Below, piece by piece: positions 1 through 64,000 of a DNA stretch of 64,000 nucleotides (its first letter is position 1; each line of letters opens with the position of its first letter). The notes beneath the pieces were generated by a model. It was not told where the DNA came from. It ran no database searches and was given only the letters and a program-made list of their open reading frames with translations. This DNA is from Pseudomonas sp. LRP2-20. GTDB lineage: Bacteria > Pseudomonadota > Gammaproteobacteria > Pseudomonadales > Pseudomonadaceae. The stretch lies in NCBI RefSeq assembly GCF_024349685.1, contig NZ_AP025944.1, positions 2,424,001 to 2,488,000 of the forward strand, given 5' to 3'. The translations under genes and the position numbers were made by a program.

Positions 1-861
1 CTGGGCGATCAGCGCCAGGCAACGCTGCACGATCGGGCTGCTGTCACCCTTGCGCCGGCTGAGAATGATCGGGCTGACCGCGCTGCGGTCGAGCAGGCTG
101 GCGTACTCGATATCGGTGCGGTGCTGCTGTTGCACCGACTCCGGCACCAGGGTCACGCCCAGCCCCACGGCGACCAGGCCGATGGCGGTCTGCAGCTCGT
201 TGGCCCACTGGCTGACCTTGAGGCTCATGCCGTGGTGGGCGAACAGCGCGAGGATGTGGTCGGCGTAGCTCGGCCTGGGGTTGGCGGGGTAGAGGATGAA
301 CGCTTCCCTGGCCAGCTGTTCGAGGGTCAGCGGGGCACCGGCCAAGGCGTGGCCCTTGGGCAGTACGGCCACCAGCGGGTCTTCGCGCAGCACCTGTTGC
401 TGGATTGCCGGGTCGTCGATGCGGATGCGGCCGAAGGCGATATCAATGCGCCCGCTTTTCAGTGCATCCACCTGCTGCAGGGTGGTCATTTCGCTCAGGC
501 CCAGTTCCAGTTCACTGTCCTTGCGCAGCTCACGGATCAGCTCCGGCAGTACCGTGTACAAGGTCGAAGGGGCGAAGCCGATGCCCAGCCACTGGCGCTG
601 GCCCTGGCCGATGCGCCGGGTGTTGTCGCTGATGTTCTGCAGTTGCTCCAGCAGGGTGCAGGTCTGCTCGTAGAAGAAACGCCCGGCCTCGGTCAGGCGT
701 AGCGGGCGTTCGCGCAGCACCAGCACGGTCCCGAGCTGTTCTTCCAGCTGGCTGATCTGCCGGCTCAGCGGCGGCTGGGCGATGTGCAGCAGTTCGGCGG
801 CGCGGGTGAAGTTCAGGGTTTCGGCCAGGACCTTGAAGTAGCGAAGGTGGCGCAGCTCCAT
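1..861 (-). CDS. catR: LysR-family regulator CatR, C-terminal end cut by window edge
   Basis: Reading leftward from an ATG at 861, the frame is open for 287 codons to the window edge. The protein begins MELRHLRYFKVLAETLNFTR and continues with a LysR helix-turn-helix (AAELLHIAQPPLSRQISQLE). CatR proteins of Pseudomonas are about 290 residues, so only the last few residues should be missing. It is divergent from catB with a 134-bp gap, the classic arrangement in which CatR activates catBCA with cis,cis-muconate as inducer. Identity rests on the HTH, the length and the position beside catB; the family can also regulate benzoate or chlorocatechol genes, but the neighbours favour CatR. Confidence 0.9.
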   Translation of the reverse strand, partial: MELRHLRYFKVLAETLNFTRAAELLHIAQPPLSRQISQLEEQLGTVLVLRERPLRLTEAGRFFYEQTCTLLEQLQNISDNTRRIGQGQRQWLGIGFAPSTLYTVLPELIRELRKDSELELGLSEMTTLQQVDALKSGRIDIAFGRIRIDDPAIQQQVLREDPLVAVLPKGHALAGAPLTLEQLAREAFILYPANPRPSYADHILALFAHHGMSLKVSQWANELQTAIGLVAVGLGVTLVPESVQQQHRTDIEYASLLDRSAVSPIILSRRKGDSSPIVQRCLALIAQ

Positions 862-995
862 CAGACCTCCAGGGTATGGTGGGAGATTCATTTGATATTG
901 GACGGCCCACAGGGTCTCGCGCAATGCTTGAATAATCAAGTAACTGTAGTGGCGGGTTTGCAGCCCGCGGCCTGATTTGACGAGACTTTCGAACC
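862..995. promoter_or_regulatory. catR-catB divergent control region with CatR box
   Basis: The space between the divergent starts holds an interrupted dyad AGACC-N5-GGTAT at 863-877. This agrees with the repression-binding site described for CatR-type LysR regulators, next to the catR start so that CatR can repress itself. I see no convincing sigma-70 hexamers for catB, as expected for an activator-dependent promoter. The dyad is seen in the sequence; its role is inferred from family knowledge. Confidence 0.6.
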
Positions 996-2117
996 ATGAC
1001 AAACGCCCTGATCGAGCGTATCGACGCAATCATTGTGGACCTGCCGACCATCCGCCCGCACAAGCTGGCGATGCACACCATGCAGCAGCAAACCCTGGTG
1101 GTGCTGCGCCTGCGCTGCAGCGACGGCGTCGAAGGCATCGGCGAGGCCACCACCATCGGCGGCCTGGCCTACGGCTATGAAAGCCCCGAGGGCATCAAGG
1201 CCAACATCGACGCATACCTGGCGCCCGCGCTGATCGGCCTGCCAGCGGACAACATCAACGCCGCCATGCTCAAGCTCGACAAGCTGGCCAAGGGCAACAC
1301 CTTCGCCAAGTCCGGCATCGAAAGCGCCTTGCTCGACGCCCAGGGCAAGCGCCTCGGCCTGCCGGTCAGCGAACTGCTCGGCGGGCGTGTGCGTGACAGC
1401 CTGGAAGTGGCCTGGACCCTGGCCAGCGGCGACACCGCCCGCGACATCGGCGAAGCCGAACACATGCTGGACATCCGCCGGCACCGGGTATTCAAGCTGA
1501 AGATCGGCGCCAACCCGCTGGAGCAGGACCTGAAGCACGTGGTGGCGATCAAGCGCGAGCTGGGCGAGCGTGCCAGCGTGCGTGTGGACGTCAACCAGTA
1601 CTGGGACGAATCGCAAGCCATCCGCGCCTGCCAGGTGCTCGGCGACAACGGCATCGACCTGATCGAACAGCCGATCTCGCGCATCAACCGCGGCGGCCAG
1701 GTGCGCCTGAACCAACGCAGCCCGGCGCCGATCATGGCCGACGAATCCATCGAGAGCGTCGAGGACGCCTTCAGCCTGGCCGCCGAGGGTGCTGCCAGCA
1801 TCTTCGCCCTGAAGATCGCCAAGAACGGCGGCCCGCGCGCCGTGCTGCGCACCGCGCAGATCGCCGAAGCGGCGGGCATCGCCCTGTACGGCGGGACCAT
1901 GCTCGAAGGCTCGATCGGCACCCTGGCCTCGGCCCATGCCTTCCTCACCCTGCGGCAGCTGACCTGGGGCACCGAACTGTTCGGGCCGCTGCTGCTGACC
2001 GAAGAGATCGTCAACGAGCCGCCGCAGTACCGCGACTTCCAGCTGCATGTACCGCGTACGCCGGGGCTGGGTTTGACCCTCGACGAACAACGCCTGGCGC
2101 GCTTTGCCCGCCGCTGA
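996..2117 (+). CDS. catB: muconate cycloisomerase
   Basis: Converts cis,cis-muconate to (+)-muconolactone in the catechol branch of the 3-oxoadipate pathway; cytoplasmic. The 373-residue protein has the enolase-superfamily layout: an N-terminal capping domain (IDAIIVDLPTIRPHKLAMHT) and a barrel with VFKLKIGANP (the KxK motif), RVDVNQYWDE, LIEQP and IMADESIES, which carry the general base and the metal ligands. Length matches CatB (about 370). It is first in catBCA. The start at 996 gives the usual MTNALIERI beginning; the Shine-Dalgarno is weak. A REP palindrome separates it from catC. Confidence 0.95.
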   Translation: MTNALIERIDAIIVDLPTIRPHKLAMHTMQQQTLVVLRLRCSDGVEGIGEATTIGGLAYGYESPEGIKANIDAYLAPALIGLPADNINAAMLKLDKLAKGNTFAKSGIESALLDAQGKRLGLPVSELLGGRVRDSLEVAWTLASGDTARDIGEAEHMLDIRRHRVFKLKIGANPLEQDLKHVVAIKRELGERASVRVDVNQYWDESQAIRACQVLGDNGIDLIEQPISRINRGGQVRLNQRSPAPIMADESIESVEDAFSLAAEGAASIFALKIAKNGGPRAVLRTAQIAEAAGIALYGGTMLEGSIGTLASAHAFLTLRQLTWGTELFGPLLLTEEIVNEPPQYRDFQLHVPRTPGLGLTLDEQRLARFARR

Positions 2118-2134
2118 AAAACACACAACCCCCA

Positions 2135-2223
2135 CCTGTGGGAGCGGGCTTGCCCGCGAAGCAGGCAATGCGGTGGATGGCACGGGCTTCGCCCGTGTTC
2201 GCGGGCAAGCCCGCTCCCACAGG
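2135..2223. repeat. REP doublet (inverted pair) between catB and catC
   Basis: Two perfect 26-bp arms, each a REP unit beginning CCTGTGGGAGCGGGCTTGCC, face each other at 2135-2160 and 2198-2223. A further small palindrome (cacgggcttcgcccgtg) lies between them. This is the REPIN arrangement typical of P. putida. It sits inside the catBCA operon, where the transcript would fold into a long hairpin and could set relative mRNA levels of catB against catCA. Confidence 0.85.
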
Positions 2224-2267
2224 GGCCGCGTAAGCCTTTAGACATTTGCAAGATAGGAGCAAACAAC

Positions 2268-2558
2268 ATGCTGTTCCACGTGAAGATGACCGTGAAACTG
2301 CCGGTCGACATGGACCCGGCCAAGGCCGCGCAACTGAAGGCCGACGAGAAGGAACTGGCCCAGCGCCTGCAGCGCGAGGGCACCTGGCGCCACCTGTGGC
2401 GCATTGCCGGGCACTACGCCAACTACAGCGTGTTCGACGTACCCAGCGTCGAGGCGCTGCACGACACGCTGATGCAGCTGCCGCTATTCCCGTACATGGA
2501 CATCGAGGTCGACGGCCTGTGCCGCCACCCGTCGTCGATCCACAGCGACGACCGCTGA
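2268..2558 (+). CDS. catC: muconolactone delta-isomerase
   Basis: Isomerises muconolactone to 3-oxoadipate enol-lactone. The 96-residue protein (MLFHVKMTVKLPVDMDPAKA at the start) has the exact length and sequence character of the small decameric CatC family, including the WRHLWRIAGHYANYSVFDV stretch and the C-terminal PLFPYMDIEVDGLCRHPSS. The start is supported by TAGGAG nine bases upstream. It follows catB after a REP doublet and precedes catA by 51 bp. Confidence 0.95.
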   Translation: MLFHVKMTVKLPVDMDPAKAAQLKADEKELAQRLQREGTWRHLWRIAGHYANYSVFDVPSVEALHDTLMQLPLFPYMDIEVDGLCRHPSSIHSDDR

Positions 2559-2609
2559 TTCACCGTTGAACCACGACTACCTGACAAGAACAATTCGAGG
2601 TAAGCAGAA

Positions 2610-3545
2610 ATGACCGTGAAGATTTCCCACACTGCCGATATCCAGGCGTTCTTCGAGCAAGTGGCCGGCCTTGGCCAGACCGAGGGCAACCCGCGCTTCA
2701 AGCAGATCATCCTGCGCGTGTTGCAGGACACCGCGCGCCTGATCGAAGACCTGGAAATCAGCGAGGACGAGTTCTGGCATGCCATCGACTACCTCAACCG
2801 CCTGGGCGGGCGCAACGAGGCGGGCCTGCTGGCGGCCGGCCTGGGCATCGAGCATTTCCTCGACCTGCTGCAGGATGCCAAGGATGCCGAAGTCGGTTTG
2901 ACCGGCGGCACCCCGCGCACCATCGAAGGCCCGCTGTACGTGGCCGGTGCACCGCTGTCCGTGGGTGAGGCGCGCATGGACGACGGCACCGATCCGGGCG
3001 TGGTGATGTTCCTCCAGGGCCAGGTGTTCGATGCCGACGGCCAACCGCTGGCCGGTGCCACCGTGGACCTGTGGCATGCCAACACCCAGGGCACCTACTC
3101 GTACTTCGACTCCACCCAGTCCGAGTACAACCTGCGCCGGCGCATCGTCACCGATGCCGAAGGCCGCTACCGTGCGCGCTCCATCGTGCCGTCGGGTTAT
3201 GGCTGCGATCCCCAGGGCCCGACCCAGGAATGCCTGAACCTGCTTGGCCGCCACGGCCAGCGCCCGGCCCACGTGCACTTCTTCATCTCGGCACCGGGCC
3301 ACCGTCACCTGACCACGCAGATCAACTTCGCCGGCGACAAGTACCTGTGGGATGACTTTGCCTATGCCACCCGTGACGGCCTGATCGGCGACCTGCGTTT
3401 TGTCGACGATGCCGCAGCGGCCCGTGACCGAGGCGTGCAGGGCGAGCGCTTTGCCGAGCTGTCGTTCGACTTCCGGCTGCAGACCGCCAAGGCGCCAGAG
3501 GCCGAGGAACGCAGCCACCGGCCTCGCGCGCTGCAGAGTGCCTGA
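2610..3545 (+). CDS. catA: catechol 1,2-dioxygenase
   Basis: Non-haem Fe(III) intradiol dioxygenase that opens catechol to cis,cis-muconate. At 311 residues it has the usual length. The N-terminal helical dimerisation segment (about 1-100) is followed by the intradiol fold with GPLYVAGAP and the ligand regions DLWHANTQGTYSYFD (Tyr), SGYGCDPQGP (Tyr) and RPAHVHFFISAPGHRHLTTQ (two His). A Shine-Dalgarno GAGGTAAG precedes the ATG. It is the last gene of catBCA and receives the catechol made by the iac pathway encoded from about 17.9 kb. Confidence 0.95.
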   Translation: MTVKISHTADIQAFFEQVAGLGQTEGNPRFKQIILRVLQDTARLIEDLEISEDEFWHAIDYLNRLGGRNEAGLLAAGLGIEHFLDLLQDAKDAEVGLTGGTPRTIEGPLYVAGAPLSVGEARMDDGTDPGVVMFLQGQVFDADGQPLAGATVDLWHANTQGTYSYFDSTQSEYNLRRRIVTDAEGRYRARSIVPSGYGCDPQGPTQECLNLLGRHGQRPAHVHFFISAPGHRHLTTQINFAGDKYLWDDFAYATRDGLIGDLRFVDDAAAARDRGVQGERFAELSFDFRLQTAKAPEAEERSHRPRALQSA

Positions 3546-3555
3546 GTCCCTGTGA

Positions 3556-3651
3556 CGGCCTCATCGCCGGCAAGCGAGCTCCCACAGGATTGATGCAGCT
3601 CCAGAAGGCTGCGCTGTGCCTGTGGGAGCCGGCTTGCCGGCGATGAGGCCG
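3556..3651. repeat. REP doublet downstream of catA
   Basis: Inverted arms of about 33 bp, at 3556-3588 and 3619-3651, contain GGCCTCATCGCCGGCAAGC and its complement with few mismatches. They directly follow catA and could form the 3' structure of the catBCA transcript. Confidence 0.8.
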
Positions 3652-3805
3652 GTACTAGCTGAAGATGCTCTACCGCCATACACCATTCCAATAACAATAA
3701 AGGTCACTGGTCATGCGTAATCCCGCCCTGCGTGCGCTCGCCTGTTACTGACAGGTCACTGCCTTGTAATCCCTATCCAGGCTGTCCCATCAGGAATTCG
3801 CGAGC

Positions 3806-5164
3806 ATGAATACCCTCACTCAAGAGCAACACCTCAAGCAGCACAACAAGCGCTATCTCTACGAATGGTACGTGGTCATCCTGTGCATGGTGGCCTACAT
3901 CTTCTCGTTCGTTGACCGGCAGATCCTCGCCCTGATGATCGAGCCGATCAAAGCCGACCTGCAGTTGAGCGACACCCAGTTCAGCCTGCTGCACGGCCTG
4001 GCGTTCTCGCTGTTCTACGCCTTCATGGGCATGCCCATCGCCTACCTGGCCGACCGTTTCTCGCGCCCGCGCATCATCGCCGTGGGGGTGATCTTCTGGA
4101 GCTTCGCCACCGCCGCCTGCGGCCTGAGCAAGAACTTCACCCAGATGTTCCTGGCACGCATCGGCGTCGGGGTTGGCGAGGCGGCCCTGTCACCTTCGGC
4201 CTACTCGATGTTCAGCGACCTGTTCCCCAAGGAGAAACTCGGCCGCGCGGTGGGTATCTACTCGATCGGCTCGTTCGTCGGTGGTGGCTTCGCCTTCCTG
4301 GTCGGCGGCTACGTGATCACCCTGCTCAAGGACGCGCAAACCATCGAAGTGGCCTTCCTAGGCGCGATGAAAGCCTGGCAACTGGCGTTCTTCATTGTCG
4401 GCCTGCCCGGGGTGATCGTCGGCCTGCTGGTCTGGCTGACCGTGCGCAACCCGCAGCGCAAGGGCGCGCAACTGGACGCCGACGGTAATGTCCGCAAGGT
4501 CCGCCTCAGCGATGGCCTGCGCTTCATCGGCCGCCACCGGGCGACCTTCGGCTGCCATTACCTGGGCTTCTCGTTCTACGCCATGGCGCTGTTCTGCATG
4601 ATGAGCTGGACCCCGGCGCTGTACATCCGCAAGTTCGGCATGAGCCCCGAGCAGGCCGGTTTCATGCTCGGCACCATCCTGCTGCTGGCCAACACCACCG
4701 GCGTGGTGTTCGGCGGCTGGCTCACCGACCACCTGGCCAAGCGTGGGCGCAGTGATGCGGCCATGCGCACCGGGGTGATCGGCGCGCTGGGCATGATCGT
4801 GCCGGCGGTGCTGTACTCGCAGGTCGACCAGCTGTGGCTGTCGGTGACCTTGCTGGTGCCGGCGATGTTCTTCGCCTCGTTCCCGATGCCGGCTTCCACG
4901 GCCGCCATGCAGATCCTCTCGCCCAACCAGGTGCGCGCCCAGGTGTCGGCGGTGTTCCTGCTGATCAGCAACCTGCTCGGACTGGGCCTGGGCACCACGC
5001 TGGTGGCACTGATCACCGACCGCTACTTTGGCGCCCCGGCAGCGGTCGGTTCGTCGATGTCGATCGTCAGCTTCGCTGCCTCATTGCTGGCCATCGTGCT
5101 GCTGGCCAGAGGCTGCAAATGCTTCCGTGACAGCATGCGCCGCGAACACCCGGCCGAGGCCTGA
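3806..5164 (+). CDS. MFS transporter, probable aromatic-acid carrier
   Basis: The 452-residue integral membrane protein has twelve predicted helices and MFS loop signatures (YLADRFSRPRIIAVGV after helix 2; FGGWLTDHLAKRGRSDAAMR in the second half). The beginning (YLYEWYVVILCMVAYIFSFVDRQILALM) is typical of the spinster-like/aromatic-acid group. AGGA lies about ten bases before the ATG. The stop is followed after one base by the ATG of an AraC regulator, so the two are coupled. Its place after catA suggests uptake of an aromatic compound that feeds catechol; the substrate is inferred, not shown. Confidence 0.75.
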   Translation: MNTLTQEQHLKQHNKRYLYEWYVVILCMVAYIFSFVDRQILALMIEPIKADLQLSDTQFSLLHGLAFSLFYAFMGMPIAYLADRFSRPRIIAVGVIFWSFATAACGLSKNFTQMFLARIGVGVGEAALSPSAYSMFSDLFPKEKLGRAVGIYSIGSFVGGGFAFLVGGYVITLLKDAQTIEVAFLGAMKAWQLAFFIVGLPGVIVGLLVWLTVRNPQRKGAQLDADGNVRKVRLSDGLRFIGRHRATFGCHYLGFSFYAMALFCMMSWTPALYIRKFGMSPEQAGFMLGTILLLANTTGVVFGGWLTDHLAKRGRSDAAMRTGVIGALGMIVPAVLYSQVDQLWLSVTLLVPAMFFASFPMPASTAAMQILSPNQVRAQVSAVFLLISNLLGLGLGTTLVALITDRYFGAPAAVGSSMSIVSFAASLLAIVLLARGCKCFRDSMRREHPAEA

Positions 5165-5165
5165 G

Positions 5166-6020
5166 ATGCTGGCGGACATCCAGTTGCTGGAGCGCTTTCC
5201 GCTGTTTCACTCGCAGGATGTGGCCCAGATGCAGGTGCAGCTGGCCCGCTACCTCTGCCCGCATCGGCTGCGGGTGCTGGACGATGTTGCGCCGCAGTTG
5301 CAGGTCAGCGGCGTGGAGTTTGCCGGCGTGCGGCTGCTGCAGTTGCACTACGACGCGCCGGTGGAAGTCAGCCTGGAGGGCACAGGCGCGCAGTACCTGT
5401 TCCGCACCACCCTGCAGGGGCAGTGCGAAGTCAGCCACGGCCGCGAGCATGCGGCCGTGCTGCCCCTGCAGCAATTGCTGGGACGCAGCCTGAGGCAGCC
5501 GCTGGCGTTCGACGTGCCACTGGCGGCCGACCACCCAGGTGTCCATGCGCTGGGCCTGACACTGGATTACCTGTGCCGGCTGTTCGCCCTGCAACTGAGC
5601 CTGGCGCCGTTGCGCCAGGGTCTGGTGGATCACCTGGTGCAACTGCTGCTGACCCAGTTGCCACACAACTATTCCGTTGCGCTGCTGCAACCGACAGGTG
5701 CCCCGTTGCCCAGCCATGTGCGCCGGGCCCGCGAGCACATCGAGGCAAACCTGGACCAGCCGCTGGCGCTGGCCACCCTGTGTGCGCTCAGTGGCGTTTC
5801 GGTACGCACGCTACAGAATGGCTTTCGCCAGTTCCTCGGGCAGACGCCGGTCGAGTACATCCGCGACCGGCGCCTGCAGGCGGTGCACACGGCATTGCAG
5901 CGAGGCGAGGGGAGCGTGACCGAGGTACTGCTGCATTTCGGCATCAACAGCCCCGCGCATTTCACCCAGCAGTACCGGCAGCGCTTCGGTTGCCTGCCCT
6001 CCGCCACGCTCAGGGGCTGA
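5166..6020 (+). CDS. AraC/XylS-family regulator, BenR-like
   Basis: The 284-residue protein has an N-terminal effector-binding half (about 1-175) and a C-terminal AraC double helix-turn-helix (about 180-284) containing LALATLCALSGVSVRTLQNG and VTEVLLHFGINSPAHFTQQY, ending PSATLRG much as XylS/BenR end PSDTLR. The ATG at 5166 lies one base past the MFS stop; a longer in-frame opening starts inside the MFS gene and is not credible. It probably controls the MFS gene or the following dehydrogenase pair in response to an aromatic acid. The effector is unknown. Confidence 0.75.
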   Translation: MLADIQLLERFPLFHSQDVAQMQVQLARYLCPHRLRVLDDVAPQLQVSGVEFAGVRLLQLHYDAPVEVSLEGTGAQYLFRTTLQGQCEVSHGREHAAVLPLQQLLGRSLRQPLAFDVPLAADHPGVHALGLTLDYLCRLFALQLSLAPLRQGLVDHLVQLLLTQLPHNYSVALLQPTGAPLPSHVRRAREHIEANLDQPLALATLCALSGVSVRTLQNGFRQFLGQTPVEYIRDRRLQAVHTALQRGEGSVTEVLLHFGINSPAHFTQQYRQRFGCLPSATLRG

Positions 6021-6117
6021 AAGCTGCGCAATCGGTAGCCTGCCTGCGCGATCCGCAGCGCCGGCCAAACGCGTGATGGCTAGCATCGGCCTACCTTACC
6101 CACGCGGAGTTCCACCC

Positions 6118-7218
6118 ATGCAAATCACTGTTCTTGGCGGCGGCCACGGCTGCTATGCAGCGGCTGTCGAGATGGCCGAGCGCGGCCATGCCACCCGCTT
6201 GTGGCGGCGCGACGCTGCGGCCCTGCAGGCACTGCAGGCGATTGGCAGCGTCAGCGTGCGCGATTACCGCGGCACCCGCCAGCTGGCCCTTGGCGACAAC
6301 CTGCAACTGGTCACCGACCTGGCAGCAGCACTGCAGGGCGCGGACCTGGTGATCATCCCCTTGCCGGCAACCAGTCACGCAGCCCTGGCTGCTGAAGTCG
6401 CGCCGCTGCTCAGTGCCGGCCAGGTGGTGTTCCTGCCGCCAGGCACCTTCGGCAGCTACCTGTTTGCCAAGGCCATGCGCGACTGTGGCAACCCTGCCGA
6501 GGTGGCCTTCGCCGAAACCGGGACCTTGCCGTACCTGGTGCGCAAGCACGGCGCCGACCAGCTGGTGATCAGTGCCTACGCCACGCGCCTGCCGACTGGC
6601 GTGCTGCCCAGCCGCCTGTCGGCGCATGCCTTCAGCGTGCTGCGCGAGGCCTATCCCAGCGTCGAGCCGATCGAAGATGCCCTGAGTGGTGCCTTGATGA
6701 ACGCCGGGCCGGTCATTCACCCGCCGCTGATCCTGATGAATGCCGGGCCGCTGGAGCATTTCGCGTCGTGGGACATCCACAACGAAGGCACCCAGCCTTC
6801 GATCCGCCGAGTGACCAATGCACTGGACGCCGAACGCATGCGCGTGCGCGAGGCGCTGGGCTACCCGGCACCGCACTTCCCCTTGGCCGACCACTACAAC
6901 TCTGACCAAGGCGATGAGTGGATGTACGGCCGTGGTGCCCATGGCAAGCTCACCGACAGCGGTGACTGGCGCGAGAAGATCGACCTGCAGCAGCACCGCT
7001 ACATGCTCGAAGACACCCGCCTGGGGCTGTCGCTGCTGGTCTCGGTCGGGCGCTGGGCCGGCGTGCCGACGCCGGTGGCTCAGGGCTTGCTGGCCTTGGC
7101 CTCGGCGGTGACCGGGCGTGACCTGTATGGCGAAGGCCGCACCCTGGAAAACCTCGGCCTGGCCGAGCTCGACCGTGAACAGATGGCGGCCTTGCTGCGT
7201 AACGGTGTTGCGCCATGA
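6118..7218 (+). CDS. opine (octopine/nopaline) dehydrogenase-family protein
   Basis: The 366-residue protein has an N-terminal Rossmann domain (ITVLGGGHGCYAAAVEMAER) and a C-terminal octopine-dehydrogenase domain with NAGPVIHPPLILMNAGPLE, which holds the family's catalytic histidine. Such enzymes reduce or oxidise secondary amine dicarboxylates, or related 2-oxo acids, with NAD(P). The start is at 6118 (MQITVLGGG); an in-frame ATG at 6073 would add a poor N-terminus. Its last four bases overlap the next dehydrogenase (ATGA), so the two are translationally coupled. No substrate can be read from the context. Confidence 0.7.
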   Translation: MQITVLGGGHGCYAAAVEMAERGHATRLWRRDAAALQALQAIGSVSVRDYRGTRQLALGDNLQLVTDLAAALQGADLVIIPLPATSHAALAAEVAPLLSAGQVVFLPPGTFGSYLFAKAMRDCGNPAEVAFAETGTLPYLVRKHGADQLVISAYATRLPTGVLPSRLSAHAFSVLREAYPSVEPIEDALSGALMNAGPVIHPPLILMNAGPLEHFASWDIHNEGTQPSIRRVTNALDAERMRVREALGYPAPHFPLADHYNSDQGDEWMYGRGAHGKLTDSGDWREKIDLQQHRYMLEDTRLGLSLLVSVGRWAGVPTPVAQGLLALASAVTGRDLYGEGRTLENLGLAELDREQMAALLRNGVAP

Positions 7219-8231
7219 ACGGGCCATTACAGCGCATCGCCGTGGTCGGTGCCGGGCGGATGGGCGAGGGCATCGTCCTGGCCTTCGCCCAGGCCGGCGT
7301 CCATGTCAGCCTGATCGACCTGAAGGCGCGGCAGGCGCAAGCCCAGGCCAGCTACTTTGAGGCGCTCAGGCGTAATCTTGCCGTCGAGGCGCAGAGCCTG
7401 GTGGCCCTCGAGATGATCGGCGCGCAGCAGGCCGAGCGATTGTTGTCGCGGGTTCAACTGCTGACACTGGAGGAGGGCGGCCAGGCGCTGCAAGGTTGCC
7501 GGCTGGTGTTCGAAGCGGTGCCCGAAGTGCTCGAAGCCAAGCGCGAGACCTTTGCCTGGATCGACCGGCATGTGGCCGCGGACGCGATCATCGCCTCGAC
7601 CACCTCGACCTTCCTGGTCACCGAGCTGGCCGCCATGGTCAGCGCGCCTGGGCGCATGGTCAACGCACACTGGCTCAACCCGGCACACTTGATGCCGCTG
7701 GTGGAAGTCTCTCGCAGCGCTGCAACCTGCGACGCGGTGGTTGCCGAGTTACTGGCCACCTTGCAGGGCATCGGCAAGGTACCGGTGCTGTGCAACGCCA
7801 CCCCTGGTTTCATCGTGCCGCGCCTGCAGGCGCTGGTGATGAACGAGGCGGCGCGCATGGTCGAGGAGGGGGTGGCCAGCGCCGAGCAGATCGACCTGGC
7901 CGTACGTACCGGTTTTGGCCTGCGCTTCTCGGTACTGGGCCTGCTGGAATTCATCGACTGGGGCGGTGGTGACATCCTGCACCATGCATCAAGCTACCTC
8001 AGCCGCCACCTGGGCGAGCGCTACCAGGCGCCCCCTTCGGTGCTGGAGAACATGGCCAGCGGGCGCAACGGCCTGCGCGATGGCGTGGGGTTCTACGACT
8101 ACCGCGATACCGACCTCGATGCCTACCGCCACGCGCGCCTGGCGAACCTGGTGCAGCGCCTGCACCAGGCCGGGCTGGCGCCGCGCTTTGCCTCAGGCCT
8201 TGAAGCGCTCGATCAGCCCTTGCTGCTCTGA
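7215..8231 (+). CDS. 3-hydroxyacyl-CoA dehydrogenase-family oxidoreductase
   Basis: The 338-residue protein begins with a Rossmann fold ([20 protein letters not shown]) followed by [21 protein letters not shown] and [19 protein letters not shown], the equivalent of the HFFNP catalytic-His region, then a C-terminal helical domain. Variants of the motif occur in 3-hydroxybutyryl-CoA dehydrogenase, L-carnitine dehydrogenase and gulonate dehydrogenase; HWLNP does not settle which. It is coupled to the opine-dehydrogenase-like gene. The last 39 bases overlap convergently with the chemoreceptor gene. Confidence 0.7.
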
Positions 8232-10325
8232 CGCCAGGTCGTTCAACTGCTGGCTGATCCCCGCCGAGCGCTCGGCCTGGCCGGACAACGAGGCGGTGAC
8301 ATCGCGCACCGCCTCGACGTTGCGGTTGACCTCTTCGGCCACGCTGCTCTGCTGTTCGGCGGCGCAGGCGATCTGCACGTTCATGTCGGTGATCACGCTG
8401 ACCGCCTGACGAATCTGCGCCAGCGCCTGCAGGGCCTGGCGTGCTTGCTCGGCATTGGCCTGGGCCTGCTGGTAGCTGTGCTGCATGGCGCCGGTCACCT
8501 CGTGGGTGCCGTTGCGCAGGTTGTCGATGATCGCGCCAATTTCTTCCACCGAGGCCTGGGTGCGCTGGGCCAGCCCGCGCACCTCGTCGGCGACCACGGC
8601 AAACCCGCGGCCGGCGTCACCGGCGCGGGCTGCTTCGATGGCCGCATTGAGCGCGAGCAGGTTGGTCTGCCGGGCAATCGACAGGATCACACCCATCACC
8701 GCACCGATCTGCTCGCTGCTCGCGGCCAGGGCATTCAGGCGCTGCATCCCGTCACTCATGCCCGTGGCCAGGGCCTGGATGCCCTGGGTGGTGCTTTCGA
8801 TCACCTGCACACCGGCGCCGGTGGCCTGGTCGGCATGGCGCGCCGCCTCGGCAGCTTGCGCAGCACTGTGGGCTGCGGCCTGGGCAGTGGCAGACATTTC
8901 GTGCAAGGCGGTGGCCATCTGTTCGATTTCGCGGAACTGCTGCTGCATGCCCGCGCTGGTCTGGCTGGCGATGCGCGCCGACTGGTCGGCGGTGTCGCGG
9001 GTATCGCGCACACCGCCCTGGACCTGGGCGATCACCGGTTGCAGGCGCTCCAGGAAGCGGTCGAAGGCGCGGCTCAGGCGGCCCAGTTCATCCTTGCCGG
9101 GGTAGGCCAGGCGGCGGGTCAGGTCACCTTCGCCTTCGGCGATGTCTTCCAGCAGGTAGGCGACCCGCAGCAGCGGGCGGCTGACACTGCGCGCGGTCAG
9201 CCACATCATCGCCACGCCCAGCAGTGCGATGCCCAGGCCAAGACCGATCTGCAGGGCCAGGCTGCGCAGGCGCTGGGTGCGCATCTGTTCCTGCAGGGCG
9301 GTGACCGGCGCGCCGAGCACGTCCTTGCCGACACCGACCAGCACGGCCCAGGGGCTGGCTTCAGGCAGGGGCTGGATCGGCACCAGCATGCGCATGTGCC
9401 TGGCATCCTCGAACGCCTGAGTATGGCCTGCAGCTGTGGCGCCGAGCATGGCAGCGGCTTGTGCGGGGTGGCGTGCCTTGAGCAGCGTACCGAGGCGTTC
9501 GGGGTGGCTGCTGTCACCGGCCAGCAGCCCGGCGGTGCTGACGATGGCGATATCGCCTTGGCCATCGTACAGCGCTGCGGCGGCTTTTTCGGCATCACGT
9601 TGCAGGGTCGCCAGGTCGATGTCCAGGCCGATCACTGCAACCACGCGGCCCTGGTCGATCAGGGGCAGGGTCAGGCTGGTGACCAGCCGCGCGGTGCCGC
9701 TGGAGCTGTCGACATAGGGTTCGAGCAGGCAAGGCTTGGCGCTGGCGCGCGAGCAGCTGAAAAACGCATTGAACGGCGCGCCGCTGGGGCCGGGCGAGGT
9801 GTCGGCCAGCATCTTCTCGTCGCCCGGTACTGCCTGCAGCTGGCCGGGGCCAGGTTGCAGCCAGTACAGGGCGAAGCGGCCCTGGTCGTTGCTGCCAAGG
9901 TCCAGCCGGCCGGGGAAGTCGGCGTCGTGGCCGTCCAAAGCATTGGCCTCGAAGGTGATGAACAGCCCCAACAGTTCCGGGCGCCCGGCCAGGGCATCGC
10001 GCAGCACCTGGGTGAGGTCGCGGCGCAGTTCGGCAGCGGGCATGCCTGCGCGCTGGCGCAGGTGCATGACCTGGCGGCCGACGCCTTCGGCAAAGGTGTA
10101 GGCGTGAGCGAAGCCCTGCTGGATCTGCAGTGCCTGGGCCTGGCCTTCGGCACGCAGGTTGTTGCGCGCGGCGGCCAGCAGCATGGCGCTGGCGCTGCTG
10201 CCGACCTGGTCTTCGCTGCTTTGGCGCTGGGCCAGGGCCAGTGCGGTGAGGAGCACGACGACGGCAGCCAGGCACAAGCTGGCGAGCAGGGTGATCTTGT
10301 TGTGGATGCTCAAGGCGTTGGTCAT
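8193..10325 (-). CDS. methyl-accepting chemotaxis protein with large periplasmic sensor domain
   Basis: The 710-residue chemoreceptor has TM1 at about 10-30 ([20 protein letters not shown]), a periplasmic ligand domain of about 300 residues that looks like double Cache, TM2 near 355-375, HAMP ([21 protein letters not shown]) and a signalling domain with the invariant hairpin ([20 protein letters not shown], then [18 protein letters not shown]). There is no C-terminal CheR-binding pentapeptide. Its setting between cat and iac genes makes an aromatic or auxin ligand plausible, since IAA chemotaxis is known in P. putida isolates, but nothing in the sequence proves the ligand. Confidence 0.9.
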
Positions 10326-10492
10326 GTTGTTGTTTTCCGCGACGCGAGTAGGGCTCGCGGCAGGCTACCGGGGCTTGGCGCAGGGCGGAATGGCTTGAGG
10401 GTGGATTGGCAGGCAGGGGCAAGAGGTTGGCACGGGGCGGCAATTTGATTGGGGTTGAGGGCGCTTGTCTTGAGGGTTGTGGTGTTTTTGAT

Positions 10493-10713
10493 ATCGAGCG
10501 CCGCCCGCGCGGCGCATCGCGAGCTTCGCTCGCTCCTACGTTTGTTTCTGGCCAGTAACGCCTGTGACAGGCGCGCGCGGCCGCCTTGTTGGTACGACGC
10601 GATATCGCGCCATGCGCCAAGGCGTTCGCGCGCAAATCCCCCAGGACTGATCGGCCCGAAACAAACGTAGGAGCGAGCGAAGCTCGCGATGCGCCGCGCG
10701 GGCGGCGCTCGAT
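10493..10713. repeat. Perfect 55-bp inverted repeat with 111-bp spacer
   Basis: Arms at 10493-10547 and 10659-10713 are exact reverse complements. Each begins with ATCGAGCGCCGCCCGCGCGG and ends in an ACGTTTGTTT tail. It fills most of the 479-bp gene-free space between the chemoreceptor start and the MHS transporter end. A related palindrome occurs at 52331-52398, so this is a second REP-like family of the genome. No gene is seen in the space. Confidence 0.9.
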
Positions 10714-10751
10714 CTACCAGGCACTGCAACCCTCAAGGCATGCACTCCAAT

Positions 10752-10790
10752 AAAAAACCCGAACCCTCCCCGCACGGAAAGGCCCGGGCA
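10752..10790 (-). terminator. Possible rho-independent terminator of the MHS transporter operon
   Basis: On the minus strand, past the transporter stop, an interrupted GC stem (CCCGGGCC...GGTTCGGG) is followed by TTTTTTATT. The stem is broken by mismatches, so strength is uncertain. Confidence 0.4.
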
Positions 10791-10804
10791 AAAACCGAGC
10801 AAAT

Positions 10805-12103
10805 CTAGGCCTTGGCCTGTGGCTTGATGGAGATCACCGCCAGGGTGGTAATGGCCCCCATCACCACCAGCATAACCGACACCGGCCAGGCATCCTTGTA
10901 CAGGCTGAACAACGCCGTCGCTGCCAAGGGCGCCAACCCTCCGGAGAAGATCGAGGCGATTTCATGCCCCATGGCCAACCCGGAATACCGCACCTTGGGC
11001 GGGAACAGCTCACCCATCAGCGCCGGCTGGGTGCCGATCATCGCGCCATGACAGAAAGCCATGCCCAGCAACGCCGCCAGGTACACCCACACCGGCGAAT
11101 GGGTATCGAGCATCCAGAAGAACGGAAACGCCAGCACCATCAAACCGACCGAGCCGATGGCATACACCACGCGCCGGCCGATGATGTCCGACAGCCAGCC
11201 CCAGAACACGATGGTGCCGGCCTCGACGATCATCGCCACCATCACGCTGGCCAGCACCAGCTGCGTATCCAGCCCGGTGAACTTGGCGTAGGCGATGGTG
11301 AACGCCAGGAACAGGTAGGCGCTGCCGTTCTCGGCGATGCGGATGCCCATGGCCTGCAGCACCGCCTTGGGGTGCTTGCGCAGCACTTCCATGGCCGGCA
11401 TGTGCTCAGGCTTGTCCGCTTGCGCCTGTTCCTCGACGAAGGCCTTGCTCTCCGGCAGGCGCCGGCGAATGTACACGCCGACGCCAAAGATCAGGATGCT
11501 GGCCAGGAACGGCACGCGCCAGCCCCAGCTCATCATGTCTTCATGGGGCAGCATCTGCACCAGGTAGAAGGCCGCCGCCGACAGCACGAAGCCACCGGAC
11601 ACGCCCAGCTGGCTCCAGGCCGCATAGAAACCGACGCGATCCTTCGGTGCGTTTTCGCTGAGCAGCAGCACGCCGCCACCCCATTCACCGCCCGAGGCCA
11701 CCCCTTGCAGCACGCGCAGGATCACCAGGCACGCCGGTGCCAGGTAGCCGGCCTGTTCGAAGGTGGGCAAAAGGCCCATGGCGAAGGTCGCTGCGCCCAT
11801 GATCGCCAGAGTCATGACCAGGGCCTTCTTGCGCCCGGCCTTGTCGCCGATGTGGCCGAAGATCAGGCCGCCCAGCGGGCGGGCGAGAAAGCCCACGGCA
11901 AAACCTGCGAACGAGGCCAGGGTGCCGAGCACCGGGTCGGTGCCGGCGGGGAAGAACAACGGGGCGAAGATCAGCGCCGCGGCCGTGCCGTAAAGGAAGA
12001 AGTCGTACCATTCCAGGGCGTTGCCCAGCACCGAGGCGATGACGATGCGGCGCATGGTGCGAGGGTCGGTATCGCGGGTGATGCTGGTGTTGAGGTTAGT
12101 CAT
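10805..12103 (-). CDS. MFS transporter, metabolite:H+ symporter (MHS) family
   Basis: The 432-residue, twelve-helix carrier has the MHS hallmarks RRIVIASVLGNALEWYDFFL at the N-terminus and GHIGDKAGRKKALVMTL in loop 2-3. Relatives import shikimate, 2-oxoglutarate, proline/betaine and aromatic acids. It is the last gene of a minus-strand group after the iacC/iacD copies, a reductase and an OprD porin (22 bp away), so it probably takes up the substrate of that oxygenase or IAA itself. That substrate is an inference. Confidence 0.8.
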   Translation of the reverse strand: MTNLNTSITRDTDPRTMRRIVIASVLGNALEWYDFFLYGTAAALIFAPLFFPAGTDPVLGTLASFAGFAVGFLARPLGGLIFGHIGDKAGRKKALVMTLAIMGAATFAMGLLPTFEQAGYLAPACLVILRVLQGVASGGEWGGGVLLLSENAPKDRVGFYAAWSQLGVSGGFVLSAAAFYLVQMLPHEDMMSWGWRVPFLASILIFGVGVYIRRRLPESKAFVEEQAQADKPEHMPAMEVLRKHPKAVLQAMGIRIAENGSAYLFLAFTIAYAKFTGLDTQLVLASVMVAMIVEAGTIVFWGWLSDIIGRRVVYAIGSVGLMVLAFPFFWMLDTHSPVWVYLAALLGMAFCHGAMIGTQPALMGELFPPKVRYSGLAMGHEIASIFSGGLAPLAATALFSLYKDAWPVSVMLVVMGAITTLAVISIKPQAKA

Positions 12104-12125
12104 GAGCCATCTCCATGCGGGCCAC

Positions 12126-13370
12126 TTACCAGAACTTCCAGGTGTAGGAAGTGATCAGGCGGTACTCGGTGTAGTCGTTGCCGTACTTCTGCTGGGTACG
12201 CATGTTCTTCAGGTCGAACGACAGGTCCTTGAGCGGGCCGCTCTGGACCACGTAGCTGAGCATGATGTCGCGCTCGCTTTCCTGGTCGCGTGCAAGGCCC
12301 GGGCCGCGATCGACGTCGGTGCCTTTGATGTAGCGGGTGAACAGCTTGAGGCCGGGTATGCCCATGGCGACGAAGTTGTAGCCGTAGCGCACCGACCAGC
12401 TGCGTTCGTCCGGGCGGATGAAGGGGATGCTCGCCCAGTTCGGCAGCCACAGTTGCGGCACGTAGCCGTTCAGGGTCGGGAACACCGTGTCGCCGGTCAT
12501 GCGCTGGTAGCTGGCGCCGACCATGTGGCCGCTCTTTTCCAGGGTCACCAGGCCGAAGTAGGCGCGGTTGTCCACCGGGCCGCTGCGCGCGGCGCCGTCT
12601 TCACGGTTGTTGAAGTAACCGATGTCGGTTTTCAGCTGGTAGCCGTCGGCGAACTTCAGGGTGTGCTTGATGCCGCCGTAGTCCTGCTTGTAGATGTCGT
12701 TGAGCACGCCGTGGAAGTAGCTGCCCTGCAGGTCTGGGGTGAAGTTGTAGGTGGCACCGGCGAAGTCCAGGCCATCGCTGTCCAGGCTATCGTTGGTGCC
12801 ATAACGGTACAGGCGCTCGTGGTTGGACGACTCGCGGGTGACGATCGACCAGAAGCGCCCGCCCACCAGGGTCAGGTTGTCGATGTCGCGCGATTCGATC
12901 ACCGCACCTTGGTAAATGGTGTCGAGCTGGCGGCTGGGGTCGTTGGAGGCGACCGGGTAGAACGGCTTCTGGTCACCGATCTTCACCTGGGTCTTGGCGT
13001 ACTTGAGCTTCAGCGTCGCGCCGCCGCGGCTGTAGTCATCGGCGGCCTGTTGGCGATGCTGGCTGAACGGCAGCGAGCCGTCGTTGCCGGTGGAGTCCAG
13101 GCGAAAGGCATACTGGCCATTGAGATCAAGGCCAACGGCCAACGGGGTGTCGGTGTAGCCGGACTCGAACTGCAGGTCGAAGCCCTGCGACCAGTTGCCG
13201 ACCTTGGATACCGGCGCACTGGAATTGGTGAAATTACGGTTCAGGTAGAGGTTACGGAAGTTCAGCGACAGGTGGCTGTCATCCACCACATCGGCGAAGC
13301 TGGTCAGGGGTAACACGGTGCCCACACACAAGCACAACGATTTCGCACGCAACGGCCATTTGAGATCCAT
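12126..13370 (-). CDS. OprD-family outer-membrane porin
   Basis: The 414-residue protein has a signal peptide ending near LTSFA-DV and a beta-barrel of the OprD family: the start DDSHLSLNFRNLYLNRNF and the end TEYRLITSYTWKFW with a C-terminal aromatic residue. OprD-type channels such as BenF, PhaK and VanP admit organic acids. It lies between a Rieske reductase and an MHS carrier on the same strand, giving a complete outer-plus-inner-membrane uptake route beside an oxygenase. A BenF-like role is possible but the oxygenase here is IacCD, not BenAB. Confidence 0.85.
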   Translation of the reverse strand: MDLKWPLRAKSLCLCVGTVLPLTSFADVVDDSHLSLNFRNLYLNRNFTNSSAPVSKVGNWSQGFDLQFESGYTDTPLAVGLDLNGQYAFRLDSTGNDGSLPFSQHRQQAADDYSRGGATLKLKYAKTQVKIGDQKPFYPVASNDPSRQLDTIYQGAVIESRDIDNLTLVGGRFWSIVTRESSNHERLYRYGTNDSLDSDGLDFAGATYNFTPDLQGSYFHGVLNDIYKQDYGGIKHTLKFADGYQLKTDIGYFNNREDGAARSGPVDNRAYFGLVTLEKSGHMVGASYQRMTGDTVFPTLNGYVPQLWLPNWASIPFIRPDERSWSVRYGYNFVAMGIPGLKLFTRYIKGTDVDRGPGLARDQESERDIMLSYVVQSGPLKDLSFDLKNMRTQQKYGNDYTEYRLITSYTWKFW

Positions 13371-13496
13371 GGGGTAATCCTGGAAAGCGTAATCCTGGAA
13401 ATGTGATCAGTACAAAGTCTCGGCAGTCGTTCAACTGGGCAGAGGCGCTCTGCAGGTCTATGGCCCGCTTGTCTGTCACGTATTGTTTTTGTTGTT

Positions 13497-14456
13497 CTAG
13501 ATATCCAGCACCAGGCGCTTGCCGCGCGCCCGGGAACAGCACAGCACGATCTGTTCGTTGCTCTGTTTCTCCTCATCGGTCAGGTAATGGTCACGGTGAT
13601 CAGGTTCGCCTTCGAGCACATCGCACAGGCAGGTGCCGCACACACCTTGCTCGCACGACACCTCGACCTTGACGCCTACTTCGCGCAGGGCGGCAGTCAG
13701 GGTTTGCCCGGCTTGCACCTGCACGGTCTTGCCGCTGCGTGCGGCGACCACCTCGAAGCTGTCGCCCGAGGTGTCGACCTCGGCCTGGAAGTACTCGTGG
13801 TGGATGTGCTGCTCATCGAAGCCTTGCCGGCGTGCGCCCTCGATCACCCAGTCCATGAAGCCCGTCGGGCCGCAGGTGTACAGGTGCACGCCGGGGCTAC
13901 CCGGGCCGAGCACGCGGGCCAGGTCCAGTTGCTGCTCGGGGCCTTCGTCGCTGAAATGGGTGAACACGCTGGCGGCGAACGGCGCGGCCAGCAGTTCATC
14001 GACGAAGGCGCAGCGGCTGCGCGAGCGGCCGCGGTAGTGCAGCTCGAACGGCTGGCCCTGGGCGTGCAGGGCATGGGCCATGGCGATCATCGGCGTGATG
14101 CCGATGCCGCCACCCAGCAGGATCGAGCGTTGCGCATTGCCAGCCAGCGGGAACAGGTTACGCGGTGCACTGATGCGCATCGGCGTGCCGGGCTGTAGCT
14201 GTTCGTGCACCGCCACGGAGCCGCCGCGGGACTGGTTGTCCTTGAGCACGCCGAGGCGATAGACATCGGCTTGTGCCGGGTCGCCGCACAGCGAGTACTG
14301 GCGGACCAGGTTGGGAGCCAGGTGCAGGTCGACGTGGGCGCCGGCGGCAAACTGCGGCAGCGCCCGGCCATCGACGGCGGCCAGTTCCAGGACGACCACG
14401 TTGCCCCCTTGCACCTCGCGGGCCTGGACGATCACATCGAGCAGTTGATCGTTCAT
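13497..14456 (-). CDS. Rieske oxygenase reductase, IacF paralogue
   Basis: The 319-residue class IA (phthalate-dioxygenase-reductase-like) protein has a flavin domain with RQYSLCGDPAQ, an NAD domain with LLGGGIGITPMIAMAHAL and YTCGPTGFMDWV, and a C-terminal plant-type 2Fe-2S ferredoxin (CEQGVCGTCLCDVLEGEPDH). It equals IacF (22054-23013) in length but only roughly two thirds of the residues match by eye, in sharp contrast to the neighbouring oxygenase subunits. An earlier in-frame start would run into the beta-subunit gene; the ATG at 14456 is preferred. It should pass electrons from NADH to the oxygenase. Confidence 0.85.
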   Translation of the reverse strand: MNDQLLDVIVQAREVQGGNVVVLELAAVDGRALPQFAAGAHVDLHLAPNLVRQYSLCGDPAQADVYRLGVLKDNQSRGGSVAVHEQLQPGTPMRISAPRNLFPLAGNAQRSILLGGGIGITPMIAMAHALHAQGQPFELHYRGRSRSRCAFVDELLAAPFAASVFTHFSDEGPEQQLDLARVLGPGSPGVHLYTCGPTGFMDWVIEGARRQGFDEQHIHHEYFQAEVDTSGDSFEVVAARSGKTVQVQAGQTLTAALREVGVKVEVSCEQGVCGTCLCDVLEGEPDHRDHYLTDEEKQSNEQIVLCCSRARGKRLVLDI

Positions 14457-14466
14457 CAGCCTGGCC

Positions 14467-14946
14467 TCAGAGGATGTAGCCGATACCGGCAAGGGCATCG
14501 TCGCTGTTGATCAGGCTGATCACCTTGCGGTGGATCCTGAAGCCGCCTTCAGCGCGGACCAGGGTGTAGGTCAGGTCGGCGCTGTAGTGCTTGAGGCTCT
14601 CCTTGCGGAACTCGCGGATGTTCTGCGCGGCCCGCACGGTGACGTTGACACCGTCGTCGGCCAGCACGCGAAAGCGCGAGATCGTGCGCACGGTGCGTGG
14701 TTGCGGGCTGGTGGAAATCGACTCGCCACCGATCAGCCGCTGCACGCGCAGGCCACGCATGTGGTGGTCGTCGTAGGCGTAGTTCAGGGTGTTCTCGTAG
14801 TCGGTCTCTTTCGGGTTGATCGGGATGATGTAGGTCCCGTTTTCGGTCCACAGGCTCAGCCAGGTGTCGTATTCACCGTGGTCGAGCATGTCGCCTTCCT
14901 GCCAGATGAACGCGGTGACTTCATTGAGCAATTGCAGGTTCATCAT
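14467..14946 (-). CDS. Rieske dioxygenase beta subunit, near-identical copy of IacD
   Basis: The 159-residue beta subunit (about the usual 160-180) differs from IacD at 20784-21263 by one residue that I can see (Q for N at position 5). The start overlaps the alpha-subunit stop as ATGATG, giving ATG at 14946 or 14943. Beta subunits of alpha3-beta3 oxygenases are structural. The DNA match to iacD ends at the stop codon; the sequences just past it (Shine-Dalgarno and next gene) are unrelated. Confidence 0.9.
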   Translation of the reverse strand: MMNLQLLNEVTAFIWQEGDMLDHGEYDTWLSLWTENGTYIIPINPKETDYENTLNYAYDDHHMRGLRVQRLIGGESISTSPQPRTVRTISRFRVLADDGVNVTVRAAQNIREFRKESLKHYSADLTYTLVRAEGGFRIHRKVISLINSDDALAGIGYIL

Positions 14947-16226
14947 TTGGCCTCCGCCGTCATCATCTTCTTCCACTGCTGGTACGCCGCGCGCATGCCG
15001 GTTTCGGCACTGACGTCGGAGACCAGGCCATCTTCGCTGGGCTTCTCGCCCGGCAGGCCGCGGTTGAGCATGATCCACAGGTTCTCGCCGGCATTGGCGC
15101 CTTTCTGCACCCGCTCCCAGGCCTCGGAGTCGTCCGGCGTGCCAAAGCCCATCGGGCCCTGGAAGTGTTCATGCAGACGCAGGCGGTAGCGGTTGGCCGC
15201 AGCCGGGCCGCCGTCCATGGTGATCACCGAGTGATGGATTTCCGTTTCCGTGACCGAGATCGGTTGCAGCACACGGAAGAACGCCATCGAGCAGGCGACG
15301 TTGGGGAACAGGTTGAGGTTGAAGCCCGAACCGCCGACGGCGCGGACGATACGGCGTACCTGCTGCTCCTCGATGCCTTCGTCGCGCAGTTCCGCAGCGA
15401 GGCTTTCAAAACGCTCCGGGATCGGCTTGTCGAGGTCGGCTTCAAGGTCCACCAGCTCGGGAATCATCACCATCACGCTGTGGCCGTTGCCCAGGTCCTC
15501 GACGTAGCCGGGGCCTTTGACGAAGTCGAACAGCTCCAGCGTCTGCTCGTCCACCGAGGACAGGAAGCTCTTGTGCACCAGCGGGAAGTGGTAGGCGTCG
15601 GTGGTGTTTTCCAGCTGGATCTTCCAGTTGCCGGGGAAGCGGAAGCGGTGCTCGCCGGGGACCTTGATGCCGTAGCCGGCGCCTTGCTTCATGAACAGGT
15701 CCATCCACTTCTTCGCCGCACCGAGGAAGTCTTCCAGCGGCTCGATATCATCCTTGAAGGTGGCGAAGACCATGCCGGCGTAGCTTTCGGTGCGCAGGCT
15801 GACCAGCGGCAGCTCGGCCTTGTCGATGCAGTCGCCGTAGCTTTCCGGGTGCGGGATGCCGCGCAGCGAGCCGTCGAGGGCGTAGCCCCAGCCGTGGTAC
15901 GGGCAGACGAAGCTGTTGGTCTTGCCCTTCTTGTGCTCACAGACCGTGGCGCCGCGGTGGCGGCAGCGGTTGAGCAGCACGTTGATAGCTTTCTTGCGGT
16001 CACGCACCACGATCACCGGCTGCTTGCCGATGTAGGTGGTTTTGTAGCTGCCGGCCTCGGGCACTTCGCTTTCGTGGGCGACCCAGATCCAGGTGCTGTG
16101 GAAGATCTTTTCCAGCTCGGCGTCGAACAGCGCCGGGTCGGTGTACAGGGAGGTGTGGACGCGGTCGGGCTGCACCAGCTCGGCCGGGTCGAGCGTCAGG
16201 TTGACGGTGGGGATCAGGTTGCTCAC
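14943..16226 (-). CDS. Rieske dioxygenase alpha subunit, near-identical copy of IacC
   Basis: The 427-residue alpha subunit carries the Rieske motif C88-x-H90...C108-x-x-H111 and the mononuclear iron motif ENTTDAYHFPLVH (H213, H218). It differs from IacC at 19504-20787 in only six residues by eye (positions 2, 7, 8, 12, 57 and 398). Both use a GTG start. Five of the six differences lie in the first 57 residues, so homogenisation seems to stop near the 5' end. It heads a minus-strand operon with beta subunit, reductase, porin and MHS carrier. Confidence 0.9.
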   Translation of the reverse strand: MSNLIPTVNLTLDPAELVQPDRVHTSLYTDPALFDAELEKIFHSTWIWVAHESEVPEAGSYKTTYIGKQPVIVVRDRKKAINVLLNRCRHRGATVCEHKKGKTNSFVCPYHGWGYALDGSLRGIPHPESYGDCIDKAELPLVSLRTESYAGMVFATFKDDIEPLEDFLGAAKKWMDLFMKQGAGYGIKVPGEHRFRFPGNWKIQLENTTDAYHFPLVHKSFLSSVDEQTLELFDFVKGPGYVEDLGNGHSVMVMIPELVDLEADLDKPIPERFESLAAELRDEGIEEQQVRRIVRAVGGSGFNLNLFPNVACSMAFFRVLQPISVTETEIHHSVITMDGGPAAANRYRLRLHEHFQGPMGFGTPDDSEAWERVQKGANAGENLWIMLNRGLPGEKPSEDGLVSDVSAETGMRAAYQQWKKMMTAEAK

Positions 16227-16311
16227 GGGGTCACCTATGTGGGGCGATTTCTTATGTGAGCAACGCTAAAGGGCAGGGGGGAGGGGCTCAATGACAGCGG
16301 CGGGCAAAGTC

Positions 16312-16328
16312 GTTGCGTTTTGCGCAAC
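16312..16328. promoter_or_regulatory. Candidate LysR-type operator upstream of the iacC copy
   Basis: An inverted repeat GTTGCG-N5-CGCAAC, containing a T-N11-A pattern, lies 86 bp before the GTG start of the alpha-subunit copy. That is a usual distance for a LysR activator site, and the nearest LysR gene (16497-17420) is immediately upstream on the same strand. Confidence 0.45.
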
Positions 16329-16351
16329 AACTTCGAAAGCTGCTGCGATCC

Positions 16352-16478
16352 CCTGTGGGAGCCGCGCTTGCCGGCGATGGGCCGCAAAGCGGCCCCAGGA
16401 TTTTCGGCATTTCGGGAGACCTTCAGGCAGCAGGCGAGGGCTGCGCCCTCGATCGCCGGCAAGCGCGGCTCCTACAGG
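16352..16478. repeat. REP doublet between lysR and the iacC copy
   Basis: REP units face each other: CCTGTGGGAGCCGCGCTTGC at the left end and its complement, with one change, at 16454-16478. They separate the LysR gene from the oxygenase operon and lie inside the stretch flanked by the large inverted repeat. Confidence 0.8.
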
Positions 16479-16496
16479 TATCGCGTCGTCTTTCGG

Positions 16497-17420
16497 TCAG
16501 GCGTTAGCTGCCATGCGTACCGCTCTCGCCATCTCCATGGCCAGCTCGCGGCTCAATCCATCCAGGGTGCGCCCGCGCCGGGTAACGATCTGGATATCGG
16601 TCGCATTCATCGCCGGGCAATCGATGGCCAGTGCCTTGAACGTGCCGCTCTTGAGCTCGTCGATGATCGGCAATTCGGCCAGCAACGTGGCGCCCATGCC
16701 GGAGCGGACGAAGTCGAGGATCACCGCCAGCGAATTGGAGGTGAGCGTGGGCACGATGGCGAACGGCTGGTCCTTGCAGGCGGCATCCGCCAGTTCACGC
16801 ACGCGGAAGTCGGCACCCGGCAGCACCAGCGACTCGCGCGCCACTTCTTCCAGGCTGACCGTGGTACGCCCAGCCAGCCGGCTGTCGCGGTGCACGATCA
16901 TGCGCAGTGGCTGGGCCAGGCTGAACAGGCGGGTCAGGCGCGCGGTGGCACTGGGGGCGAAGATCACCCCCAGGTGCGCCTCGTCGGCCAGTACCCGGCG
17001 CTGCACCTCCAGCGAGGGCGCACTGATGATTTCGGCCTTGTGCGCGCCATGGGCATGCAGAAAGCCTTGCAGCGAATTGATCGCCCGGGCACCCAGCAGG
17101 CCCTCGCCGATGGCGATTACGGTCGACGCCTGCTGCTGGCCGCGTAGCTGGTCCAGGCGATCGACCAGTTGGGCGTGCTGGCGGATGCGTTCGACGTAGT
17201 AGTCCACGGCAGCCTCGCCGGCAGCCGTCAGGCAGATGCGGTGGGTGCCAGGGCGGACCAGTTCGATGTCCAGTTCCTCTTCCAGCCGGGCGATCTGCCG
17301 GCTGACCGATGAGGTGGCGACGCCCAGGGCTTCGGCGGCGGCGCGCATGGAGCCTTTGTCGTGGCTCAGGTGCAGATAGCGCAGGCGATGGTCCTGCAAG
17401 TCGATGTGGCGGGTGGGCAT
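16497..17420 (-). CDS. LysR-family transcriptional regulator
   Basis: The 307-residue protein has a LysR winged helix at the N-terminus (MRAAAEALGVATSSVSRQIA) and an effector domain from about 90. It reads in the same direction as the iacC/iacD-copy operon, 270 bp upstream of it, and is divergent from iacA. A LysR box sits before the oxygenase copy. I infer it controls that operon, and possibly iacA; a canonical iac cluster in Pseudomonas is controlled by IacR alone, so this is an added regulator. Confidence 0.8.
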   Translation of the reverse strand: MPTRHIDLQDHRLRYLHLSHDKGSMRAAAEALGVATSSVSRQIARLEEELDIELVRPGTHRICLTAAGEAAVDYYVERIRQHAQLVDRLDQLRGQQQASTVIAIGEGLLGARAINSLQGFLHAHGAHKAEIISAPSLEVQRRVLADEAHLGVIFAPSATARLTRLFSLAQPLRMIVHRDSRLAGRTTVSLEEVARESLVLPGADFRVRELADAACKDQPFAIVPTLTSNSLAVILDFVRSGMGATLLAELPIIDELKSGTFKALAIDCPAMNATDIQIVTRRGRTLDGLSRELAMEMARAVRMAANA

Positions 17421-17938
17421 GGCCTCGACCTCGGGGTAATCACGGCAGGCATTGGCGTGTCCCCATTGATCCTGGTGGGGCGCTGGCTGTTGTTTTTATG
17501 GGCGCGGCGCGGGTGGCCGGCCTTGTTGCGCTCCTTGCCTGGCCATCCTACACCAGCTTTTTTCTCTCCGGAATCATGTGAAAAGTCGACTAAAAATTTT
17601 CCGGCATATTGCCGTGCGCGGTTAGTTTTTTTAGCTGGGTTTTCATGACCAGCAATCGATGTAAAAGCCGATATTAATCAATTGGCTAGAGCATTTTTGA
17701 TTGATTTTCAGGATGAAAGCTCAAGAGGTAGTGGTGATTTTTAGCGTGAAAATTCAATTGACAATTCACGTAATCGGTCGCAAATTTTTGTCACCGGCTG
17801 CCAAAACAAGAGAGACAGAACCATGCCGCCCGATCCAGCCTTTGCCCCCCTGCGTGGCCGCTGCTCGCCCTTGCCGAGCCTGGCCATTTCGCCGCCTGCC
17901 AAACAACACGAAAACCGCGCCTGAGACGGAGAATGTCC
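17421..17938. promoter_or_regulatory. lysR-iacA divergent intergenic region, AT-rich
   Basis: This 0.5-kb space without genes turns AT-rich between about 17560 and 17800. TTGACA at 17758-17763 with CAAATT 17 bases later is a possible promoter for iacA and overlaps the IacR-type dyad listed separately. That would leave a 5' leader of about 150 bases. No small gene is apparent. Confidence 0.5.
17746..17769. promoter_or_regulatory. Candidate IacR (MarR) operator upstream of iacA
   Basis: A 24-bp imperfect palindrome has outer arms GTGAA/TTCAC around a TCAATTGA centre and includes the sequence TTCAATTGACA. A copy matching at 17 of 24 positions lies in the iacR-iacH space at 24114-24137. Both copies contain TTGACA, so a bound repressor would cover the -35 element. 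Confidence 0.6.
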
Positions 17939-19108
17939 ATGGATTCGCTTTGCCTGCGTGCCGCGCCTGTGTCGGCGCTCGCCTCTGGCCCTGCCTTCGA
18001 GGCCTTGCTTGATGGGGTGCGTGATCGTGCCCGCCTGGGTGAGTTCGATCGCCAGCGCCACATTTCCCGAGATGTGATCGATGCCTTCAAGGCCCATGGC
18101 GTGTACCGCGCCCTGGTGCCGAAACGCTTTGGTGGGCTGGAATGCTCGCCGGGTACCTTCTGCGAAATGATCGAGCGCATTTCCCATGCCGACGGCTCGG
18201 CCGGTTGGGTCGCCAGCTTTGGCATGAGCCCGGTGTACCTGGCGGCGCTGCCGCTGGAGACCATCGCCGAAATCTACGGCAATAGCCCCGACACCGTGTT
18301 CGCCGGTGGCATCTTCCCGCCGCAACCGGCCGAGATCGTGCCTGGCGGTTTCAAGGTCAACGGCCGCTGGAAGTACTCCAGTGGCTCGATGGGGGCCGAC
18401 ATCGTCGGTGTCGGCATCGCCCCGCGCAACGGCGACAAGCTCGACCTGCCGCGCCTGGCGGTGCTGCCGCGCAGCCAGGCGCGTATCGAAGAAACCTGGG
18501 ACACCGTCGGCCTGCTCGGTACTGGCAGCCACGACCTGCTGGTCGAGGATGTGGTGGTCGGCGAGCAGTGGACATTCGTCCGCGGTGGCAAGCCCAACCT
18601 CGACGAGCCGTTCTTCCGCTACCCGTCGCTGTCATTCGCCACCCAGGTGCTCTCGGTGGTCGGCCTGGGGATTGCCCGTGCCGCACTGGACGAGCTGTCG
18701 GGCATGGCCAGCGGGCGCATCTCGGTAACCGGCGCCCCGGCGCTGGCCGACCGCCCACTGGCCCAGGTCGACGTGGCCAAGGCCGAGGCGGCGCTGCGTT
18801 CGGCGCGGGCGTTCTTCTACGAGTCCATCGAGCAGGCCTGGGCACATGTGCTGGCCGGCGACCCGGTGCCGATCGAGGTCACCAACCTGCTGCGCCTGTC
18901 CTCCACCCATGCCGCGCGCGTGGCCGCCGAAGTGGCGCGCAGCGCGCAGATGCTCTCGGGCATGACCGGCATCTACAACGAAAGCCCGCTGGCCCGCTGC
19001 GTCAACGACGCGCAAGTGGTGACCCAGCACGCCTTCATGGGCGACGTCACCTACCAGAACGCCGGGGCGATGTTCTTCGGCAAACAGCCCCTGCCGGGCT
19101 ACCTGTAA
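17939..19108 (+). CDS. iacA: IAA monooxygenase IacA, acyl-CoA-dehydrogenase-like flavoprotein
   Basis: The 389-residue flavin-dependent monooxygenase has an acyl-CoA dehydrogenase fold (like HpaB/HsaA two-component oxygenases): N-terminal helical domain, middle beta domain (ETWDTVGLLGTGSHDLLVED) and C-terminal helical domain. In P. putida 1290 IacA makes the first attack on the indole ring of IAA, using reduced flavin from IacG. GGAG at 17928 suits the ATG at 17939 (spacing 7) better than the in-frame ATG at 17933. It is the first gene of iacABCDEFG and lies downstream of the IacR-type dyad. Confidence 0.88.
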   Translation: MDSLCLRAAPVSALASGPAFEALLDGVRDRARLGEFDRQRHISRDVIDAFKAHGVYRALVPKRFGGLECSPGTFCEMIERISHADGSAGWVASFGMSPVYLAALPLETIAEIYGNSPDTVFAGGIFPPQPAEIVPGGFKVNGRWKYSSGSMGADIVGVGIAPRNGDKLDLPRLAVLPRSQARIEETWDTVGLLGTGSHDLLVEDVVVGEQWTFVRGGKPNLDEPFFRYPSLSFATQVLSVVGLGIARAALDELSGMASGRISVTGAPALADRPLAQVDVAKAEAALRSARAFFYESIEQAWAHVLAGDPVPIEVTNLLRLSSTHAARVAAEVARSAQMLSGMTGIYNESPLARCVNDAQVVTQHAFMGDVTYQNAGAMFFGKQPLPGYL

Positions 19109-19125
19109 CTTTCGGGATTACTGAC

Positions 19126-19488
19126 ATGAGCGATAAGAAAGCCTTGCGCGTGCTGTTCTGCATGGGCATCAACCAGAACTTCTTCGACGCCCCGCGTGAG
19201 GAACAGCTGCAGGTGTGGGCCGCGTTCAGCGCGATGTGGAACGGCATCCACGACCTGGCCGGGGTCAAGGTGCTGGGCAACATGGATGACGACCAGAGCA
19301 TGGTCGGCCCGTCCGACGGCTTCCCCTGGACCACCTACCTGCTGGCCGACGTGCCAGACATCGAGACCGTGCACGCCGCCTGCAACCTGTTCCGCACCAC
19401 TGCGGTGGGCGAGGGGCCGTACAAGCTGTGGCGCTATGCCAAGGTCGAGGCCCGTGTCGGCCGCGAACTGATCATCCAGCGCGCCTGA
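19126..19488 (+). CDS. iacB: IacB, small protein of the IAA pathway
   Basis: The 120-residue protein (MSDKKALRVLFCMGINQNFF at the start) stands between iacA and iacC exactly where iacB occurs in known iac clusters. It has no signal peptide or membrane segment, and looks like a ferredoxin-like dimeric alpha/beta barrel protein. The biochemical role of IacB is poorly defined. A longer open frame reaching back to 18568 runs inside iacA and is rejected; the ATG 17 bases after the iacA stop is used. Named from its position and size. Confidence 0.8.
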   Translation: MSDKKALRVLFCMGINQNFFDAPREEQLQVWAAFSAMWNGIHDLAGVKVLGNMDDDQSMVGPSDGFPWTTYLLADVPDIETVHAACNLFRTTAVGEGPYKLWRYAKVEARVGRELIIQRA

Positions 19489-19503
19489 TTCGAGGACTCT
19501 GCC

Positions 19504-20787
19504 GTGACCAACCTGATCCCCGCCATCAACCTGACGGTCGACCCGGCCGAGCTGGTGCAGCCCGACCGCGTCCACACCTCCCTGTACACCGACCCGGCGC
19601 TGTTCGACGCCGAGCTGGAAAAGATCTTCCACAGCACCTGGATCTGGGTCGCCCACGAAAGCGAAGTCCCGGACGCCGGCAGCTACAAGACCACCTACAT
19701 CGGCAAGCAGCCGGTGATCGTGGTGCGTGACCGCAAGAAAGCCATCAACGTGCTGCTCAACCGCTGCCGCCACCGCGGCGCCACGGTCTGTGAGCACAAG
19801 AAGGGCAAGACCAACAGCTTCGTCTGCCCGTACCACGGCTGGGGCTACGCCCTCGACGGCTCGCTGCGCGGCATCCCGCACCCGGAAAGCTACGGCGACT
19901 GCATCGACAAGGCCGAGCTGCCGCTGGTCAGCCTGCGCACCGAAAGCTACGCCGGCATGGTCTTCGCCACCTTCAAGGATGATATCGAGCCGCTGGAAGA
20001 CTTCCTCGGTGCGGCGAAGAAGTGGATGGACCTGTTCATGAAGCAAGGCGCCGGCTACGGCATCAAGGTCCCCGGCGAGCACCGCTTCCGCTTCCCCGGC
20101 AACTGGAAGATCCAGTTGGAAAACACCACCGACGCCTACCATTTCCCGCTGGTGCACAAGAGCTTCCTGTCCTCGGTGGACGAGCAGACGCTGGAGCTGT
20201 TCGACTTCGTCAAAGGCCCCGGCTATGTCGAGGACCTGGGCAACGGCCACAGCGTGATGGTGATGATCCCCGAACTGGTGGACCTGGAAGCCGACCTCGA
20301 CAAGCCGATCCCCGAGCGTTTCGAGTCGCTGGCCGCCGAGCTGCGTGACGAGGGCATCGAGGAGCAGCAGGTGCGCCGCATCGTCCGCGCCGTCGGTGGC
20401 TCGGGCTTCAACCTCAACCTGTTCCCCAACGTCGCCTGCTCGATGGCGTTCTTCCGCGTGCTGCAGCCGATCTCGGTCACGGAAACGGAAATCCACCACT
20501 CAGTGATCACCATGGATGGCGGCCCGGCTGCGGCCAACCGCTACCGCCTGCGCCTGCATGAACACTTCCAGGGCCCGATGGGCTTTGGCACCCCGGACGA
20601 TTCCGAGGCTTGGGAGCGCGTGCAGAAAGGCGCCAATGCCGGCGAGAACCTGTGGATCATGCTCAACCGCGGCCTGCCGGGCGAGAAGCCCAGCGCAGAC
20701 GGCCTGGTCTCCGACGTCAGTGCCGAAACCGGCATGCGGGCGGCGTACCAGCAGTGGAAGAAGATGATGACCGCGGAGGCCAAATGA
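19504..20787 (+). CDS. iacC: Rieske dioxygenase alpha subunit IacC
   Basis: Oxygenase large subunit of the IacCDF system, which acts late in IAA breakdown, on the oxindole/dioxindole acetate stage that leads to catechol. The 427 residues include the Rieske ligands C88/H90 and C108/H111 and the iron-site histidines H213 and H218 in ENTTDAYHFPLVH. GTG start with GAGGA eight bases upstream. It overlaps iacD (ATGATG). A second copy with six residue changes lies inverted at 14943-16226; the stretch between them holds lysR, iacA and iacB. Confidence 0.92.
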   Translation: MTNLIPAINLTVDPAELVQPDRVHTSLYTDPALFDAELEKIFHSTWIWVAHESEVPDAGSYKTTYIGKQPVIVVRDRKKAINVLLNRCRHRGATVCEHKKGKTNSFVCPYHGWGYALDGSLRGIPHPESYGDCIDKAELPLVSLRTESYAGMVFATFKDDIEPLEDFLGAAKKWMDLFMKQGAGYGIKVPGEHRFRFPGNWKIQLENTTDAYHFPLVHKSFLSSVDEQTLELFDFVKGPGYVEDLGNGHSVMVMIPELVDLEADLDKPIPERFESLAAELRDEGIEEQQVRRIVRAVGGSGFNLNLFPNVACSMAFFRVLQPISVTETEIHHSVITMDGGPAAANRYRLRLHEHFQGPMGFGTPDDSEAWERVQKGANAGENLWIMLNRGLPGEKPSADGLVSDVSAETGMRAAYQQWKKMMTAEAK

Positions 20788-21263
20788 TGAACCTGAATCT
20801 GCTCAACGAAGTCACCGCGTTCATCTGGCAGGAAGGCGACATGCTCGACCACGGTGAATACGACACCTGGCTGAGCCTGTGGACCGAAAACGGGACCTAC
20901 ATCATCCCGATCAACCCGAAAGAGACCGACTACGAGAACACCCTGAACTACGCCTACGACGACCACCACATGCGTGGCCTGCGCGTGCAGCGGCTGATCG
21001 GTGGCGAGTCGATTTCCACCAGCCCGCAACCACGCACCGTGCGCACGATCTCGCGCTTTCGGGTGCTGGCCGACGACGGTGTAAACGTCACCGTGCGGGC
21101 CGCGCAGAACATCCGCGAGTTCCGCAAGGAAAGCCTCAAGCACTACAGCGCCGACCTGACCTACACCCTGGTCCGCGCTGAAGGCGGCTTCAGGATCCAC
21201 CGCAAGGTGATCAGCCTGATCAACAGCGACGATGCCCTTGCCGGCATCGGCTACATCCTCTGA
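20784..21263 (+). CDS. iacD: Rieske dioxygenase beta subunit IacD
   Basis: The 159-residue small subunit of the ring-hydroxylating oxygenase (NTF2-like fold) is coupled to iacC by start/stop overlap; ATG at 20784 or 20787. Typical beta-subunit features are YDTWLSLWTENGTYIIPI near the N-terminus and LTYTLVRAEGGFRIHRKVI near the end. Nearly identical to the copy at 14467-14946. A longer in-frame opening from 20610 is inside iacC and not used. Confidence 0.92.
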   Translation: MMNLNLLNEVTAFIWQEGDMLDHGEYDTWLSLWTENGTYIIPINPKETDYENTLNYAYDDHHMRGLRVQRLIGGESISTSPQPRTVRTISRFRVLADDGVNVTVRAAQNIREFRKESLKHYSADLTYTLVRAEGGFRIHRKVISLINSDDALAGIGYIL

Positions 21264-21273
21264 GGAGCGCGCC

Positions 21274-22005
21274 ATGAATCAAGTCGCATTGGTAACCGGC
21301 GCCGGCCAGGGCCTCGGCCAGCGCTTCTGTGCCCGGCTGCTCGCCGCAGGCTTCGACGTGGTGGTCTCGGACCGCGACCTGGCGCTGGCCCAGGCCACCG
21401 CCAAAACGCTGGGCGGGCGCACCCTGGCGGTCAAGCTCGACGTCGGCAACAAGGCCGACTTCGAGCAGGCCCTGGCCCAGGTGCTGGAGCACTTCGGCGC
21501 CCTGCACGTGGTGGTCAACAACGCCGCCGTCACCAAGACCACGCCGCTGATGCAGATCAGCCCCGAAGAGTTCGACGCCGTGGTCGGCCTCAACCTGCGC
21601 AGCGTGTTCCTCGGCTGCCAGGTGCTTGGCGCGCACCTGGCCGAAGCCGGCTACGGGCGGATCATCAACATGGCCTCGCTGGCCGGGCAGAACGGCGGCA
21701 CCGCCACCGGTGCGCACTACGCGGCGAGCAAGGGCGCGATCGTCACCTTGACCAAGATCTTCGCCAAGGAGTTTGCGAGCCGCGGCGTCACCGTCAATGC
21801 CATCGCCCCGGGCCCGATCGACTCGCCTGCGGTGCACGCCGCAGTGCCGGCCGAACGTATGCAGGGGTTGCTGGCGAACATCCCGGTGCAGCGCCTGGGC
21901 GATGCCGATTTTCTTGGCGACCTGATCGTGCAACTGGCGCGGCCCGAGGCCTACTTCACCACCGGGGCGACCTGGGACGTGAACGGCGGCCTGTTCATGC
22001 GTTGA
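21274..22005 (+). CDS. iacE: Short-chain dehydrogenase/reductase IacE
   Basis: The 243-residue classical SDR has a cofactor motif TGAGQGLG near residue 9, NNAA after strand 4, catalytic Ser in INMASLAGQNGG and the YxxxK pair in HYAASKGAI. In the iac pathway IacE acts with IacA in forming the oxidised indole intermediates. The start at 21274 has GAGGAG nine bases upstream; the frame also opens at 21232 inside iacD, which is rejected. No copy of this gene accompanies the duplicated oxygenase. Confidence 0.9.
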   Translation: MNQVALVTGAGQGLGQRFCARLLAAGFDVVVSDRDLALAQATAKTLGGRTLAVKLDVGNKADFEQALAQVLEHFGALHVVVNNAAVTKTTPLMQISPEEFDAVVGLNLRSVFLGCQVLGAHLAEAGYGRIINMASLAGQNGGTATGAHYAASKGAIVTLTKIFAKEFASRGVTVNAIAPGPIDSPAVHAAVPAERMQGLLANIPVQRLGDADFLGDLIVQLARPEAYFTTGATWDVNGGLFMR

Positions 22006-22053
22006 TATTTTCCGGGGCGCCCACGCGCCCCTCTGTTAGGCGGGACACCGGCC

Positions 22054-23013
22054 ATGAATGAACAACTGTTGAACGTAGTCGTGCGCAAGCGCGAGATCCA
22101 AGGGGCCGACGTGGTCGTGCTCGACCTGGGCCGGGCCGATGGCGCGGCGCTGCCGGCCTTCGAGGCGGGCGCGCATGTGGATATCCATGTCGCCCCGGGC
22201 CTGGTGCGCCAGTATTCGCTGTGCAGCGACCCGGCCGATGCCACGGTGTATCGCCTGGGCGTGCTGAAAGACCCGGCCTCCCGCGGTGGCTCGGTGAGCG
22301 TGCATGACACGTTGCTGGAAGGGCATGAGGTGCAGATCAGCACTCCACGCAACCTGTTCCCGCTGGCGGCCGATGCGCGCCGCTCGATCCTGCTGGGTGG
22401 CGGCATCGGCATCACGCCGATGATCGCCATGGCCCATGCCCTGCACCAGCAGGGGGCCGATTTCGAACTGCATTACTGCGGGCGCTCGCGCAGCCGCAGT
22501 GCCTTCCTCGATGCGCTGGCCAGCGCGCCGTTCGCCGCTCGGGTGTTCACCCACTTCGACGATGAAGAGGCCGCCCAGCGCCTGAACCTGGCGGATGTGC
22601 TTGGCAGCGGCACGCCCGGCACCCACCTGTACACCTGCGGCCCGTCGGGCTTCATGGACTGGGTGATCGATGGCGCGCGCCAGCAAGGCTACAGCGAGGC
22701 GCACATCCACAAGGAGTACTTCCAGGTCGAGGTCGACGCCAGCGGTGCCGGCTTCGAAGTGGTCGCTGCACGCAGCAACAAGACCGTGCAGGTAGCCGAG
22801 GGCCAGAGCATTCTCGACGCCTTGGCCCAGGTGGGCATCAAGATCGACATCTCGTGCGAGCAGGGCGTGTGTGGCACCTGCATGTGCGAAGTGCTCGAAG
22901 GCGAGCCGGACCACCGCGATGTGTACCTGACCGATGAAGAAAAAGCCGCGAACGACCAGATCCTGGTGTGCTGCTCGCGGGCCAAATCGAACAAGCTGGT
23001 GCTGGATATCTGA
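22054..23013 (+). CDS. iacF: Rieske oxygenase reductase IacF
   Basis: The 319-residue NADH:ferredoxin reductase with C-terminal 2Fe-2S domain feeds electrons to IacCD. Motifs: RQYSLCSDPAD (flavin), LLGGGIGITPMIAMAHAL and YTCGPSGFMDWV (NAD), and CEQGVCGTCMCEVLEGEPDH plus the fourth cysteine in VCCSRAKSNK. It follows iacE by 48 bp. The paralogue at 13497-14456 has the same length but is much more diverged than the two oxygenase pairs, so the reductases have escaped homogenisation. Confidence 0.9.
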   Translation: MNEQLLNVVVRKREIQGADVVVLDLGRADGAALPAFEAGAHVDIHVAPGLVRQYSLCSDPADATVYRLGVLKDPASRGGSVSVHDTLLEGHEVQISTPRNLFPLAADARRSILLGGGIGITPMIAMAHALHQQGADFELHYCGRSRSRSAFLDALASAPFAARVFTHFDDEEAAQRLNLADVLGSGTPGTHLYTCGPSGFMDWVIDGARQQGYSEAHIHKEYFQVEVDASGAGFEVVAARSNKTVQVAEGQSILDALAQVGIKIDISCEQGVCGTCMCEVLEGEPDHRDVYLTDEEKAANDQILVCCSRAKSNKLVLDI

Positions 23014-23024
23014 GGAGCATGACC

Positions 23025-23522
23025 ATGGTAGACGTATCGCAATTTCGCAACGCAATGGCGCTGCTCGGTGGTGCCGTATCGGTCATCACCACCGATGGCC
23101 CGGCCGGCCGCTTCGGCTTCACCGCCTCGGCGGTGTGCAGCGTGACGGACTCGCCGCCCACCTTGCTGGTGTGCATGAACCGTTCTTCGTACTCCAACGA
23201 GCAGTTCAAGGCCAACGGCGCGCTGTGCGTGAACGTGCTGGCCGGCACCCACCAGGAACTGTCGGGGGCGTTTGCCAACCGCAACCTGAACATGGACGAG
23301 CGTTTTGCCGTTACCGACTGGACGGTGCTGGAGAGTGGCGCGCCGGTGATGCAGGAAGCGCTGGTCAACTTCGATTGCCGGATTGCCCAGGTGCATGAGG
23401 TGGGCTCGCACAGCATCTTCTACTGCGAGATCCAGGACATCCGCCACGGCGGTGCCGATGACGGGCTGGTGTATTTCAACCGCGCCTATCACCGGGTGTG
23501 CGAGTCGTCGAAGGCTTGCTGA
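23025..23522 (+). CDS. iacG: Flavin reductase IacG
   Basis: The 165-residue NAD(P)H:flavin reductase (HpaC/DIM6 type) has the N-terminal FRNAMALLGGAVSVITTDGP and PPTLLVCMNRSS segments typical of the family, and a C-terminal HSIFYCEIQDIRHG. It should supply reduced flavin to IacA. GAGGAG at 23012-23017 gives 7-base spacing to the ATG at 23025 but only 1 to the ATG at 23019, so 23025 is chosen. Last gene of the rightward iac operon; a GC hairpin follows. Confidence 0.9.
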   Translation: MVDVSQFRNAMALLGGAVSVITTDGPAGRFGFTASAVCSVTDSPPTLLVCMNRSSYSNEQFKANGALCVNVLAGTHQELSGAFANRNLNMDERFAVTDWTVLESGAPVMQEALVNFDCRIAQVHEVGSHSIFYCEIQDIRHGGADDGLVYFNRAYHRVCESSKAC

Positions 23523-23527
23523 AAGCG

Positions 23528-23546
23528 GGGGCCGCACGGCGGCCCC
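23528..23546. terminator. GC hairpin between convergent iacG and iacR
   Basis: GGGGCCGC-ACG-GCGGCCCC fills the 29-bp gap between the ends of iacG and iacR. It could act on both strands, though there is no strong T-run, so it may be a structural rather than a classical terminator. Confidence 0.5.
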
Positions 23547-23551
23547 GGTAG

Positions 23552-24031
23552 TCACAAGGTTTCGAGGTTGTGGAACACCACTTCCAGCATCTTGTTCAAC
23601 CGCTGCACCTGCGCCTCGGTCAACCCCTTGAAGCTGCGCTGGAACAACTCGCGGGTCACATCCTGCATGCGCTCGATGTTCTGCAGGCCGACCTCGGTGA
23701 TGCGCACCTGGGTCACGCGCCCGTCTTCGGGGCTGGGCGCGGTATCGACCAGGCCATCTTCCTTCATGCGGTAGACGATCTTGGTGATGGTCGACAGCTT
23801 GGCGATGGCATGGGTGGAGATCTCGGAAATGCTCGATTCACCGTTCTCGTTGAGGATCCACAGCACGCGCCAGCGCGGCACGTCGAGGTCGACCTTCTTC
23901 AGCAGACGTTCCATGTTCTGGGTGTAGCGGCCGTGCACACGGGCCAGCCAGTAGAAGGGGAAATCTTCCTTGCGAAATTCATCGCTGGCCGGGTCGTGAT
24001 GGCTGTGGCCTTTGTTTTTAGACGTGCTCAT
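23552..24031 (-). CDS. iacR: MarR-family regulator IacR
   Basis: The 159-residue MarR protein has dimerisation helices at both ends and a winged helix in the middle (SISEISTHAIAKLSTITKIV, then EDGLVDTAPSPEDGRVTQVR). In P. putida 1290 the repressor gene lies between iacG and iacH in reverse orientation, exactly as here, and IAA or its derivatives relieve repression. It is divergent from iacH over a 168-bp space that contains a candidate operator also found upstream of iacA. Confidence 0.9.
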   Translation of the reverse strand: MSTSKNKGHSHHDPASDEFRKEDFPFYWLARVHGRYTQNMERLLKKVDLDVPRWRVLWILNENGESSISEISTHAIAKLSTITKIVYRMKEDGLVDTAPSPEDGRVTQVRITEVGLQNIERMQDVTRELFQRSFKGLTEAQVQRLNKMLEVVFHNLETL

Positions 24032-24113
24032 TGATTCACTACTTGTGCGGAAATAGTCGCGACATCATAGACCTTTCCGCGCATTTGACCACCGCGACCG
24101 TGCCAGCAATTAC

Positions 24114-24137
24114 GGGAATGTTCAGTTGACATTTCCA
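24114..24137. promoter_or_regulatory. Candidate IacR operator in the iacR-iacH space
   Basis: The second copy of the 24-bp dyad (core TTCAGTTGACA, arms GGGAA and TTCC) matches the iacA copy at 17 of 24 positions. It overlaps a TTGACA hexamer at 24126-24131, 69 bp before the iacH start, so repression of iacH-iacI and perhaps autoregulation of iacR would follow. Confidence 0.6.
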
Positions 24138-24199
24138 GTAATTAGCACGCATGTTCATGGCTGGGCCACGGTCCGGCATCCATTCTTGAAAAGGGCTCC

Positions 24200-25315
24200 A
24201 TGAAAATGACAATCATAGTTGAACCCCTTGACCTGGGCGGCAGCGGCCCCCGGGTCGTGGTCAAGGACACCATCGACGTCGCCGGTACCGCGACCCGCGC
24301 CAGCAGCCAGGCGCTGGAGCATACCCCGCTGGCCGAACGGCATGCCGAGGTGGTCAGCCAGTTGCTGGCCAACGGCGCGCGGCTGACCGGCAAGGTCAGC
24401 CTGCATGAGCTGGCGTTCGGTACCACCGGCATCAACCATTACACCGGCACGGCAGCCAACCCACGCTTCCCCGGGCGCATTCCGGGTGGCTCTTCCAGCG
24501 GCTCGGCGGCAGCGGTGGCGGCAGGCCTGGCCGATTTCAGCCTGGGCACCGACACCGGTGGCTCGGTGCGGGTGCCGGCCTGCTGCTGCGGTGTGTTCGG
24601 CCTCAAGCCGACTTTTGGCCGGGTCAGCCGCAAAGGCGTGATGCCGGCGCAAACCAGCCTCGACTGCGTTGGCCCGTTTGCCGCGAGCCTGCCGATGCTG
24701 GTGCGGGCGATGAGCATGATCGACCCGACTTTCACCCCGGCGCAGGTCCCGGCCAAGGCCCGTATCGGCGTGCTGCGGGTTACCGCCGAGGCGGCGATCC
24801 ACAAAGTGGTGCAGGGCGCCCTGACCGCCAGCGGCCTGGCGCTGGGCAACGTCGAGCTCAAGCACTTTGGTGCGGCCTACGAGGCCGGCATGGTGGTGAT
24901 CAACCGCGAAACCTTCGTCGGCTGTGGCCACCTGCTGGAAACCGGCAAGGTCGGTGCCGACATCGCCGGGCGCCTGGCAGCGGCCGGGCAGACCACCGAC
25001 ACTGCGCTGGCTGAAGCGGAAGAAGTGCGCCGGCGCTTCACCGCAGAAGTCGACCAGGCCCTGGCCAGCTACGATGTGCTGGCGCTGCCGACCATGCCGG
25101 ACTTCCCGCTGCGCCTGGAAGACGCTGCCGACACCCGAGCGGTGCTGGGCATGACCTCGCTGGTGCGACCGTTCAACCTGTCCGGGCACCCGGCCTTGAG
25201 CATTCCGCTGGGCAGCGAAGCCGGCCTGCCGGTTGGCTTGCAACTGGTGGCGGCCAAGGGCGCCGACGAGAAACTGCTGGCTGTGGCCGAGCGTTTGCTG
25301 CTGAACCTGTACTGA
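24200..25315 (+). CDS. iacH: Amidase-signature enzyme IacH
   Basis: The 371-residue amidase-signature hydrolase has the Ser-cisSer-Lys triad visible as K22 (VVVKDTIDVAGT), S98 (GGSSSGSAAAVA) and S122 (GTDTGGSVRVPA). It is shorter than many amidases (450-500), as usual for IacH. Its proposed job is amide hydrolysis of an oxindole-type intermediate; this rests on published work on iac genes rather than on anything seen here. GAAAAGGG precedes the ATG at 24200; an in-frame ATG at 24206 is possible. iacI follows after seven bases. Confidence 0.87.
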   Translation: MKMTIIVEPLDLGGSGPRVVVKDTIDVAGTATRASSQALEHTPLAERHAEVVSQLLANGARLTGKVSLHELAFGTTGINHYTGTAANPRFPGRIPGGSSSGSAAAVAAGLADFSLGTDTGGSVRVPACCCGVFGLKPTFGRVSRKGVMPAQTSLDCVGPFAASLPMLVRAMSMIDPTFTPAQVPAKARIGVLRVTAEAAIHKVVQGALTASGLALGNVELKHFGAAYEAGMVVINRETFVGCGHLLETGKVGADIAGRLAAAGQTTDTALAEAEEVRRRFTAEVDQALASYDVLALPTMPDFPLRLEDAADTRAVLGMTSLVRPFNLSGHPALSIPLGSEAGLPVGLQLVAAKGADEKLLAVAERLLLNLY

Positions 25316-25322
25316 GGTGGCG

Positions 25323-25835
25323 ATGAGCGATATCCATGAACTGCAGGCCCGCCTGCAGCGCTTCGAAGACCAGCAGGCCATTCGCGTGTGCATCAATCGC
25401 TACATGCAATTGTGCGACCAGCTCGACGCCAGCACGCCGCTGGACGAGCTGGCCGGGCTGTTCACCCGCGAGGCCGTGTGGGAGGGCAAGGGTGCCAAGT
25501 ACGCCGCGAGTTTTGGTGGCTATCGGGGGCGTGAGGCGATTGGCGCGATGTTCGCCACCTACATGAAGACCCCGGCGCACTTCGCCTTGAACGTGCACTT
25601 CCTGACCAGCGAGGTCATCGAGGTGGACGGTGGGCAGGGGCTGGGGCGGTGGGTGATGCTGCAGACCAGCACCTTTGCCGACGGTGCTTCGCACCTGAAT
25701 GCGGCGCGCCTGACGGTGCGTTTCACGCAGGAGGAAGGGCAGTGGCGGATGGCGCACTTCCAGACCGAGAACCTGTTCAGCCGGCCGGTGACCGCCTGGA
25801 ACAGTGAGGCGCCTTTGCCGGTGCCGGAGCGTTAG
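25323..25835 (+). CDS. iacI: SnoaL-like protein IacI
   Basis: The 170-residue protein of the SnoaL/NTF2-like fold has the typical DEL-GLFTREAVWEG pattern after two N-terminal helices and ARLTVRFTQEEGQWRMAHFQ near the end. It is coupled to iacH as in known iac clusters; its reaction within IAA degradation is uncertain. An ATG at 25323 with GAGGTG just upstream is taken as the start; GTG at 25317 would add two residues and lies on the Shine-Dalgarno. Confidence 0.85.
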   Translation: MSDIHELQARLQRFEDQQAIRVCINRYMQLCDQLDASTPLDELAGLFTREAVWEGKGAKYAASFGGYRGREAIGAMFATYMKTPAHFALNVHFLTSEVIEVDGGQGLGRWVMLQTSTFADGASHLNAARLTVRFTQEEGQWRMAHFQTENLFSRPVTAWNSEAPLPVPER

Positions 25836-25846
25836 TCCCTGCTACT

Positions 25847-25966
25847 GGGGCCGCTTTGCGGCCCATCGCCGGCAAGCGCGGCTCCCACAGGGACACCACC
25901 GGGTTCAAGGGCAGTAACTTACCTGTGGGAGCCGCGCTTGCCGGCGATGGGCTGCAAAGCAGCCCC
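25847..25966. repeat. REP doublet after iacI
   Basis: Two 45-bp arms at 25847-25891 and 25922-25966 are inverted copies containing GATGGGCTGCAAAGCAGCCC or its near equivalent plus the CCTGTGGGAGCCGCGCTTGC unit. They separate iacI from the convergent porin gene and mark the right end of the iac island. Confidence 0.85.
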
Positions 25967-25977
25967 CCGGTTTTAAC

Positions 25978-27309
25978 TCAGAACGTACTGACAAACACCA
26001 CCTGGCTATACAGGTTGCGGTTGTCATTGCCCAGCTGCGTCCCGCCTTGCTCGGCACTGCGATCAGGCTGGTACAAGCCCACCAGCGGCACGATCATCAG
26101 GTGCTCGTTGATCGTCCACTCTGCATACAGATCCACCTCATGCCCGTCGGCATTGCCCAGGTTGCGGTCGATGGTGTCGAAGTTGAAACCCAGGATCCCG
26201 ACGTTGAGCGACGGGGAAGGGCTCACCTTCAGCCCCACTTTCTGAATGCGCGCATTGCTGTTGAACGGCCCGGCATAGTTGCCGGCCACTTCACCCTGGA
26301 ACCAGGTACCCAGGCCGCGGCTCAGCCCGTAGAACAAGGTGTCATAGCCTTCGGAGAAACGGCTGTAGCGGTAGCTGATGTTCGGTTGCCACGGCACATC
26401 GGCAAAGGTCCAGCCGGCTTCCAGGTACCAGGCATCCTCAGTGGCGGTGTGCGGTTTGTCCTGCTTGGCGTACTCGCCGGACAGGAACAGGTTCTCCACC
26501 CCGGCATTGCCCTGGCCGCGCAGGCTGTAGGTTTTCATGCCGTCGCGCTCCAGCTGCTGGGGCGAGGCAAATGCCTTGTCGACGTGGGTGGTGTCGATGT
26601 AGGTCAGGCCGACCGTGCCGGCATCGGCCACGTGCTCCAGGGTGGCGACGTGCATTTCGGTCTTGGCCTGGGCGCGGTTGTCCGATTGCAGCCACATCAG
26701 GTCGCTGCGCCAGCCCTGCTTGCCGCCCAGGCGCAGTACGGCGGTCTTGTCGAAGCTCTTGCGCGCCGCCAGGTAGTAGGCGCCGCCGCGGTTGAACTGG
26801 CCATCGGCAAGGCCGTGACCGACGTTAAGAGAGTCGCCCTGGATCAGGAAGCCGTCACCGACCGCGATCATCTGCTTGCCGAACGACAGGTCGATACCGT
26901 CCTCGCCCAGCGCGGGCACCAGGTTGCCGGACTTCCAGCCCAGGTAGGCATCCTCGATCTTGGTGGTGCGTTCGCTGCCGTCGCTGAAACCGGCGGCGTC
27001 GCCATCGCCCCAGGTGCCGGAGCTGAGCAGGGCGAAGGCGCCGTACAGCGAACCGCTGCCCCCCAGGCGCTGGTCGCCGCTCAGGCCGTACTTGATGTAG
27101 CCCTCGCGCCATGAGGTGGAGCCGGGCTGGTCGCGGGCGATGGCATAGCTTTCTTCACTGTGGAACACACCGAACACGGCCTCCACGTTGGCATTGAGGT
27201 GGCGCTCGTCATCGCCGTAGAGCTCCAGTGCGGACGCCTCCAGCGAGGCTCCCGCCAGGAGTGCGGCGAGGACCGCGGCCAGGGTGAGACGGAACGGGCG
27301 GTGGTGCAT
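25978..27309 (-). CDS. Outer-membrane beta-barrel porin, alginate-export-like
   Basis: The 443-residue protein has a signal peptide ending near SLEASA-LE and a barrel-rich body with amphipathic strands (KIEDAYLGWKSGNLVPALGE; NISYRYSRFSEGYDTLFYGL) and a C-terminal VVFVSTF, giving the aromatic end needed for outer-membrane insertion. It resembles the alginate-export-like porin group, not OprD. The ATG at 27309 with AAGGAAG upstream is chosen over a longer opening at 27360. The next gene upstream on the same strand is an AraC regulator. Substrate unknown. Confidence 0.75.
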   Translation of the reverse strand: MHHRPFRLTLAAVLAALLAGASLEASALELYGDDERHLNANVEAVFGVFHSEESYAIARDQPGSTSWREGYIKYGLSGDQRLGGSGSLYGAFALLSSGTWGDGDAAGFSDGSERTTKIEDAYLGWKSGNLVPALGEDGIDLSFGKQMIAVGDGFLIQGDSLNVGHGLADGQFNRGGAYYLAARKSFDKTAVLRLGGKQGWRSDLMWLQSDNRAQAKTEMHVATLEHVADAGTVGLTYIDTTHVDKAFASPQQLERDGMKTYSLRGQGNAGVENLFLSGEYAKQDKPHTATEDAWYLEAGWTFADVPWQPNISYRYSRFSEGYDTLFYGLSRGLGTWFQGEVAGNYAGPFNSNARIQKVGLKVSPSPSLNVGILGFNFDTIDRNLGNADGHEVDLYAEWTINEHLMIVPLVGLYQPDRSAEQGGTQLGNDNRNLYSQVVFVSTF

Positions 27310-27451
27310 GGTCTGGCTTCCTTTGTTATGGGCTTGGCAGAAGTTCCGAAGACATGCCAACGATCATGCAGGAAGCACTGGTAGCAGTTTTTGTGCTGGC
27401 TGCCAGTTGCCTTTGGCACCGTGCCAAGGTGACGGCAGGGCTGAAACGCCG

Positions 27452-27472
27452 AAGGCCCCGTTGCGGGGCCTT
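27452..27472 (-). terminator. Hairpin after the FeaR-like araC gene
   Basis: AAGGCCCCG-CAA-CGGGGCCTT on the minus strand is a perfect 9-bp stem, 42 bp past the araC-family stop. It has only the TT of its own stem, so termination strength is moderate. Confidence 0.55.
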
Positions 27473-27513
27473 GGTAGAACAAGAGGTTACTTGAGGCCGG
27501 TTTGCCCGGCTGG

Positions 27514-28428
27514 TCAGTTGGCGTGACGCTTGCGGTACTCGCCGGGGCTCATGCCGAAGCGGGCCTTGAACGCGGTGCTGAAATAGCTCGAATCGGAAAA
27601 GCCCCAGGCGTAGCCCAGCGACGAAACCTTCTGGTCCATGGCCGGGTTGCGCAGGCTCTCGGCGCAGAAGTCCAGGCGGCGGTTGCGGATGTACTGGGCG
27701 ATGACCAGCTCGTGCTTGGCGAAGATGCGGTACAGGCTGCGCATCGAAATGCCCACTTCGCGAGCGATGAACTCGGGGCTGAGGCCTTCGCAGGTGATGT
27801 TCTGGTCGATCAGCCCCAGGGCCTTGCGGAACATGCGCTCGTGGCTGCCGGGGATGGCGTCCTGGGCGATGGCCGGGCGCAGCACGGTGATCAGGGCGTC
27901 GAGCACCGCCTGGCTCTCGTGGTTGGCCATGTGCTGGGTGCGGCCGGCTTCGAGCATCATCAGCCGGGCCATGCTGGCCAGCGGCGTGTTGGCCTCGATC
28001 CGCCTGGCACAGGCCACGCCGATACCCCGGGTGCCGCTTTGCACCTGGCTGCGCGGCAGGATCAGCGACAGCTGACGCGAGCGCTGGTGGAAGTGCATGT
28101 CCAGCGGGGTGCTGGCATCGATCAGGGTGAGGTCGCCGGCCTGCAGTTCAATGCGGGCATCCTGGTGCTCGATGCGCGAGGTGCCGGCCATCTGCAGCAC
28201 GGCGTAGTAGTGGTCGGCACTGCTGGCACGGATTTCCCGCGGGCCGCGAAACAGGTTGACCTGGGTCATGTCGACGATACTCATGGAAATCTGGCCTGCC
28301 TGGCACTTTTCCAGCTGGCCGACGAAGCCGGCGTCGAGCTTGCGGCCGTTGAAATGGCCGCAGGCTTCATTGACCTGGCTCAGCCAGGCCTGGAAGTGGT
28401 CGTCGGAAACACGGCTTGCAGGGGTCAT
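27514..28428 (-). CDS. AraC-family regulator, FeaR-like
   Basis: The 304-residue protein has an N-terminal AraC-binding domain (about 1-195, with WLSQVNEACGHFNGRKLDAG as in FeaR-type regulators) and a C-terminal AraC HTH pair (SPEFIAREVGISMRSLYRIF; VSSLGYAWGFSDSSYFSTAF, ending MSPGEYRKRH). FeaR controls aromatic amine oxidation in E. coli and related proteins control anthranilate genes; the effector here cannot be told. It reads toward the porin at 25978-27309, with a hairpin between them. Confidence 0.75.
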   Translation of the reverse strand: MTPASRVSDDHFQAWLSQVNEACGHFNGRKLDAGFVGQLEKCQAGQISMSIVDMTQVNLFRGPREIRASSADHYYAVLQMAGTSRIEHQDARIELQAGDLTLIDASTPLDMHFHQRSRQLSLILPRSQVQSGTRGIGVACARRIEANTPLASMARLMMLEAGRTQHMANHESQAVLDALITVLRPAIAQDAIPGSHERMFRKALGLIDQNITCEGLSPEFIAREVGISMRSLYRIFAKHELVIAQYIRNRRLDFCAESLRNPAMDQKVSSLGYAWGFSDSSYFSTAFKARFGMSPGEYRKRHAN

Positions 28429-28689
28429 GGATGCCTCGCACGGTAGGACTTGACGCGGATCGCTCGGGCGACTCTTGGTCTTCGGGGTATGCCTTACAAT
28501 TCACTTGAATATTCAAGCAAAAAGCAGGCCTGAAGCGTGCGACGGCTGTGCTGCTGGCAAGGCAAGGCTTTGATTTCAATAAGGTAAATGGTGGATTTGA
28601 AGGGCTTTCAACCCACCGGGCAGGCATGAAGCGCCTGCCCGGCGCTTCGAAATGTAGCAATTTGAGACACCAGTGTTCCCGGCGGCCCG

Positions 28690-30582
28690 TCAGCTGTGCG
28701 GCACGGCCTTGGCCGCCGGCGTACCGGCATATTGTGGCTTGAGATGGCCCTGCTCATCGAGCAGATAGGCATCCATGACTTCGCGCACCACCGGCCCGGC
28801 AACACGGCCGCCGGCCTCGCCGTTCTCGATCATCACCGCCACCACCACGCTGGGGTGGTCGGCCGGGGCGAAACCGACGAACAGGGCGTTGTCGCGGTGC
28901 CGCTCGAGGGTCTTGTTGCGGTTGTAGCGTTCACCCTGCTTGATCGCCACCACCTGCGCCGTGCCGCTCTTGCCTGCGATGCGGTACTGGGCGCCGGCGG
29001 CAGCGGCGCGGGCGATGCCGCGCGGGTCGTGCATGACCATCTGCATGCCGACGTTGACCTGGTCCCAGGCGTGCTTGTCATGCAGCACGATGTCGGGCAT
29101 CGGGTTGGGGTCGACCGGCGCCTCGCCACCCACGGTCATGGCCAGGTGCGGGCGGTGCCATACGCCCTTGCTCGCCAGCAGGCTGGTGGCCTGGGCCAGC
29201 TGCAACGGGGTGACCTGCATGTAGCCCTGGCCGATGCCGAGGATCAGCGTCTCGCCCGGGAACCAGGCCTGGCGCCGGGTGGCGCGCTTCCACGCCTGTG
29301 AAGGCATCAGCCCGGGGGCTTCCTCGAACATGTCCAGCGAGACCTTCTGGCCCAGGCCGAACTCGGCCATGTAGTCGTGCAGGCGGTCGATGCCGAGCTT
29401 GTGCGCCAGGTCATAGAAGTAGGTGTCGTTGGAACGCATGATGGCGGTGTACATGTCTACCCAGCCATCGCCGCTGTGGTTCCAGTTGCGGTACTTGTGG
29501 TCGTAGTTGGGCAGCTCGTAGTAACCCGGGTCGAACACCCGGCTGCCGGGGGTGATCACGCCGCTGTCGAGGCCGGCGATGGCCACCTCCGGCTTGACCG
29601 TCGAGCCGGGCGCATACAGGCCGCGCAGCACGCGGTTGAACAGCGGCCGGTCGATCGAGTCGCGCAGCGCGGCATACTGCTTGAAGCTGATGCCCTTGAC
29701 GAACAGGTTGGGGTCGAAGCTCGGGTTGCTGACCATCGCCAGCACGTCGCCGTTGGCCGGGTCGAGCACCACCACGGCGCCACGGCGGTCGCCCAGGGCC
29801 TTTTCGGCGGCCACCTGCAGGTGCGAGTCGAGGCTGAGGATGATGTCCTTGCCGGGGATCGGGTCCTTGTGGTTGAGCACGCGCATCACCCGGCCCTGGG
29901 CGTTGGTTTCCACTTCTTCGTAGCCTACGTGGCCGTGCAGCTGGGCTTCGTAGAAGTGCTCGATGCCGGTCTTGCCGATGGACTGGGTGCCACGGTACTC
30001 GGTGCTGTCGAGGGTCTTGGCTTCTTTTTCGTTGATGCGCCCGACGTAGCCGACCGAATGGGCGAAGTGTTCGGCCAGCGGGTATTCGCGGATGAACTGG
30101 GGTTCGACGTCCAGGCCTGGCAGGCGGAACTGGTTGACCGCGATCAGGGCGATCTGTTCTTCCGTCAGGCCGACCATCAGGGTGACTGGCTCGAACGGTT
30201 TGCGGCCACGGCGCAGGTCCTTGTCGAACTGCTTGCGGTCGTCTTCACCGAGGCCGAGGATTTCGGCCAGGCTGTCGAGCACCTTGGCTGAGTCGCCGGC
30301 GCGCTCGCGGGTCATGGTCAGGTCGAAGCTGGGCTTGTTGTCGGCCAGCACCACGCCGTTGCGATCATAGATCAGCCCGCGCTCGGGGGCGATGGGCAGG
30401 ATGTGCACGCGGTTGTTTTCCGACACTGCGCTCTGCTGGTCGTGCTGCAGCACCTGCAGCACGTAGAGCCGGCCCACCAGGACGGCGCACAGGCTGAACA
30501 CCAGGGCGGCGCAGGCCAGGAGCCGGCGGTTGACCAGGTGTTTTTCCTTTTCGTGGTCCTTGAGGGGGATCGGTTGTGGCAT
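28690..30582 (-). CDS. mrdA: Penicillin-binding protein 2 (peptidoglycan transpeptidase)
   Basis: The 630-residue class B PBP builds cell-wall peptidoglycan during elongation. It has an N-terminal membrane anchor (LACAALVFSLCAVLVGRLYV), a PBP dimerisation domain and a transpeptidase domain with the active-site motifs YAPGSTVKPE (SxxK), MRSNDTYF (SxN) and GKSGTAQV (KSG). The length fits PBP2 of Pseudomonas. The start at 30582 (MPQPIPLKDH) is chosen; the open frame extends upstream into a REP element. P. putida carries two mrdA genes and this may be the accessory one; rodA is not adjacent. Confidence 0.9.
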   Translation of the reverse strand: MPQPIPLKDHEKEKHLVNRRLLACAALVFSLCAVLVGRLYVLQVLQHDQQSAVSENNRVHILPIAPERGLIYDRNGVVLADNKPSFDLTMTRERAGDSAKVLDSLAEILGLGEDDRKQFDKDLRRGRKPFEPVTLMVGLTEEQIALIAVNQFRLPGLDVEPQFIREYPLAEHFAHSVGYVGRINEKEAKTLDSTEYRGTQSIGKTGIEHFYEAQLHGHVGYEEVETNAQGRVMRVLNHKDPIPGKDIILSLDSHLQVAAEKALGDRRGAVVVLDPANGDVLAMVSNPSFDPNLFVKGISFKQYAALRDSIDRPLFNRVLRGLYAPGSTVKPEVAIAGLDSGVITPGSRVFDPGYYELPNYDHKYRNWNHSGDGWVDMYTAIMRSNDTYFYDLAHKLGIDRLHDYMAEFGLGQKVSLDMFEEAPGLMPSQAWKRATRRQAWFPGETLILGIGQGYMQVTPLQLAQATSLLASKGVWHRPHLAMTVGGEAPVDPNPMPDIVLHDKHAWDQVNVGMQMVMHDPRGIARAAAAGAQYRIAGKSGTAQVVAIKQGERYNRNKTLERHRDNALFVGFAPADHPSVVVAVMIENGEAGGRVAGPVVREVMDAYLLDEQGHLKPQYAGTPAAKAVPHS

Positions 30583-30630
30583 GGGGGCTCTGTACAGTAG
30601 CGAATTCGGCGGGCGAGGGCTTCGCCCTCG

Positions 30631-30713
30631 TTCGCGGGGCAAGCCCGCTCCCACATGTACTGCGCCGATCTTGGGCTTGCGCGGTACTTGTGGGAGCGGG
30701 CTTGCCCCGCGAA
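30631..30713. repeat. REP doublet upstream of mrdA
   Basis: Perfect 25-bp inverted arms, TTCGCGGGGCAAGCCCGCTC plus CCACA at 30631-30655 and the complement at 30689-30713. They lie in the 291-bp space between mrdA and the purine permease, which otherwise holds no gene. Confidence 0.85.
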
Positions 30714-30873
30714 TGGGCCGCCCAGCGGCCCCAGGGCCGGCGATGCTACGCAACCCGGCCCCGCGCCTCAAGGCAAGCGCGACCCGGTCACCGCCCCGGA
30801 TCACGCATCCCGCCCACCATCAGGGCGTTAACACTAACATGAAGATTTGTTCATCAGGTTTCAGGTTTGCCTG

Positions 30874-32385
30874 TCAGTGAGCGTGTTCGGCCTGTTTCCT
30901 GGCCGATGCCGGGGCATGCCCATGGGCCTCCTCCACTTCGATGATCGGCACTTCCTTGCCATCACAGTCGAACAGCTTGCCATCGCGGAAGAAGTCGCCT
31001 TCGTTGAGCCAGGCCACATCGTGGTAGCGCAGGGTCCGCTCACTGGCGGCGACGAACACCGACTGCTGGTCGGAGTTGCCGGCTCGCAGGTGGTTGAACA
31101 GCAGGTTGAGCAGGATCGCCATGATCGCCGACGAGCTGATGCCGGAGTGGAAAATGGTCTCGAACCAGCTCGGGAAGTGGTGGTAGAAGCCCGGTGCGGC
31201 GATCGGAATCATGCCGAAGCCGATCGAGGTGGCGACGATGATCAGGTTCATGTTGTTGCGGTAGTCCACCTGGGCCAGGGTGCGGATGCCACTGGCCGCG
31301 ACGGTGCCGAACAGCACCACGCCGGCGCCGCCGAGCACGGCGGTCGGTACTGCGGCCACCAGCCGGCCCATCACCGGCAGCAGGCCGAGGGTGACCAGGA
31401 TGAAACCGGCGCTGGCTACCACATAGCGGCTCTTGACCCCGGTCACCGCCACCAGGCCGACGTTTTGCGCGAAGGCGCTTTGGGTGAACGAGCCGAACAG
31501 CGGCGCCAGGGCGCTGGAAATCATGTCGGCGCGCAGGCCGTTGCCCAGGCGCCGGGCATTGACGTCGGTGCCGATGATCTCGCCCACGGCGAGGATGTCC
31601 GCCGAGGTTTCGACCATGGTCACCACGATGACGATCAGCATCGACAGGATCGCTGCCAGCTGGAACTCGGGGGTGAAGTGCAGCACCTCGGGCAGTGCCA
31701 CCGAAGGGCCGTCGAGCGCCTGGGAGAAATCGGCCATGCCGAACGCCATGGCCACCAGGGTGCCGATCACCATCGCCAGCAGGATCGACAGGCGCGACAG
31801 GCTGGCGCTGCCCAGCTTGCTGAGCAACAGCACGCAGGCCAGGGTGAACGCGGCCAGGCTGATATTGGCGGTGCTGCCGAAGTCGGCCGCCTGGCTGTTG
31901 CCGCCCATGGCCCAGCGCGCTGCCACCGGCATCAGGGGCAGGCCGATGGTGGTGATGACGATGCCGGTCACCAGCGGCGGGAAGAACTGGATGATCCGCG
32001 AGAACAGCGGGGTGATCAGCAGGCCGACCAACGACGAGACGATCACGGCGCCGAACACCACCTGCAGGCCGTTGGTGCCATCATTGCCGATGATCGCGAC
32101 CATGGTCGCCACGCTGGCAAAGGAAACGCCCTGGACCAGCGGCAGGCGGCAGCCGAAGAACGGCAGGCCCAGGGTCTGCAGCAAGGTGGCCAGGCCCCCG
32201 GCGAACAGCGAGGCGGCAATCAGCATGCCGACATCGGCCGGCGACAGGCCGGCTGCCTGGCCGATGATCAGCGGCACGGCGATCATGCCGCCGTACATGG
32301 TCAATACATGCTGCAGGCCGTAGGCGAAGTTGGCGCCAATACCGAGGTTCTCGTCTTCCGGACGAGGTGTAGCGGTAGATGTCAT
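30874..32385 (-). CDS. NCS2-family nucleobase (xanthine/uric acid) permease
   Basis: The 503-residue, fourteen-helix transporter of the nucleobase-cation-symport-2 family has FAYGLQHVLTMYGGMIAVPL at the N-terminus, SAFAQNVGLVAVTGVKSRYV in the middle (the family's QNxGxxxxTG signature) and a hydrophilic C-tail. It lies 134 bp downstream of an 8-oxoguanine deaminase on the same strand, so oxidised purines, xanthine or uric acid are likely substrates. Uracil transport is less likely because the motif is of the purine type. Confidence 0.85.
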   Translation of the reverse strand: MTSTATPRPEDENLGIGANFAYGLQHVLTMYGGMIAVPLIIGQAAGLSPADVGMLIAASLFAGGLATLLQTLGLPFFGCRLPLVQGVSFASVATMVAIIGNDGTNGLQVVFGAVIVSSLVGLLITPLFSRIIQFFPPLVTGIVITTIGLPLMPVAARWAMGGNSQAADFGSTANISLAAFTLACVLLLSKLGSASLSRLSILLAMVIGTLVAMAFGMADFSQALDGPSVALPEVLHFTPEFQLAAILSMLIVIVVTMVETSADILAVGEIIGTDVNARRLGNGLRADMISSALAPLFGSFTQSAFAQNVGLVAVTGVKSRYVVASAGFILVTLGLLPVMGRLVAAVPTAVLGGAGVVLFGTVAASGIRTLAQVDYRNNMNLIIVATSIGFGMIPIAAPGFYHHFPSWFETIFHSGISSSAIMAILLNLLFNHLRAGNSDQQSVFVAASERTLRYHDVAWLNEGDFFRDGKLFDCDGKEVPIIEVEEAHGHAPASARKQAEHAH

Positions 32386-32519
32386 GGTGAGTAGCTCGCT
32401 TTTGTTATTGTCACGCGTCTAACTGCATGGTTTCAGTCGCATTGGGGTGAAACAGGTAAAACGCAGCCGCAACAAGGCGCGCCGCGCTCTTTCGAGCGCA
32501 GCGGCCAGGGTGGTTCGGG

Positions 32520-33899
32520 TTATTCGCCGCTGACGAGCTGGTAGGCCAACTGGTTGTGGCGTTCCAGTACCCGCGGTAGGTCGATGGTGGTGATGCGGCC
32601 ATCCTGCACCACCACCCGGCCATTGATCACGCTGGTGTCGACGTGGGTCGGGGTGCAGAACACCAGGGCCGCCAAGGGGTCGTGCAGGGCGCCGGCATAG
32701 GCCACGTGGCCCAGGTCGAAGGCGACGAAGTCGGCGATCATGCCGGGTGCCAGGGCGCCGATGTCGTTGCGGTTGAGCACCTTGGCGCCACCCAGGGTGG
32801 CGATTTCCAGGGCTTCGCGGGCGGTCATCGCGTCCGGTCCGAAGCCGACGCGCTGCAGCAGCAGTGCCTGACGCACTTCGCCGATCATGCTGGCGCCGTC
32901 GTTGGAGGCCGAGCCATCCACACCCAGGCCTACCGGCACGCCGTGGTCGCGCATCTTGCGGATCGGCGCGATGCCCGAGGCCAGGCGCATGTTCGAGCAG
33001 GGGCAGTGGGCGACACCGGTGCCGGTGCGGGCGAACAGCTCGATGCCGTGCTGGTCGAGCTGCACGCAGTGGGCGTGCCACACATCGTGGCCGACCCAGC
33101 CGAGGTCTTCGGCGTATTCGGCCGGGGTCATGCCGAACTTTTCGCGGCTGTAGGCGATGTCGTTGACGTTTTCGGCCAGGTGGGTGTGCAGCGAAACGCC
33201 GTAGTTGCGCGCCAGCACTGCGGCCTCGCGCATCAGGTCGCGGCTGACCGAGAACGGCGAGCAGGGTGCCACCACCACGCGCAGCATCGAACCATGGCTG
33301 GCATCGTGGTAGTCCTCGATCAGGCGCTGCGACTCCTTGAGGATGTCGCTTTCCTTCTCCACCACCGAATCAGGCGGCAGGCCGCCCTGGCTGCGGCCCA
33401 CGCTCATGCTGCCGCGGGCGGCGTGGAAGCGCATGCCGATCTCGCCGGCAGCATGGATGCTGTCGTCGAGCTTGCAGCCGTTGGGGTAGATGTACAGGTG
33501 GTCGCTGGAGGTGGTGCAGCCAGACAGGATCAGCTCGGCCATGGCGGTCTGGGTCGATACCGAGATCATTTCCGGGGTCAGCCGCGCCCAGATCGGGTAC
33601 AGGTTGGTCAGCCAGTTGAACAGCTCGCCGTCCTGGGCCGCCGGTACCACGCGGGTGAGGCTCTGGTACATGTGGTGGTGGGTGTTGACCAGGCCCGGGA
33701 TGACCACCTTGCCGGCCATGTCGAGGATCACATCGGCGTGCTGTGGCAGCGTATCGCTGGGGCCGACCTGCTTGATCAGGTTGTCTTCGATGTACAGGCC
33801 GCCGCCTTTGATCTCGCGGCGTTCGCCGTCCATGGTGACCAGCAGTGCGGCGTTCTTGACCAGGAGGGTCTTGGGGGTGTGTTGCAGGGAAGCTTGCAT
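32520..33899 (-). CDS. 8-oxoguanine deaminase (amidohydrolase superfamily)
   Basis: The 459-residue metal-dependent amidohydrolase has the metal-binding motif TPHHMYQS-like NTHHHMYQSLTR, VSLHTHLAENVNDI, WHAHCVQLDQ and LGVDGSASNDGASM, which together mark the guanine/8-oxoguanine deaminase and hydroxyatrazine hydrolase group. Older annotations call close relatives hydroxydechloroatrazine ethylaminohydrolase; in Pseudomonas the group was shown to deaminate 8-oxoguanine to urate. The partner permease gene downstream supports purine turnover. The ATG at 33899 fits the usual N-terminus. Confidence 0.8.
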   Translation of the reverse strand: MQASLQHTPKTLLVKNAALLVTMDGERREIKGGGLYIEDNLIKQVGPSDTLPQHADVILDMAGKVVIPGLVNTHHHMYQSLTRVVPAAQDGELFNWLTNLYPIWARLTPEMISVSTQTAMAELILSGCTTSSDHLYIYPNGCKLDDSIHAAGEIGMRFHAARGSMSVGRSQGGLPPDSVVEKESDILKESQRLIEDYHDASHGSMLRVVVAPCSPFSVSRDLMREAAVLARNYGVSLHTHLAENVNDIAYSREKFGMTPAEYAEDLGWVGHDVWHAHCVQLDQHGIELFARTGTGVAHCPCSNMRLASGIAPIRKMRDHGVPVGLGVDGSASNDGASMIGEVRQALLLQRVGFGPDAMTAREALEIATLGGAKVLNRNDIGALAPGMIADFVAFDLGHVAYAGALHDPLAALVFCTPTHVDTSVINGRVVVQDGRITTIDLPRVLERHNQLAYQLVSGE

Positions 33900-34024
33900 G
33901 TCTCATGCCTGGCGCAATACGCAGCGACGTTGGCCGGTGTCGTAGGCGCACAGGCATGCATGTAAGCAAAGTTTGAAATTTTTGTATACAGAAAAATGTA
34001 GGGGCCCGCAGGCCCCGGATGGCT

Positions 34025-35383
34025 TCAACCCACTTGCACGGGCGCCTTGCTGGCGCCTTTGCGCAGGCCTGTGACGCCCCAGGCGAGGCCCAGCACGGCA
34101 GCGATCACCGAGCCAGACAGCACGCCGAGTTTGGCTGCGCCCAGCGAGGCCGGGTCGCTGTAGGCCAGGTTGGCAATGAAGATCGACATGGTGAAACCGA
34201 TGCCGGCCAGCAGGCCGATCAGGGTGATGCCGCGCCAGTTGACCTGGGCCGGCAGGCTGCACCAGCCCAGGCGCACCATCAGCCAGCTGACGCCGATGAT
34301 GCCCAGCGGCTTGCCGGCCACCAGGGCCACGGCCACGGCGGTCATCACCCAGTGCGGCCCCTCGGCCGACAGGTCGATGCCCGACAGGCCGACACCGGCG
34401 TTGGCCAGGGCGAACAGCGGCATGATCGCGTACGCCACCCACGGGTGCAGGGCGCCGCCTACACGGGTCACCGGGGCCACCAGTTCACGCTGGGCCAGGC
34501 GCAGGCGCTTGAGTGGGGCGCTGAGGTCGCCAGTGTCCTGCTCGGGGGCCTTGGCGCGGCCGAGCAGGTCGTTGGTGAAGCGCGACACCGCATCCAGCGG
34601 GCGCTCGCCCATCGGCATGGCGGCAACCGGGGTCATCAGGCCGAGGATCACGCCGGCCAGGGTCGGGTGGGCGCCGGTCATCAGCATGCCGACCCAAGTA
34701 ATGGTGCCAGGGATGACATAGGCCCAGGCCGAGCCGACGCCGATCTTCTGCAGCCCGATCACCAGCAGCAGGCCGATGGCGGCTACGCCGAAGCCGCTGT
34801 AGTCGAGGCCACCGGAGTAGAAGACGGCGATGATCAGCACGGCGATGATGTCATCGATGATCGCCAGGGCCAGCAGGAACACGCGGATGTTGGACGGGAT
34901 CGACTTGCCCAGCAGGGCCAGCACGCCCACCGCGAAGGCGATGTCGGTGGCGGTCGGCACGGCCCAGCCTTGCTGCTCGGCTGGCGCATGGCCGAAAGCC
35001 AGGTAGATCAGCGCAGGTACCGCTACGCCACCCACCGCGGCGGCCATGGGCAAGGTGGCCTGACGCAGGCTGGCCAGGGCGCCTTCGTGAATTTCGCGAC
35101 GGATTTCCATGCCGACCACCAGGAAGAAGATGGTCATCAGGCCATCGTTGATCCAGAAGTGCAGGGATTGCGAGAAGCTGAACGAGCCGATGCCGAAGCT
35201 GATCGGAGTGTGCCACAGGGCATCGTAGCTGGCGGCGGCCGGAGAGTTGGCCCAGATCAGGGCAGCGACAGCCGTGATCAGCAGGACGATGCCGCTGACC
35301 GCTTCGATATGCAGGAAACGCTCGAAATTGGCGAAGGCGCGTTGGGCCAGGCGCTGGGCGCGGGTCAAATGGGTTTTTTGCAT
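34025..35383 (-). CDS. nhaA: Na+/H+ antiporter NhaA
   Basis: The 452-residue antiporter expels Na+ in exchange for protons at the inner membrane. It has the NhaA signatures [36 protein letters not shown] (conserved Asp residues of the ion site) and [16 protein letters not shown]. The length exceeds E. coli NhaA (388) by a C-terminal stretch that includes [20 protein letters not shown]. The start at 35383 ([10 protein letters not shown]) is preferred to an upstream in-frame start at 35419. It stands alone. Confidence 0.92.
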
Positions 35384-35557
35384 AGGCGCAAGAACTCCTG
35401 CAGGCGGCCCGACCTGCACTGTTCTTTAACCTGCATCACTGCACCTTGCAGCTAGCACCCGGGGGGAGTTTAGCGGGTGGAGGCGGGGAGGCCAATGTTT
35501 ATTGCCTTGTTGAGATTTTGCTGGACTGCCACGCACCCCAATGCATGCTCCTTTATC

Positions 35558-35599
35558 TGTGGAGCGGGCTTGCCCGCAAACACGGGCAGAGCCCGTGCC
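35558..35599. repeat. Single degenerate REP unit
   Basis: TGTGGAGCGGGCTTGCCCGC followed by a small ACGGGCAGAGCCCGT palindrome, between nhaA and the type VI effector module. One unit only; no inverted partner seen. Confidence 0.6.
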
Positions 35600-35637
35600 A
35601 TCCCGCTCTGGGTAAATGGAAGCGAGTTCGAGGCGCG

Positions 35638-36765
35638 TCAGCCAGTTGCCTTGGGCGCTTTCACGGCGCGAGGCTTTTTCTCAGGTCGTTTGCCCGGCTT
35701 TAGCTGCCAGAGATCGGCATTGGCGAGTAAGCGTTCCTGTATCTCTGGCGGGTAGTCGGCCAAAGTGGTCAAAGGCGGTACAGGTTTGCCGGGCATGCCA
35801 GCCTCTCGGATGATTTTTGGCCAGCGCGGTCGCCAGCACAGCATCAGGCTGACCCAGTGTGCAGTGCCGATGATGACGAAGGCAGGCCATACGAAGAGCA
35901 GGGCGAGTTTCAGCAACCAGCTGCTGTTGCGAATAAAACGGCCGAGGCCTTCGAATTGCGCACTGAATGCCTGGATTGGGGAGGGCAGTTGGGTGCTTAG
36001 CTTGGGGCGGGGCAATGTGGCTGGGCCTTCTTCCATGTAACGGCGGATGAACTCCCATTCGTCACGCAGTTCGCTGCCACCTTGGCCTTGTTTGCCGATG
36101 AATGCTGTTTCCATATGAGGTAGCCCGGTCCGGCTAGGGTGCCAAACCAATGCCAATCTCATGCCTGCACTCAGCCAATCATCTTCAGGAAGGACTGCTG
36201 TACTACCCGTGGCGTGCCAGGGGAAGGTAACGATGCCACCGCAGTTTTTGGGGCGATGTAGATGAACTTGGCGGGTTTTTCTGTTGAAGCGGATAAGTAA
36301 GTGGCGACTGGTAAGAGCTTCAAGTCTGGTGATTTGGAAGCCGTATTTGAAGTAGAAGTAGTATATGGCAGCGGTCATTGCGAGCGTGAAGAGAGTGAGG
36401 GAGATAGAAATTGCATCGCTCAAATGAGGGGTGGTAATGTCTTGATACACGAAGCCTACCGCACCTTGGGTGAATGAATATATAGCTGGGCATACGCCGC
36501 CTAGTGTCATTAATGTTAGTATGCCCCGCTTTTCCTCTGAGCCGCCACACCGCATTTCAAGGTGTGTATCATTGAACTCAAATATTGGTCCTCGTGCGGT
36601 TGGTACTTCGCTAACACTGTTAAAGTGTACTTCTGAGTCGAGGTCGCTTTCGTAGATGTCATCGGTTACGCATTTCCTTTTTGATGATTTTTCGGAATTA
36701 GGTGCGGCTCGTTCTTTCTGGGTTTCTGTAGCTATTTTCCAGAGTCCCCACTCTATTAGATACAT
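35638..36765 (-). CDS. DUF6708-like membrane protein, candidate immunity protein of the T6SS toxin
   Basis: The 375-residue protein has a hydrophilic N-terminus (about 1-80), two adjoining membrane segments (LTLMTLGGVCPAIYSFTQGA; ISLTLFTLAMTAAIYYFYF), a beta-rich part and a further hydrophobic segment (LLKLALLFVWPAFVIIGTAH). It resembles DUF6708 proteins found beside type VI effectors. Its ATG overlaps the toxin gene stop by one base (TAATG), so the two are co-translated. That and the membrane location suggest immunity to the VasX-like toxin. Base composition is clearly AT-richer than the surroundings. Confidence 0.6.
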   Translation of the reverse strand: MYLIEWGLWKIATETQKERAAPNSEKSSKRKCVTDDIYESDLDSEVHFNSVSEVPTARGPIFEFNDTHLEMRCGGSEEKRGILTLMTLGGVCPAIYSFTQGAVGFVYQDITTPHLSDAISISLTLFTLAMTAAIYYFYFKYGFQITRLEALTSRHLLIRFNRKTRQVHLHRPKNCGGIVTFPWHATGSTAVLPEDDWLSAGMRLALVWHPSRTGLPHMETAFIGKQGQGGSELRDEWEFIRRYMEEGPATLPRPKLSTQLPSPIQAFSAQFEGLGRFIRNSSWLLKLALLFVWPAFVIIGTAHWVSLMLCWRPRWPKIIREAGMPGKPVPPLTTLADYPPEIQERLLANADLWQLKPGKRPEKKPRAVKAPKATG

Positions 36766-39437
36766 TAGATTATCTCTTTGAATGCTGAGTAGAGAGCAGG
36801 TAGCTCAGATTTTTCTTCGTGCGGAATAGCTCGTTTGTTTTTTCGAAATACACTGTGCTTGCACCACTTTTCCAAAGCGTCGTCTTCTATCAATAGTAAG
36901 ACCAAGGTAAGGCCAACCCCTATCCAGAAAGCCCCCAGTATCAAACGGGAAAGCAGGAGTCGTGCTGCTTTTGATCCAAGCTTACTTGCTAATATGGACA
37001 TGGGTTTGCCTAGAAGTTTTGCAAGCGTTCCTTGGCTTTTATTTGCCAAATAATCAAAGAAGGGCTTGGCAATTGCAATGGCAGTGCCCAATTCGGCAAA
37101 TGACAAGGTAACGGTCGCCGCTGCTCGAGCACGGTAAGCCGTGCTTATAACTCGTGATCTTCTTGCTGCCGTTGATGTAACTGCTCCAGAGCTCTCTTTG
37201 TCATGATCACTTGCATCCGAAAAATCCCACCAAGCCAAGACCAGCCCCCCCACCCCAGCTAACCCAGCCCCCCACAGTTTCAAACGGCCCAATGTCACTG
37301 ACGCCCCTTTCCCTGTCACGCTGTTAGCCCCGTACCGCGCGACCACCTGATCCACATAGCTGGCGCCCATCTCAAAGCCCGCAGCAGCCGTAGTCATCGC
37401 CATTGCCAACAGTTCGGTTTTCTTGCGCGTATCACTGTCCGGTAATTGCTGGGCTTTCAAGGCCATCAGCATCCCCTCGAGCAAGAGAATCACCGCCGAA
37501 GCCCGGACCTTGTAGAAATCGCTGGAGTTGGCCTGCATCAGCCCCTCGGCCCAAGCCTGGTCGAGGTACCGGGCAACTTGGGCGCCACTGCGCTGCGGGT
37601 TGATGTCCTGGCCTAGTCGCGCAGCTTCATCCACCCGCACCTTGACTGCTGTCTCGTGAACCGAGGCCAGCAGGGTCAGGCGAAGGCCGTGGTGCAGAGC
37701 GCGGTCTGCACTGTTGGGTGCCGCAGTTCGCAGCACTTGTCGACCCAGCGCGGCATACCAGGCGTACAAGCCAATACTTGCCGTGCTGCCTTGAGTCTGT
37801 AACTGCTCGTGGAGCGTATTGATCCGTCCAAAGGCATTGGCAGCCGTGTGTGCTTGCCTGGCAATCGATTCTCGCAACTCGAGTGCAGTTTCAGAGGGAG
37901 GGATAGCCTTGGCGGCTTCACGCAGAGCGGTGAGTTCGTCGCGGACGTCCTCCTGATTGTAAGCAACACCTCGAATCACTAGGTTCGAGCGCTCTTCCAG
38001 GTCATTGCCCCACCAATAATCCAGCAACTTGGTGCCCAGTTCGCTGAGCTCCATGCCAATCACGCACAGCCCTGTCTGTTCGGCGAAGGCCAAGCCATTG
38101 ATCAGGTCGGCATTGTCGTAACGGTCCAGCGCCTGCAACAACGGTTCGCTGGTCAGCCAGAGCAGATGATCATGCGCGCGCTCTTCGGCCGCCTGCTCGG
38201 CCTGCTGCATTATTTCCTCGAAACTCTCCAACTGGTTATGCATGGCGGGCAGGTCCAGCAACTGGCCATATTTTTCGTCAAACTTCGCCTTGAACTCTCC
38301 GGCATCCAGGCGTTTCTGTACCTTGTCACGTACTTCACGCTCAAATTTCTGCAGGTGTGGTTTCATGCGGGCGTCGTGCTCGTCGGCAGCTTTCCTTGCT
38401 CGCTCGGAAAATGCATAGAACTCCACAGGCGTGGTAGGCTGCGTGCGGATGGTTTCGGCCATGACTTCGCGTTTGACGATTTGATCCGCAACCATCTGCG
38501 GATAAAGTTTTTCAATCTCCAGAAAGGATTGCGCCACCAGCAGCTTGCGTTCGTTATCCACTCCGGGCTCGACTACGTGTTGCAACCATTTGGTTTTCAC
38601 GTCGTCGATGGCTGCATTGCGCCACGCGTTGAGTTCCTGGGTGATGCCGATGGCATCCTCGAGCACAATTGCCGCGCCCCGTGGCTTGATCTGATTTACG
38701 GCGGGTGCCAACGCTTGCCTCGATGCGTGGGGCGACACGATCTGGCCGGTGTTAAACGGCTGCTGGTCCAGCAGCGCTTTTAGCGCATCATCTTCTTGTG
38801 CCTTGAAGTCGGCCACCCAGCTGAGTTGATCGTGTTTGAGCACGTGTGCCAGGGACGGGGCGTCGGCAGGTTGTATCAACGCTTCGACGGTGATCTTCGG
38901 CAAGCTGTCGCGGTACTCATGTTCGAGCAACCGGTAATTGTCGAGCAGTCGCGGTGTTAGCGGGGACGGGCTGAAAAGTGGCCGCAGTTCTTCAATGTCG
39001 TCCAAGTCGTACAGCGTGATAGTCCAGCCGAAGCCACGGAGTACTTCATCCAGGCTGGCTGCACTAGGCACCGGTGCCAGCGGCGCGTCGGCATCGATGT
39101 ATTGCAGTGAACCATTGGCTGCCACACGGTACTGGCTATGCCATTCATACTCCTGAGCACCGCAGCGCTTTATCAGCAGATAGAAAAAACCTTCGCGAAG
39201 AGGGCGGATCGCGTAGCTGGACTGCTCGAGCTCGCCTACTTCTGCAAAAGGCGTGAGATGGACAGGTAACTTGGGCAAGCGAGCGCGTTGCGCCGGGTTG
39301 CCACCGACAGTGGCATAGCGTAGCGGAAGGATTTCGAAGCGGCGCGTACAGTTGGCGACCGGGCTGTTGAACAGGGCAGGTTTGTAGGCGTTGTTGATGC
39401 GCTTGCACAATTCCAGGGTTTTGTTTAGATCATTCAT
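36765..39437 (-). CDS. T6SS effector, VasX-like pore-forming toxin
   Basis: The 890-residue protein has an N-terminal VasX-type region (PVANCTRRFEILPLRYATVG; AIRPLREGFFYLLIKRCGAQ), a long helical middle and a C-terminal third with several hydrophobic segments (LWGAGLAGVGGLVLAWW; ARLLLSRLILGAFWIGVGLT; LVLLLIEDDAL), as in membrane-permeabilising effectors of the VasX/BTH_I2691 group. The start at 39437 is used; the frame opens earlier but inside the adaptor gene. It is encoded downstream of vgrG and a DUF4123 adaptor, the standard cargo position. The last 500 bp are AT-rich. Confidence 0.8.
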   Translation of the reverse strand: MNDLNKTLELCKRINNAYKPALFNSPVANCTRRFEILPLRYATVGGNPAQRARLPKLPVHLTPFAEVGELEQSSYAIRPLREGFFYLLIKRCGAQEYEWHSQYRVAANGSLQYIDADAPLAPVPSAASLDEVLRGFGWTITLYDLDDIEELRPLFSPSPLTPRLLDNYRLLEHEYRDSLPKITVEALIQPADAPSLAHVLKHDQLSWVADFKAQEDDALKALLDQQPFNTGQIVSPHASRQALAPAVNQIKPRGAAIVLEDAIGITQELNAWRNAAIDDVKTKWLQHVVEPGVDNERKLLVAQSFLEIEKLYPQMVADQIVKREVMAETIRTQPTTPVEFYAFSERARKAADEHDARMKPHLQKFEREVRDKVQKRLDAGEFKAKFDEKYGQLLDLPAMHNQLESFEEIMQQAEQAAEERAHDHLLWLTSEPLLQALDRYDNADLINGLAFAEQTGLCVIGMELSELGTKLLDYWWGNDLEERSNLVIRGVAYNQEDVRDELTALREAAKAIPPSETALELRESIARQAHTAANAFGRINTLHEQLQTQGSTASIGLYAWYAALGRQVLRTAAPNSADRALHHGLRLTLLASVHETAVKVRVDEAARLGQDINPQRSGAQVARYLDQAWAEGLMQANSSDFYKVRASAVILLLEGMLMALKAQQLPDSDTRKKTELLAMAMTTAAAGFEMGASYVDQVVARYGANSVTGKGASVTLGRLKLWGAGLAGVGGLVLAWWDFSDASDHDKESSGAVTSTAARRSRVISTAYRARAAATVTLSFAELGTAIAIAKPFFDYLANKSQGTLAKLLGKPMSILASKLGSKAARLLLSRLILGAFWIGVGLTLVLLLIEDDALEKWCKHSVFRKNKRAIPHEEKSELPALYSAFKEII

Positions 39438-39445
39438 GGCGTGCC

Positions 39446-40324
39446 TCAGAACAGGGACCGCAGGTAGACCTGCACATTTTCGGTAAGCGTTGACGGCTGC
39501 CCGCGCGTGGCTGCCAGCGCGTCTTGCCATGCGGGCGTTTTGTCCAGTTGTTCACCGTAGCGAGCCGTCATCAGTACATAGGTGGTCAGGTCTGACGGGT
39601 GGCTCAGGCCATTTTCACGGGCCTGGTTCAGGTAGTGCTGTATCAAGCCAAGCCGCGTGCCATGACAATGCGTGGCTAGCGCAGGGCAGGACTGTTCGTT
39701 TTTCAGCGCTTCAGCCAATTGGTGGCTCAAAGGGTCGCCAGCCAGTGCCGTCCAGCAAGCCTCGTCGAGCGTGATGGGAGGAACGTGAATGATCTGGGGG
39801 TTATTAGCGCCTGTGATCGGCTGCCATAGTTTCAATTGCGGGTGTGCCATGGCTGCCCACCAATGATGGATGGGGGCAAGCCATTCGCTTATACCAGGCA
39901 GCTCGCGGCGCATTGATAACACTTGAAGTGCGGCAGCCGTGTGATACCGCAGCATGTAAGTGTGCCCATCGGCGCCGAAAACCACGTTGGCCTGACCAAG
40001 ATGATGAGCCAACTTTTCCGGTGGCAATGCACTGATGATCCAGCCACTTATTGCCCCGTTTGTACCTTGCTCAAGTTGCCATTGAAAGTCGTATTGACCG
40101 GCGACTGCCGAACCGGGTCGTGCACCGAACAGCCATGGGCCTACCGCCTGCAGATTGTGGAACTGCGCTTGGTAAAGTAGTGGCCAGCACCGCCCCTTGT
40201 AGAAGCCAGTGAGCTTTTGACGTTGCGCAGATGAGAGGCAGGCCATTTCAACAATGGCGCTCAGCCGGTAATGATCGGATTCTCGAAGTATCTTGGTGTA
40301 GGCATCGACGAAAGGGCTGGTCAT
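39446..40324 (-). CDS. DUF4123 effector adaptor/chaperone
   Basis: The 292-residue DUF4123 protein has the family beginning as PLLYQAQFHNLQAVGPWLFG and W-rich strands. DUF4123 proteins dock a specific effector on the tip of VgrG before type VI firing. It starts two bases after the vgrG stop and ends eight bases before the toxin start, so vgrG, adaptor and toxin form one transcript. ATG at 40324 is used; TTG at 40330 would overlap vgrG. Confidence 0.82.
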   Translation of the reverse strand: MTSPFVDAYTKILRESDHYRLSAIVEMACLSSAQRQKLTGFYKGRCWPLLYQAQFHNLQAVGPWLFGARPGSAVAGQYDFQWQLEQGTNGAISGWIISALPPEKLAHHLGQANVVFGADGHTYMLRYHTAAALQVLSMRRELPGISEWLAPIHHWWAAMAHPQLKLWQPITGANNPQIIHVPPITLDEACWTALAGDPLSHQLAEALKNEQSCPALATHCHGTRLGLIQHYLNQARENGLSHPSDLTTYVLMTARYGEQLDKTPAWQDALAATRGQPSTLTENVQVYLRSLF

Positions 40325-40326
40325 GA

Positions 40327-42507
40327 TCAAGGGCCCTCCATGCGAATCATGTTGTGGCCATCAGTAATCGCCTTGAGCAGGCAGCTCAGGCAGATCGGTT
40401 CACCGGGTTCAGGTACACCAAAAGTTGACGTCGAGTATTGGTTGCCCTTCGATTGCTGGCTGACGGGGCCTCTGAAGGTGAGCGCCAAGCCGTCCAGCGT
40501 AATGCCGGCACCATCGACCCGAATAAGGCCTGCCGGGCTTTTTATGGTCAGGCTTTCACTGACCTGAATGTCATAGTTTCTGGTGACATGCCGAATCGCT
40601 TCTCCGGTCTGGAGGGTGCTGTGACCGGCAACACGCTGTTCAAGGTGGCCGCCAATTTCCACGGAGTGGTTGGCCTTGGTGATGTCCTGCCGATGATTGT
40701 CGACTGTTTCAATACGGTCCTTGCCAATGAGAATGGTATGGGTGCAGCCGATGGTCAGGTTGTCGTCGTTGGCAATTTCCTGAGTGCGGTTTTGCCCGAT
40801 ACTGACGGACTCATTTCGGCCCACGTCCTCGCGGCGGTCTTGCCCGACCGAGATCGTTTCGTCCCGTTCGATGCGCTCGGTTCGATCATTACCCACCTGA
40901 GTGGTTTCGTTGTGCTTGACCACATTGTTCTGGTCCCGCTCGGCATGGATGAACACTTCCTGCTTGCCCAGTTCATCCTCGAAACGCAGTTCGTTGTAGC
41001 CATCACCCTTGTGGGTCTGGCTCTTGATGGTCATGCGCGTCTTGTGTTCCGGCAGGTCGTACGGAGGCAGTTGGTTACCGCAGTACGTACGCCCGGTGAT
41101 CATCGGCTGATCGGGGTCGCCGTTGACGTAGTGGATGATCACGTCCTGGCCGACCCGCGGGATGGCCATCGAACCCCAGCTGCCGCCGGCCCAGCCTTGT
41201 GAAACGCGCACCCAGCAGGAGCTGAACTCGTTGTTCTGGCTCTCGCGGTCCCAGGGAAAGCTGACCTTGACCCGGCCCCACGGGTCGCAGTAGATCTCCT
41301 CACCGGGTGGCCCGACCACGGTGGCCATGTGCGGGCCATCGACACGGGGCTTGTCCAGCGGGGCAGGGCGCCACTCGGTTCGGCCAGGCACCAGCGTTGC
41401 GTTCTGCTGGTAGTGCGTGCCGCGTTCGGCACCGGCGGCTTCTTCCTGCAAGCTGGTGAACTGGCTGCCCTCATGGACGACATGGATCACCCGCCAATGC
41501 ACGTTCAGGTCTTCACGCGGATGTTCGGTGAGGGTGAAGCTCAGCCCCGGTTGCAGGCGCACATCGTCGCCTTCCACTTCAGCGATGCAGGCATCGTGAC
41601 GCCGGGCGTCGAGACGGGTCTGGGTAAAGGGTTTGCCTACCGCATCGCGCTTGTAGCGGCCGGGGTAGTCGAAACGCTCGTAATCCGTCGATTGGTGAAT
41701 TACGCCGCTGGCCTCTGCGCGGTGCTGCTGGTTATAGGCCGGGTTGGTGAAGGTGTAGTCGCGCTGCACTTGCCTGGCGGTACGTACCTGTTCGCTATAG
41801 CGCAACCGACGCAGGCAGGGTAGCGCCTGCACACCGCCGCTGTTGGCGCGGTACAGCACATGATAGGGGCCCATCTGCTGCTGATCATCGAACAGGCCGT
41901 CATCGTCATCCTCGGCCTTGATGACGCCATGGCTGATCAGCCCCAAGGCCTGCACGCGATCGCTGATGATCAGCTTGTGCTGTTTGGCGCTGTGCTCGAA
42001 GCGGTAGACGAAGCCTTCTTCAGCCGCCAGCCGGGCGATGAAGTCGAGGTCGGTCTCGCCGGCCTGCACGCAGAATTCGCGCACCTGATGATTGCAGCTG
42101 GCATGCAGCTCGAAGTGCAGGATGCCCTGGCGCTGGAGCATCAGCTCGATGATCTGCGCGGCGGTTTTCTGCTGGAAGATGCGCCAGTTCGAGCGCAGAC
42201 TGGCGCGTGCCAGTTGTGGCTCGACCAGGGCGTGGTAACGGGTACGACAGAAGCCGGTTTCACCCTGGCTGAAGCTGCTGATCAGGCCGTGCACGTAGCG
42301 CAGCGGGCGTTCACCACGCCAGAGGGTGAACAGTGCAGGTTTGTCGAGCAACTGGGCAAAGTCGGCATCATCTTCGAAGCTGATCAGTTCCAGATGCAGC
42401 TGGAACGGCGTGCTGATCGCCTCGTCGAGCGTGAACGACACAACCTCGAATTCCATTTGGGTCAGCAGCGGCTGAAAGCTGAAGCGCAGGTCGGTTTGGC
42501 TGGACAT
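40327..42507 (-). CDS. vgrG: Type VI secretion tip protein VgrG
   Basis: The 726-residue spike protein has a gp27-like N-terminal part (DLRFSFQPLLTQMEFEVVSF), the Gp5/OB fold (HMATVVGPPGEEIYCDPWGR, ending VIIHYVNGDPDQPMITG) and a repetitive gp5 needle with GxDRxExIxRDETISVGQDR-type repeats. Beyond it lies a short extension of about 70 residues ending GEPICLSCLLKAITDGHNMI, with a CxxC pair, probably the adaptor-binding tail. It pairs with the DUF4123 and VasX-like genes just downstream. Confidence 0.92.
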   Translation of the reverse strand: MSSQTDLRFSFQPLLTQMEFEVVSFTLDEAISTPFQLHLELISFEDDADFAQLLDKPALFTLWRGERPLRYVHGLISSFSQGETGFCRTRYHALVEPQLARASLRSNWRIFQQKTAAQIIELMLQRQGILHFELHASCNHQVREFCVQAGETDLDFIARLAAEEGFVYRFEHSAKQHKLIISDRVQALGLISHGVIKAEDDDDGLFDDQQQMGPYHVLYRANSGGVQALPCLRRLRYSEQVRTARQVQRDYTFTNPAYNQQHRAEASGVIHQSTDYERFDYPGRYKRDAVGKPFTQTRLDARRHDACIAEVEGDDVRLQPGLSFTLTEHPREDLNVHWRVIHVVHEGSQFTSLQEEAAGAERGTHYQQNATLVPGRTEWRPAPLDKPRVDGPHMATVVGPPGEEIYCDPWGRVKVSFPWDRESQNNEFSSCWVRVSQGWAGGSWGSMAIPRVGQDVIIHYVNGDPDQPMITGRTYCGNQLPPYDLPEHKTRMTIKSQTHKGDGYNELRFEDELGKQEVFIHAERDQNNVVKHNETTQVGNDRTERIERDETISVGQDRREDVGRNESVSIGQNRTQEIANDDNLTIGCTHTILIGKDRIETVDNHRQDITKANHSVEIGGHLEQRVAGHSTLQTGEAIRHVTRNYDIQVSESLTIKSPAGLIRVDGAGITLDGLALTFRGPVSQQSKGNQYSTSTFGVPEPGEPICLSCLLKAITDGHNMIRMEGP

Positions 42508-42537
42508 GTGGATCTCCCTGAAATGCGTGGCGTTCGG

Positions 42538-43416
42538 CTACTGCTGTAAAATGCGGTCCAACGACTCCAGCACCTCGGTGGTAATGAGGTGAAGTCGGTA
42601 GCTGTAGATCCCGTAGGCAATGGCCATGGCAACGGCAGACAGCACCAGCGGGCTCCACCAGGGCCACTGCCGTTTCAAGCGGAAGTCGCGGGGCGCCACG
42701 TTGGTGTAGGGGTCGCAGATTTCTGTCGGGACGGGGCCGCGCAGTTCGCGGATAATCCCGTGCAGCTGGTGGATCAGGGCGTTCAGTGTTTCTTCGCCTT
42801 TCGGGGCAACGGCGTACTTGCCCTTCAGGCCAAGGCACAGCGCGAAATACATGAACTCCAGGGCGTCCTGGTAGCGCTTGGGCTCCTGCATGAGCCGCGA
42901 GAGCACGGTGAAGACCTTTTCACCGCCCTGGGTCTCGTCATGGAAGATGCTCAGCAGCGATTCCTGGCTCCAGCAACTGTTCTTGCCCCACGGGCGTTCC
43001 ATCACGGCTTCGTCGATGAACAGACACAGGGCATAGGAGTAGGCCTGCAATTGCGCCGGCTCATAGTTGTTCTGGCGCATTTCCTGGCGAATTTTCTCGA
43101 TCTGGTTGCGCACTTTCGCATGCACATCCTTGATATTCGGAAGTTCATCCAGCGTGCGTAGACGCATGACCAGGCCGAACAGCGGTGCGGCGGCGTCCAG
43201 CATCAAGTTGTCGAAGCCACCGCGCAACTGGAAGTCGGGGTCTGCGGGATATTCCGTTTCGGCCGTGGTGGAGAAAGTTGGCCTGTCCAGTTCTGAATTT
43301 GAATGATCGCAAGTTTTACGATCATTCACTGGGGTTGCTTTTTTTTGATTGATTATTTCCCGGGCTTTATTGTGTGGTTCATGTGAATTGTTGTGATGTT
43401 TTGATTCGGTTTGCAT
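42538..43416 (-). CDS. tssL: TssL/DotU (IcmH)-family T6SS membrane-complex protein
   Basis: The 292-residue protein has a hydrophilic N-terminal tail (about 1-75), a DotU-type helical domain (NLMLDAAAPLFGLVMRLRTL; YALCLFIDEAVMERPWGKNS; SIFHDETQGGEKVFTVLSRL) and one C-terminal membrane anchor (WWSPLVLSAVAMAIAYGIYS). TssL normally partners TssJ/TssM in the membrane complex, but no other structural T6SS gene is in the window. The ATG at 43416 has GAGGAC upstream; the opening at 43491 is rejected. It lies 31 bp upstream of vgrG, so it heads the effector operon. Confidence 0.82.
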   Translation of the reverse strand: MQTESKHHNNSHEPHNKAREIINQKKATPVNDRKTCDHSNSELDRPTFSTTAETEYPADPDFQLRGGFDNLMLDAAAPLFGLVMRLRTLDELPNIKDVHAKVRNQIEKIRQEMRQNNYEPAQLQAYSYALCLFIDEAVMERPWGKNSCWSQESLLSIFHDETQGGEKVFTVLSRLMQEPKRYQDALEFMYFALCLGLKGKYAVAPKGEETLNALIHQLHGIIRELRGPVPTEICDPYTNVAPRDFRLKRQWPWWSPLVLSAVAMAIAYGIYSYRLHLITTEVLESLDRILQQ

Positions 43417-43913
43417 GAAATGTCCTCGCCTACTTGTCTGCTGTTTAGCATTGCTGGTATGGCATGGCGTAAGGGGGGAGAAAGTTTTCACCCTAGCGTG
43501 GAATCATTTCGCTGTGAAACTTTTGTCGTCTGAAAATGTTGTAGGAATTTTCGCTAAAGTTGGTATTTGCGTGATAAATTGAAACGCAATGTTAAAAATG
43601 TGCTGTTAGTGTTTATTTGGCAGGGAGCTGCTAGACAAATTCAATTCATTGTCGGGTTGCTGTCTACCCTCAAACAGCAAAGCTGCGAGATAGCCTGAAC
43701 ATTTCACGGGTGGGTGGCACGATGTGCCATCTCCCATGTGGTGTTCGGTGCTCACGCTGCATGATCGGTTTTGCTGATTACACTGTTGAAAGTCGCCACA
43801 CATGGAGCGCTTGGGATGGTCTGCGTGTCGAAAGGTTTTGCTGCCGGTTCGGCGGGCCGCCAGAGGGAGAGCCTGGGGTTGTGGCATTGCGCTGGCGCGT
43901 GGAGCAGCCAGCC
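43417..43913. other. AT-rich intergenic region between tssL and the HD-GYP gene
   Basis: About 0.5 kb between divergent genes, AT-rich from about 43480 to 43640, with no credible small gene on either strand. It must hold the promoters for the type VI module and for the sensor gene; no clear hexamer pair was chosen. An in-frame upstream extension of the sensor gene to 43710 is open but codes for an unlikely cysteine-rich leader. Confidence 0.5.
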
Positions 43914-46757
43914 ATGAGCAACGCCGGGCGGGGTATTCCCCTGCAACTGCTGGTGGCCTTGGCCATCATGCTCGGCATGCTGCTGCTCGGCGCCGGCCTG
44001 GCCTGGCAGGGCTACCGCGGTATCAGCCAGGCCCTGGTGGCTGCGGCCGGCGATGCTGCCCAGCAGGTCGCCAAGACCATCGACGAACGTGCCCGGCGCC
44101 TGGTCGATCCGGCGCAGAGCAGCATTCGCCTGCTGGCCTTCAACCCGGCCGCCAGCAGCCTGGCCCAGCGCCTGGAGCGCTTGCCGCAGCTGGTCGAGAG
44201 CCTGAATGCCAACAAGATGCTCAGCGCCGCCTATGTCGGGTACCCCAACGGCGAGTTCCTGCTGGTGCGCCGCTTACGCGACCCGCAGTTGCTGGAGCGC
44301 TTTGCCGCGCCAGTGGGCAGCCGCTTCCTGGTGCAGAGTGTCAGCCTGGGTGAGGGTGGTGCGATGCGCGGCGAGTGGCGCTTCTATGACCCCGCGCTGA
44401 CCCTGCTCAAGGCCCAGGCCATGCCGGACTATCACTACGACCCGCGCTCGCGCCCCTGGTTCGTCGATGCATCGGCACAACCCGGCACCGTGCTCACCCA
44501 TCCCTACGTCTTCTTCACCACCCGCGAAATCGGCATGACCATGGCCCAACGCAGCGTCGACGGCGCGGCGGTGCTCGGCATGGATGTCTCGGTCAACGAC
44601 CTGGCCAGCGAATCCCGCGACTTGCGCATGACGCCCGGTACCGAGATTGCCGTGGTCGACGACCAGGGCAACGTGGTCGCGTACCCGGACCTGCAGCGGG
44701 TCATCGTTCACGAGGGCGACACCGTGCGCCTGTCGCGTCTCGGCGAGCTGGGAATTCCCAGCCTGCAACAGATCTACAGCCGACAGCCGCAAGGCACGCG
44801 ACCACAGGTCTATCAGGTCGACGGCGCGAGCTGGTACGGCATGCGCGTGCCGCTGACCAACCTGGCCGGGCAGGACCTGCAGGTACTGATCGCGGTGCCA
44901 GCGCATGAACTGCTGGCGGGGGCGCGCAAGGTGCTGTTCGAGCAACTGGTGTGGACGGCCGCGCTGATGGCCGTGCTCCTGTTGCTGGGCGGCCTGCTCG
45001 GGCAACGCATCGGCCGCCCGCTGCACCAGTTGGCCGAGCAGGTGCGTGGCCTGGCCGACTTCGATTTCAGCCGCGAAGTGGGCGTGGACTCGCGGGTTTC
45101 CGAAGTGCGAGCGCTGAGCCGGGTACTCAGGCGCATGTCCGGCACCATCCGCAGTTTCCAGGCAATCACCCTGACACTCAGCCGCGAAACCCAGCTGGAG
45201 CGCATGCTCGATGGCGTGCTGACGCATCTGGTGGAGGCCGCCGGGGCCAGCGCCGGGGCGGTGTACCTGTTCGATGACCCGCATGCTCGCCTGCGGCTGT
45301 CCGCGTCCTGCGGGGGTACCGGCTACCCCGACGAGCTGGCGTTCGGCGAGGCCGATCAAGCCGACCTGGCGGGGGCGGTCACGCAGGCCCTGGCGCTGGG
45401 CGGGCGTAGTCTTGTGCTGGTGCTCAACGACCGGGGGCATGAGCTGCTCGGCATCCTTGTCCTGCAGATGCAGGGCGAGGCTGCTGAAGTGGGCGAGCCG
45501 TTCCGCCGTTTCGTCGAGGAGCTGTCCGGTGCCGCGGCCGTGGCCATCGAGACGCGCCAGCTGGTCGAAGCCCAGCAACGCCTGCTGGACGCGATGATCA
45601 AGCTGCTCGCTGACGCCATCGATGCCAAGAGCCCCTATACCGGCGGCCACTGCGAGCGCGTGCCGCATTTGGCGCAGATGCTGCTGGACAAGGCCATGCA
45701 GGCCGACAGCGGCCCGTTTGCCGATTTCAGCATGACCGAGGCCGAGCGCTACGAGTTCCGCATTGCCGCCTGGCTGCACGATTGCGGCAAGGTCACCAGC
45801 CCCGAGTACGTGGTCGACAAGGCGACCAAGCTGGAGACCTTGTACAACCGCATTCACGAAATCCGCATGCGCTTCGAGGTGCTCTGGCGTGATGCCGAGC
45901 TTGCCTACTGGCAAGGCCTTGCCGCCGGCGAGGCCAAGCCGCTGCTGCAACGCACGCTGGAGCAGTGCCGCGCCGAGCTGCAGGAAGAGTTCGCGTTCGT
46001 CGCCAGGGCCAATATCGGTGGCGAGTTCATGCAGGATGAGGATGTCGAGCGCCTGCAGCGCATCGGCCAGCGCCGTTGGCTGCGGCATTTCGATAACCGC
46101 CTGGGCCTTTCCCGCGATGAAGAGCAGCGTTTTGCCGGCGCGGCGCCTGCACCCTTGCCGGTCGAAGAGGCGCTGCTGGCCGATCGCCCCGAACACCTGC
46201 AGCCCTGGGGGACGCGCAAGCCGCCGGTGGTCAAGGGCGACCCGCGTAATGTGTGGGGCTTCGACATGCGCCTGCCGGCCAATGCCAGCAACCAGGGTGA
46301 GCTGTACAACCTGGCGATCCGCCGGGGCACGCTGAACGATGAAGAACGCTTCAAGATCAACGAGCATATCGTGCAGACCATCATCATGCTGACGGCGCTG
46401 CCGTTCCCGCGCCAGCTGCGGCGTGTGCCGGACATCGCCGGCAACCACCACGAGAAGATGGACGGCGGCGGCTACCCACGCCGGTTGGGCAAGGACCAGC
46501 TGAGCGTTGCCGAGCGGGTGATGGCGATTGCCGATATCTTCGAGGCGCTGACGGCCGCCGACCGGCCGTACAAGCCGGCGAAAAGCTTGTCCGAGTCGGT
46601 GAAGATCCTGGTGTTCATGGCCCGCGACCAGCACATCGACGGGCAGCTGCTGCGGCTGTTCCTCAGCAGCGGGGTGTACCTGGAGTACGCCGGGCGATTC
46701 CTGCGCCGCGAGCAGATCGATGAGGTGGATGTGGCGTACTGGCTGGGGCAGTTCTAG
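43914..46757 (+). CDS. Cache-HAMP-GAF-HD-GYP sensor, probable c-di-GMP phosphodiesterase
   Basis: The 947-residue protein has TM1 at about 8-30 (LQLLVALAIMLGMLLLGAGL), a periplasmic double-Cache sensor, TM2 near 345-365, HAMP, a GAF-like domain (LERMLDGVLTHLVEAAGASA) and a C-terminal HD-GYP domain. HDCGK stands at about 622 and HHEKMDGGGYP at about 845, some 220 residues apart instead of the usual 50-65, so a large helical insert (with LETLYNRIHEIRMRFEVLWR) splits the domain. Metal ligands look present. ATG at 43914 with GGAG upstream. It divides the T6SS module from the flavoprotein locus. Confidence 0.82.
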   Translation: MSNAGRGIPLQLLVALAIMLGMLLLGAGLAWQGYRGISQALVAAAGDAAQQVAKTIDERARRLVDPAQSSIRLLAFNPAASSLAQRLERLPQLVESLNANKMLSAAYVGYPNGEFLLVRRLRDPQLLERFAAPVGSRFLVQSVSLGEGGAMRGEWRFYDPALTLLKAQAMPDYHYDPRSRPWFVDASAQPGTVLTHPYVFFTTREIGMTMAQRSVDGAAVLGMDVSVNDLASESRDLRMTPGTEIAVVDDQGNVVAYPDLQRVIVHEGDTVRLSRLGELGIPSLQQIYSRQPQGTRPQVYQVDGASWYGMRVPLTNLAGQDLQVLIAVPAHELLAGARKVLFEQLVWTAALMAVLLLLGGLLGQRIGRPLHQLAEQVRGLADFDFSREVGVDSRVSEVRALSRVLRRMSGTIRSFQAITLTLSRETQLERMLDGVLTHLVEAAGASAGAVYLFDDPHARLRLSASCGGTGYPDELAFGEADQADLAGAVTQALALGGRSLVLVLNDRGHELLGILVLQMQGEAAEVGEPFRRFVEELSGAAAVAIETRQLVEAQQRLLDAMIKLLADAIDAKSPYTGGHCERVPHLAQMLLDKAMQADSGPFADFSMTEAERYEFRIAAWLHDCGKVTSPEYVVDKATKLETLYNRIHEIRMRFEVLWRDAELAYWQGLAAGEAKPLLQRTLEQCRAELQEEFAFVARANIGGEFMQDEDVERLQRIGQRRWLRHFDNRLGLSRDEEQRFAGAAPAPLPVEEALLADRPEHLQPWGTRKPPVVKGDPRNVWGFDMRLPANASNQGELYNLAIRRGTLNDEERFKINEHIVQTIIMLTALPFPRQLRRVPDIAGNHHEKMDGGGYPRRLGKDQLSVAERVMAIADIFEALTAADRPYKPAKSLSESVKILVFMARDQHIDGQLLRLFLSSGVYLEYAGRFLRREQIDEVDVAYWLGQF

Positions 46758-46767
46758 TGCGCCGTGG

Positions 46768-47097
46768 CTACCAGGCCAGGATCGCGGCGAGTTCGACCGC
46801 ACACAGCGCGGTAACGCATACCGCCAGCAGCAGATTCACCGTGACGCCAGAGGCGATGGTCTCAGCCTGCAGGCCGACCACATGGCGCTGGTAGCTGCGG
46901 CGCAAGCGCAGCCAGGCAGCGCCGGCAGCCAACAGGCAGAGCACGGCCGGCGCTACGGCCAGCCAGTGATGGTGCGGCACCCAGCGCAGGAAGAAGCAAC
47001 TGCACACCACCATCGCCAGAATGGTTCGGCGCCAAGCCAGCAGCGTACGCTCCGGCTGCAACCCGTCATCGGCGTGGACCAGCTGCGGGTCAGGCAT
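46768..47097 (-). CDS. DUF202-family small membrane protein
   Basis: The 109-residue protein has QPERTLLAWRRTILAMVVCS, the DUF202 ER-T-LAW-R motif at its first membrane segment, and two more helices (WLAVAPAVLCLLAAGAAWL; VNLLLAVCVTALCAVELAAI). Function of the family is unknown. Its ATG lies inside the end of the upstream DUF202 gene (eight-base overlap). It ends ten bases from the convergent HD-GYP gene. Confidence 0.8.
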   Translation of the reverse strand: MPDPQLVHADDGLQPERTLLAWRRTILAMVVCSCFFLRWVPHHHWLAVAPAVLCLLAAGAAWLRLRRSYQRHVVGLQAETIASGVTVNLLLAVCVTALCAVELAAILAW

Positions 47098-47476
47098 GGA
47101 AGAACACCGCGTAGGCAAAAAACGCCATCACCAGCGACACGCCGATCGACAGCGCCGGGGCGATCAACGGGAAGGGCAGCGGGCGCTTCTGGCGCATCGC
47201 CCGCTCCACGTTCAGCCAGCGGATGAAGGCCGGCAGGCTCAGCAGCAGGGCCAGGCTGATCAGCGCCACCGCCAGCAGGCGGCGGGTGCCGGGGCTGAAG
47301 ATCTCGGCCGTGAACATGTCCACGGCGATGCCGCTGGCCAGCAGCGCCAGCGCGGTCCTGATCCAGGCCAGGAAGGTACGCTCGTTGGCCAGGGTGAAGC
47401 GCGGGTCTGGTTCCTGGCCGTCGGCGAGGAGCTTGCTGGCCAGCCAGCCCCTTGAGGGCTCGGTGTTCTTGTTCAA
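47090..47476 (-). CDS. YidH/DUF202-family inner-membrane protein
   Basis: The 128-residue protein has DPRFTLANERTFLAWIRTAL (YidH-type motif) and three membrane helices (ALALLASGIAVDMFTAEIF; LLAVALISLALLLSLPAFI; PALSIGVSLVMAFFAYAVFF). A TTG start at 47476 is supported by GAGGAGGA ten bases upstream; no suitable ATG exists. It pairs with the shorter DUF202 protein downstream, as in the common yidH-yidG arrangement. Confidence 0.8.
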   Translation of the reverse strand: MNKNTEPSRGWLASKLLADGQEPDPRFTLANERTFLAWIRTALALLASGIAVDMFTAEIFSPGTRRLLAVALISLALLLSLPAFIRWLNVERAMRQKRPLPFPLIAPALSIGVSLVMAFFAYAVFFHA

Positions 47477-47563
47477 GGGCAGTGGTCCTCCTCGGGTAAG
47501 GTCGGTGGGCGCCAGTGTGAGTGGCAAACCCTGCCCATGTCCATGGTTTGCCTCCTGCTGACG

Positions 47564-49276
47564 CTATTCGTACTCCGTTGCGCCGCTGATATGCCGCCCG
47601 GCGACATAGCCGAAGGTCAGTGCCGGCCCGAGGTTGATGCCGCCGGAGGGGTACCAGCCGCCGAACACGCTGGCCATGTCGGTACCGGCCGCATACAGGC
47701 CGCTGATTGGCTGGCCGGCGTCGTTCAGCACGCGGGCGTGGCCGTCGGTGCGCAGGCCGGCGAAGGTGCCGAAGCAGCCGGGCTGCACTTTTACCGCATA
47801 GAACGGGCCGTGCTCGATTGGCGCCACGCAGGGGTTGGGCCCCTTGTGCAGCGGGTCGCCCTGTTTGCGATTGAACGGTGTCGAGCCGCGGCCGAAGGCG
47901 GGATCCTGGCCCTGGCGTGCGTGCAGGTTGAATTCAGCGACCGTGGCGCTCAGCCCGGCGGGGTCGATGCCGCACGCCTGGGCCAGTTGTTCCAGGGTGG
48001 CGCCGCGTTTCAGGTAGCCGCTGCGCAGGTGTGAGCCGATCGGCAGGGGCGCAGGGCGTGCATGGCCGAGGCCGAAGCGGCGCAGGAAGCGGTGGTCGCA
48101 GATCAGCCATGAGCAGGCTTCCTCGCCCTCCGGCACGGCGGCGACCATGGCGGAAACATAGTCGTAATAGCCGTGCGCTTCGTTGACGAAGCGCTTGCCG
48201 TTGGCCAGCACACCGATGATGCCTGGCTTGCCGCGTTCGATGATGTGCGGGAAGTGGCCGACACTGCCGTCGCGGTGTGGCACTTTCGACACGGGCGCCC
48301 AGGCCACCGGCGACTTGAGGTCAGTGGCCACCACACCCCCGGCCGATTCGCCCAGGCGCAGCCCATCGCCGGAGCAGGACGGTGGGGGCAGGGCGAGGTT
48401 GTCATGGCCACTGGCGTCGCGCGGGAACAGCTGCCGGCGCCGAGCGGGGTCGTTGGGGAAGCCGCCTGCGGCCAGCACCACGGCCCTGGCGCGGATTGCC
48501 CGTTCGCCTTGCGCGCTTGCGACCACGGCCCCCAGCACCTTGCCGTCTTCCATCAGCAGGTCCTTGGCCGCTGTCGACTCGATCATCCGCACACCCAGGT
48601 CATCCGCCGACTTCGCCAGCCGTGCCACCAGCGCCACCCCGTTGACCAGGTGCATCGCCCGGCCATGGCGGGCCAGATCGTAGAGGTGGCGAGCGAAGCG
48701 TTTGCACACGTGCAGCAAGGCGCGCGGCGAGCGGGTCATGTTCAAGAAAGCGGCCAGGTCGGCGCCCGCCATGATCGGCATGCCCATGAATGAAGTCTCG
48801 CGCATGGTCTTGCGCAGGCGTGGCAGCAGCGCGCCGAGCTGGCGCGCATCGTACGGCGCGGCAATCACCTGATGGCCGCCGAGGGCAGCGCCGGGTGTGT
48901 CGCCGTGCATGTCGGGGATGCCGTTGCCGTCGGCGAACTGCAGGGCGGTGTGCTGCTCGAAGAAGGCGACCATGTGCGGGCAGGCTTCGAGGAAGGCATC
49001 GACGCGCTCGGCGTTGTAGTGCGTGCCCAGTTCGTGACGCAGGTAGGTACGCGGCTGCTCGATGTCTTCGCTGATGCCGGCGCGCCGGGCCAGCGGGTTG
49101 CGTGGCACCCAGGCCCAGCCCCCGGACCAGGCGGTGGCACCGCCGAGGACCGGGTCCTTCTCTACCAGGATGACCTTCTGCCCGTGCCAGGCGGCCGTGA
49201 CCGCCGCTGCCAGCCCGGCCGCGCCAGAGCCGATGACCAGTACGTCGCAGTCGCTTGGGAAGGGTTCGGCGGGCAT
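47564..49276 (-). CDS. FAD-binding dehydrogenase of the 3-ketosteroid delta1-dehydrogenase family (copy 1)
   Basis: The 570-residue flavoprotein has an N-terminal FAD motif (DVLVIGSGAAGLAAAVTAAW), GGATAWSGGWAWVPRN, RFVNEAHGYYDY (Tyr like KSTD Tyr318) and the C-terminal WYPSGGINLGPALTFGYVAG (the Tyr and Gly pair that polarises the 3-ketone in KSTD). The region matching KSTD Tyr119 reads IPDMHGD here, so that catalytic tyrosine is absent. Divergent from an IclR regulator with a candidate operator between them. Substrate unknown; no other steroid genes are present. GGAG supports the start at 49276. Confidence 0.75.
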   Translation of the reverse strand: MPAEPFPSDCDVLVIGSGAAGLAAAVTAAWHGQKVILVEKDPVLGGATAWSGGWAWVPRNPLARRAGISEDIEQPRTYLRHELGTHYNAERVDAFLEACPHMVAFFEQHTALQFADGNGIPDMHGDTPGAALGGHQVIAAPYDARQLGALLPRLRKTMRETSFMGMPIMAGADLAAFLNMTRSPRALLHVCKRFARHLYDLARHGRAMHLVNGVALVARLAKSADDLGVRMIESTAAKDLLMEDGKVLGAVVASAQGERAIRARAVVLAAGGFPNDPARRRQLFPRDASGHDNLALPPPSCSGDGLRLGESAGGVVATDLKSPVAWAPVSKVPHRDGSVGHFPHIIERGKPGIIGVLANGKRFVNEAHGYYDYVSAMVAAVPEGEEACSWLICDHRFLRRFGLGHARPAPLPIGSHLRSGYLKRGATLEQLAQACGIDPAGLSATVAEFNLHARQGQDPAFGRGSTPFNRKQGDPLHKGPNPCVAPIEHGPFYAVKVQPGCFGTFAGLRTDGHARVLNDAGQPISGLYAAGTDMASVFGGWYPSGGINLGPALTFGYVAGRHISGATEYE

Positions 49277-49298
49277 TGCGGTATCTCCTGCATTATTA

Positions 49299-49318
49299 TT
49301 GGAACCTGATTCCACAAT
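49299..49318. promoter_or_regulatory. Candidate IclR operator, flavoprotein-1/iclR space
   Basis: TTGGAACCTGATTCCACAAT is a near-palindrome (TGGAA...TTCCA). It matches at 16 of 20 positions a site before the Gfo/Idh/MocA gene at 50326-50345. It lies just upstream of the flavoprotein gene start. A related TGGAATC half-site appears again near 49416 before the iclR start. Confidence 0.55.
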
Positions 49319-49461
49319 ATTCTTTTTATGCGGGCGGCACTGCAAGGCCAAGTACCAACTTTCGGTCGATTACCGGACACTTCAGTGCCTGGTGGGCACG
49401 ACGACTATCGACGATATGGAATCATCTTCTAGAATTCGGCAAATTTTCAGGGATCCGCATC

Positions 49462-50238
49462 ATGGCTGGTAGTCAGATCGAACGCGCCTTCAGTCTTGTT
49501 GAAAGCCTCACTGGCGAGCCGCACGGCTTGCCGCTGCAAACCTTGGCCGAGCGCCTGGACATTCCCAAGAGCGCCTGCCACCGCATGCTCACCGAGCTGG
49601 TGCGCCTGGGTTACGTGCGGCAGAACCGCGACAACAGCCGCTATCAACTGTCCGCCAAGCTGGTGGCGATGGGCTTTCGCTACCTGTCGAGCAGCGGCGC
49701 CGACATCATTCAGCCGATTCTCGACCGCCTGGCCCAGGACAGCGGCGAACTGGTGCGCCTTGGGGTGATCGAAGGCAACCGCCAGACCTGGATTGCCAAG
49801 TCCCAGGGTGCCCGCTCCGGGCTGCGCTACGACCCCGACATGGGGCGTGACGCGCCGCTGTTCTATACCGCTTCCGGGCATGCCTGGCTGGCCAGCCTGA
49901 GCGATGAAGACGCGCTGCAGATGGTGCTGCGCCAAGGCATTGCCGACCCCGCCCAGTTCGGCCCCAATGCGCCGCGCTCGACCGATGACTTGCTGGCTTA
50001 CCTGCAGCGCGCCCGTGAGCGCGGTTATGCCTGGGTCGAGCAGACCTCGGCCATCGGCACTTCAGCTCTGGCCGCCGTGGTGCGCCGCCCGCAGAGCCAC
50101 GAGGTGATCGGCGTGCTCAGCATTGCCGGCCCTAGCGCCCGCCTGGCGCAAACCCGCCTGGCCGAGCTGGCGCCGCTGCTGCTGGCGGCGGCAGAAGAGC
50201 TGTCGGCTGCCAGCCGGGCAAGCGAATTGTTTGCCTGA
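49462..50238 (+). CDS. IclR-family transcriptional regulator (first)
   Basis: The 258-residue protein has an N-terminal winged helix (LPLQTLAERLDIPKSACHRM) and an IclR effector domain (about 80-250). It is divergent from flavoprotein 1 and is followed 139 bp later by the Gfo/Idh/MocA and TIM-barrel genes, both of whose promoters carry the same candidate operator. The ATG at 49462 (MAGSQIERAF) is used; the frame is open further upstream but no homologous N-terminus is seen there. Confidence 0.85.
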   Translation: MAGSQIERAFSLVESLTGEPHGLPLQTLAERLDIPKSACHRMLTELVRLGYVRQNRDNSRYQLSAKLVAMGFRYLSSSGADIIQPILDRLAQDSGELVRLGVIEGNRQTWIAKSQGARSGLRYDPDMGRDAPLFYTASGHAWLASLSDEDALQMVLRQGIADPAQFGPNAPRSTDDLLAYLQRARERGYAWVEQTSAIGTSALAAVVRRPQSHEVIGVLSIAGPSARLAQTRLAELAPLLLAAAEELSAASRASELFA

Positions 50239-50325
50239 TGTGCATTTCTGGTCGGTAATCGCACAGTCTGTGGGGGAGGTCGTTCTGAAAAGCTGAACTT
50301 GGTTCTACATTGTGTAGTGTCGATT

Positions 50326-50345
50326 CTGGAATCTGGTTTCACAAT
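50326..50345. promoter_or_regulatory. Candidate IclR operator before the Gfo/Idh/MocA gene
   Basis: CTGGAATCTGGTTTCACAAT, the second copy of the motif at 49299-49318, sits 33 bp before the TTG start of the dehydrogenase gene. Consensus of both: TGGAAYCTGRTTYCACAAT. Confidence 0.55.
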
Positions 50346-50377
50346 CGGCGCCACAATAACGACAAGAGGACAGTGCG

Positions 50378-51430
50378 TTGAACTCACCCCTACGAATCGC
50401 CCTGATCGGCGCCGGCATCATGGGCCGCCAGCATTACCAGCACCTGCGCGAGCTGCCGCAAGCCCAGCTGTGCGCGGTGGCAGACCCAGGCCCACAGGCT
50501 GAAGCTTTCGCTGCCGAGTGCGGGGTTGCCTGCTTCGCCGATCACCGGCAGATGCTTGAGCAGGCGCGGCCCGATGCGGTGATCGTCGCCAACCCTAACA
50601 ACCTGCATGTGGCCTGCGCCCTGGATTGCGTCGAGGCCGGTGTACCGGTGCTGGTGGAAAAGCCGGTGGGTGTGCACCTCGATGAAGTCCGTGCACTGGT
50701 CGAGGCCTCGCGCCGCCACGGCGTGCCAGTGCTGGTCGGCCATCACCGGCGGCACAACCCGCTGATCGCCAAGGCCCACCAGGTGATTGGCGAAGGCAAG
50801 CTGGGGCGGTTGATCAACGTCACCGCGCTGTGGCAGCTGCAAAAACCCGACAGCTACTTCGAAACACCCTGGCGCCGCGAGCCGGGGGCGGGCTTTCTGC
50901 TCACCAACCTGATCCACGACCTCGACCTGCTGCGCCACTTGTGCGGCGAGGTGGTGCAGGTGCAGGCCTTCACCCGCAACGACGTGCGCGGCTTCGCCAA
51001 TGAAGACAGCGCGGCGGTGCTGCTGCAGTTCGCCAACGGTGCGCTGGGCAGTCTGACCGGTTCCGACGCCGTAGCCGCGCCGTGGAGCTGGGAACTGGAC
51101 TCCGGCGAAAGCCCGATCTACCCGCGTCAGGATGGCCAGCCTTGCTACCTGCTGGCCGGCACCCAGGGTGCGCTGAGCATTCCGCAGCTCAAGCGCTGGC
51201 AATACGCCGAGGCGGGATCTGGCTGGCACACACCGCTGTTGCAGAGCGAGGAAGCCATCCCCGCAGGCGAGGCGCTGACCTTGCAGTTGCAGCACTTCAT
51301 CCGCGTCGCCCAGGGCACTGAAGCGCCGTTGATCGATGCCGCCGACGGTGGCCGCACCCTGGCCCTTGTCGAAGCGATCCGCCAGGCCGCCGAAACCGGC
51401 CGGGCCTGCGCGCCAGCGCTCATCGCCTGA
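50378..51430 (+). CDS. Gfo/Idh/MocA-family NAD(P) oxidoreductase
   Basis: The 350-residue protein has an N-terminal Rossmann motif (RIALIGAGIMGRQHYQHLRE), the EKP motif of the family (VLVEKPVGVHLDEV) and a C-terminal beta-sheet substrate domain with LLTNLIHDLDLLRHLCGEVV (conserved HDxD/H). Members oxidise sugars, inositols and similar polyols. The TTG start at 50378 is supported by AAGAGGA seven bases upstream; no ATG fits. The TIM-barrel gene follows by 24 bp, a pairing seen in inositol-type pathways. Confidence 0.8.
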   Translation: MNSPLRIALIGAGIMGRQHYQHLRELPQAQLCAVADPGPQAEAFAAECGVACFADHRQMLEQARPDAVIVANPNNLHVACALDCVEAGVPVLVEKPVGVHLDEVRALVEASRRHGVPVLVGHHRRHNPLIAKAHQVIGEGKLGRLINVTALWQLQKPDSYFETPWRREPGAGFLLTNLIHDLDLLRHLCGEVVQVQAFTRNDVRGFANEDSAAVLLQFANGALGSLTGSDAVAAPWSWELDSGESPIYPRQDGQPCYLLAGTQGALSIPQLKRWQYAEAGSGWHTPLLQSEEAIPAGEALTLQLQHFIRVAQGTEAPLIDAADGGRTLALVEAIRQAAETGRACAPALIA

Positions 51431-51454
51431 TTTTTTCGTCTTTAGGTAAATGAC

Positions 51455-52270
51455 ATGACCGACCGAATCTTTTCCCTGGCTGCCCTGACGGTGCTCGAAC
51501 TTTCCCCGCCAGACATGGTGGAAGCCGCCGCCCGTGCCGGATACAGCCATGTGGGCCTGCGCCTGGTGCCGGCCACCGAGCAGGAGCAGCACTTCCCGCT
51601 GGTGGCTGACGCCGACCTGCGCCGGCAGACCCAGGCGCGCCTGCGCGACACCGGTATCAAGGTGCTCGACCTGGAAATCCTCCGGCTCAAGGCCGACACC
51701 TGCGTGGCCGATTTCGAAGCGATACTGGCTGTCGGTGCCGAGCTGGGCGGCAGCGAGTTGCTGGTGGCTGGCAACGACCCGGACGAAGCGCGCCTTACCG
51801 CAAATTTTGCCGAGCTGTGCGACCTGGCTGCCGGCTATGGCATCTACCCGCACCTGGAGTTCATGCCCTGGACCGACGTGCGCGACCTGCGCCAGGCCAT
51901 GCGCGTGGTGGCCAACGCCGACCGGGCCAATGGCTGCGTGCTGGTGGATGCCTTCCACTTCAACCGCTCGCGTTCTTCGCTGGACGACCTGGCGCAGTTG
52001 CCCGCGCAGTGCATGCGCTATGCCCAGCTGTGCGACGTCGCCGGCCCGGTGCCGGCCGACATGGACGAGATCCTGCGCCAGGCGCGCAACGAACGGCGCT
52101 TCCCGGGGGAGGGCGATGCCGACCTGGTGGGGTTGTTGCGTGGTTTGCCGGCAACCGTACCGTTGAGCCTGGAGATCCCCACCCGGCAGCTGATGGAGCA
52201 GGGCATCAGTGGTGAGCAGCGTGCGCGCATGGCACTGGAGAAGGCCAAGGCCGTACTCGCCAGCGTCTGA
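51455..52270 (+). CDS. Xylose-isomerase-like TIM-barrel protein
   Basis: The 271-residue barrel of the sugar-phosphate isomerase/AP-endonuclease-2 superfamily has the metal-ligand pattern E135 (LEFMPWTD), D165 and H168 (LVDAFHFNRS), Q191 and E240 (SLEIPTRQ). Relatives include IolE, hydroxypyruvate isomerase and 3-dehydroshikimate dehydratase. Together with the neighbouring polyol dehydrogenase it could isomerise or dehydrate a cyclitol- or shikimate-like keto compound; the exact reaction cannot be told. It is the last gene of the rightward group. Confidence 0.75.
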   Translation: MTDRIFSLAALTVLELSPPDMVEAAARAGYSHVGLRLVPATEQEQHFPLVADADLRRQTQARLRDTGIKVLDLEILRLKADTCVADFEAILAVGAELGGSELLVAGNDPDEARLTANFAELCDLAAGYGIYPHLEFMPWTDVRDLRQAMRVVANADRANGCVLVDAFHFNRSRSSLDDLAQLPAQCMRYAQLCDVAGPVPADMDEILRQARNERRFPGEGDADLVGLLRGLPATVPLSLEIPTRQLMEQGISGEQRARMALEKAKAVLASV

Positions 52271-52330
52271 GCTCATAAAAGGTGTCCGGGGTTAGTAGAC
52301 CACTACATGGTGTGCTTGCCTTGGGGTGTG

Positions 52331-52398
52331 TAGCGCCTATGAGATCGAGCGCCGCCCGCGATGCGCCGAGCGGGCGGCGCTCGATCTCATAGGCTCTA
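52331..52398. repeat. Palindromic REP-like element of the GAGCGCCGCCCG family
   Basis: Arms of 28 bp (52331-52358 and 52371-52398, one mismatch) share GATCGAGCGCCGCCCG with the 55-bp inverted repeat at 10493-10713. A degenerate ordinary REP unit follows at about 52463-52508. The 419-bp space holds no gene. Confidence 0.8.
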
Positions 52399-52642
52399 CA
52401 TACCCCACGGCGAATACATCCGAGTCCACATCAGCCCCAAGGTAGGTCCATCCGCTTCGCGGCCCATCGCCGCAGTTCGTCGCCACGACAAGCGCGGCTC
52501 CCACAGGGATCGCGCCAGCTTCAAGATATTGAGCAAGAGAGTAACTCCCACAAGTACTGCACAGTGCTCGGGGCCGGTGGTTTACCCGTGGCAGCCGGCC
52601 GCCGGCGATCAGGCCATTGCAGGAACCCCCCGGACACGCATG

Positions 52643-52666
52643 AAAAAAGGGGCCCGTCAGGGCCCC
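52643..52666 (-). terminator. Rho-independent terminator of the MFS gene
   Basis: On the minus strand a GGGGCCC-TGAC-GGGCCCC hairpin is followed by TTTTTT, 23 bp past the MFS stop. This is the clearest terminator in the window and ends the leftward operon of the flavoprotein locus. Confidence 0.88.
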
Positions 52667-52689
52667 ATCGAGGTAACTGGAATCCGGGC

Positions 52690-54015
52690 TTATTGGCTCT
52701 CGAGCTTGCGCGGCGCCATGAAGTACATCCAGATCAGCGCCAGGAAGTACATGGCCGGGATCATGGTGAACAGCACGGCATAGTTGTTGTTGGTCGCCAT
52801 CAGCACGCTGCCGACGATCTGCGTCATGAACATCCCGCCAATCGCCGCGCACATGCTGGCGAAACCGAATACCGTGCTGATCAGGTGCTTGGGCGTGTAG
52901 TCCATCACCAGGCTCCAGATATTCGCCGTCCACGCTTGATGCGCGCCGACCGCCAGGGCGATGGCCAGCACTGCGATCCACAACCCGCTGGCATGGGCGG
53001 CGAAGGTCACGCTGACCATGGTGCAGGCGAAAATCAGCATCGATACCAGGCGCGCGGTGGTGGCGCGCACGCCGCGGCCGATCAGCCACGAAGAGAGGAT
53101 GCCGCCGCCGATGCTGCCGAAGTCTGCGGTCAGCCAGATCAGCATCAGCGGGATGCCCATCTGGGTCACGCTGATGCCCAGGCTGTACTGCTGGTTGAGG
53201 AACGGCGGCAGCCAGTACAGGTAGAACCAGAACACCGGCGCGGTAATCGCGTAGGCCACGGCGAAGGCCCAGGTGCCGCGCATGCCCAGGATGCGGCTGA
53301 AGGGCAGGCGCGCCACTTCAGGCTCGGCGTCTTGCTGGATGTAGTCGAGCTCGCTCTGGCGTACCCGTGGGTGCTCCTCCGGGTTGAAGTACTTCAGGCC
53401 CCAGAACACCAGCCAGACCAGGCCCAGGCAGCCCATGGCGATGAACGCGGCCTGCCAGCCCCAGACCGTGAGGATCAGCGGCAGCAGGGCCGGGGTGACC
53501 ATGGCGCCGACGTTGGTGCCGGCATTGAAAAAACCGGTGGCGATGGCGCGTTCGCCGGCAGGGAACCACAGGCGCACGGTTTTCACGCAGGCCGGGTAGT
53601 TGGCCGCTTCGGTCAGGCCGAGGATGAAGCGACAGACCATGAAGCCGGCAGCCGAGGTGGCCAGGCCGTGGGCGCCGGTGGCCAGGCTCCACAGCAGCAC
53701 GGCGGCGAAGAAGGCGCGCTTGACGCCGACCTTGTCGATCAGCCGGCCCTGCAGCACGAAGCCGACCGCATAGCCGACCTGGAACCAGAAGTTGATGTTG
53801 GCGTAGTCCATCGCCGTCCAGCTCATGGCCTTGGCCAGTTCCGGCTGCATGATGCCGAGCGCGGCGCGGTCGATGTAGTTCAAGGTGGTGGCGAAGAACA
53901 CCAGGGCGAGCATGCCCCAACGGGTATTGCCGACGGCGAAGGCGCCACGGATCTTGTCGCCGATGCCGGCGGAGGGCAGCCGTGGGCTGGCGGTAGTGAG
54001 CTTGGAGGGGGTCAT
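52690..54015 (-). CDS. MFS transporter, anion:cation symporter (ACS) family
   Basis: The 441-residue, twelve-helix carrier has the ACS-type beginning RWGMLALVFFATTLNYIDRA and FILGLTEAANYPACVKTVRL (the conserved helix 4-5 motif GxxEAxxxP). The family imports hexonates, glucarate, phthalate and similar acids. It lies at the end of the leftward group of shikimate-dehydrogenase-like, flavoprotein and NIPSNAP genes and is followed by a strong terminator. A palindrome like that near the second iclR gene precedes it. The start at 54015 is chosen over a longer opening at 54093. Confidence 0.82.
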   Translation of the reverse strand: MTPSKLTTASPRLPSAGIGDKIRGAFAVGNTRWGMLALVFFATTLNYIDRAALGIMQPELAKAMSWTAMDYANINFWFQVGYAVGFVLQGRLIDKVGVKRAFFAAVLLWSLATGAHGLATSAAGFMVCRFILGLTEAANYPACVKTVRLWFPAGERAIATGFFNAGTNVGAMVTPALLPLILTVWGWQAAFIAMGCLGLVWLVFWGLKYFNPEEHPRVRQSELDYIQQDAEPEVARLPFSRILGMRGTWAFAVAYAITAPVFWFYLYWLPPFLNQQYSLGISVTQMGIPLMLIWLTADFGSIGGGILSSWLIGRGVRATTARLVSMLIFACTMVSVTFAAHASGLWIAVLAIALAVGAHQAWTANIWSLVMDYTPKHLISTVFGFASMCAAIGGMFMTQIVGSVLMATNNNYAVLFTMIPAMYFLALIWMYFMAPRKLESQ

Positions 54016-54143
54016 ATCCTGGTCGTTTCTTGAAATTGTAATGGACTGCTGTTTCTCGAACGTGACGTCGCCCCAGGCAGGGGCTACACGCAAGGCCGGT
54101 GCATGGTGGGCAGGGAATCGGGGACCGTCAATTCGCTGGAGGA

Positions 54144-54161
54144 GGCTATCGTTCGATAACC
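54144..54161. promoter_or_regulatory. Candidate operator of the second IclR regulator, MFS promoter
   Basis: GGCTATCGTTCGATAACC is an 18-bp near-perfect palindrome 129 bp before the MFS start. Its GGTTATCG half recurs in the space between the shikimate-dehydrogenase-like gene and the second iclR (59031-59038). Confidence 0.5.
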
Positions 54162-54180
54162 GAACAATAGTGCGCCACGC

Positions 54181-55851
54181 TCACAGGCTGCCCAGCGCTT
54201 TGCCGGCCAGATAGCCGAAGGTCATGCCCGGCCCCAGGGTGATTCCACCGCTAGGATAATGCCCGGCCATCACGCTGTGCATGTCGTTGCCGACCGCGAA
54301 CAGGCCGGGTATCGGCTGCTGGGCGTGGTCGAGCACGCGTGCCGCAGCATCGGTGTGCAGGCCGGCGAAGGTGCCGAGGCTGCCGGGGAGCAGTTTCACC
54401 GCATGGAAGGGCCCGTGCAGCAACGGCCGCAGAGAGGGGTTGGGCCTCTGCAGCGGTTCGCCCTGGGCCTTGTTGTAGGCCGAGGCGCCGCGCTGGAAGG
54501 CTGGGTCTTCGCCGTGCGCGGCATGCCGATTGAACTCGGCCACGGTGCGTTGCAGTTGTTCGGCGGCGATCCCGCAGCGCTGTGCCAGTTCAGCCAGGGA
54601 CCGGCCGCTGAACAGATAGCCGCGTCGCTGATAGAAGCCGGTCGGGAAAGGGAAGGGCTTGGCCCAGCCGATACCGTAGCGCCGTTGTGCGGCATGGTCG
54701 CAGATCAGCCACGCTTCGTGCGCTTCGCCCGCTGGTGTGGCGGCGAACAGCGCGTTCATGAAGTCGTGGTAGCAATCGGCTTCGTTGACGAACCGGCGGC
54801 CATCGCGGCGCACGGCGATGAAGCCGGGCTTGGCGCGGTCGATCAGGTGCGGGAAATGGCCAATGCTGCCGTCGCGGCGTGGCACGCGGGACACCGGTGC
54901 CCAGGCACCGGCCTGAGCCAGCGTACCGACGCGCGCGCCGACCTGTTCGGCCAGGCGCAGGCCATCACCGCTGTTTTCCAGCGGGGCAGCGCAGTGGTGC
55001 TGGTCGCCATCGGGCGCATGGGGCATCAGCTGGGCGATGCGCTGGCGATCGTGGGCAAAGCCGCCACAGGCCAGGACCACGCCACGGCGTGCCTGGATCA
55101 CCTGGCCATCGGCGAATTGCGCGCCGTCGATGCGCCTATCGCCGAGCAGGCGGGTGGCCGCTTTGTCGGTGAGCACTGTCACGCCAAGGTCCAGGGCACT
55201 GCGCAACAGGCGCGCGACCAGGGCATTGCCGTTGACCAGCTGCAGGCCGCGGCGGTACAGCAGCAGGTCGCGGCCATGGCGCAGCAGGCGCTTGCCAACG
55301 TGCAGGGCGGCCTTGGGCGAGCGCCGTGCATTGAAGAAGGCGGCCATGTCCGCGCCACCGGCGATGCCCATGCCCGCCAGGCTGACGATGTCCAGTGGCG
55401 GGCGCAGCCTGTGCAGCCACGGGCCCAGCAAGCGACCGTCGAACGGCAGCGCGCACAGCGAGCGCCCGCCACGGGCGCTGCCGTCGCCTTCATGCATGTC
55501 GGGCATCTTGCTGCCGGACTGGAACTGCACGGCAGTGTGTTGCTGGAAGAACGCCACCATCTCCGGGCCATGCTGCAGGAAGCCGCGCTGGCGAGGGTCC
55601 AGTTCGGTGACATGGGTCTGGGCGCGCAGGTAGCGTTCTGGTGCGTCGTCGATTTCGATGATGCCTTCGGCGATGGCCAGCGGGTTGCGCGGGATCCACA
55701 GCCAGCCCCCTGACCAGGCACTGGTGCCGCCAAGCTGGCTGGCCTTTTCCGCGACGATCACCTTCAGGCCGTGATGCGCGGCGGTAACGGCGGCTGCCAG
55801 GCCAGAGGCGCCGGAGCCGATGACAAGTACGTCACATTCGAGGGGTTGCAT
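54181..55851 (-). CDS. FAD-binding dehydrogenase of the 3-ketosteroid delta1-dehydrogenase family (copy 2)
   Basis: The 556-residue flavoprotein has the FAD motif DVLVIGSGASGLAAAVTAAH, GGTSAWSGGWLWIPRNPLAI, RFVNEADCYHDF and HYPSGGITLGPGMTFGYLAG. Like copy 1 it lacks the KSTD Tyr119 equivalent (MPDMHEGDGSA in that place), and the two resemble each other more than they do copy 3. ATG at 55851 with AAGGA eight bases upstream. A REP doublet separates it from the NIPSNAP gene upstream, and the MFS carrier follows 165 bp later. Confidence 0.75.
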   Translation of the reverse strand: MQPLECDVLVIGSGASGLAAAVTAAHHGLKVIVAEKASQLGGTSAWSGGWLWIPRNPLAIAEGIIEIDDAPERYLRAQTHVTELDPRQRGFLQHGPEMVAFFQQHTAVQFQSGSKMPDMHEGDGSARGGRSLCALPFDGRLLGPWLHRLRPPLDIVSLAGMGIAGGADMAAFFNARRSPKAALHVGKRLLRHGRDLLLYRRGLQLVNGNALVARLLRSALDLGVTVLTDKAATRLLGDRRIDGAQFADGQVIQARRGVVLACGGFAHDRQRIAQLMPHAPDGDQHHCAAPLENSGDGLRLAEQVGARVGTLAQAGAWAPVSRVPRRDGSIGHFPHLIDRAKPGFIAVRRDGRRFVNEADCYHDFMNALFAATPAGEAHEAWLICDHAAQRRYGIGWAKPFPFPTGFYQRRGYLFSGRSLAELAQRCGIAAEQLQRTVAEFNRHAAHGEDPAFQRGASAYNKAQGEPLQRPNPSLRPLLHGPFHAVKLLPGSLGTFAGLHTDAAARVLDHAQQPIPGLFAVGNDMHSVMAGHYPSGGITLGPGMTFGYLAGKALGSL

Positions 55852-55882
55852 GGATCAATCCTTATGAGTGCAAGCTCGGTCG

Positions 55883-56049
55883 CTGTGGGAGCCGCGCTTG
55901 CCGGCGATGGGCCGCGCAGCGGCCCCGGCTTACAGATGTTCGTTGCGGGTCGAAATCTGCCGTTCGAAAGTGATTGCTGTCGACCCATGGCAGACGCAAG
56001 AATGTTGGGGCCACTTCGTGGCCCATCGCCGGCAAGCGCGGCTCCCACA
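55883..56049. repeat. REP doublet between the NIPSNAP gene and flavoprotein 2
   Basis: Facing units of about 43 bp (55883-55926 and 56007-56049) contain CTGTGGGAGCCGCGCTTGCC and its complement, extended by GATGGGCC-type stems. They occupy most of the 226-bp space inside the leftward operon. Confidence 0.85.
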
Positions 56050-56077
56050 TGGCTCCCGCTAACCTTGGGGAAACAGC

Positions 56078-56398
56078 TTATTGCAGCGGCGAAAAGCCCG
56101 TGGGCCGCAGCAGCCGCGAGTGCAGCTGCAGCACCGCGCCCAGCTCCCGGTTGCGCCGCGAGAACTCAGCCCAGCGTGGGTCGGCGGCCATCGCCGCACG
56201 GCGCGCCATGCGCTCGTCGAGGCTGACGTAGGCCCACATGTGCACCACCTGGTTGACCTCGCCGAATTCGCTGGTGAAGAAGCCCACCAGGTTGCCCAGG
56301 TGCTCGCGCTGCACCTCCAGCGCATGGCTCTGGTACAAGGCCAGCCAGTCGCCCATCTTCAGCGGGTCGAGGGTGTAGGTTCTCAATTCGTAATACAT
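56078..56398 (-). CDS. NIPSNAP-family protein
   Basis: The 106-residue protein begins MYYELRTYTLDPLKMGDWLA and has GNLVGFFTSEFGEVNQVVHM and a later DERMARRAAMAADPRWAEFS, the standard NIPSNAP pattern of a small ferredoxin-like dimeric barrel. Such proteins are often found in degradation operons, without a defined reaction. Its start overlaps the end of flavoprotein 3 by 16 bases, so it is coupled to it. Confidence 0.82.
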   Translation of the reverse strand: MYYELRTYTLDPLKMGDWLALYQSHALEVQREHLGNLVGFFTSEFGEVNQVVHMWAYVSLDERMARRAAMAADPRWAEFSRRNRELGAVLQLHSRLLRPTGFSPLQ

Positions 56399-58110
56399 GC
56401 GGGTTGCTCCGGGTGGTTGGTTGGCGCCTGCAGGCGCTCGGCGATATGGCTGGCGGCGAGCCAGCCGAAGGTGAGGGCGGGGCCGAGGGTGATACCGGGG
56501 CCAGGGTAGGTGCCGTTCATCATTGAATTCATGTCGTTGCCCACGGCATACAACCCGGCAATCGGCGCGCCGCTGCGGTTCAGCACGTTGGCATTGGTGT
56601 CGGTGACCAGGCCGCGTGCCGAGCCGAGGTCGCCAGTATGGATGCGGATGGCGTAGAACGGCGCCTTGGTCAGCGGTGCCAGGCACGGGTTGGGCTGGTG
56701 CTGAGGGTCGCCCATGTAGCGGTTGTAGCTGTTGCCGCCCTTGCCGAACGCACGGTCGATGCCATTGCGGGCGTCGGCATTGAAGTGCTCCAGCGTCTGT
56801 TGCAGGGCCTGCGGGTCGACCCCGATAGCCGCCGCCAGGGCGGGCACGCTGGCGGCGTGCTGCAGGTAGCCGGCGGCAATCAGCGCCGAGTTGTCCACCG
56901 GCTTTGGCCGCGCCAGGCCCAGGCCATAACGGTTCATCGCCTCGGCATCACAGATCAGCCAGCAGTGGCCGATACCATTGGCGAACATGGTCTGCACGAA
57001 GTGGTGGTACGAGTTGGATTCGTTGACGAAGCGCCGCCCGGCCGGGTCGACCGCGATCACCCCCGGCTTGGCGCGGTCGGTGACCAGGTGCGGAAAGCGC
57101 TCGCGCTGGCCGTTGGCGTGGCGTAATTCGGACACCGGCGCCCAGAAGAAATTGGCCGCCAGGCCTTCGCCCTGCGCCGCCGCAACCTTTTCGCCCAGGC
57201 GCAGGGCAGCGCCATCGTTGCTGGCCGGCGACATGCTCAGGTGGGCTGATGCGGCGTGCGGGCGATAGCTCGCGGCCAGCTTGCCGGCGGCAAAGCCACC
57301 CATGGCGCAGACCACGCCGCCACGTGCCTGCACCCGTATCAGTCGGCCTTCGCGCTGCACGATCACGCCGCTTACCACGCCGCGTTCGACAATCAGTTCC
57401 TGTGCCTCGCTGCGTAGCCAAAGTTCACTGCCGTGGGCAAAGGCGCTGCTGGCCAGGCGCGCGATCAGGGCGTTGCCGGTGGTCAGGCGGGTCCCGCGCG
57501 GGTGGCGCAGGCGGTCCCGCGCATAACGTGCCATCAGCTTCAGGCAATGCCACAGCGAGGCGGGCGAGCGGCGCAGGTTGAGGAAGTGCTGGATGTCCAC
57601 GCGGTTGACCATCATGCCGCCGAACAGCAGCATGCCCGGCGGCGGCATCTGCAGGTCCTTGAAGCGTGAGCCAAGATGACGACCGTCGTACTCGACCATT
57701 TCCAGGGCACGGCCGAACTCGGTGGCGCCGGGTTCGTCGGGGTAGTAGTCCGGGGAATGCGGGCGCAGGCCATAGCGCAGTTCGGTATTGCGTTCCAGCC
57801 AGCGCAGGGCCTGGTGACCCTGCTCGATGAAGGCATCCACCAGTGCCGGGTTGTAACCGGCGCCGATGATCGTCTTCAGGTAGGTGCGCATGGCCTCGGG
57901 GGAGTCCTCGGCACCGGCCGCCTGTGCCTGATCGCTGCCGTAGATCCACACCGCACCGCCGGAAATCGCCGAGGTGCCGCCAAAGCGCTCGGCCTTTTCC
58001 ACCACCAGCACCTTCAGCCCGCGGCGGGCCGCCGTGGCTGCCGTGGCGAAGCCCCCGGCACCGCTGCCGAGGACCACCAGGTCGAACACTGCTTGTTCGC
58101 TAGCGCTCAT
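56383..58110 (-). CDS. FAD-binding dehydrogenase of the 3-ketosteroid delta1-dehydrogenase family (copy 3)
   Basis: The 575-residue flavoprotein has the FAD motif DLVVLGSGAGGFATAATAAR, GGTSAISGGAVWIYGS, RFVNESNSYHHF and TYPGPGITLGPALTFGWLAA. Unlike copies 1 and 2 it has HSPDYYPDEPGA where KSTD carries Tyr119, so all four KSTD active-site positions (Tyr119, Tyr318, Tyr487, Gly491) seem occupied. It is therefore the best candidate for true 1,2-dehydrogenation next to a ring ketone. It starts four bases after the shikimate-dehydrogenase-like gene. Confidence 0.78.
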   Translation of the reverse strand: MSASEQAVFDLVVLGSGAGGFATAATAARRGLKVLVVEKAERFGGTSAISGGAVWIYGSDQAQAAGAEDSPEAMRTYLKTIIGAGYNPALVDAFIEQGHQALRWLERNTELRYGLRPHSPDYYPDEPGATEFGRALEMVEYDGRHLGSRFKDLQMPPPGMLLFGGMMVNRVDIQHFLNLRRSPASLWHCLKLMARYARDRLRHPRGTRLTTGNALIARLASSAFAHGSELWLRSEAQELIVERGVVSGVIVQREGRLIRVQARGGVVCAMGGFAAGKLAASYRPHAASAHLSMSPASNDGAALRLGEKVAAAQGEGLAANFFWAPVSELRHANGQRERFPHLVTDRAKPGVIAVDPAGRRFVNESNSYHHFVQTMFANGIGHCWLICDAEAMNRYGLGLARPKPVDNSALIAAGYLQHAASVPALAAAIGVDPQALQQTLEHFNADARNGIDRAFGKGGNSYNRYMGDPQHQPNPCLAPLTKAPFYAIRIHTGDLGSARGLVTDTNANVLNRSGAPIAGLYAVGNDMNSMMNGTYPGPGITLGPALTFGWLAASHIAERLQAPTNHPEQPACITN

Positions 58111-58114
58111 GGTT

Positions 58115-58924
58115 TCAGATCTCCAGCGGTGTGACGCCCATGAAGGCGCCGAGGTGGCCCAGTTGGGCGAAGGCCATTTGCGCTCCGGTCTGGATCGGGC
58201 AGCCGCGTTCGCGGGCCTGGTGCAGCAGCGGGGTGATTTCCGGCGAGGTGACCACGTCGGCCACCAGTGTGGCGGCCTTCAGGGTCTGCAGCAGTGCGGC
58301 GGGCAAAGGCAGCTCGCCGCTGTTGCCCATGCCGACCGGGGAGGCATTGACGACCAGGTCGAAGTCTTCCAGTGAGCGGTAAAGGGTGGCGACCTGCAGG
58401 GCTGGGAAGGCATTGCCGAGCACCTCACCCAGCGCAGCGACGCGTTCGGCGCTGGGGTCGCTGAGGGTGATGCTGGCAATGCCCGCTTCTCCCAGTGCAT
58501 AGGCGATCGCACTGCCGACCCCGCCGCAGCCCACCACCAGCGCGCGCTTGCCGCTGGCCACGAAGCCTTGCAGGCGGGCAGCCCCGAGAAAGCCCGCGCC
58601 ATCGACGTTGTCGCCCAGCAGGCGGCCGTCGCGTTCGCGGCGGATCACATTGACCGAGCCCAAGGCCTGGGCGCGCTCGCTGAGCCCGTCCAGCCGTGTA
58701 GCCAGGGCCTGCTTGTACGGCACGGTGACCACGCAGCCGCGCAGGTTGCGCCAACCGCGCAGGTGCTCGACAAAGGCGCCCAGCGCCGTTTCCTCCAGGT
58801 CGATGGGGAGCATCGCCAGGTCGCGGGCGTTGTTGGCGAACCAGGTGTTGAAGTTTTCCGGCGACTTCACCTGGGCGATAGGCGAACCGACGATGGCGAC
58901 CAGTTCTGTCGAACCTCGGATCAT
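58115..58924 (-). CDS. Shikimate dehydrogenase-family protein with altered substrate pocket
   Basis: The 269-residue protein has the AroE two-domain layout: N-terminal substrate domain (VAIVGSPIAQVKSPENFN; GCVVTVPYK) and Rossmann domain (ALVVGCGGVGSAIAYALGEA). Catalytic Lys (K71) and Asp (D108) and the C-terminal Gln are kept, but the shikimate-binding Ser14, Asn59 and Thr101 of E. coli AroE are Val here (V19, V65, V107). A dedicated non-shikimate substrate is likely; related catabolic or RifI-type enzymes are known in Pseudomonas. The start at 58924 has GGAGGT upstream; divergent from the second iclR. Confidence 0.8.
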   Translation of the reverse strand: MIRGSTELVAIVGSPIAQVKSPENFNTWFANNARDLAMLPIDLEETALGAFVEHLRGWRNLRGCVVTVPYKQALATRLDGLSERAQALGSVNVIRRERDGRLLGDNVDGAGFLGAARLQGFVASGKRALVVGCGGVGSAIAYALGEAGIASITLSDPSAERVAALGEVLGNAFPALQVATLYRSLEDFDLVVNASPVGMGNSGELPLPAALLQTLKAATLVADVVTSPEITPLLHQARERGCPIQTGAQMAFAQLGHLGAFMGVTPLEI

Positions 58925-58992
58925 GCTGACCTCCGTTATGGCTGTTGTTGTGGAGGCAAGCCTGGCGCAGGGCGGTTGCAGCAACAATGCGC

Positions 58993-59038
58993 TTATCGGA
59001 TGTTTGATACGATAATCGCAGTCACCTTGCGGTTATCG
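58993..59038. promoter_or_regulatory. Candidate operator of the second IclR regulator, divergent space
   Basis: TTATCG (58993), CGATAA (59010) and GGTTATCG (59031) are arranged as inverted half-sites in the 145-bp space between the shikimate-dehydrogenase-like gene and the second iclR. The same half-sites form a palindrome before the MFS gene at 54144-54161. Confidence 0.5.
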
Positions 59039-59069
59039 CATTAACTGCCACTTTCCAAGAGCCGCGTAC

Positions 59070-59840
59070 ATGTCCCAGCCCGAGATCCATCCCCGCGACC
59101 TGATCGCCGGCCTGCAGAAAGGCCTGGCGCTGATGCAACTGTTCAGTGCCGAGCAACCCCGCCTGAGCGTGCCCCAGGCGGCCAGGCTGTCGGGCCTGAC
59201 CCCCAGCGCCGCACGGCGTTTTCTGCTGACGCTGGTGCACGAAGGCTTCGCCGAGACCGACAACCGCCATTACTGGCTGACCCCCAAGGCCCTGCGCATC
59301 GGCCAGGCCTATGTCGATTCGGCGCAGTTGCCGCGCATGCTGCGGCCGATCGTCGAGCAGGTGGCGCGGCAGACTCAGGAGCATGTGTCGGTGGGCAGTC
59401 GTGATGGTGACGAGATCATTCACCTGGTGCGCAGCCGCTACAGCCACATTGCTTCGTTGTCGATCCGCCCCGGGTCGCGGGTGCCGATGTATTGCACGGC
59501 AAGCGGCCGGGTCTGGTTGGCGTGGCTGGAGGAGGGGCAGCGCGAGGAATACTTTGCGCGCAACCCGCTGAATGCGCTGACGCCATACACCCAGACCGAC
59601 CGGGCGCTGTTGCAGGCGGAGTTGCAGCGGGTGAGGGCGCAGGGCTACAGCATCGTCGATCAGGAATACGAAATCGGCATGCGTGTGCTGGGTGTGCCGC
59701 TGCTCGACCGCAGCGGCCAGTTGAAGGCGACCTTGACCATCACCACCCATGCGTCGCGGTTGAGCATCGACGAGATGCGCCTGCGCTACCTGGCGACGCT
59801 GTATGAGGCGCAGGCGTTGCTCAAACCGGTGCTGGATTGA
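59070..59840 (+). CDS. IclR-family transcriptional regulator (second), PcaR/PobR-like
   Basis: The 256-residue protein has the N-terminal winged helix LSVPQAARLSGLTPSAARRF and an effector domain with the PcaR/PobR/CatR-type stretch YSHIASLSIRPGSRVPMYCT, ASGRVWLAW and IVDQEYEIGMRVLGVPL. This subgroup usually senses aromatic or hydroaromatic acids such as 3-oxoadipate, 4-hydroxybenzoate or quinate-type compounds. It is divergent from the shikimate-dehydrogenase-like gene and should control the leftward operon. Confidence 0.87.
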   Translation: MSQPEIHPRDLIAGLQKGLALMQLFSAEQPRLSVPQAARLSGLTPSAARRFLLTLVHEGFAETDNRHYWLTPKALRIGQAYVDSAQLPRMLRPIVEQVARQTQEHVSVGSRDGDEIIHLVRSRYSHIASLSIRPGSRVPMYCTASGRVWLAWLEEGQREEYFARNPLNALTPYTQTDRALLQAELQRVRAQGYSIVDQEYEIGMRVLGVPLLDRSGQLKATLTITTHASRLSIDEMRLRYLATLYEAQALLKPVLD

Positions 59841-59862
59841 GGCATGGCAGGCTGTGCTGGGC

Positions 59863-59900
59863 CCCTGTGGGAGCGGCGCCGAACCGCCGCTCCCACAGGG
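59863..59900. repeat. Compact REP palindrome, possible terminator of the second iclR
   Basis: CCCTGTGGGAGCGGCG and CGCCGCTCCCACAGGG-type arms enclose a few bases, giving one strong hairpin 23 bp after the regulator stop. There is no T-run. Confidence 0.7.
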
Positions 59901-60005
59901 ATCGCGCCAGATTCTAGAAATTGAGCAAGACAGTTGCTCCCACAGCGCCCGCGCCTGCTGTTATGGGTTTAACTTTCAGTGTGCTTTAAGTTATAGGTCG
60001 GGTAC

Positions 60006-60428
60006 TTACCCAGCCATGCAATCTATATCTGAAGTCTGCGCCACTGGTTTATTGGCACTGTTGTAAAGTGTCAGCATATATTGTTGCCCAAGACTACTTT
60101 CCACCAAGGTGTAATGTTTGCCTGGCTTAAAGTCCTTGTAAATGACGTTGGCATTGCAGGCACTACCATTACTGTCTCCGTCACCCTCGACATACAGCGT
60201 GCTGCCCAACGTATGCTGGCCCTTGGGTACCTCGAAATAGCGCCCGTCATCCAACCGCTTGCCATCCAGGGTCTCGGCCATCAACGTGGTCGTCGGCTCC
60301 TCGCGCAAGCTCACCCAAGCCTCGTCCGGGCTGGCTTTTGGCATTGGCCCGGCACAGCCAGCGAGCACTCCGAGTGCGCCCAATAGTGGTAATGCCAACC
60401 CCCATCTTTTACCCATCTTGCTCCCCAT
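60006..60428 (-). CDS. Putative outer- or inner-membrane lipoprotein
   Basis: The 140-residue protein has a lipoprotein signal peptide (GLALPLLGALGVLAGCAGP, lipobox LAGC). The mature part is beta-rich (EVPKGQHTLGSTLYVEGDGD; KPGKHYTLVESSLGQQYML) and has two further cysteines near SACNANV and DIDCMAG. ATG at 60428 has AGAGGT five bases upstream; ATG at 60416 is also possible with GGGGAG. No function is recognised. It stands alone, divergent from the RND pump gene. Confidence 0.7.
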   Translation of the reverse strand: MGSKMGKRWGLALPLLGALGVLAGCAGPMPKASPDEAWVSLREEPTTTLMAETLDGKRLDDGRYFEVPKGQHTLGSTLYVEGDGDSNGSACNANVIYKDFKPGKHYTLVESSLGQQYMLTLYNSANKPVAQTSDIDCMAG

Positions 60429-60598
60429 GAACGACCTCTGATTGCAGCTGCGAATGATTCGCACAGGATGCCAGCAAGCCACTTCGCTGCAAATGAATAC
60501 AGCCACCGGTTTTCCTTAAAAAACGTTAATGGAGGTTTAACCGAAGTTTCAGGAAGTCCATGGAAGACTGCGCCCCGTTCAACTTTCGGGGGCAGGGT

Positions 60599-63500
60599 AT
60601 GCTCGGTCTGGTTAAAACGGCACTTCACAAGCCCTACACGTTTCTGGTGTTGGCGATCGTGATCTGCATCGTCGGTCCCTTGGCGGCAGTGCGCACGCCA
60701 AGTGATGTTTTCCCTGATATCGGCATACCGGTCATCGCGGTGGTGTGGCAATACGCGGGGCTGGCCCCGGACGCCATGTCGGGCCGGGTGATCTACACCT
60801 ATGAGCGGGCATTGAGCACCACGGTAAACGACATCGAACATATCGAATCGCAGTCGTTGCCGGGCATGGGCATCGTCAAGATCTTCTTCCAGCCCAGCGT
60901 CGACATCCGTACCGCCAACGCGCAGGTCACCGCCGTTTCGCAGACCGTGCTCAAGCAGATGCCTGCCGGTATCACGCCACCGCTGATCCTCAACTACAGC
61001 GCATCGACCGTGCCGATCCTGCAGATGGCGTTTTCCAGCCCGACCTTGTCCGAAGCGCGTATTCGCGACCTGGTGCAGAACAGCATTCGCCTGCCGCTGA
61101 CCGCGGTACCCGGGCTATCGATGCCGACCCCCATGGGCGGCAAGCAGCGCCAGATCACCCTCGACCTCGACCCACAGGCACTGGCAGCCAAGGGCTTGTC
61201 CGCCGAGGACGTGGCCAATGCGCTGGCGGCGCAGAACCAGATCATCCCGGTGGGCACGGCGAAGATCGGCCGCAACGAATTCACTGTGCTGCTGAACAAC
61301 AGCCCCACGGCCATCGACCAGCTCAACGCGTTGCCGGTCAAGGTCGTCGATGGCGCGCAGATCACCGTGGGCCAGGTGGCCCATGTGCGTGACGGTGCGC
61401 CCCCGCAAACCAATATCGTGCGCGTCGACGGCCGCCGCGCGGTGCTGATGCCAGCGCTGAAGAACGGCAACAACTCGACCCTGTCGATCGTCGACGGCAT
61501 TCGCGGCATGTTGCCGCGCATCAACGAAACCCTGCCACCGGAACTCAAGACCTCGCTGCTTGGCGATGCCTCCACGGTGGTCAAGGCGTCGGTCGGCAGC
61601 GTGGCCCGCGAGGGGATCATCGCCGCCTTGCTGACCAGCGCGATGATCCTGCTGTTCCTTGGCAGCTGGCGCTCGACCCTGATCATCGCCGCCTCGATCC
61701 CGCTGGCGGTGCTGTCGGCCATCGCCTTGCTGGCGGTCAGCGGGCAGACCCTCAACGTGATGACCCTCGGCGGCCTGGCGCTGGCCGTGGGCATTCTGGT
61801 CGACGACGCGACGGTGACCATCGAAAACATCAACTGGCACCTGGAACAGGGCAAGTCGGTCCGCCGGGCCATCCTCGATGGCGCGCGGCAGATCGTCGGC
61901 CCGGCGTTCGTGGCCTTGTTGTGCATCTGCGTTGTATTTGTTCCGATGTTCATGCTCCAGGGCATCGCCGGATACCTGTTCCGGCCCATGGCATTGGCAG
62001 TGATGTTCGCCATGGGGAGCTCTTTTATTCTGTCGCGTACCTTGGTGCCGACCCTGGCCATGTTCCTGCTCAAGCCGCACCGGGTGGAGCAGGGCGAGGG
62101 GCGGTACCCCGAGGACGCGTATCTCAATCACCACGAAGGCGACAAGTCGGCCAACCCGCTGGTGCGCCTGCAGGCCGGTTTCGAAGCCGGCTTTGCCCGG
62201 CTGCGCGATGGCTACCAGGGCCTGCTCGAACTGGCCCTGGCCAACCGTCGGCGGTTCCTGCTTGGCTTCCTCGGTTGCGTGCTGGCCAGCTTCGCGCTGT
62301 TGCCAATGCTGGGTGAGGATTTCTTCCCCGAAACCGATGCCGGGGCAATGGCACTGCATGTGCGCCTGCCTTTGGGCACGCGCATCGAAGAAAGCGCTGC
62401 GGCCTTCGACCGTATCGAAAGCCGCATTCGCGAAGTGCTGCCGGCAGAGGCCGTGGCGTCGATCATCGACAACATCGGCCTGCCCATCAGCGGCATCGAC
62501 ATGGCCTACAACACCAGCGGCACGGTCGGCCCGCAGGACGGCGACATCCAGGTGTCGCTCAACTCCGGCCACGGACCGACCGCCACTTACGTGAAGCGCC
62601 TGCGCGAGGTGCTGCCAGACAGTTTCCCCGGCACCACCTTCGCCTTCCTCCCGGCCGACATCAGCAGCCAGATCCTCAACTTCGGCGCGCCGGCACCGCT
62701 GGACGTGAAGATTTCCGGCCCCAATGATGCTGCCAACCGCGTCTATGCAGCCGAAGTGATGCGCCGCTTGCGGCATGTTCCGGGCATCGCCGACCTGCGC
62801 CTGCAGCAGTCGCAAAGCTACCCGTCGCTGCAGGTCGATGTCGACCGCAAGCGCGCCGCCGAGCTGGGCATCACCGAACGCGATGTCACCGCCAGCCTGG
62901 GCGCTTCGCTGGCCGGTACCTCGCAGACGGCGCCGACCTACTGGCTCAACCCGGCCAATGGTGTGTCCTATTCCGTGGTCGGCGCGACCCCGCAGTACAA
63001 GATGAGCAGCATCGCCCAGCTGGAGGCGCTGCCGATCACCGGCAGCAACGGGCACACCGCTGTGCTCGGCGGCATTGCCAGCCTGGCGCGCACCAACACC
63101 GCCGACGTGGTCAGCCACTACAACATCACCCCGACCCTGGACCTGTACGCCAACGTCCAGGGCCGTGACCTGGGCGGTATCGCCGCCGACATCCAACAGG
63201 TCATCGACGACACCGCGCACCTGCGCCCCAAGGGCGCCACCGTCAGCCTGCACGGCCAGATCAGCGCGCTGCACGAAGCCTTCCACGGCCTGGGCCTGGG
63301 CCTGCTGGGCGCGGTGGTGCTGATCTACCTGCTGATCGTGGTCAACTTCCAGTCCTGGGTCGACCCGTTCGTGATCATCACCGCATTGCCCGCCGCGCTG
63401 GCCGGTATCGTCTGGATGCTGTTCGTCACCGGCACCACGCTGTCGGTGCCGGCACTCACCGGGGCAATCCTGTGCATGGGCGTGGCCACCGCCAACTCGG

Positions 63501-63796
63501 TGCTGGTGGTCAGCTTCTGCCGCGAGCGCCTGGCAGTGCATGGCGATGCCGTCAAGGCCGCCATGGAGGCCGGTTTCACTCGCTTTCGGCCCGTGCTGAT
63601 GACGGCCCTGGCGATGATCATCGGCATGCTGCCGCTGGCCCTGTCCCAGGAGCAGAACGCGCCGCTGGGCCGGGCGGTGATTGGCGGGCTGATCGTTGCC
63701 ACCACGGCGACCCTGCTGTTCGTGCCGGTGGTCTTCAGCCTGGCCCACCGCCGCTCAACCCCTCACGCTGTCGTTGGAGAAAACCTGCATGCCTAG
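60599..63796 (+). CDS. RND-family efflux pump permease (AcrB/MexB type)
   Basis: The 1065-residue inner-membrane transporter has TM1 at the N-terminus (PYTFLVLAIVICIVGPLAAV), the periplasmic porter loops, and GGLALAVGILVDDATVTIEN, the TM4 motif with the paired aspartates needed for proton relay. The second half repeats the fold (ALPAALAGIVWMLFVTGTTL). Length fits HAE1-type pumps. The start at 60599 (MLGLVKTALH) matches the family better; an ATG at 60560 with AGGAAG is possible. The adaptor gene follows, overlapping by eight bases, so the gene order is pump-adaptor. Confidence 0.85.
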   Translation: MLGLVKTALHKPYTFLVLAIVICIVGPLAAVRTPSDVFPDIGIPVIAVVWQYAGLAPDAMSGRVIYTYERALSTTVNDIEHIESQSLPGMGIVKIFFQPSVDIRTANAQVTAVSQTVLKQMPAGITPPLILNYSASTVPILQMAFSSPTLSEARIRDLVQNSIRLPLTAVPGLSMPTPMGGKQRQITLDLDPQALAAKGLSAEDVANALAAQNQIIPVGTAKIGRNEFTVLLNNSPTAIDQLNALPVKVVDGAQITVGQVAHVRDGAPPQTNIVRVDGRRAVLMPALKNGNNSTLSIVDGIRGMLPRINETLPPELKTSLLGDASTVVKASVGSVAREGIIAALLTSAMILLFLGSWRSTLIIAASIPLAVLSAIALLAVSGQTLNVMTLGGLALAVGILVDDATVTIENINWHLEQGKSVRRAILDGARQIVGPAFVALLCICVVFVPMFMLQGIAGYLFRPMALAVMFAMGSSFILSRTLVPTLAMFLLKPHRVEQGEGRYPEDAYLNHHEGDKSANPLVRLQAGFEAGFARLRDGYQGLLELALANRRRFLLGFLGCVLASFALLPMLGEDFFPETDAGAMALHVRLPLGTRIEESAAAFDRIESRIREVLPAEAVASIIDNIGLPISGIDMAYNTSGTVGPQDGDIQVSLNSGHGPTATYVKRLREVLPDSFPGTTFAFLPADISSQILNFGAPAPLDVKISGPNDAANRVYAAEVMRRLRHVPGIADLRLQQSQSYPSLQVDVDRKRAAELGITERDVTASLGASLAGTSQTAPTYWLNPANGVSYSVVGATPQYKMSSIAQLEALPITGSNGHTAVLGGIASLARTNTADVVSHYNITPTLDLYANVQGRDLGGIAADIQQVIDDTAHLRPKGATVSLHGQISALHEAFHGLGLGLLGAVVLIYLLIVVNFQSWVDPFVIITALPAALAGIVWMLFVTGTTLSVPALTGAILCMGVATANSVLVVSFCRERLAVHGDAVKAAMEAGFTRFRPVLMTALAMIIGMLPLALSQEQNAPLGRAVIGGLIVATTATLLFVPVVFSLAHRRSTPHAVVGENLHA

Positions 63797-64000
63797 CCGT
63801 TGCGTAGCTGATCGTCGGCGCTTGAAACTCATGGGGGGCGCCGGCCTGGGCCTGGCTGCCCTGGTGGTTGCGCTGGGCGTGTACGCCCGGCAGCACCAGG
63901 CCGCTGCGGTGCAGGCGTGGACCGAGCACCGGGCGACGCCTGCGGTAGTCACCTTTACCCCGTCGCTGAATGCTGGCGGTGAAACGCTGAGCCTGCCGGC
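63789..64000 (+). CDS. RND periplasmic adaptor (membrane-fusion) protein, truncated by window edge
   Basis: The first 70 codons of a protein that runs off the right edge: a short cytoplasmic start, one membrane segment (LGLAALVVALGVYARQHQAA) and the beginning of a periplasmic domain (TPAVVTFTPSLNAGGETLSL), typical of HlyD/AcrA-like adaptors. The ATG lies within the end of the pump gene, so the two are coupled. Too short to say more. Confidence 0.65.
   Translation, partial: MPSRCVADRRRLKLMGGAGLGLAALVVALGVYARQHQAAAVQAWTEHRATPAVVTFTPSLNAGGETLSLP

Follow-up and report, generated by a model that had tools for sequence, protein, structure and literature searches.

We identified a ten-gene locus in Pseudomonas sp. 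LRP2-20 that may encode the catabolism of hydroaromatic carboxylic acids, that is, quinate/shikimate-type acids with a fully or partly saturated ring. These acids would be aromatized to protocatechuate or another hydroxybenzoate. We hold this reading with moderate confidence. It is based on the gene content, the gene order, conserved residues, a conserved palindrome, and the neighborhood, all of which are read from the sequence. From these, we infer that the substrates are probably reduced or deoxygenated relatives of shikimate, a plant acid, such as dihydroshikimate or 3,4-dihydroxycyclohexanecarboxylate.

Overview of the locus

The window that we analyzed is a stretch of 64,000 nt (assembly GCF_024349685.1, contig NZ_AP025944.1, positions 2,424,001 to 2,488,000, forward strand), and all ten genes are in place at 47564 to 59840 of this window. 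The locus consists of two units, each with its own IclR-family regulator: a core (IclR2, AroEL, KSTD_A, NIPSNAP, and KSTD_B) and a second module. Profile scores confirmed the gene list of the original prediction, namely, three KstD-like proteins, a Gfo/Idh/MocA dehydrogenase, a TIM barrel, an AroE-like enzyme, a NIPSNAP protein, an MFS carrier, and two IclR regulators.

To see how far the gene set is conserved, we used the best 80 of 105 related loci. The core was kept in 71 of the 80 loci, so the gene set is beyond chance. Contig ends truncate some of the loci (L033, L039, L044, L047, L062, L064, and L077 among them), and absences in these are to be read as lower bounds. In Raoultella (L088) and Kluyvera (L089), the order is AroEL, KSTD_A, NIPSNAP, KSTD_B, TIM barrel, PcaK-like carrier, and Gfo/Idh/MocA dehydrogenase, on one strand with short gaps. 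Within the genus, the AroEL gene was present in 34 of 298 genomes drawn.

KstD-like flavoproteins

The three proposed FAD desaturases are all on the minus strand: KSTD_A (56383 to 58110; PF00890, 323 bits) and KSTD_B (54181 to 55851; 317 bits) in the core, and KSTD_C (47564 to 49276; 373 bits) in module 2. An alternative TTG start for KSTD_C at 49351, from the listed open reading frame, is less likely. On NF004789 (cut-off 747), KSTD_C and KSTD_B score above the cut-off (1033 and 758 bits) and KSTD_A scores below it (653 bits). All three are full-length FAD_binding_2 proteins, and they account for three of the six such proteins above 300 bits in the genome. As predicted, they are distinct from each other: A and B are 41% identical, A and C are 42% identical, and B and C are 54% identical.

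The residues Tyr318, Tyr487, and Gly491 of KstD1, which we take to be the base and the ketone-binding site, are kept in all 67 aligned rows for KSTD_A (2 of 69 rows are gapped) and in all 62 for KSTD_B (2 of 64 are gapped). In KSTD_C, Tyr318 is kept in 17 of 17 rows, and Tyr487 and Gly491 are kept in 11 of 11 aligned rows (6 of 17 are gapped). Position 119 is Tyr in 68 of 68 aligned rows for KSTD_A, which thus has all four KstD1 residues, but it is Met (47 of 64 rows) or Phe (17 of 64) in KSTD_B, and Met (11 of 17, including LRP2-20) or Ile (6 of 17) in KSTD_C. These counts leave out rows with less than 60% identity or with 900 or more amino acids; they include loci L006 and L007, and because L006 and L051 are apparently the same contig, one row may be counted twice.

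The solved structures nearest to KSTD_A are 3-ketosteroid dehydrogenases (7p18, 336 bits; 4c3x, which is KstD1, 211 bits). These belong to the same fold family as the three locus proteins and share Tyr318, Tyr487, and Gly491 with them, but Tyr119 is found in KSTD_A only, and the locus lacks a steroid context. Because KSTD_B and KSTD_C differ at Tyr119, we dropped the idea that all three are standard KstDs. The conserved residues do lend support to flavin-dependent desaturation of a ketone, as had been suggested.

Dehydrogenases and the TIM barrel

AroEL (58115 to 58924, minus strand) is a shikimate-dehydrogenase-family enzyme. We placed it in the RifI2 class of the superfamily because it has the Lys/Asp dyad and a full-length, ungapped match to 4k28 (447.8 bits over 269 of 269 residues), with no family-level difference seen. 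We take 4k28 to be RifI2 of P. putida, whose physiological substrate is, to our knowledge, not settled. The catalytic dyad, Lys71 and Asp108, is kept in 80 of 80 loci. However, if we number the pocket as we believe it is numbered in E. coli AroE, then the canonical Ser14 is replaced by Val in all 80 loci, and the canonical Asn of the NxTxPxK motif is replaced by Val (74 of 80) or Leu (6 of 80). The AroE-type NCBIfam models in our profile scan all scored AroEL below their cut-offs.

The second dehydrogenase (50378 to 51430, plus strand; PF01408) belongs to the Gfo/Idh/MocA family and is inositol-dehydrogenase-like, with a score of 149 bits on TIGR04380 (cut-off 355). Relatives (54%) are found in the gene runs of Raoultella and Kluyvera described above.

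The TIM barrel (51455 to 52270, plus strand; PF01261) belongs to the QuiC1/IolI/Lmo2234 group and is a proposed dehydratase, or else a keto isomerase. Ten active-site residues of QuiC1 are listed in PMC7442255. Eight of the ten are present in all 20 orthologs examined, while Leu136 is replaced by Met and Ser206 by Ala. Five other barrels encoded in the genome retain two to seven of the ten, and all five lack Arg64 and Leu97, which the TIM barrel has. On the QuiC1 equivalog NF042435, which models a two-domain protein (cut-off 1200), the barrel scores 42 bits over residues 110 to 241. We dropped an outright identification as QuiC1, because IolI and Lmo2234 are equally close. The QuiC1-like residues support the predicted role as an isomerase or dehydratase.

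NIPSNAP protein and carrier

The small NIPSNAP-family protein (56078 to 56398, minus strand; PF07978, 125.8 bits) has a start that overlaps the stop of KSTD_A by 16 bp. It is perhaps a tautomerase or isomerase. A role as a dedicated partner of the KSTDs is unsupported: of 335 matching plasmid records, 25 were listed, and we examined seven of these; the six with annotation had a NIPSNAP match and no annotated KSTD, while the seventh, H22, is without annotation. Plasmid record H1 (Klebsiella) carries the same cluster as LRP2-20 and was left out of this check. On the other hand, a NIPSNAP relative adjoins a KSTD in L059 and L060.

The carrier (52690 to 54093, minus strand; PF07690, 172 bits) is of the organic-acid type, with 208 bits on TIGR00893 (cut-off 395). 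By family resemblance, the carriers beside the core in related loci are organic-, aromatic-, or shikimate-acid types. In particular, six Burkholderiaceae loci combine IclR2 and AroEL with a carrier that is 37 to 39% identical to one MHS protein, and that reference protein is itself similar to the shikimate transporter, at 337 bits against a cut-off of 538.

Regulation

IclR2 (59070 to 59840, plus strand), which is divergent from the core operon, belongs to the PcaR/PcaU/PobR family: it scores 311.3 bits on TIGR02431, above the curated cut-off of 284.75. IclR1, beside module 2 (49462 to 50238, computed start, plus strand; PF01614/PF09339), scores 111.1 bits, below that cut-off. The divergent promoter region between IclR2 and AroEL contains a putative operator array (58988 to 59040) with three copies of TGCGATNATCGCA, at 58988 (two mismatches), 59008 (one), and 59028 (one), spaced 20 bp apart. 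Of the 80 loci, 78 have the palindrome upstream of AroEL, and 72 of those 78 also have a half-site exactly 20 bp from it. By description, the array resembles the sites of PcaU and PobR, in which a palindrome is accompanied by an additional repeat within a divergent promoter. IclR2 probably controls the core operon by binding these tandem putative operators, and it would respond to an inducer.

Genomic context

In 17 of the 80 loci, quinate genes (QuiC1, quinate/shikimate dehydrogenase, AroQ) lie at a distance of up to about 10 kb, so the quinate-like setting that was predicted holds for part of the relatives. Our profile scans found none of these genes in the LRP2-20 locus itself. Both QuiC1 (3712710) and a quinate/shikimate dehydrogenase (3833567) are encoded elsewhere in the same genome, so quinate itself probably does not need the locus. 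Two adjacent Dioxygenase_C genes (5188873 to 5190037) could be the subunits of protocatechuate dioxygenase.

The original prediction also stated that steroid genes are absent. This holds for the scanned proteins of the locus, and no steroid context was seen in the 80 related loci. Genome-wide, a single steroid marker was searched: TIGR03213, a model for 2,3-dihydroxybiphenyl-type extradiol dioxygenases that we presume to be near the steroid enzyme HsaC, gave two weak matches and none over its cut-off.

Proposed pathway

We propose that the carrier imports a ring acid and that AroEL (in the core) or the Gfo/Idh/MocA protein (in module 2) oxidizes a hydroxyl group on the ring, giving a ketone. 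The QuiC-like TIM barrel would dehydrate beta-hydroxy substrates, or it might shift the ketone as IolI does. The KstD-like flavoproteins would then desaturate bonds adjoining the ketone until tautomerization of the ring yields a phenol. This is most likely protocatechuate and would enter the beta-ketoadipate pathway. As calculated from the formulas, going from C7H12O4 to protocatechuate (C7H6O4) takes three two-electron oxidations (AroEL, KSTD_A, and KSTD_B), and going from C7H12O5 to C7H6O4 takes one dehydration and two oxidations (Gfo/Idh/MocA or AroEL, the TIM barrel, and one KSTD). The enzyme types largely agree with the chemistry that was originally suggested (hydroxyl to ketone, dehydration, and flavin-dependent desaturation to an aromatic product), but a plain cyclitol is a less likely substrate than a ring carboxylic acid, because the carriers beside the core in relatives resemble acid types.

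A more specific and quite tentative proposal is that the locus salvages reduced shikimates by an undescribed aromatizing route: fermenters would reduce quinate or shikimate to dihydroshikimate or dihydroxycyclohexanecarboxylates, and aerobes, with a dedicated PcaU-like regulator in control, would restore protocatechuate by AroE-type and inositol-dehydrogenase-type oxidation, a QuiC-like loss of water, and desaturation by paired KstD-type enzymes.

Alternative explanations

We considered whether the locus encodes the Chc pathway, or something very close to it, which would convert hydroxycyclohexanecarboxylates (naphthenic acids) to 3- or 4-hydroxybenzoate aerobically. A dehydrogenase followed by two consecutive desaturases is already known from the degradation of cyclohexanecarboxylate by Sinomonas cyclohexanicum (Yamamoto et al. 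2021, summarized in a passage of PMC9795900). There, as would happen here, a hydroxyl becomes a ketone, and the desaturases lead to a hydroxybenzoate and on to protocatechuate. Each of the three KSTDs has a match to the ChcC2 model NF053677 (452 to 518 bits), but these scores are well under its equivalog cut-off of 900, and the best score on the ChcC1 model NF053676 is likewise well under the cut-off of that model (339 versus 1000). Also, no P450 was found among the scanned proteins of the locus, the AroE-type enzyme and the QuiC-like barrel are outside the scheme given in that passage, a Gfo-type dehydrogenase and a NIPSNAP protein are present here, and some of the loci have quinate neighbors. 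We view this explanation as rather unlikely. A route from shikimate to gallate, in which AroEL forms 3-dehydroshikimate and a KSTD converts it to gallate, seems somewhat less likely still. The AroE-type enzyme adjoins a KSTD, and we reason that 3-dehydroshikimate, as a cyclic enone, could be desaturated by the KstD mechanism. However, one desaturase would suffice, yet 71 of 80 loci retain a pair, and at two conserved positions AroEL is unlike shikimate dehydrogenases.

Degradation of a cyclitol, with no carboxylate, would cast the Gfo/Idh/MocA protein as an inositol dehydrogenase, the TIM barrel as an IolI-like keto-inositol isomerase, and the KSTDs as desaturases of a ketocyclitol. We consider this just as improbable as the gallate route, given the low TIGR04380 score, the AroE-family enzyme in the core, the acid-type carriers, the quinate genes near 17 of the 80 loci, and the presence of Arg64 and Leu97 of QuiC1 in the TIM barrel. 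Side reactions on steroids or bile acids, with the KSTDs acting on 3-ketosteroids, would fit the nearest solved structures of KSTD_A. But the locus has no steroid gene, TIGR03213 had no hit over its cut-off, and the relatives have quinate genes in places and no steroid context that we saw. We rejected this reading on gene context and consider it very improbable.

Relation to known pathways and implications

The preferred reading, catabolism of hydroaromatic acids, would share with quinate/shikimate catabolism the conversion of a ring acid to protocatechuate, with a dehydrogenase acting alongside a TIM-barrel dehydratase that depends on a metal, and the two sets of genes are adjacent in 17 of 80 loci. 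In LRP2-20, however, the classical genes are elsewhere in the genome, and we know of no flavin desaturases in the classical route. Among the matches listed, the titles and abstract openings of open-access articles contained no description of this cluster. The parts of the locus appear to be of known kinds, while their combination and the exact food molecule of this soil-type bacterium appear to be uncharacterized.

If our proposal is correct, then it would explain what a conserved gene set does. It would also assign a role to an AroE-family enzyme whose structure is solved and to KstD-like flavoproteins, for which family models offer no name more specific than FAD-dependent oxidoreductase. Enzymes that aromatize ring ketones could also serve to produce phenols from saturated acids.

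Gene organization and distribution of the core

The original prediction listed ten genes at 47564-59840, and every one of them was found in the window, which spans positions 2424001-2488000 of a genome of one 6.03-Mb contig. These genes form two units, a core unit and module 2. The core unit is on the minus strand and starts at the divergent promoter region, with IclR2 (a regulator of the PcaR/PcaU/PobR family) on the opposite strand: AroEL (a shikimate-dehydrogenase-family enzyme) is followed after 4 bp by KSTD_A, which overlaps the gene for NIPSNAP by 16 bp; KSTD_B follows after 226 bp, and the carrier MFS after another 87 bp. In module 2, the regulator IclR1, the Gfo/Idh/MocA dehydrogenase (Gfo), and a TIM barrel of the QuiC1/IolI group (TIM) are on the plus strand, and KSTD_C is divergent from IclR1. 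KSTD_A, KSTD_B, and KSTD_C are KstD-like flavoproteins (desaturases).

Using an alignment of AroEL and one genome per species, we found 105 relatives and retained the best 80. Among these best 80 of 105, AroEL was present in 80, IclR2 in 79, KSTD_A and NIPSNAP in 73 each, and KSTD_B in 72; the core was complete at 71 loci. MFS and the module 2 genes were variable (MFS in 30, TIM in 24, KSTD_C in 20, Gfo in 17, and IclR1 in 15 of the 80 loci, with distant relatives included in these counts). The core occurs in Pseudomonas, Azotobacter, and Azomonas and in records from Klebsiella, Raoultella, Kluyvera, and Enterobacter. Loci L088 (Raoultella) and L089 (Kluyvera) encode AroEL, KSTD_A, NIPSNAP, KSTD_B, TIM, a PcaK-like carrier, and Gfo in that order on a single strand, an arrangement that links Gfo and TIM with the core; the carrier's similarity to PcaK rests on a relative in L086 (504 bits, under the cutoff of 770).

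Within the window's own genus, 34 of 298 sampled genomes contain AroEL at E = 1e-70 or better; this counts the AroEL gene and not the whole core. One of the 34 (G023, locus L008) has AroEL at 66% identity, with no match to IclR2 or a KSTD within 19 kb. In Aquamicrobium (L084), a 427-amino-acid frame without a name (10823-12106, plus strand) lies between AroEL and KSTD_A, and no KSTD_B, IclR2, or palindrome was found at the locus. The match to KSTD_A or KSTD_B is split in two at L040, L060, and L064, perhaps by frameshifts or assembly errors. At L059 and L060, a second KSTD (47% identity with KSTD_C) is accompanied by a NIPSNAP relative (34-36%), a short-chain dehydrogenase, and PcaK-like carriers; this may be a sister module that uses another type of dehydrogenase.

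Relationship to quinate and shikimate genes

QuiC1, quinate/shikimate dehydrogenase, or AroQ is in the flank of 17 of the 80 loci, and QuiC1 is present in 16. The scanned flank representatives exceeded the cutoffs for QuiC (1318 versus 1200 bits), the shikimate dehydrogenase subfamily (467 versus 235), and AroQ (207 versus 170). In the LRP2-20 genome, QuiC1 and quinate/shikimate dehydrogenase are over 1 Mb from the locus.

A palindrome, TGCGATNATCGCA, occurs with at most one mismatch upstream of AroEL in 78 of 80 loci. Outside that gap, there were 12 such matches in 1.6 Mb; two are in L044, one just 5' of a PcaK-like carrier gene and the other 5' of a relocated IclR2. Because QuiC1 was the nearest labeled gene for none of these 12 matches, the core seems to have its own control, distinct from that of the quinate genes, also at loci where the two are adjacent. 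A half-site lies exactly 20 bp from the palindrome in 72 of the 78 loci; of 14 other spacings tried, only 21 bp matched, in one locus. The window contains three copies of the palindrome, 20 bp apart, and the whole LRP2-20 genome contains 16 one-mismatch sites, two of them at this locus. The palindrome is a putative binding site for IclR2.

At six loci from Burkholderiaceae, IclR2 and AroEL are found with an MHS carrier and no KSTDs. Five of these genomes encode KSTDs elsewhere, at 49% identity or less; in the sixth, no KSTD was found anywhere at E = 1e-100. The MHS carrier of L041, which is 37-39% identical to the carriers of the six, scored 337 bits against the shikimate transporter model, under the cutoff of 538. 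The window itself encodes, about 35 kb away from this locus, a metabolite:H+ symporter akin to the shikimate transporter (10805-12103, minus strand; 360 bits, cutoff 538).

Other genes in the window and among relatives

Genes for muconate cycloisomerase and catechol 1,2-dioxygenase (996-3545) each scored above their own cutoffs. Two 427-amino-acid proteins (14943-16226, minus strand, and 19504-20787, plus strand) are related to alpha subunits of Rieske dioxygenases (215 bits against the benA model, under its cutoff). They are 98.6% identical (96.5% for DNA), in opposite orientation, and about 3.3 kb apart, which looks like a recent inverted duplication. At L134 (3256-8108; genome positions 2752255-2757107), a short-chain dehydrogenase precedes a TIM paralog (42% identity), and a LysR regulator lies on the opposite strand; this is perhaps another ring-polyol route.

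Catalytic residues and proposed chemistry

We counted KstD1 positions by hand in the 4c3x chain sequence (chain number minus 20) and read the residues of KSTD_A against 7p18 and 8joj. KSTD_A retains Tyr119, Tyr318, Tyr487, and Gly491, which, from the KstD literature, we take to be the functional residues; KSTD_B and KSTD_C retain all of these except Tyr119. For AroEL, numbering and residue roles follow E. coli AroE. The Lys/Asp pair and the family's Thr, Asn, and Gln are kept in all 80 proteins, and in all 80, the position of Ser14 is Val and the Asn of NxTxPxK is replaced by Val or Leu. (The closest solved relative is 4k28.) These changes in the pocket are compatible with a substrate other than shikimate.

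By formula bookkeeping, dihydroxycyclohexanecarboxylic acid could be converted to protocatechuate by three two-electron oxidations, which would correspond to AroEL and two desaturases. Dihydroshikimate would require one dehydration and two oxidations, which could be provided by TIM, Gfo or AroEL, and one desaturase. As for sources of dihydroshikimate, the title of Carr et al. (1957), cited in PMC10558750, records that lactic acid bacteria reduce quinate to dihydroshikimate, and according to a passage in PMC7427622, dihydroshikimic acid is one product derived from chlorogenic acid.

Overall, the gene content points to aromatizing catabolism of a ring acid, with both compounds as candidate substrates. 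The aromatization of ring acids by KstD-type desaturases is of a known kind, and the shikimate-family partners would make this locus a new version of it.
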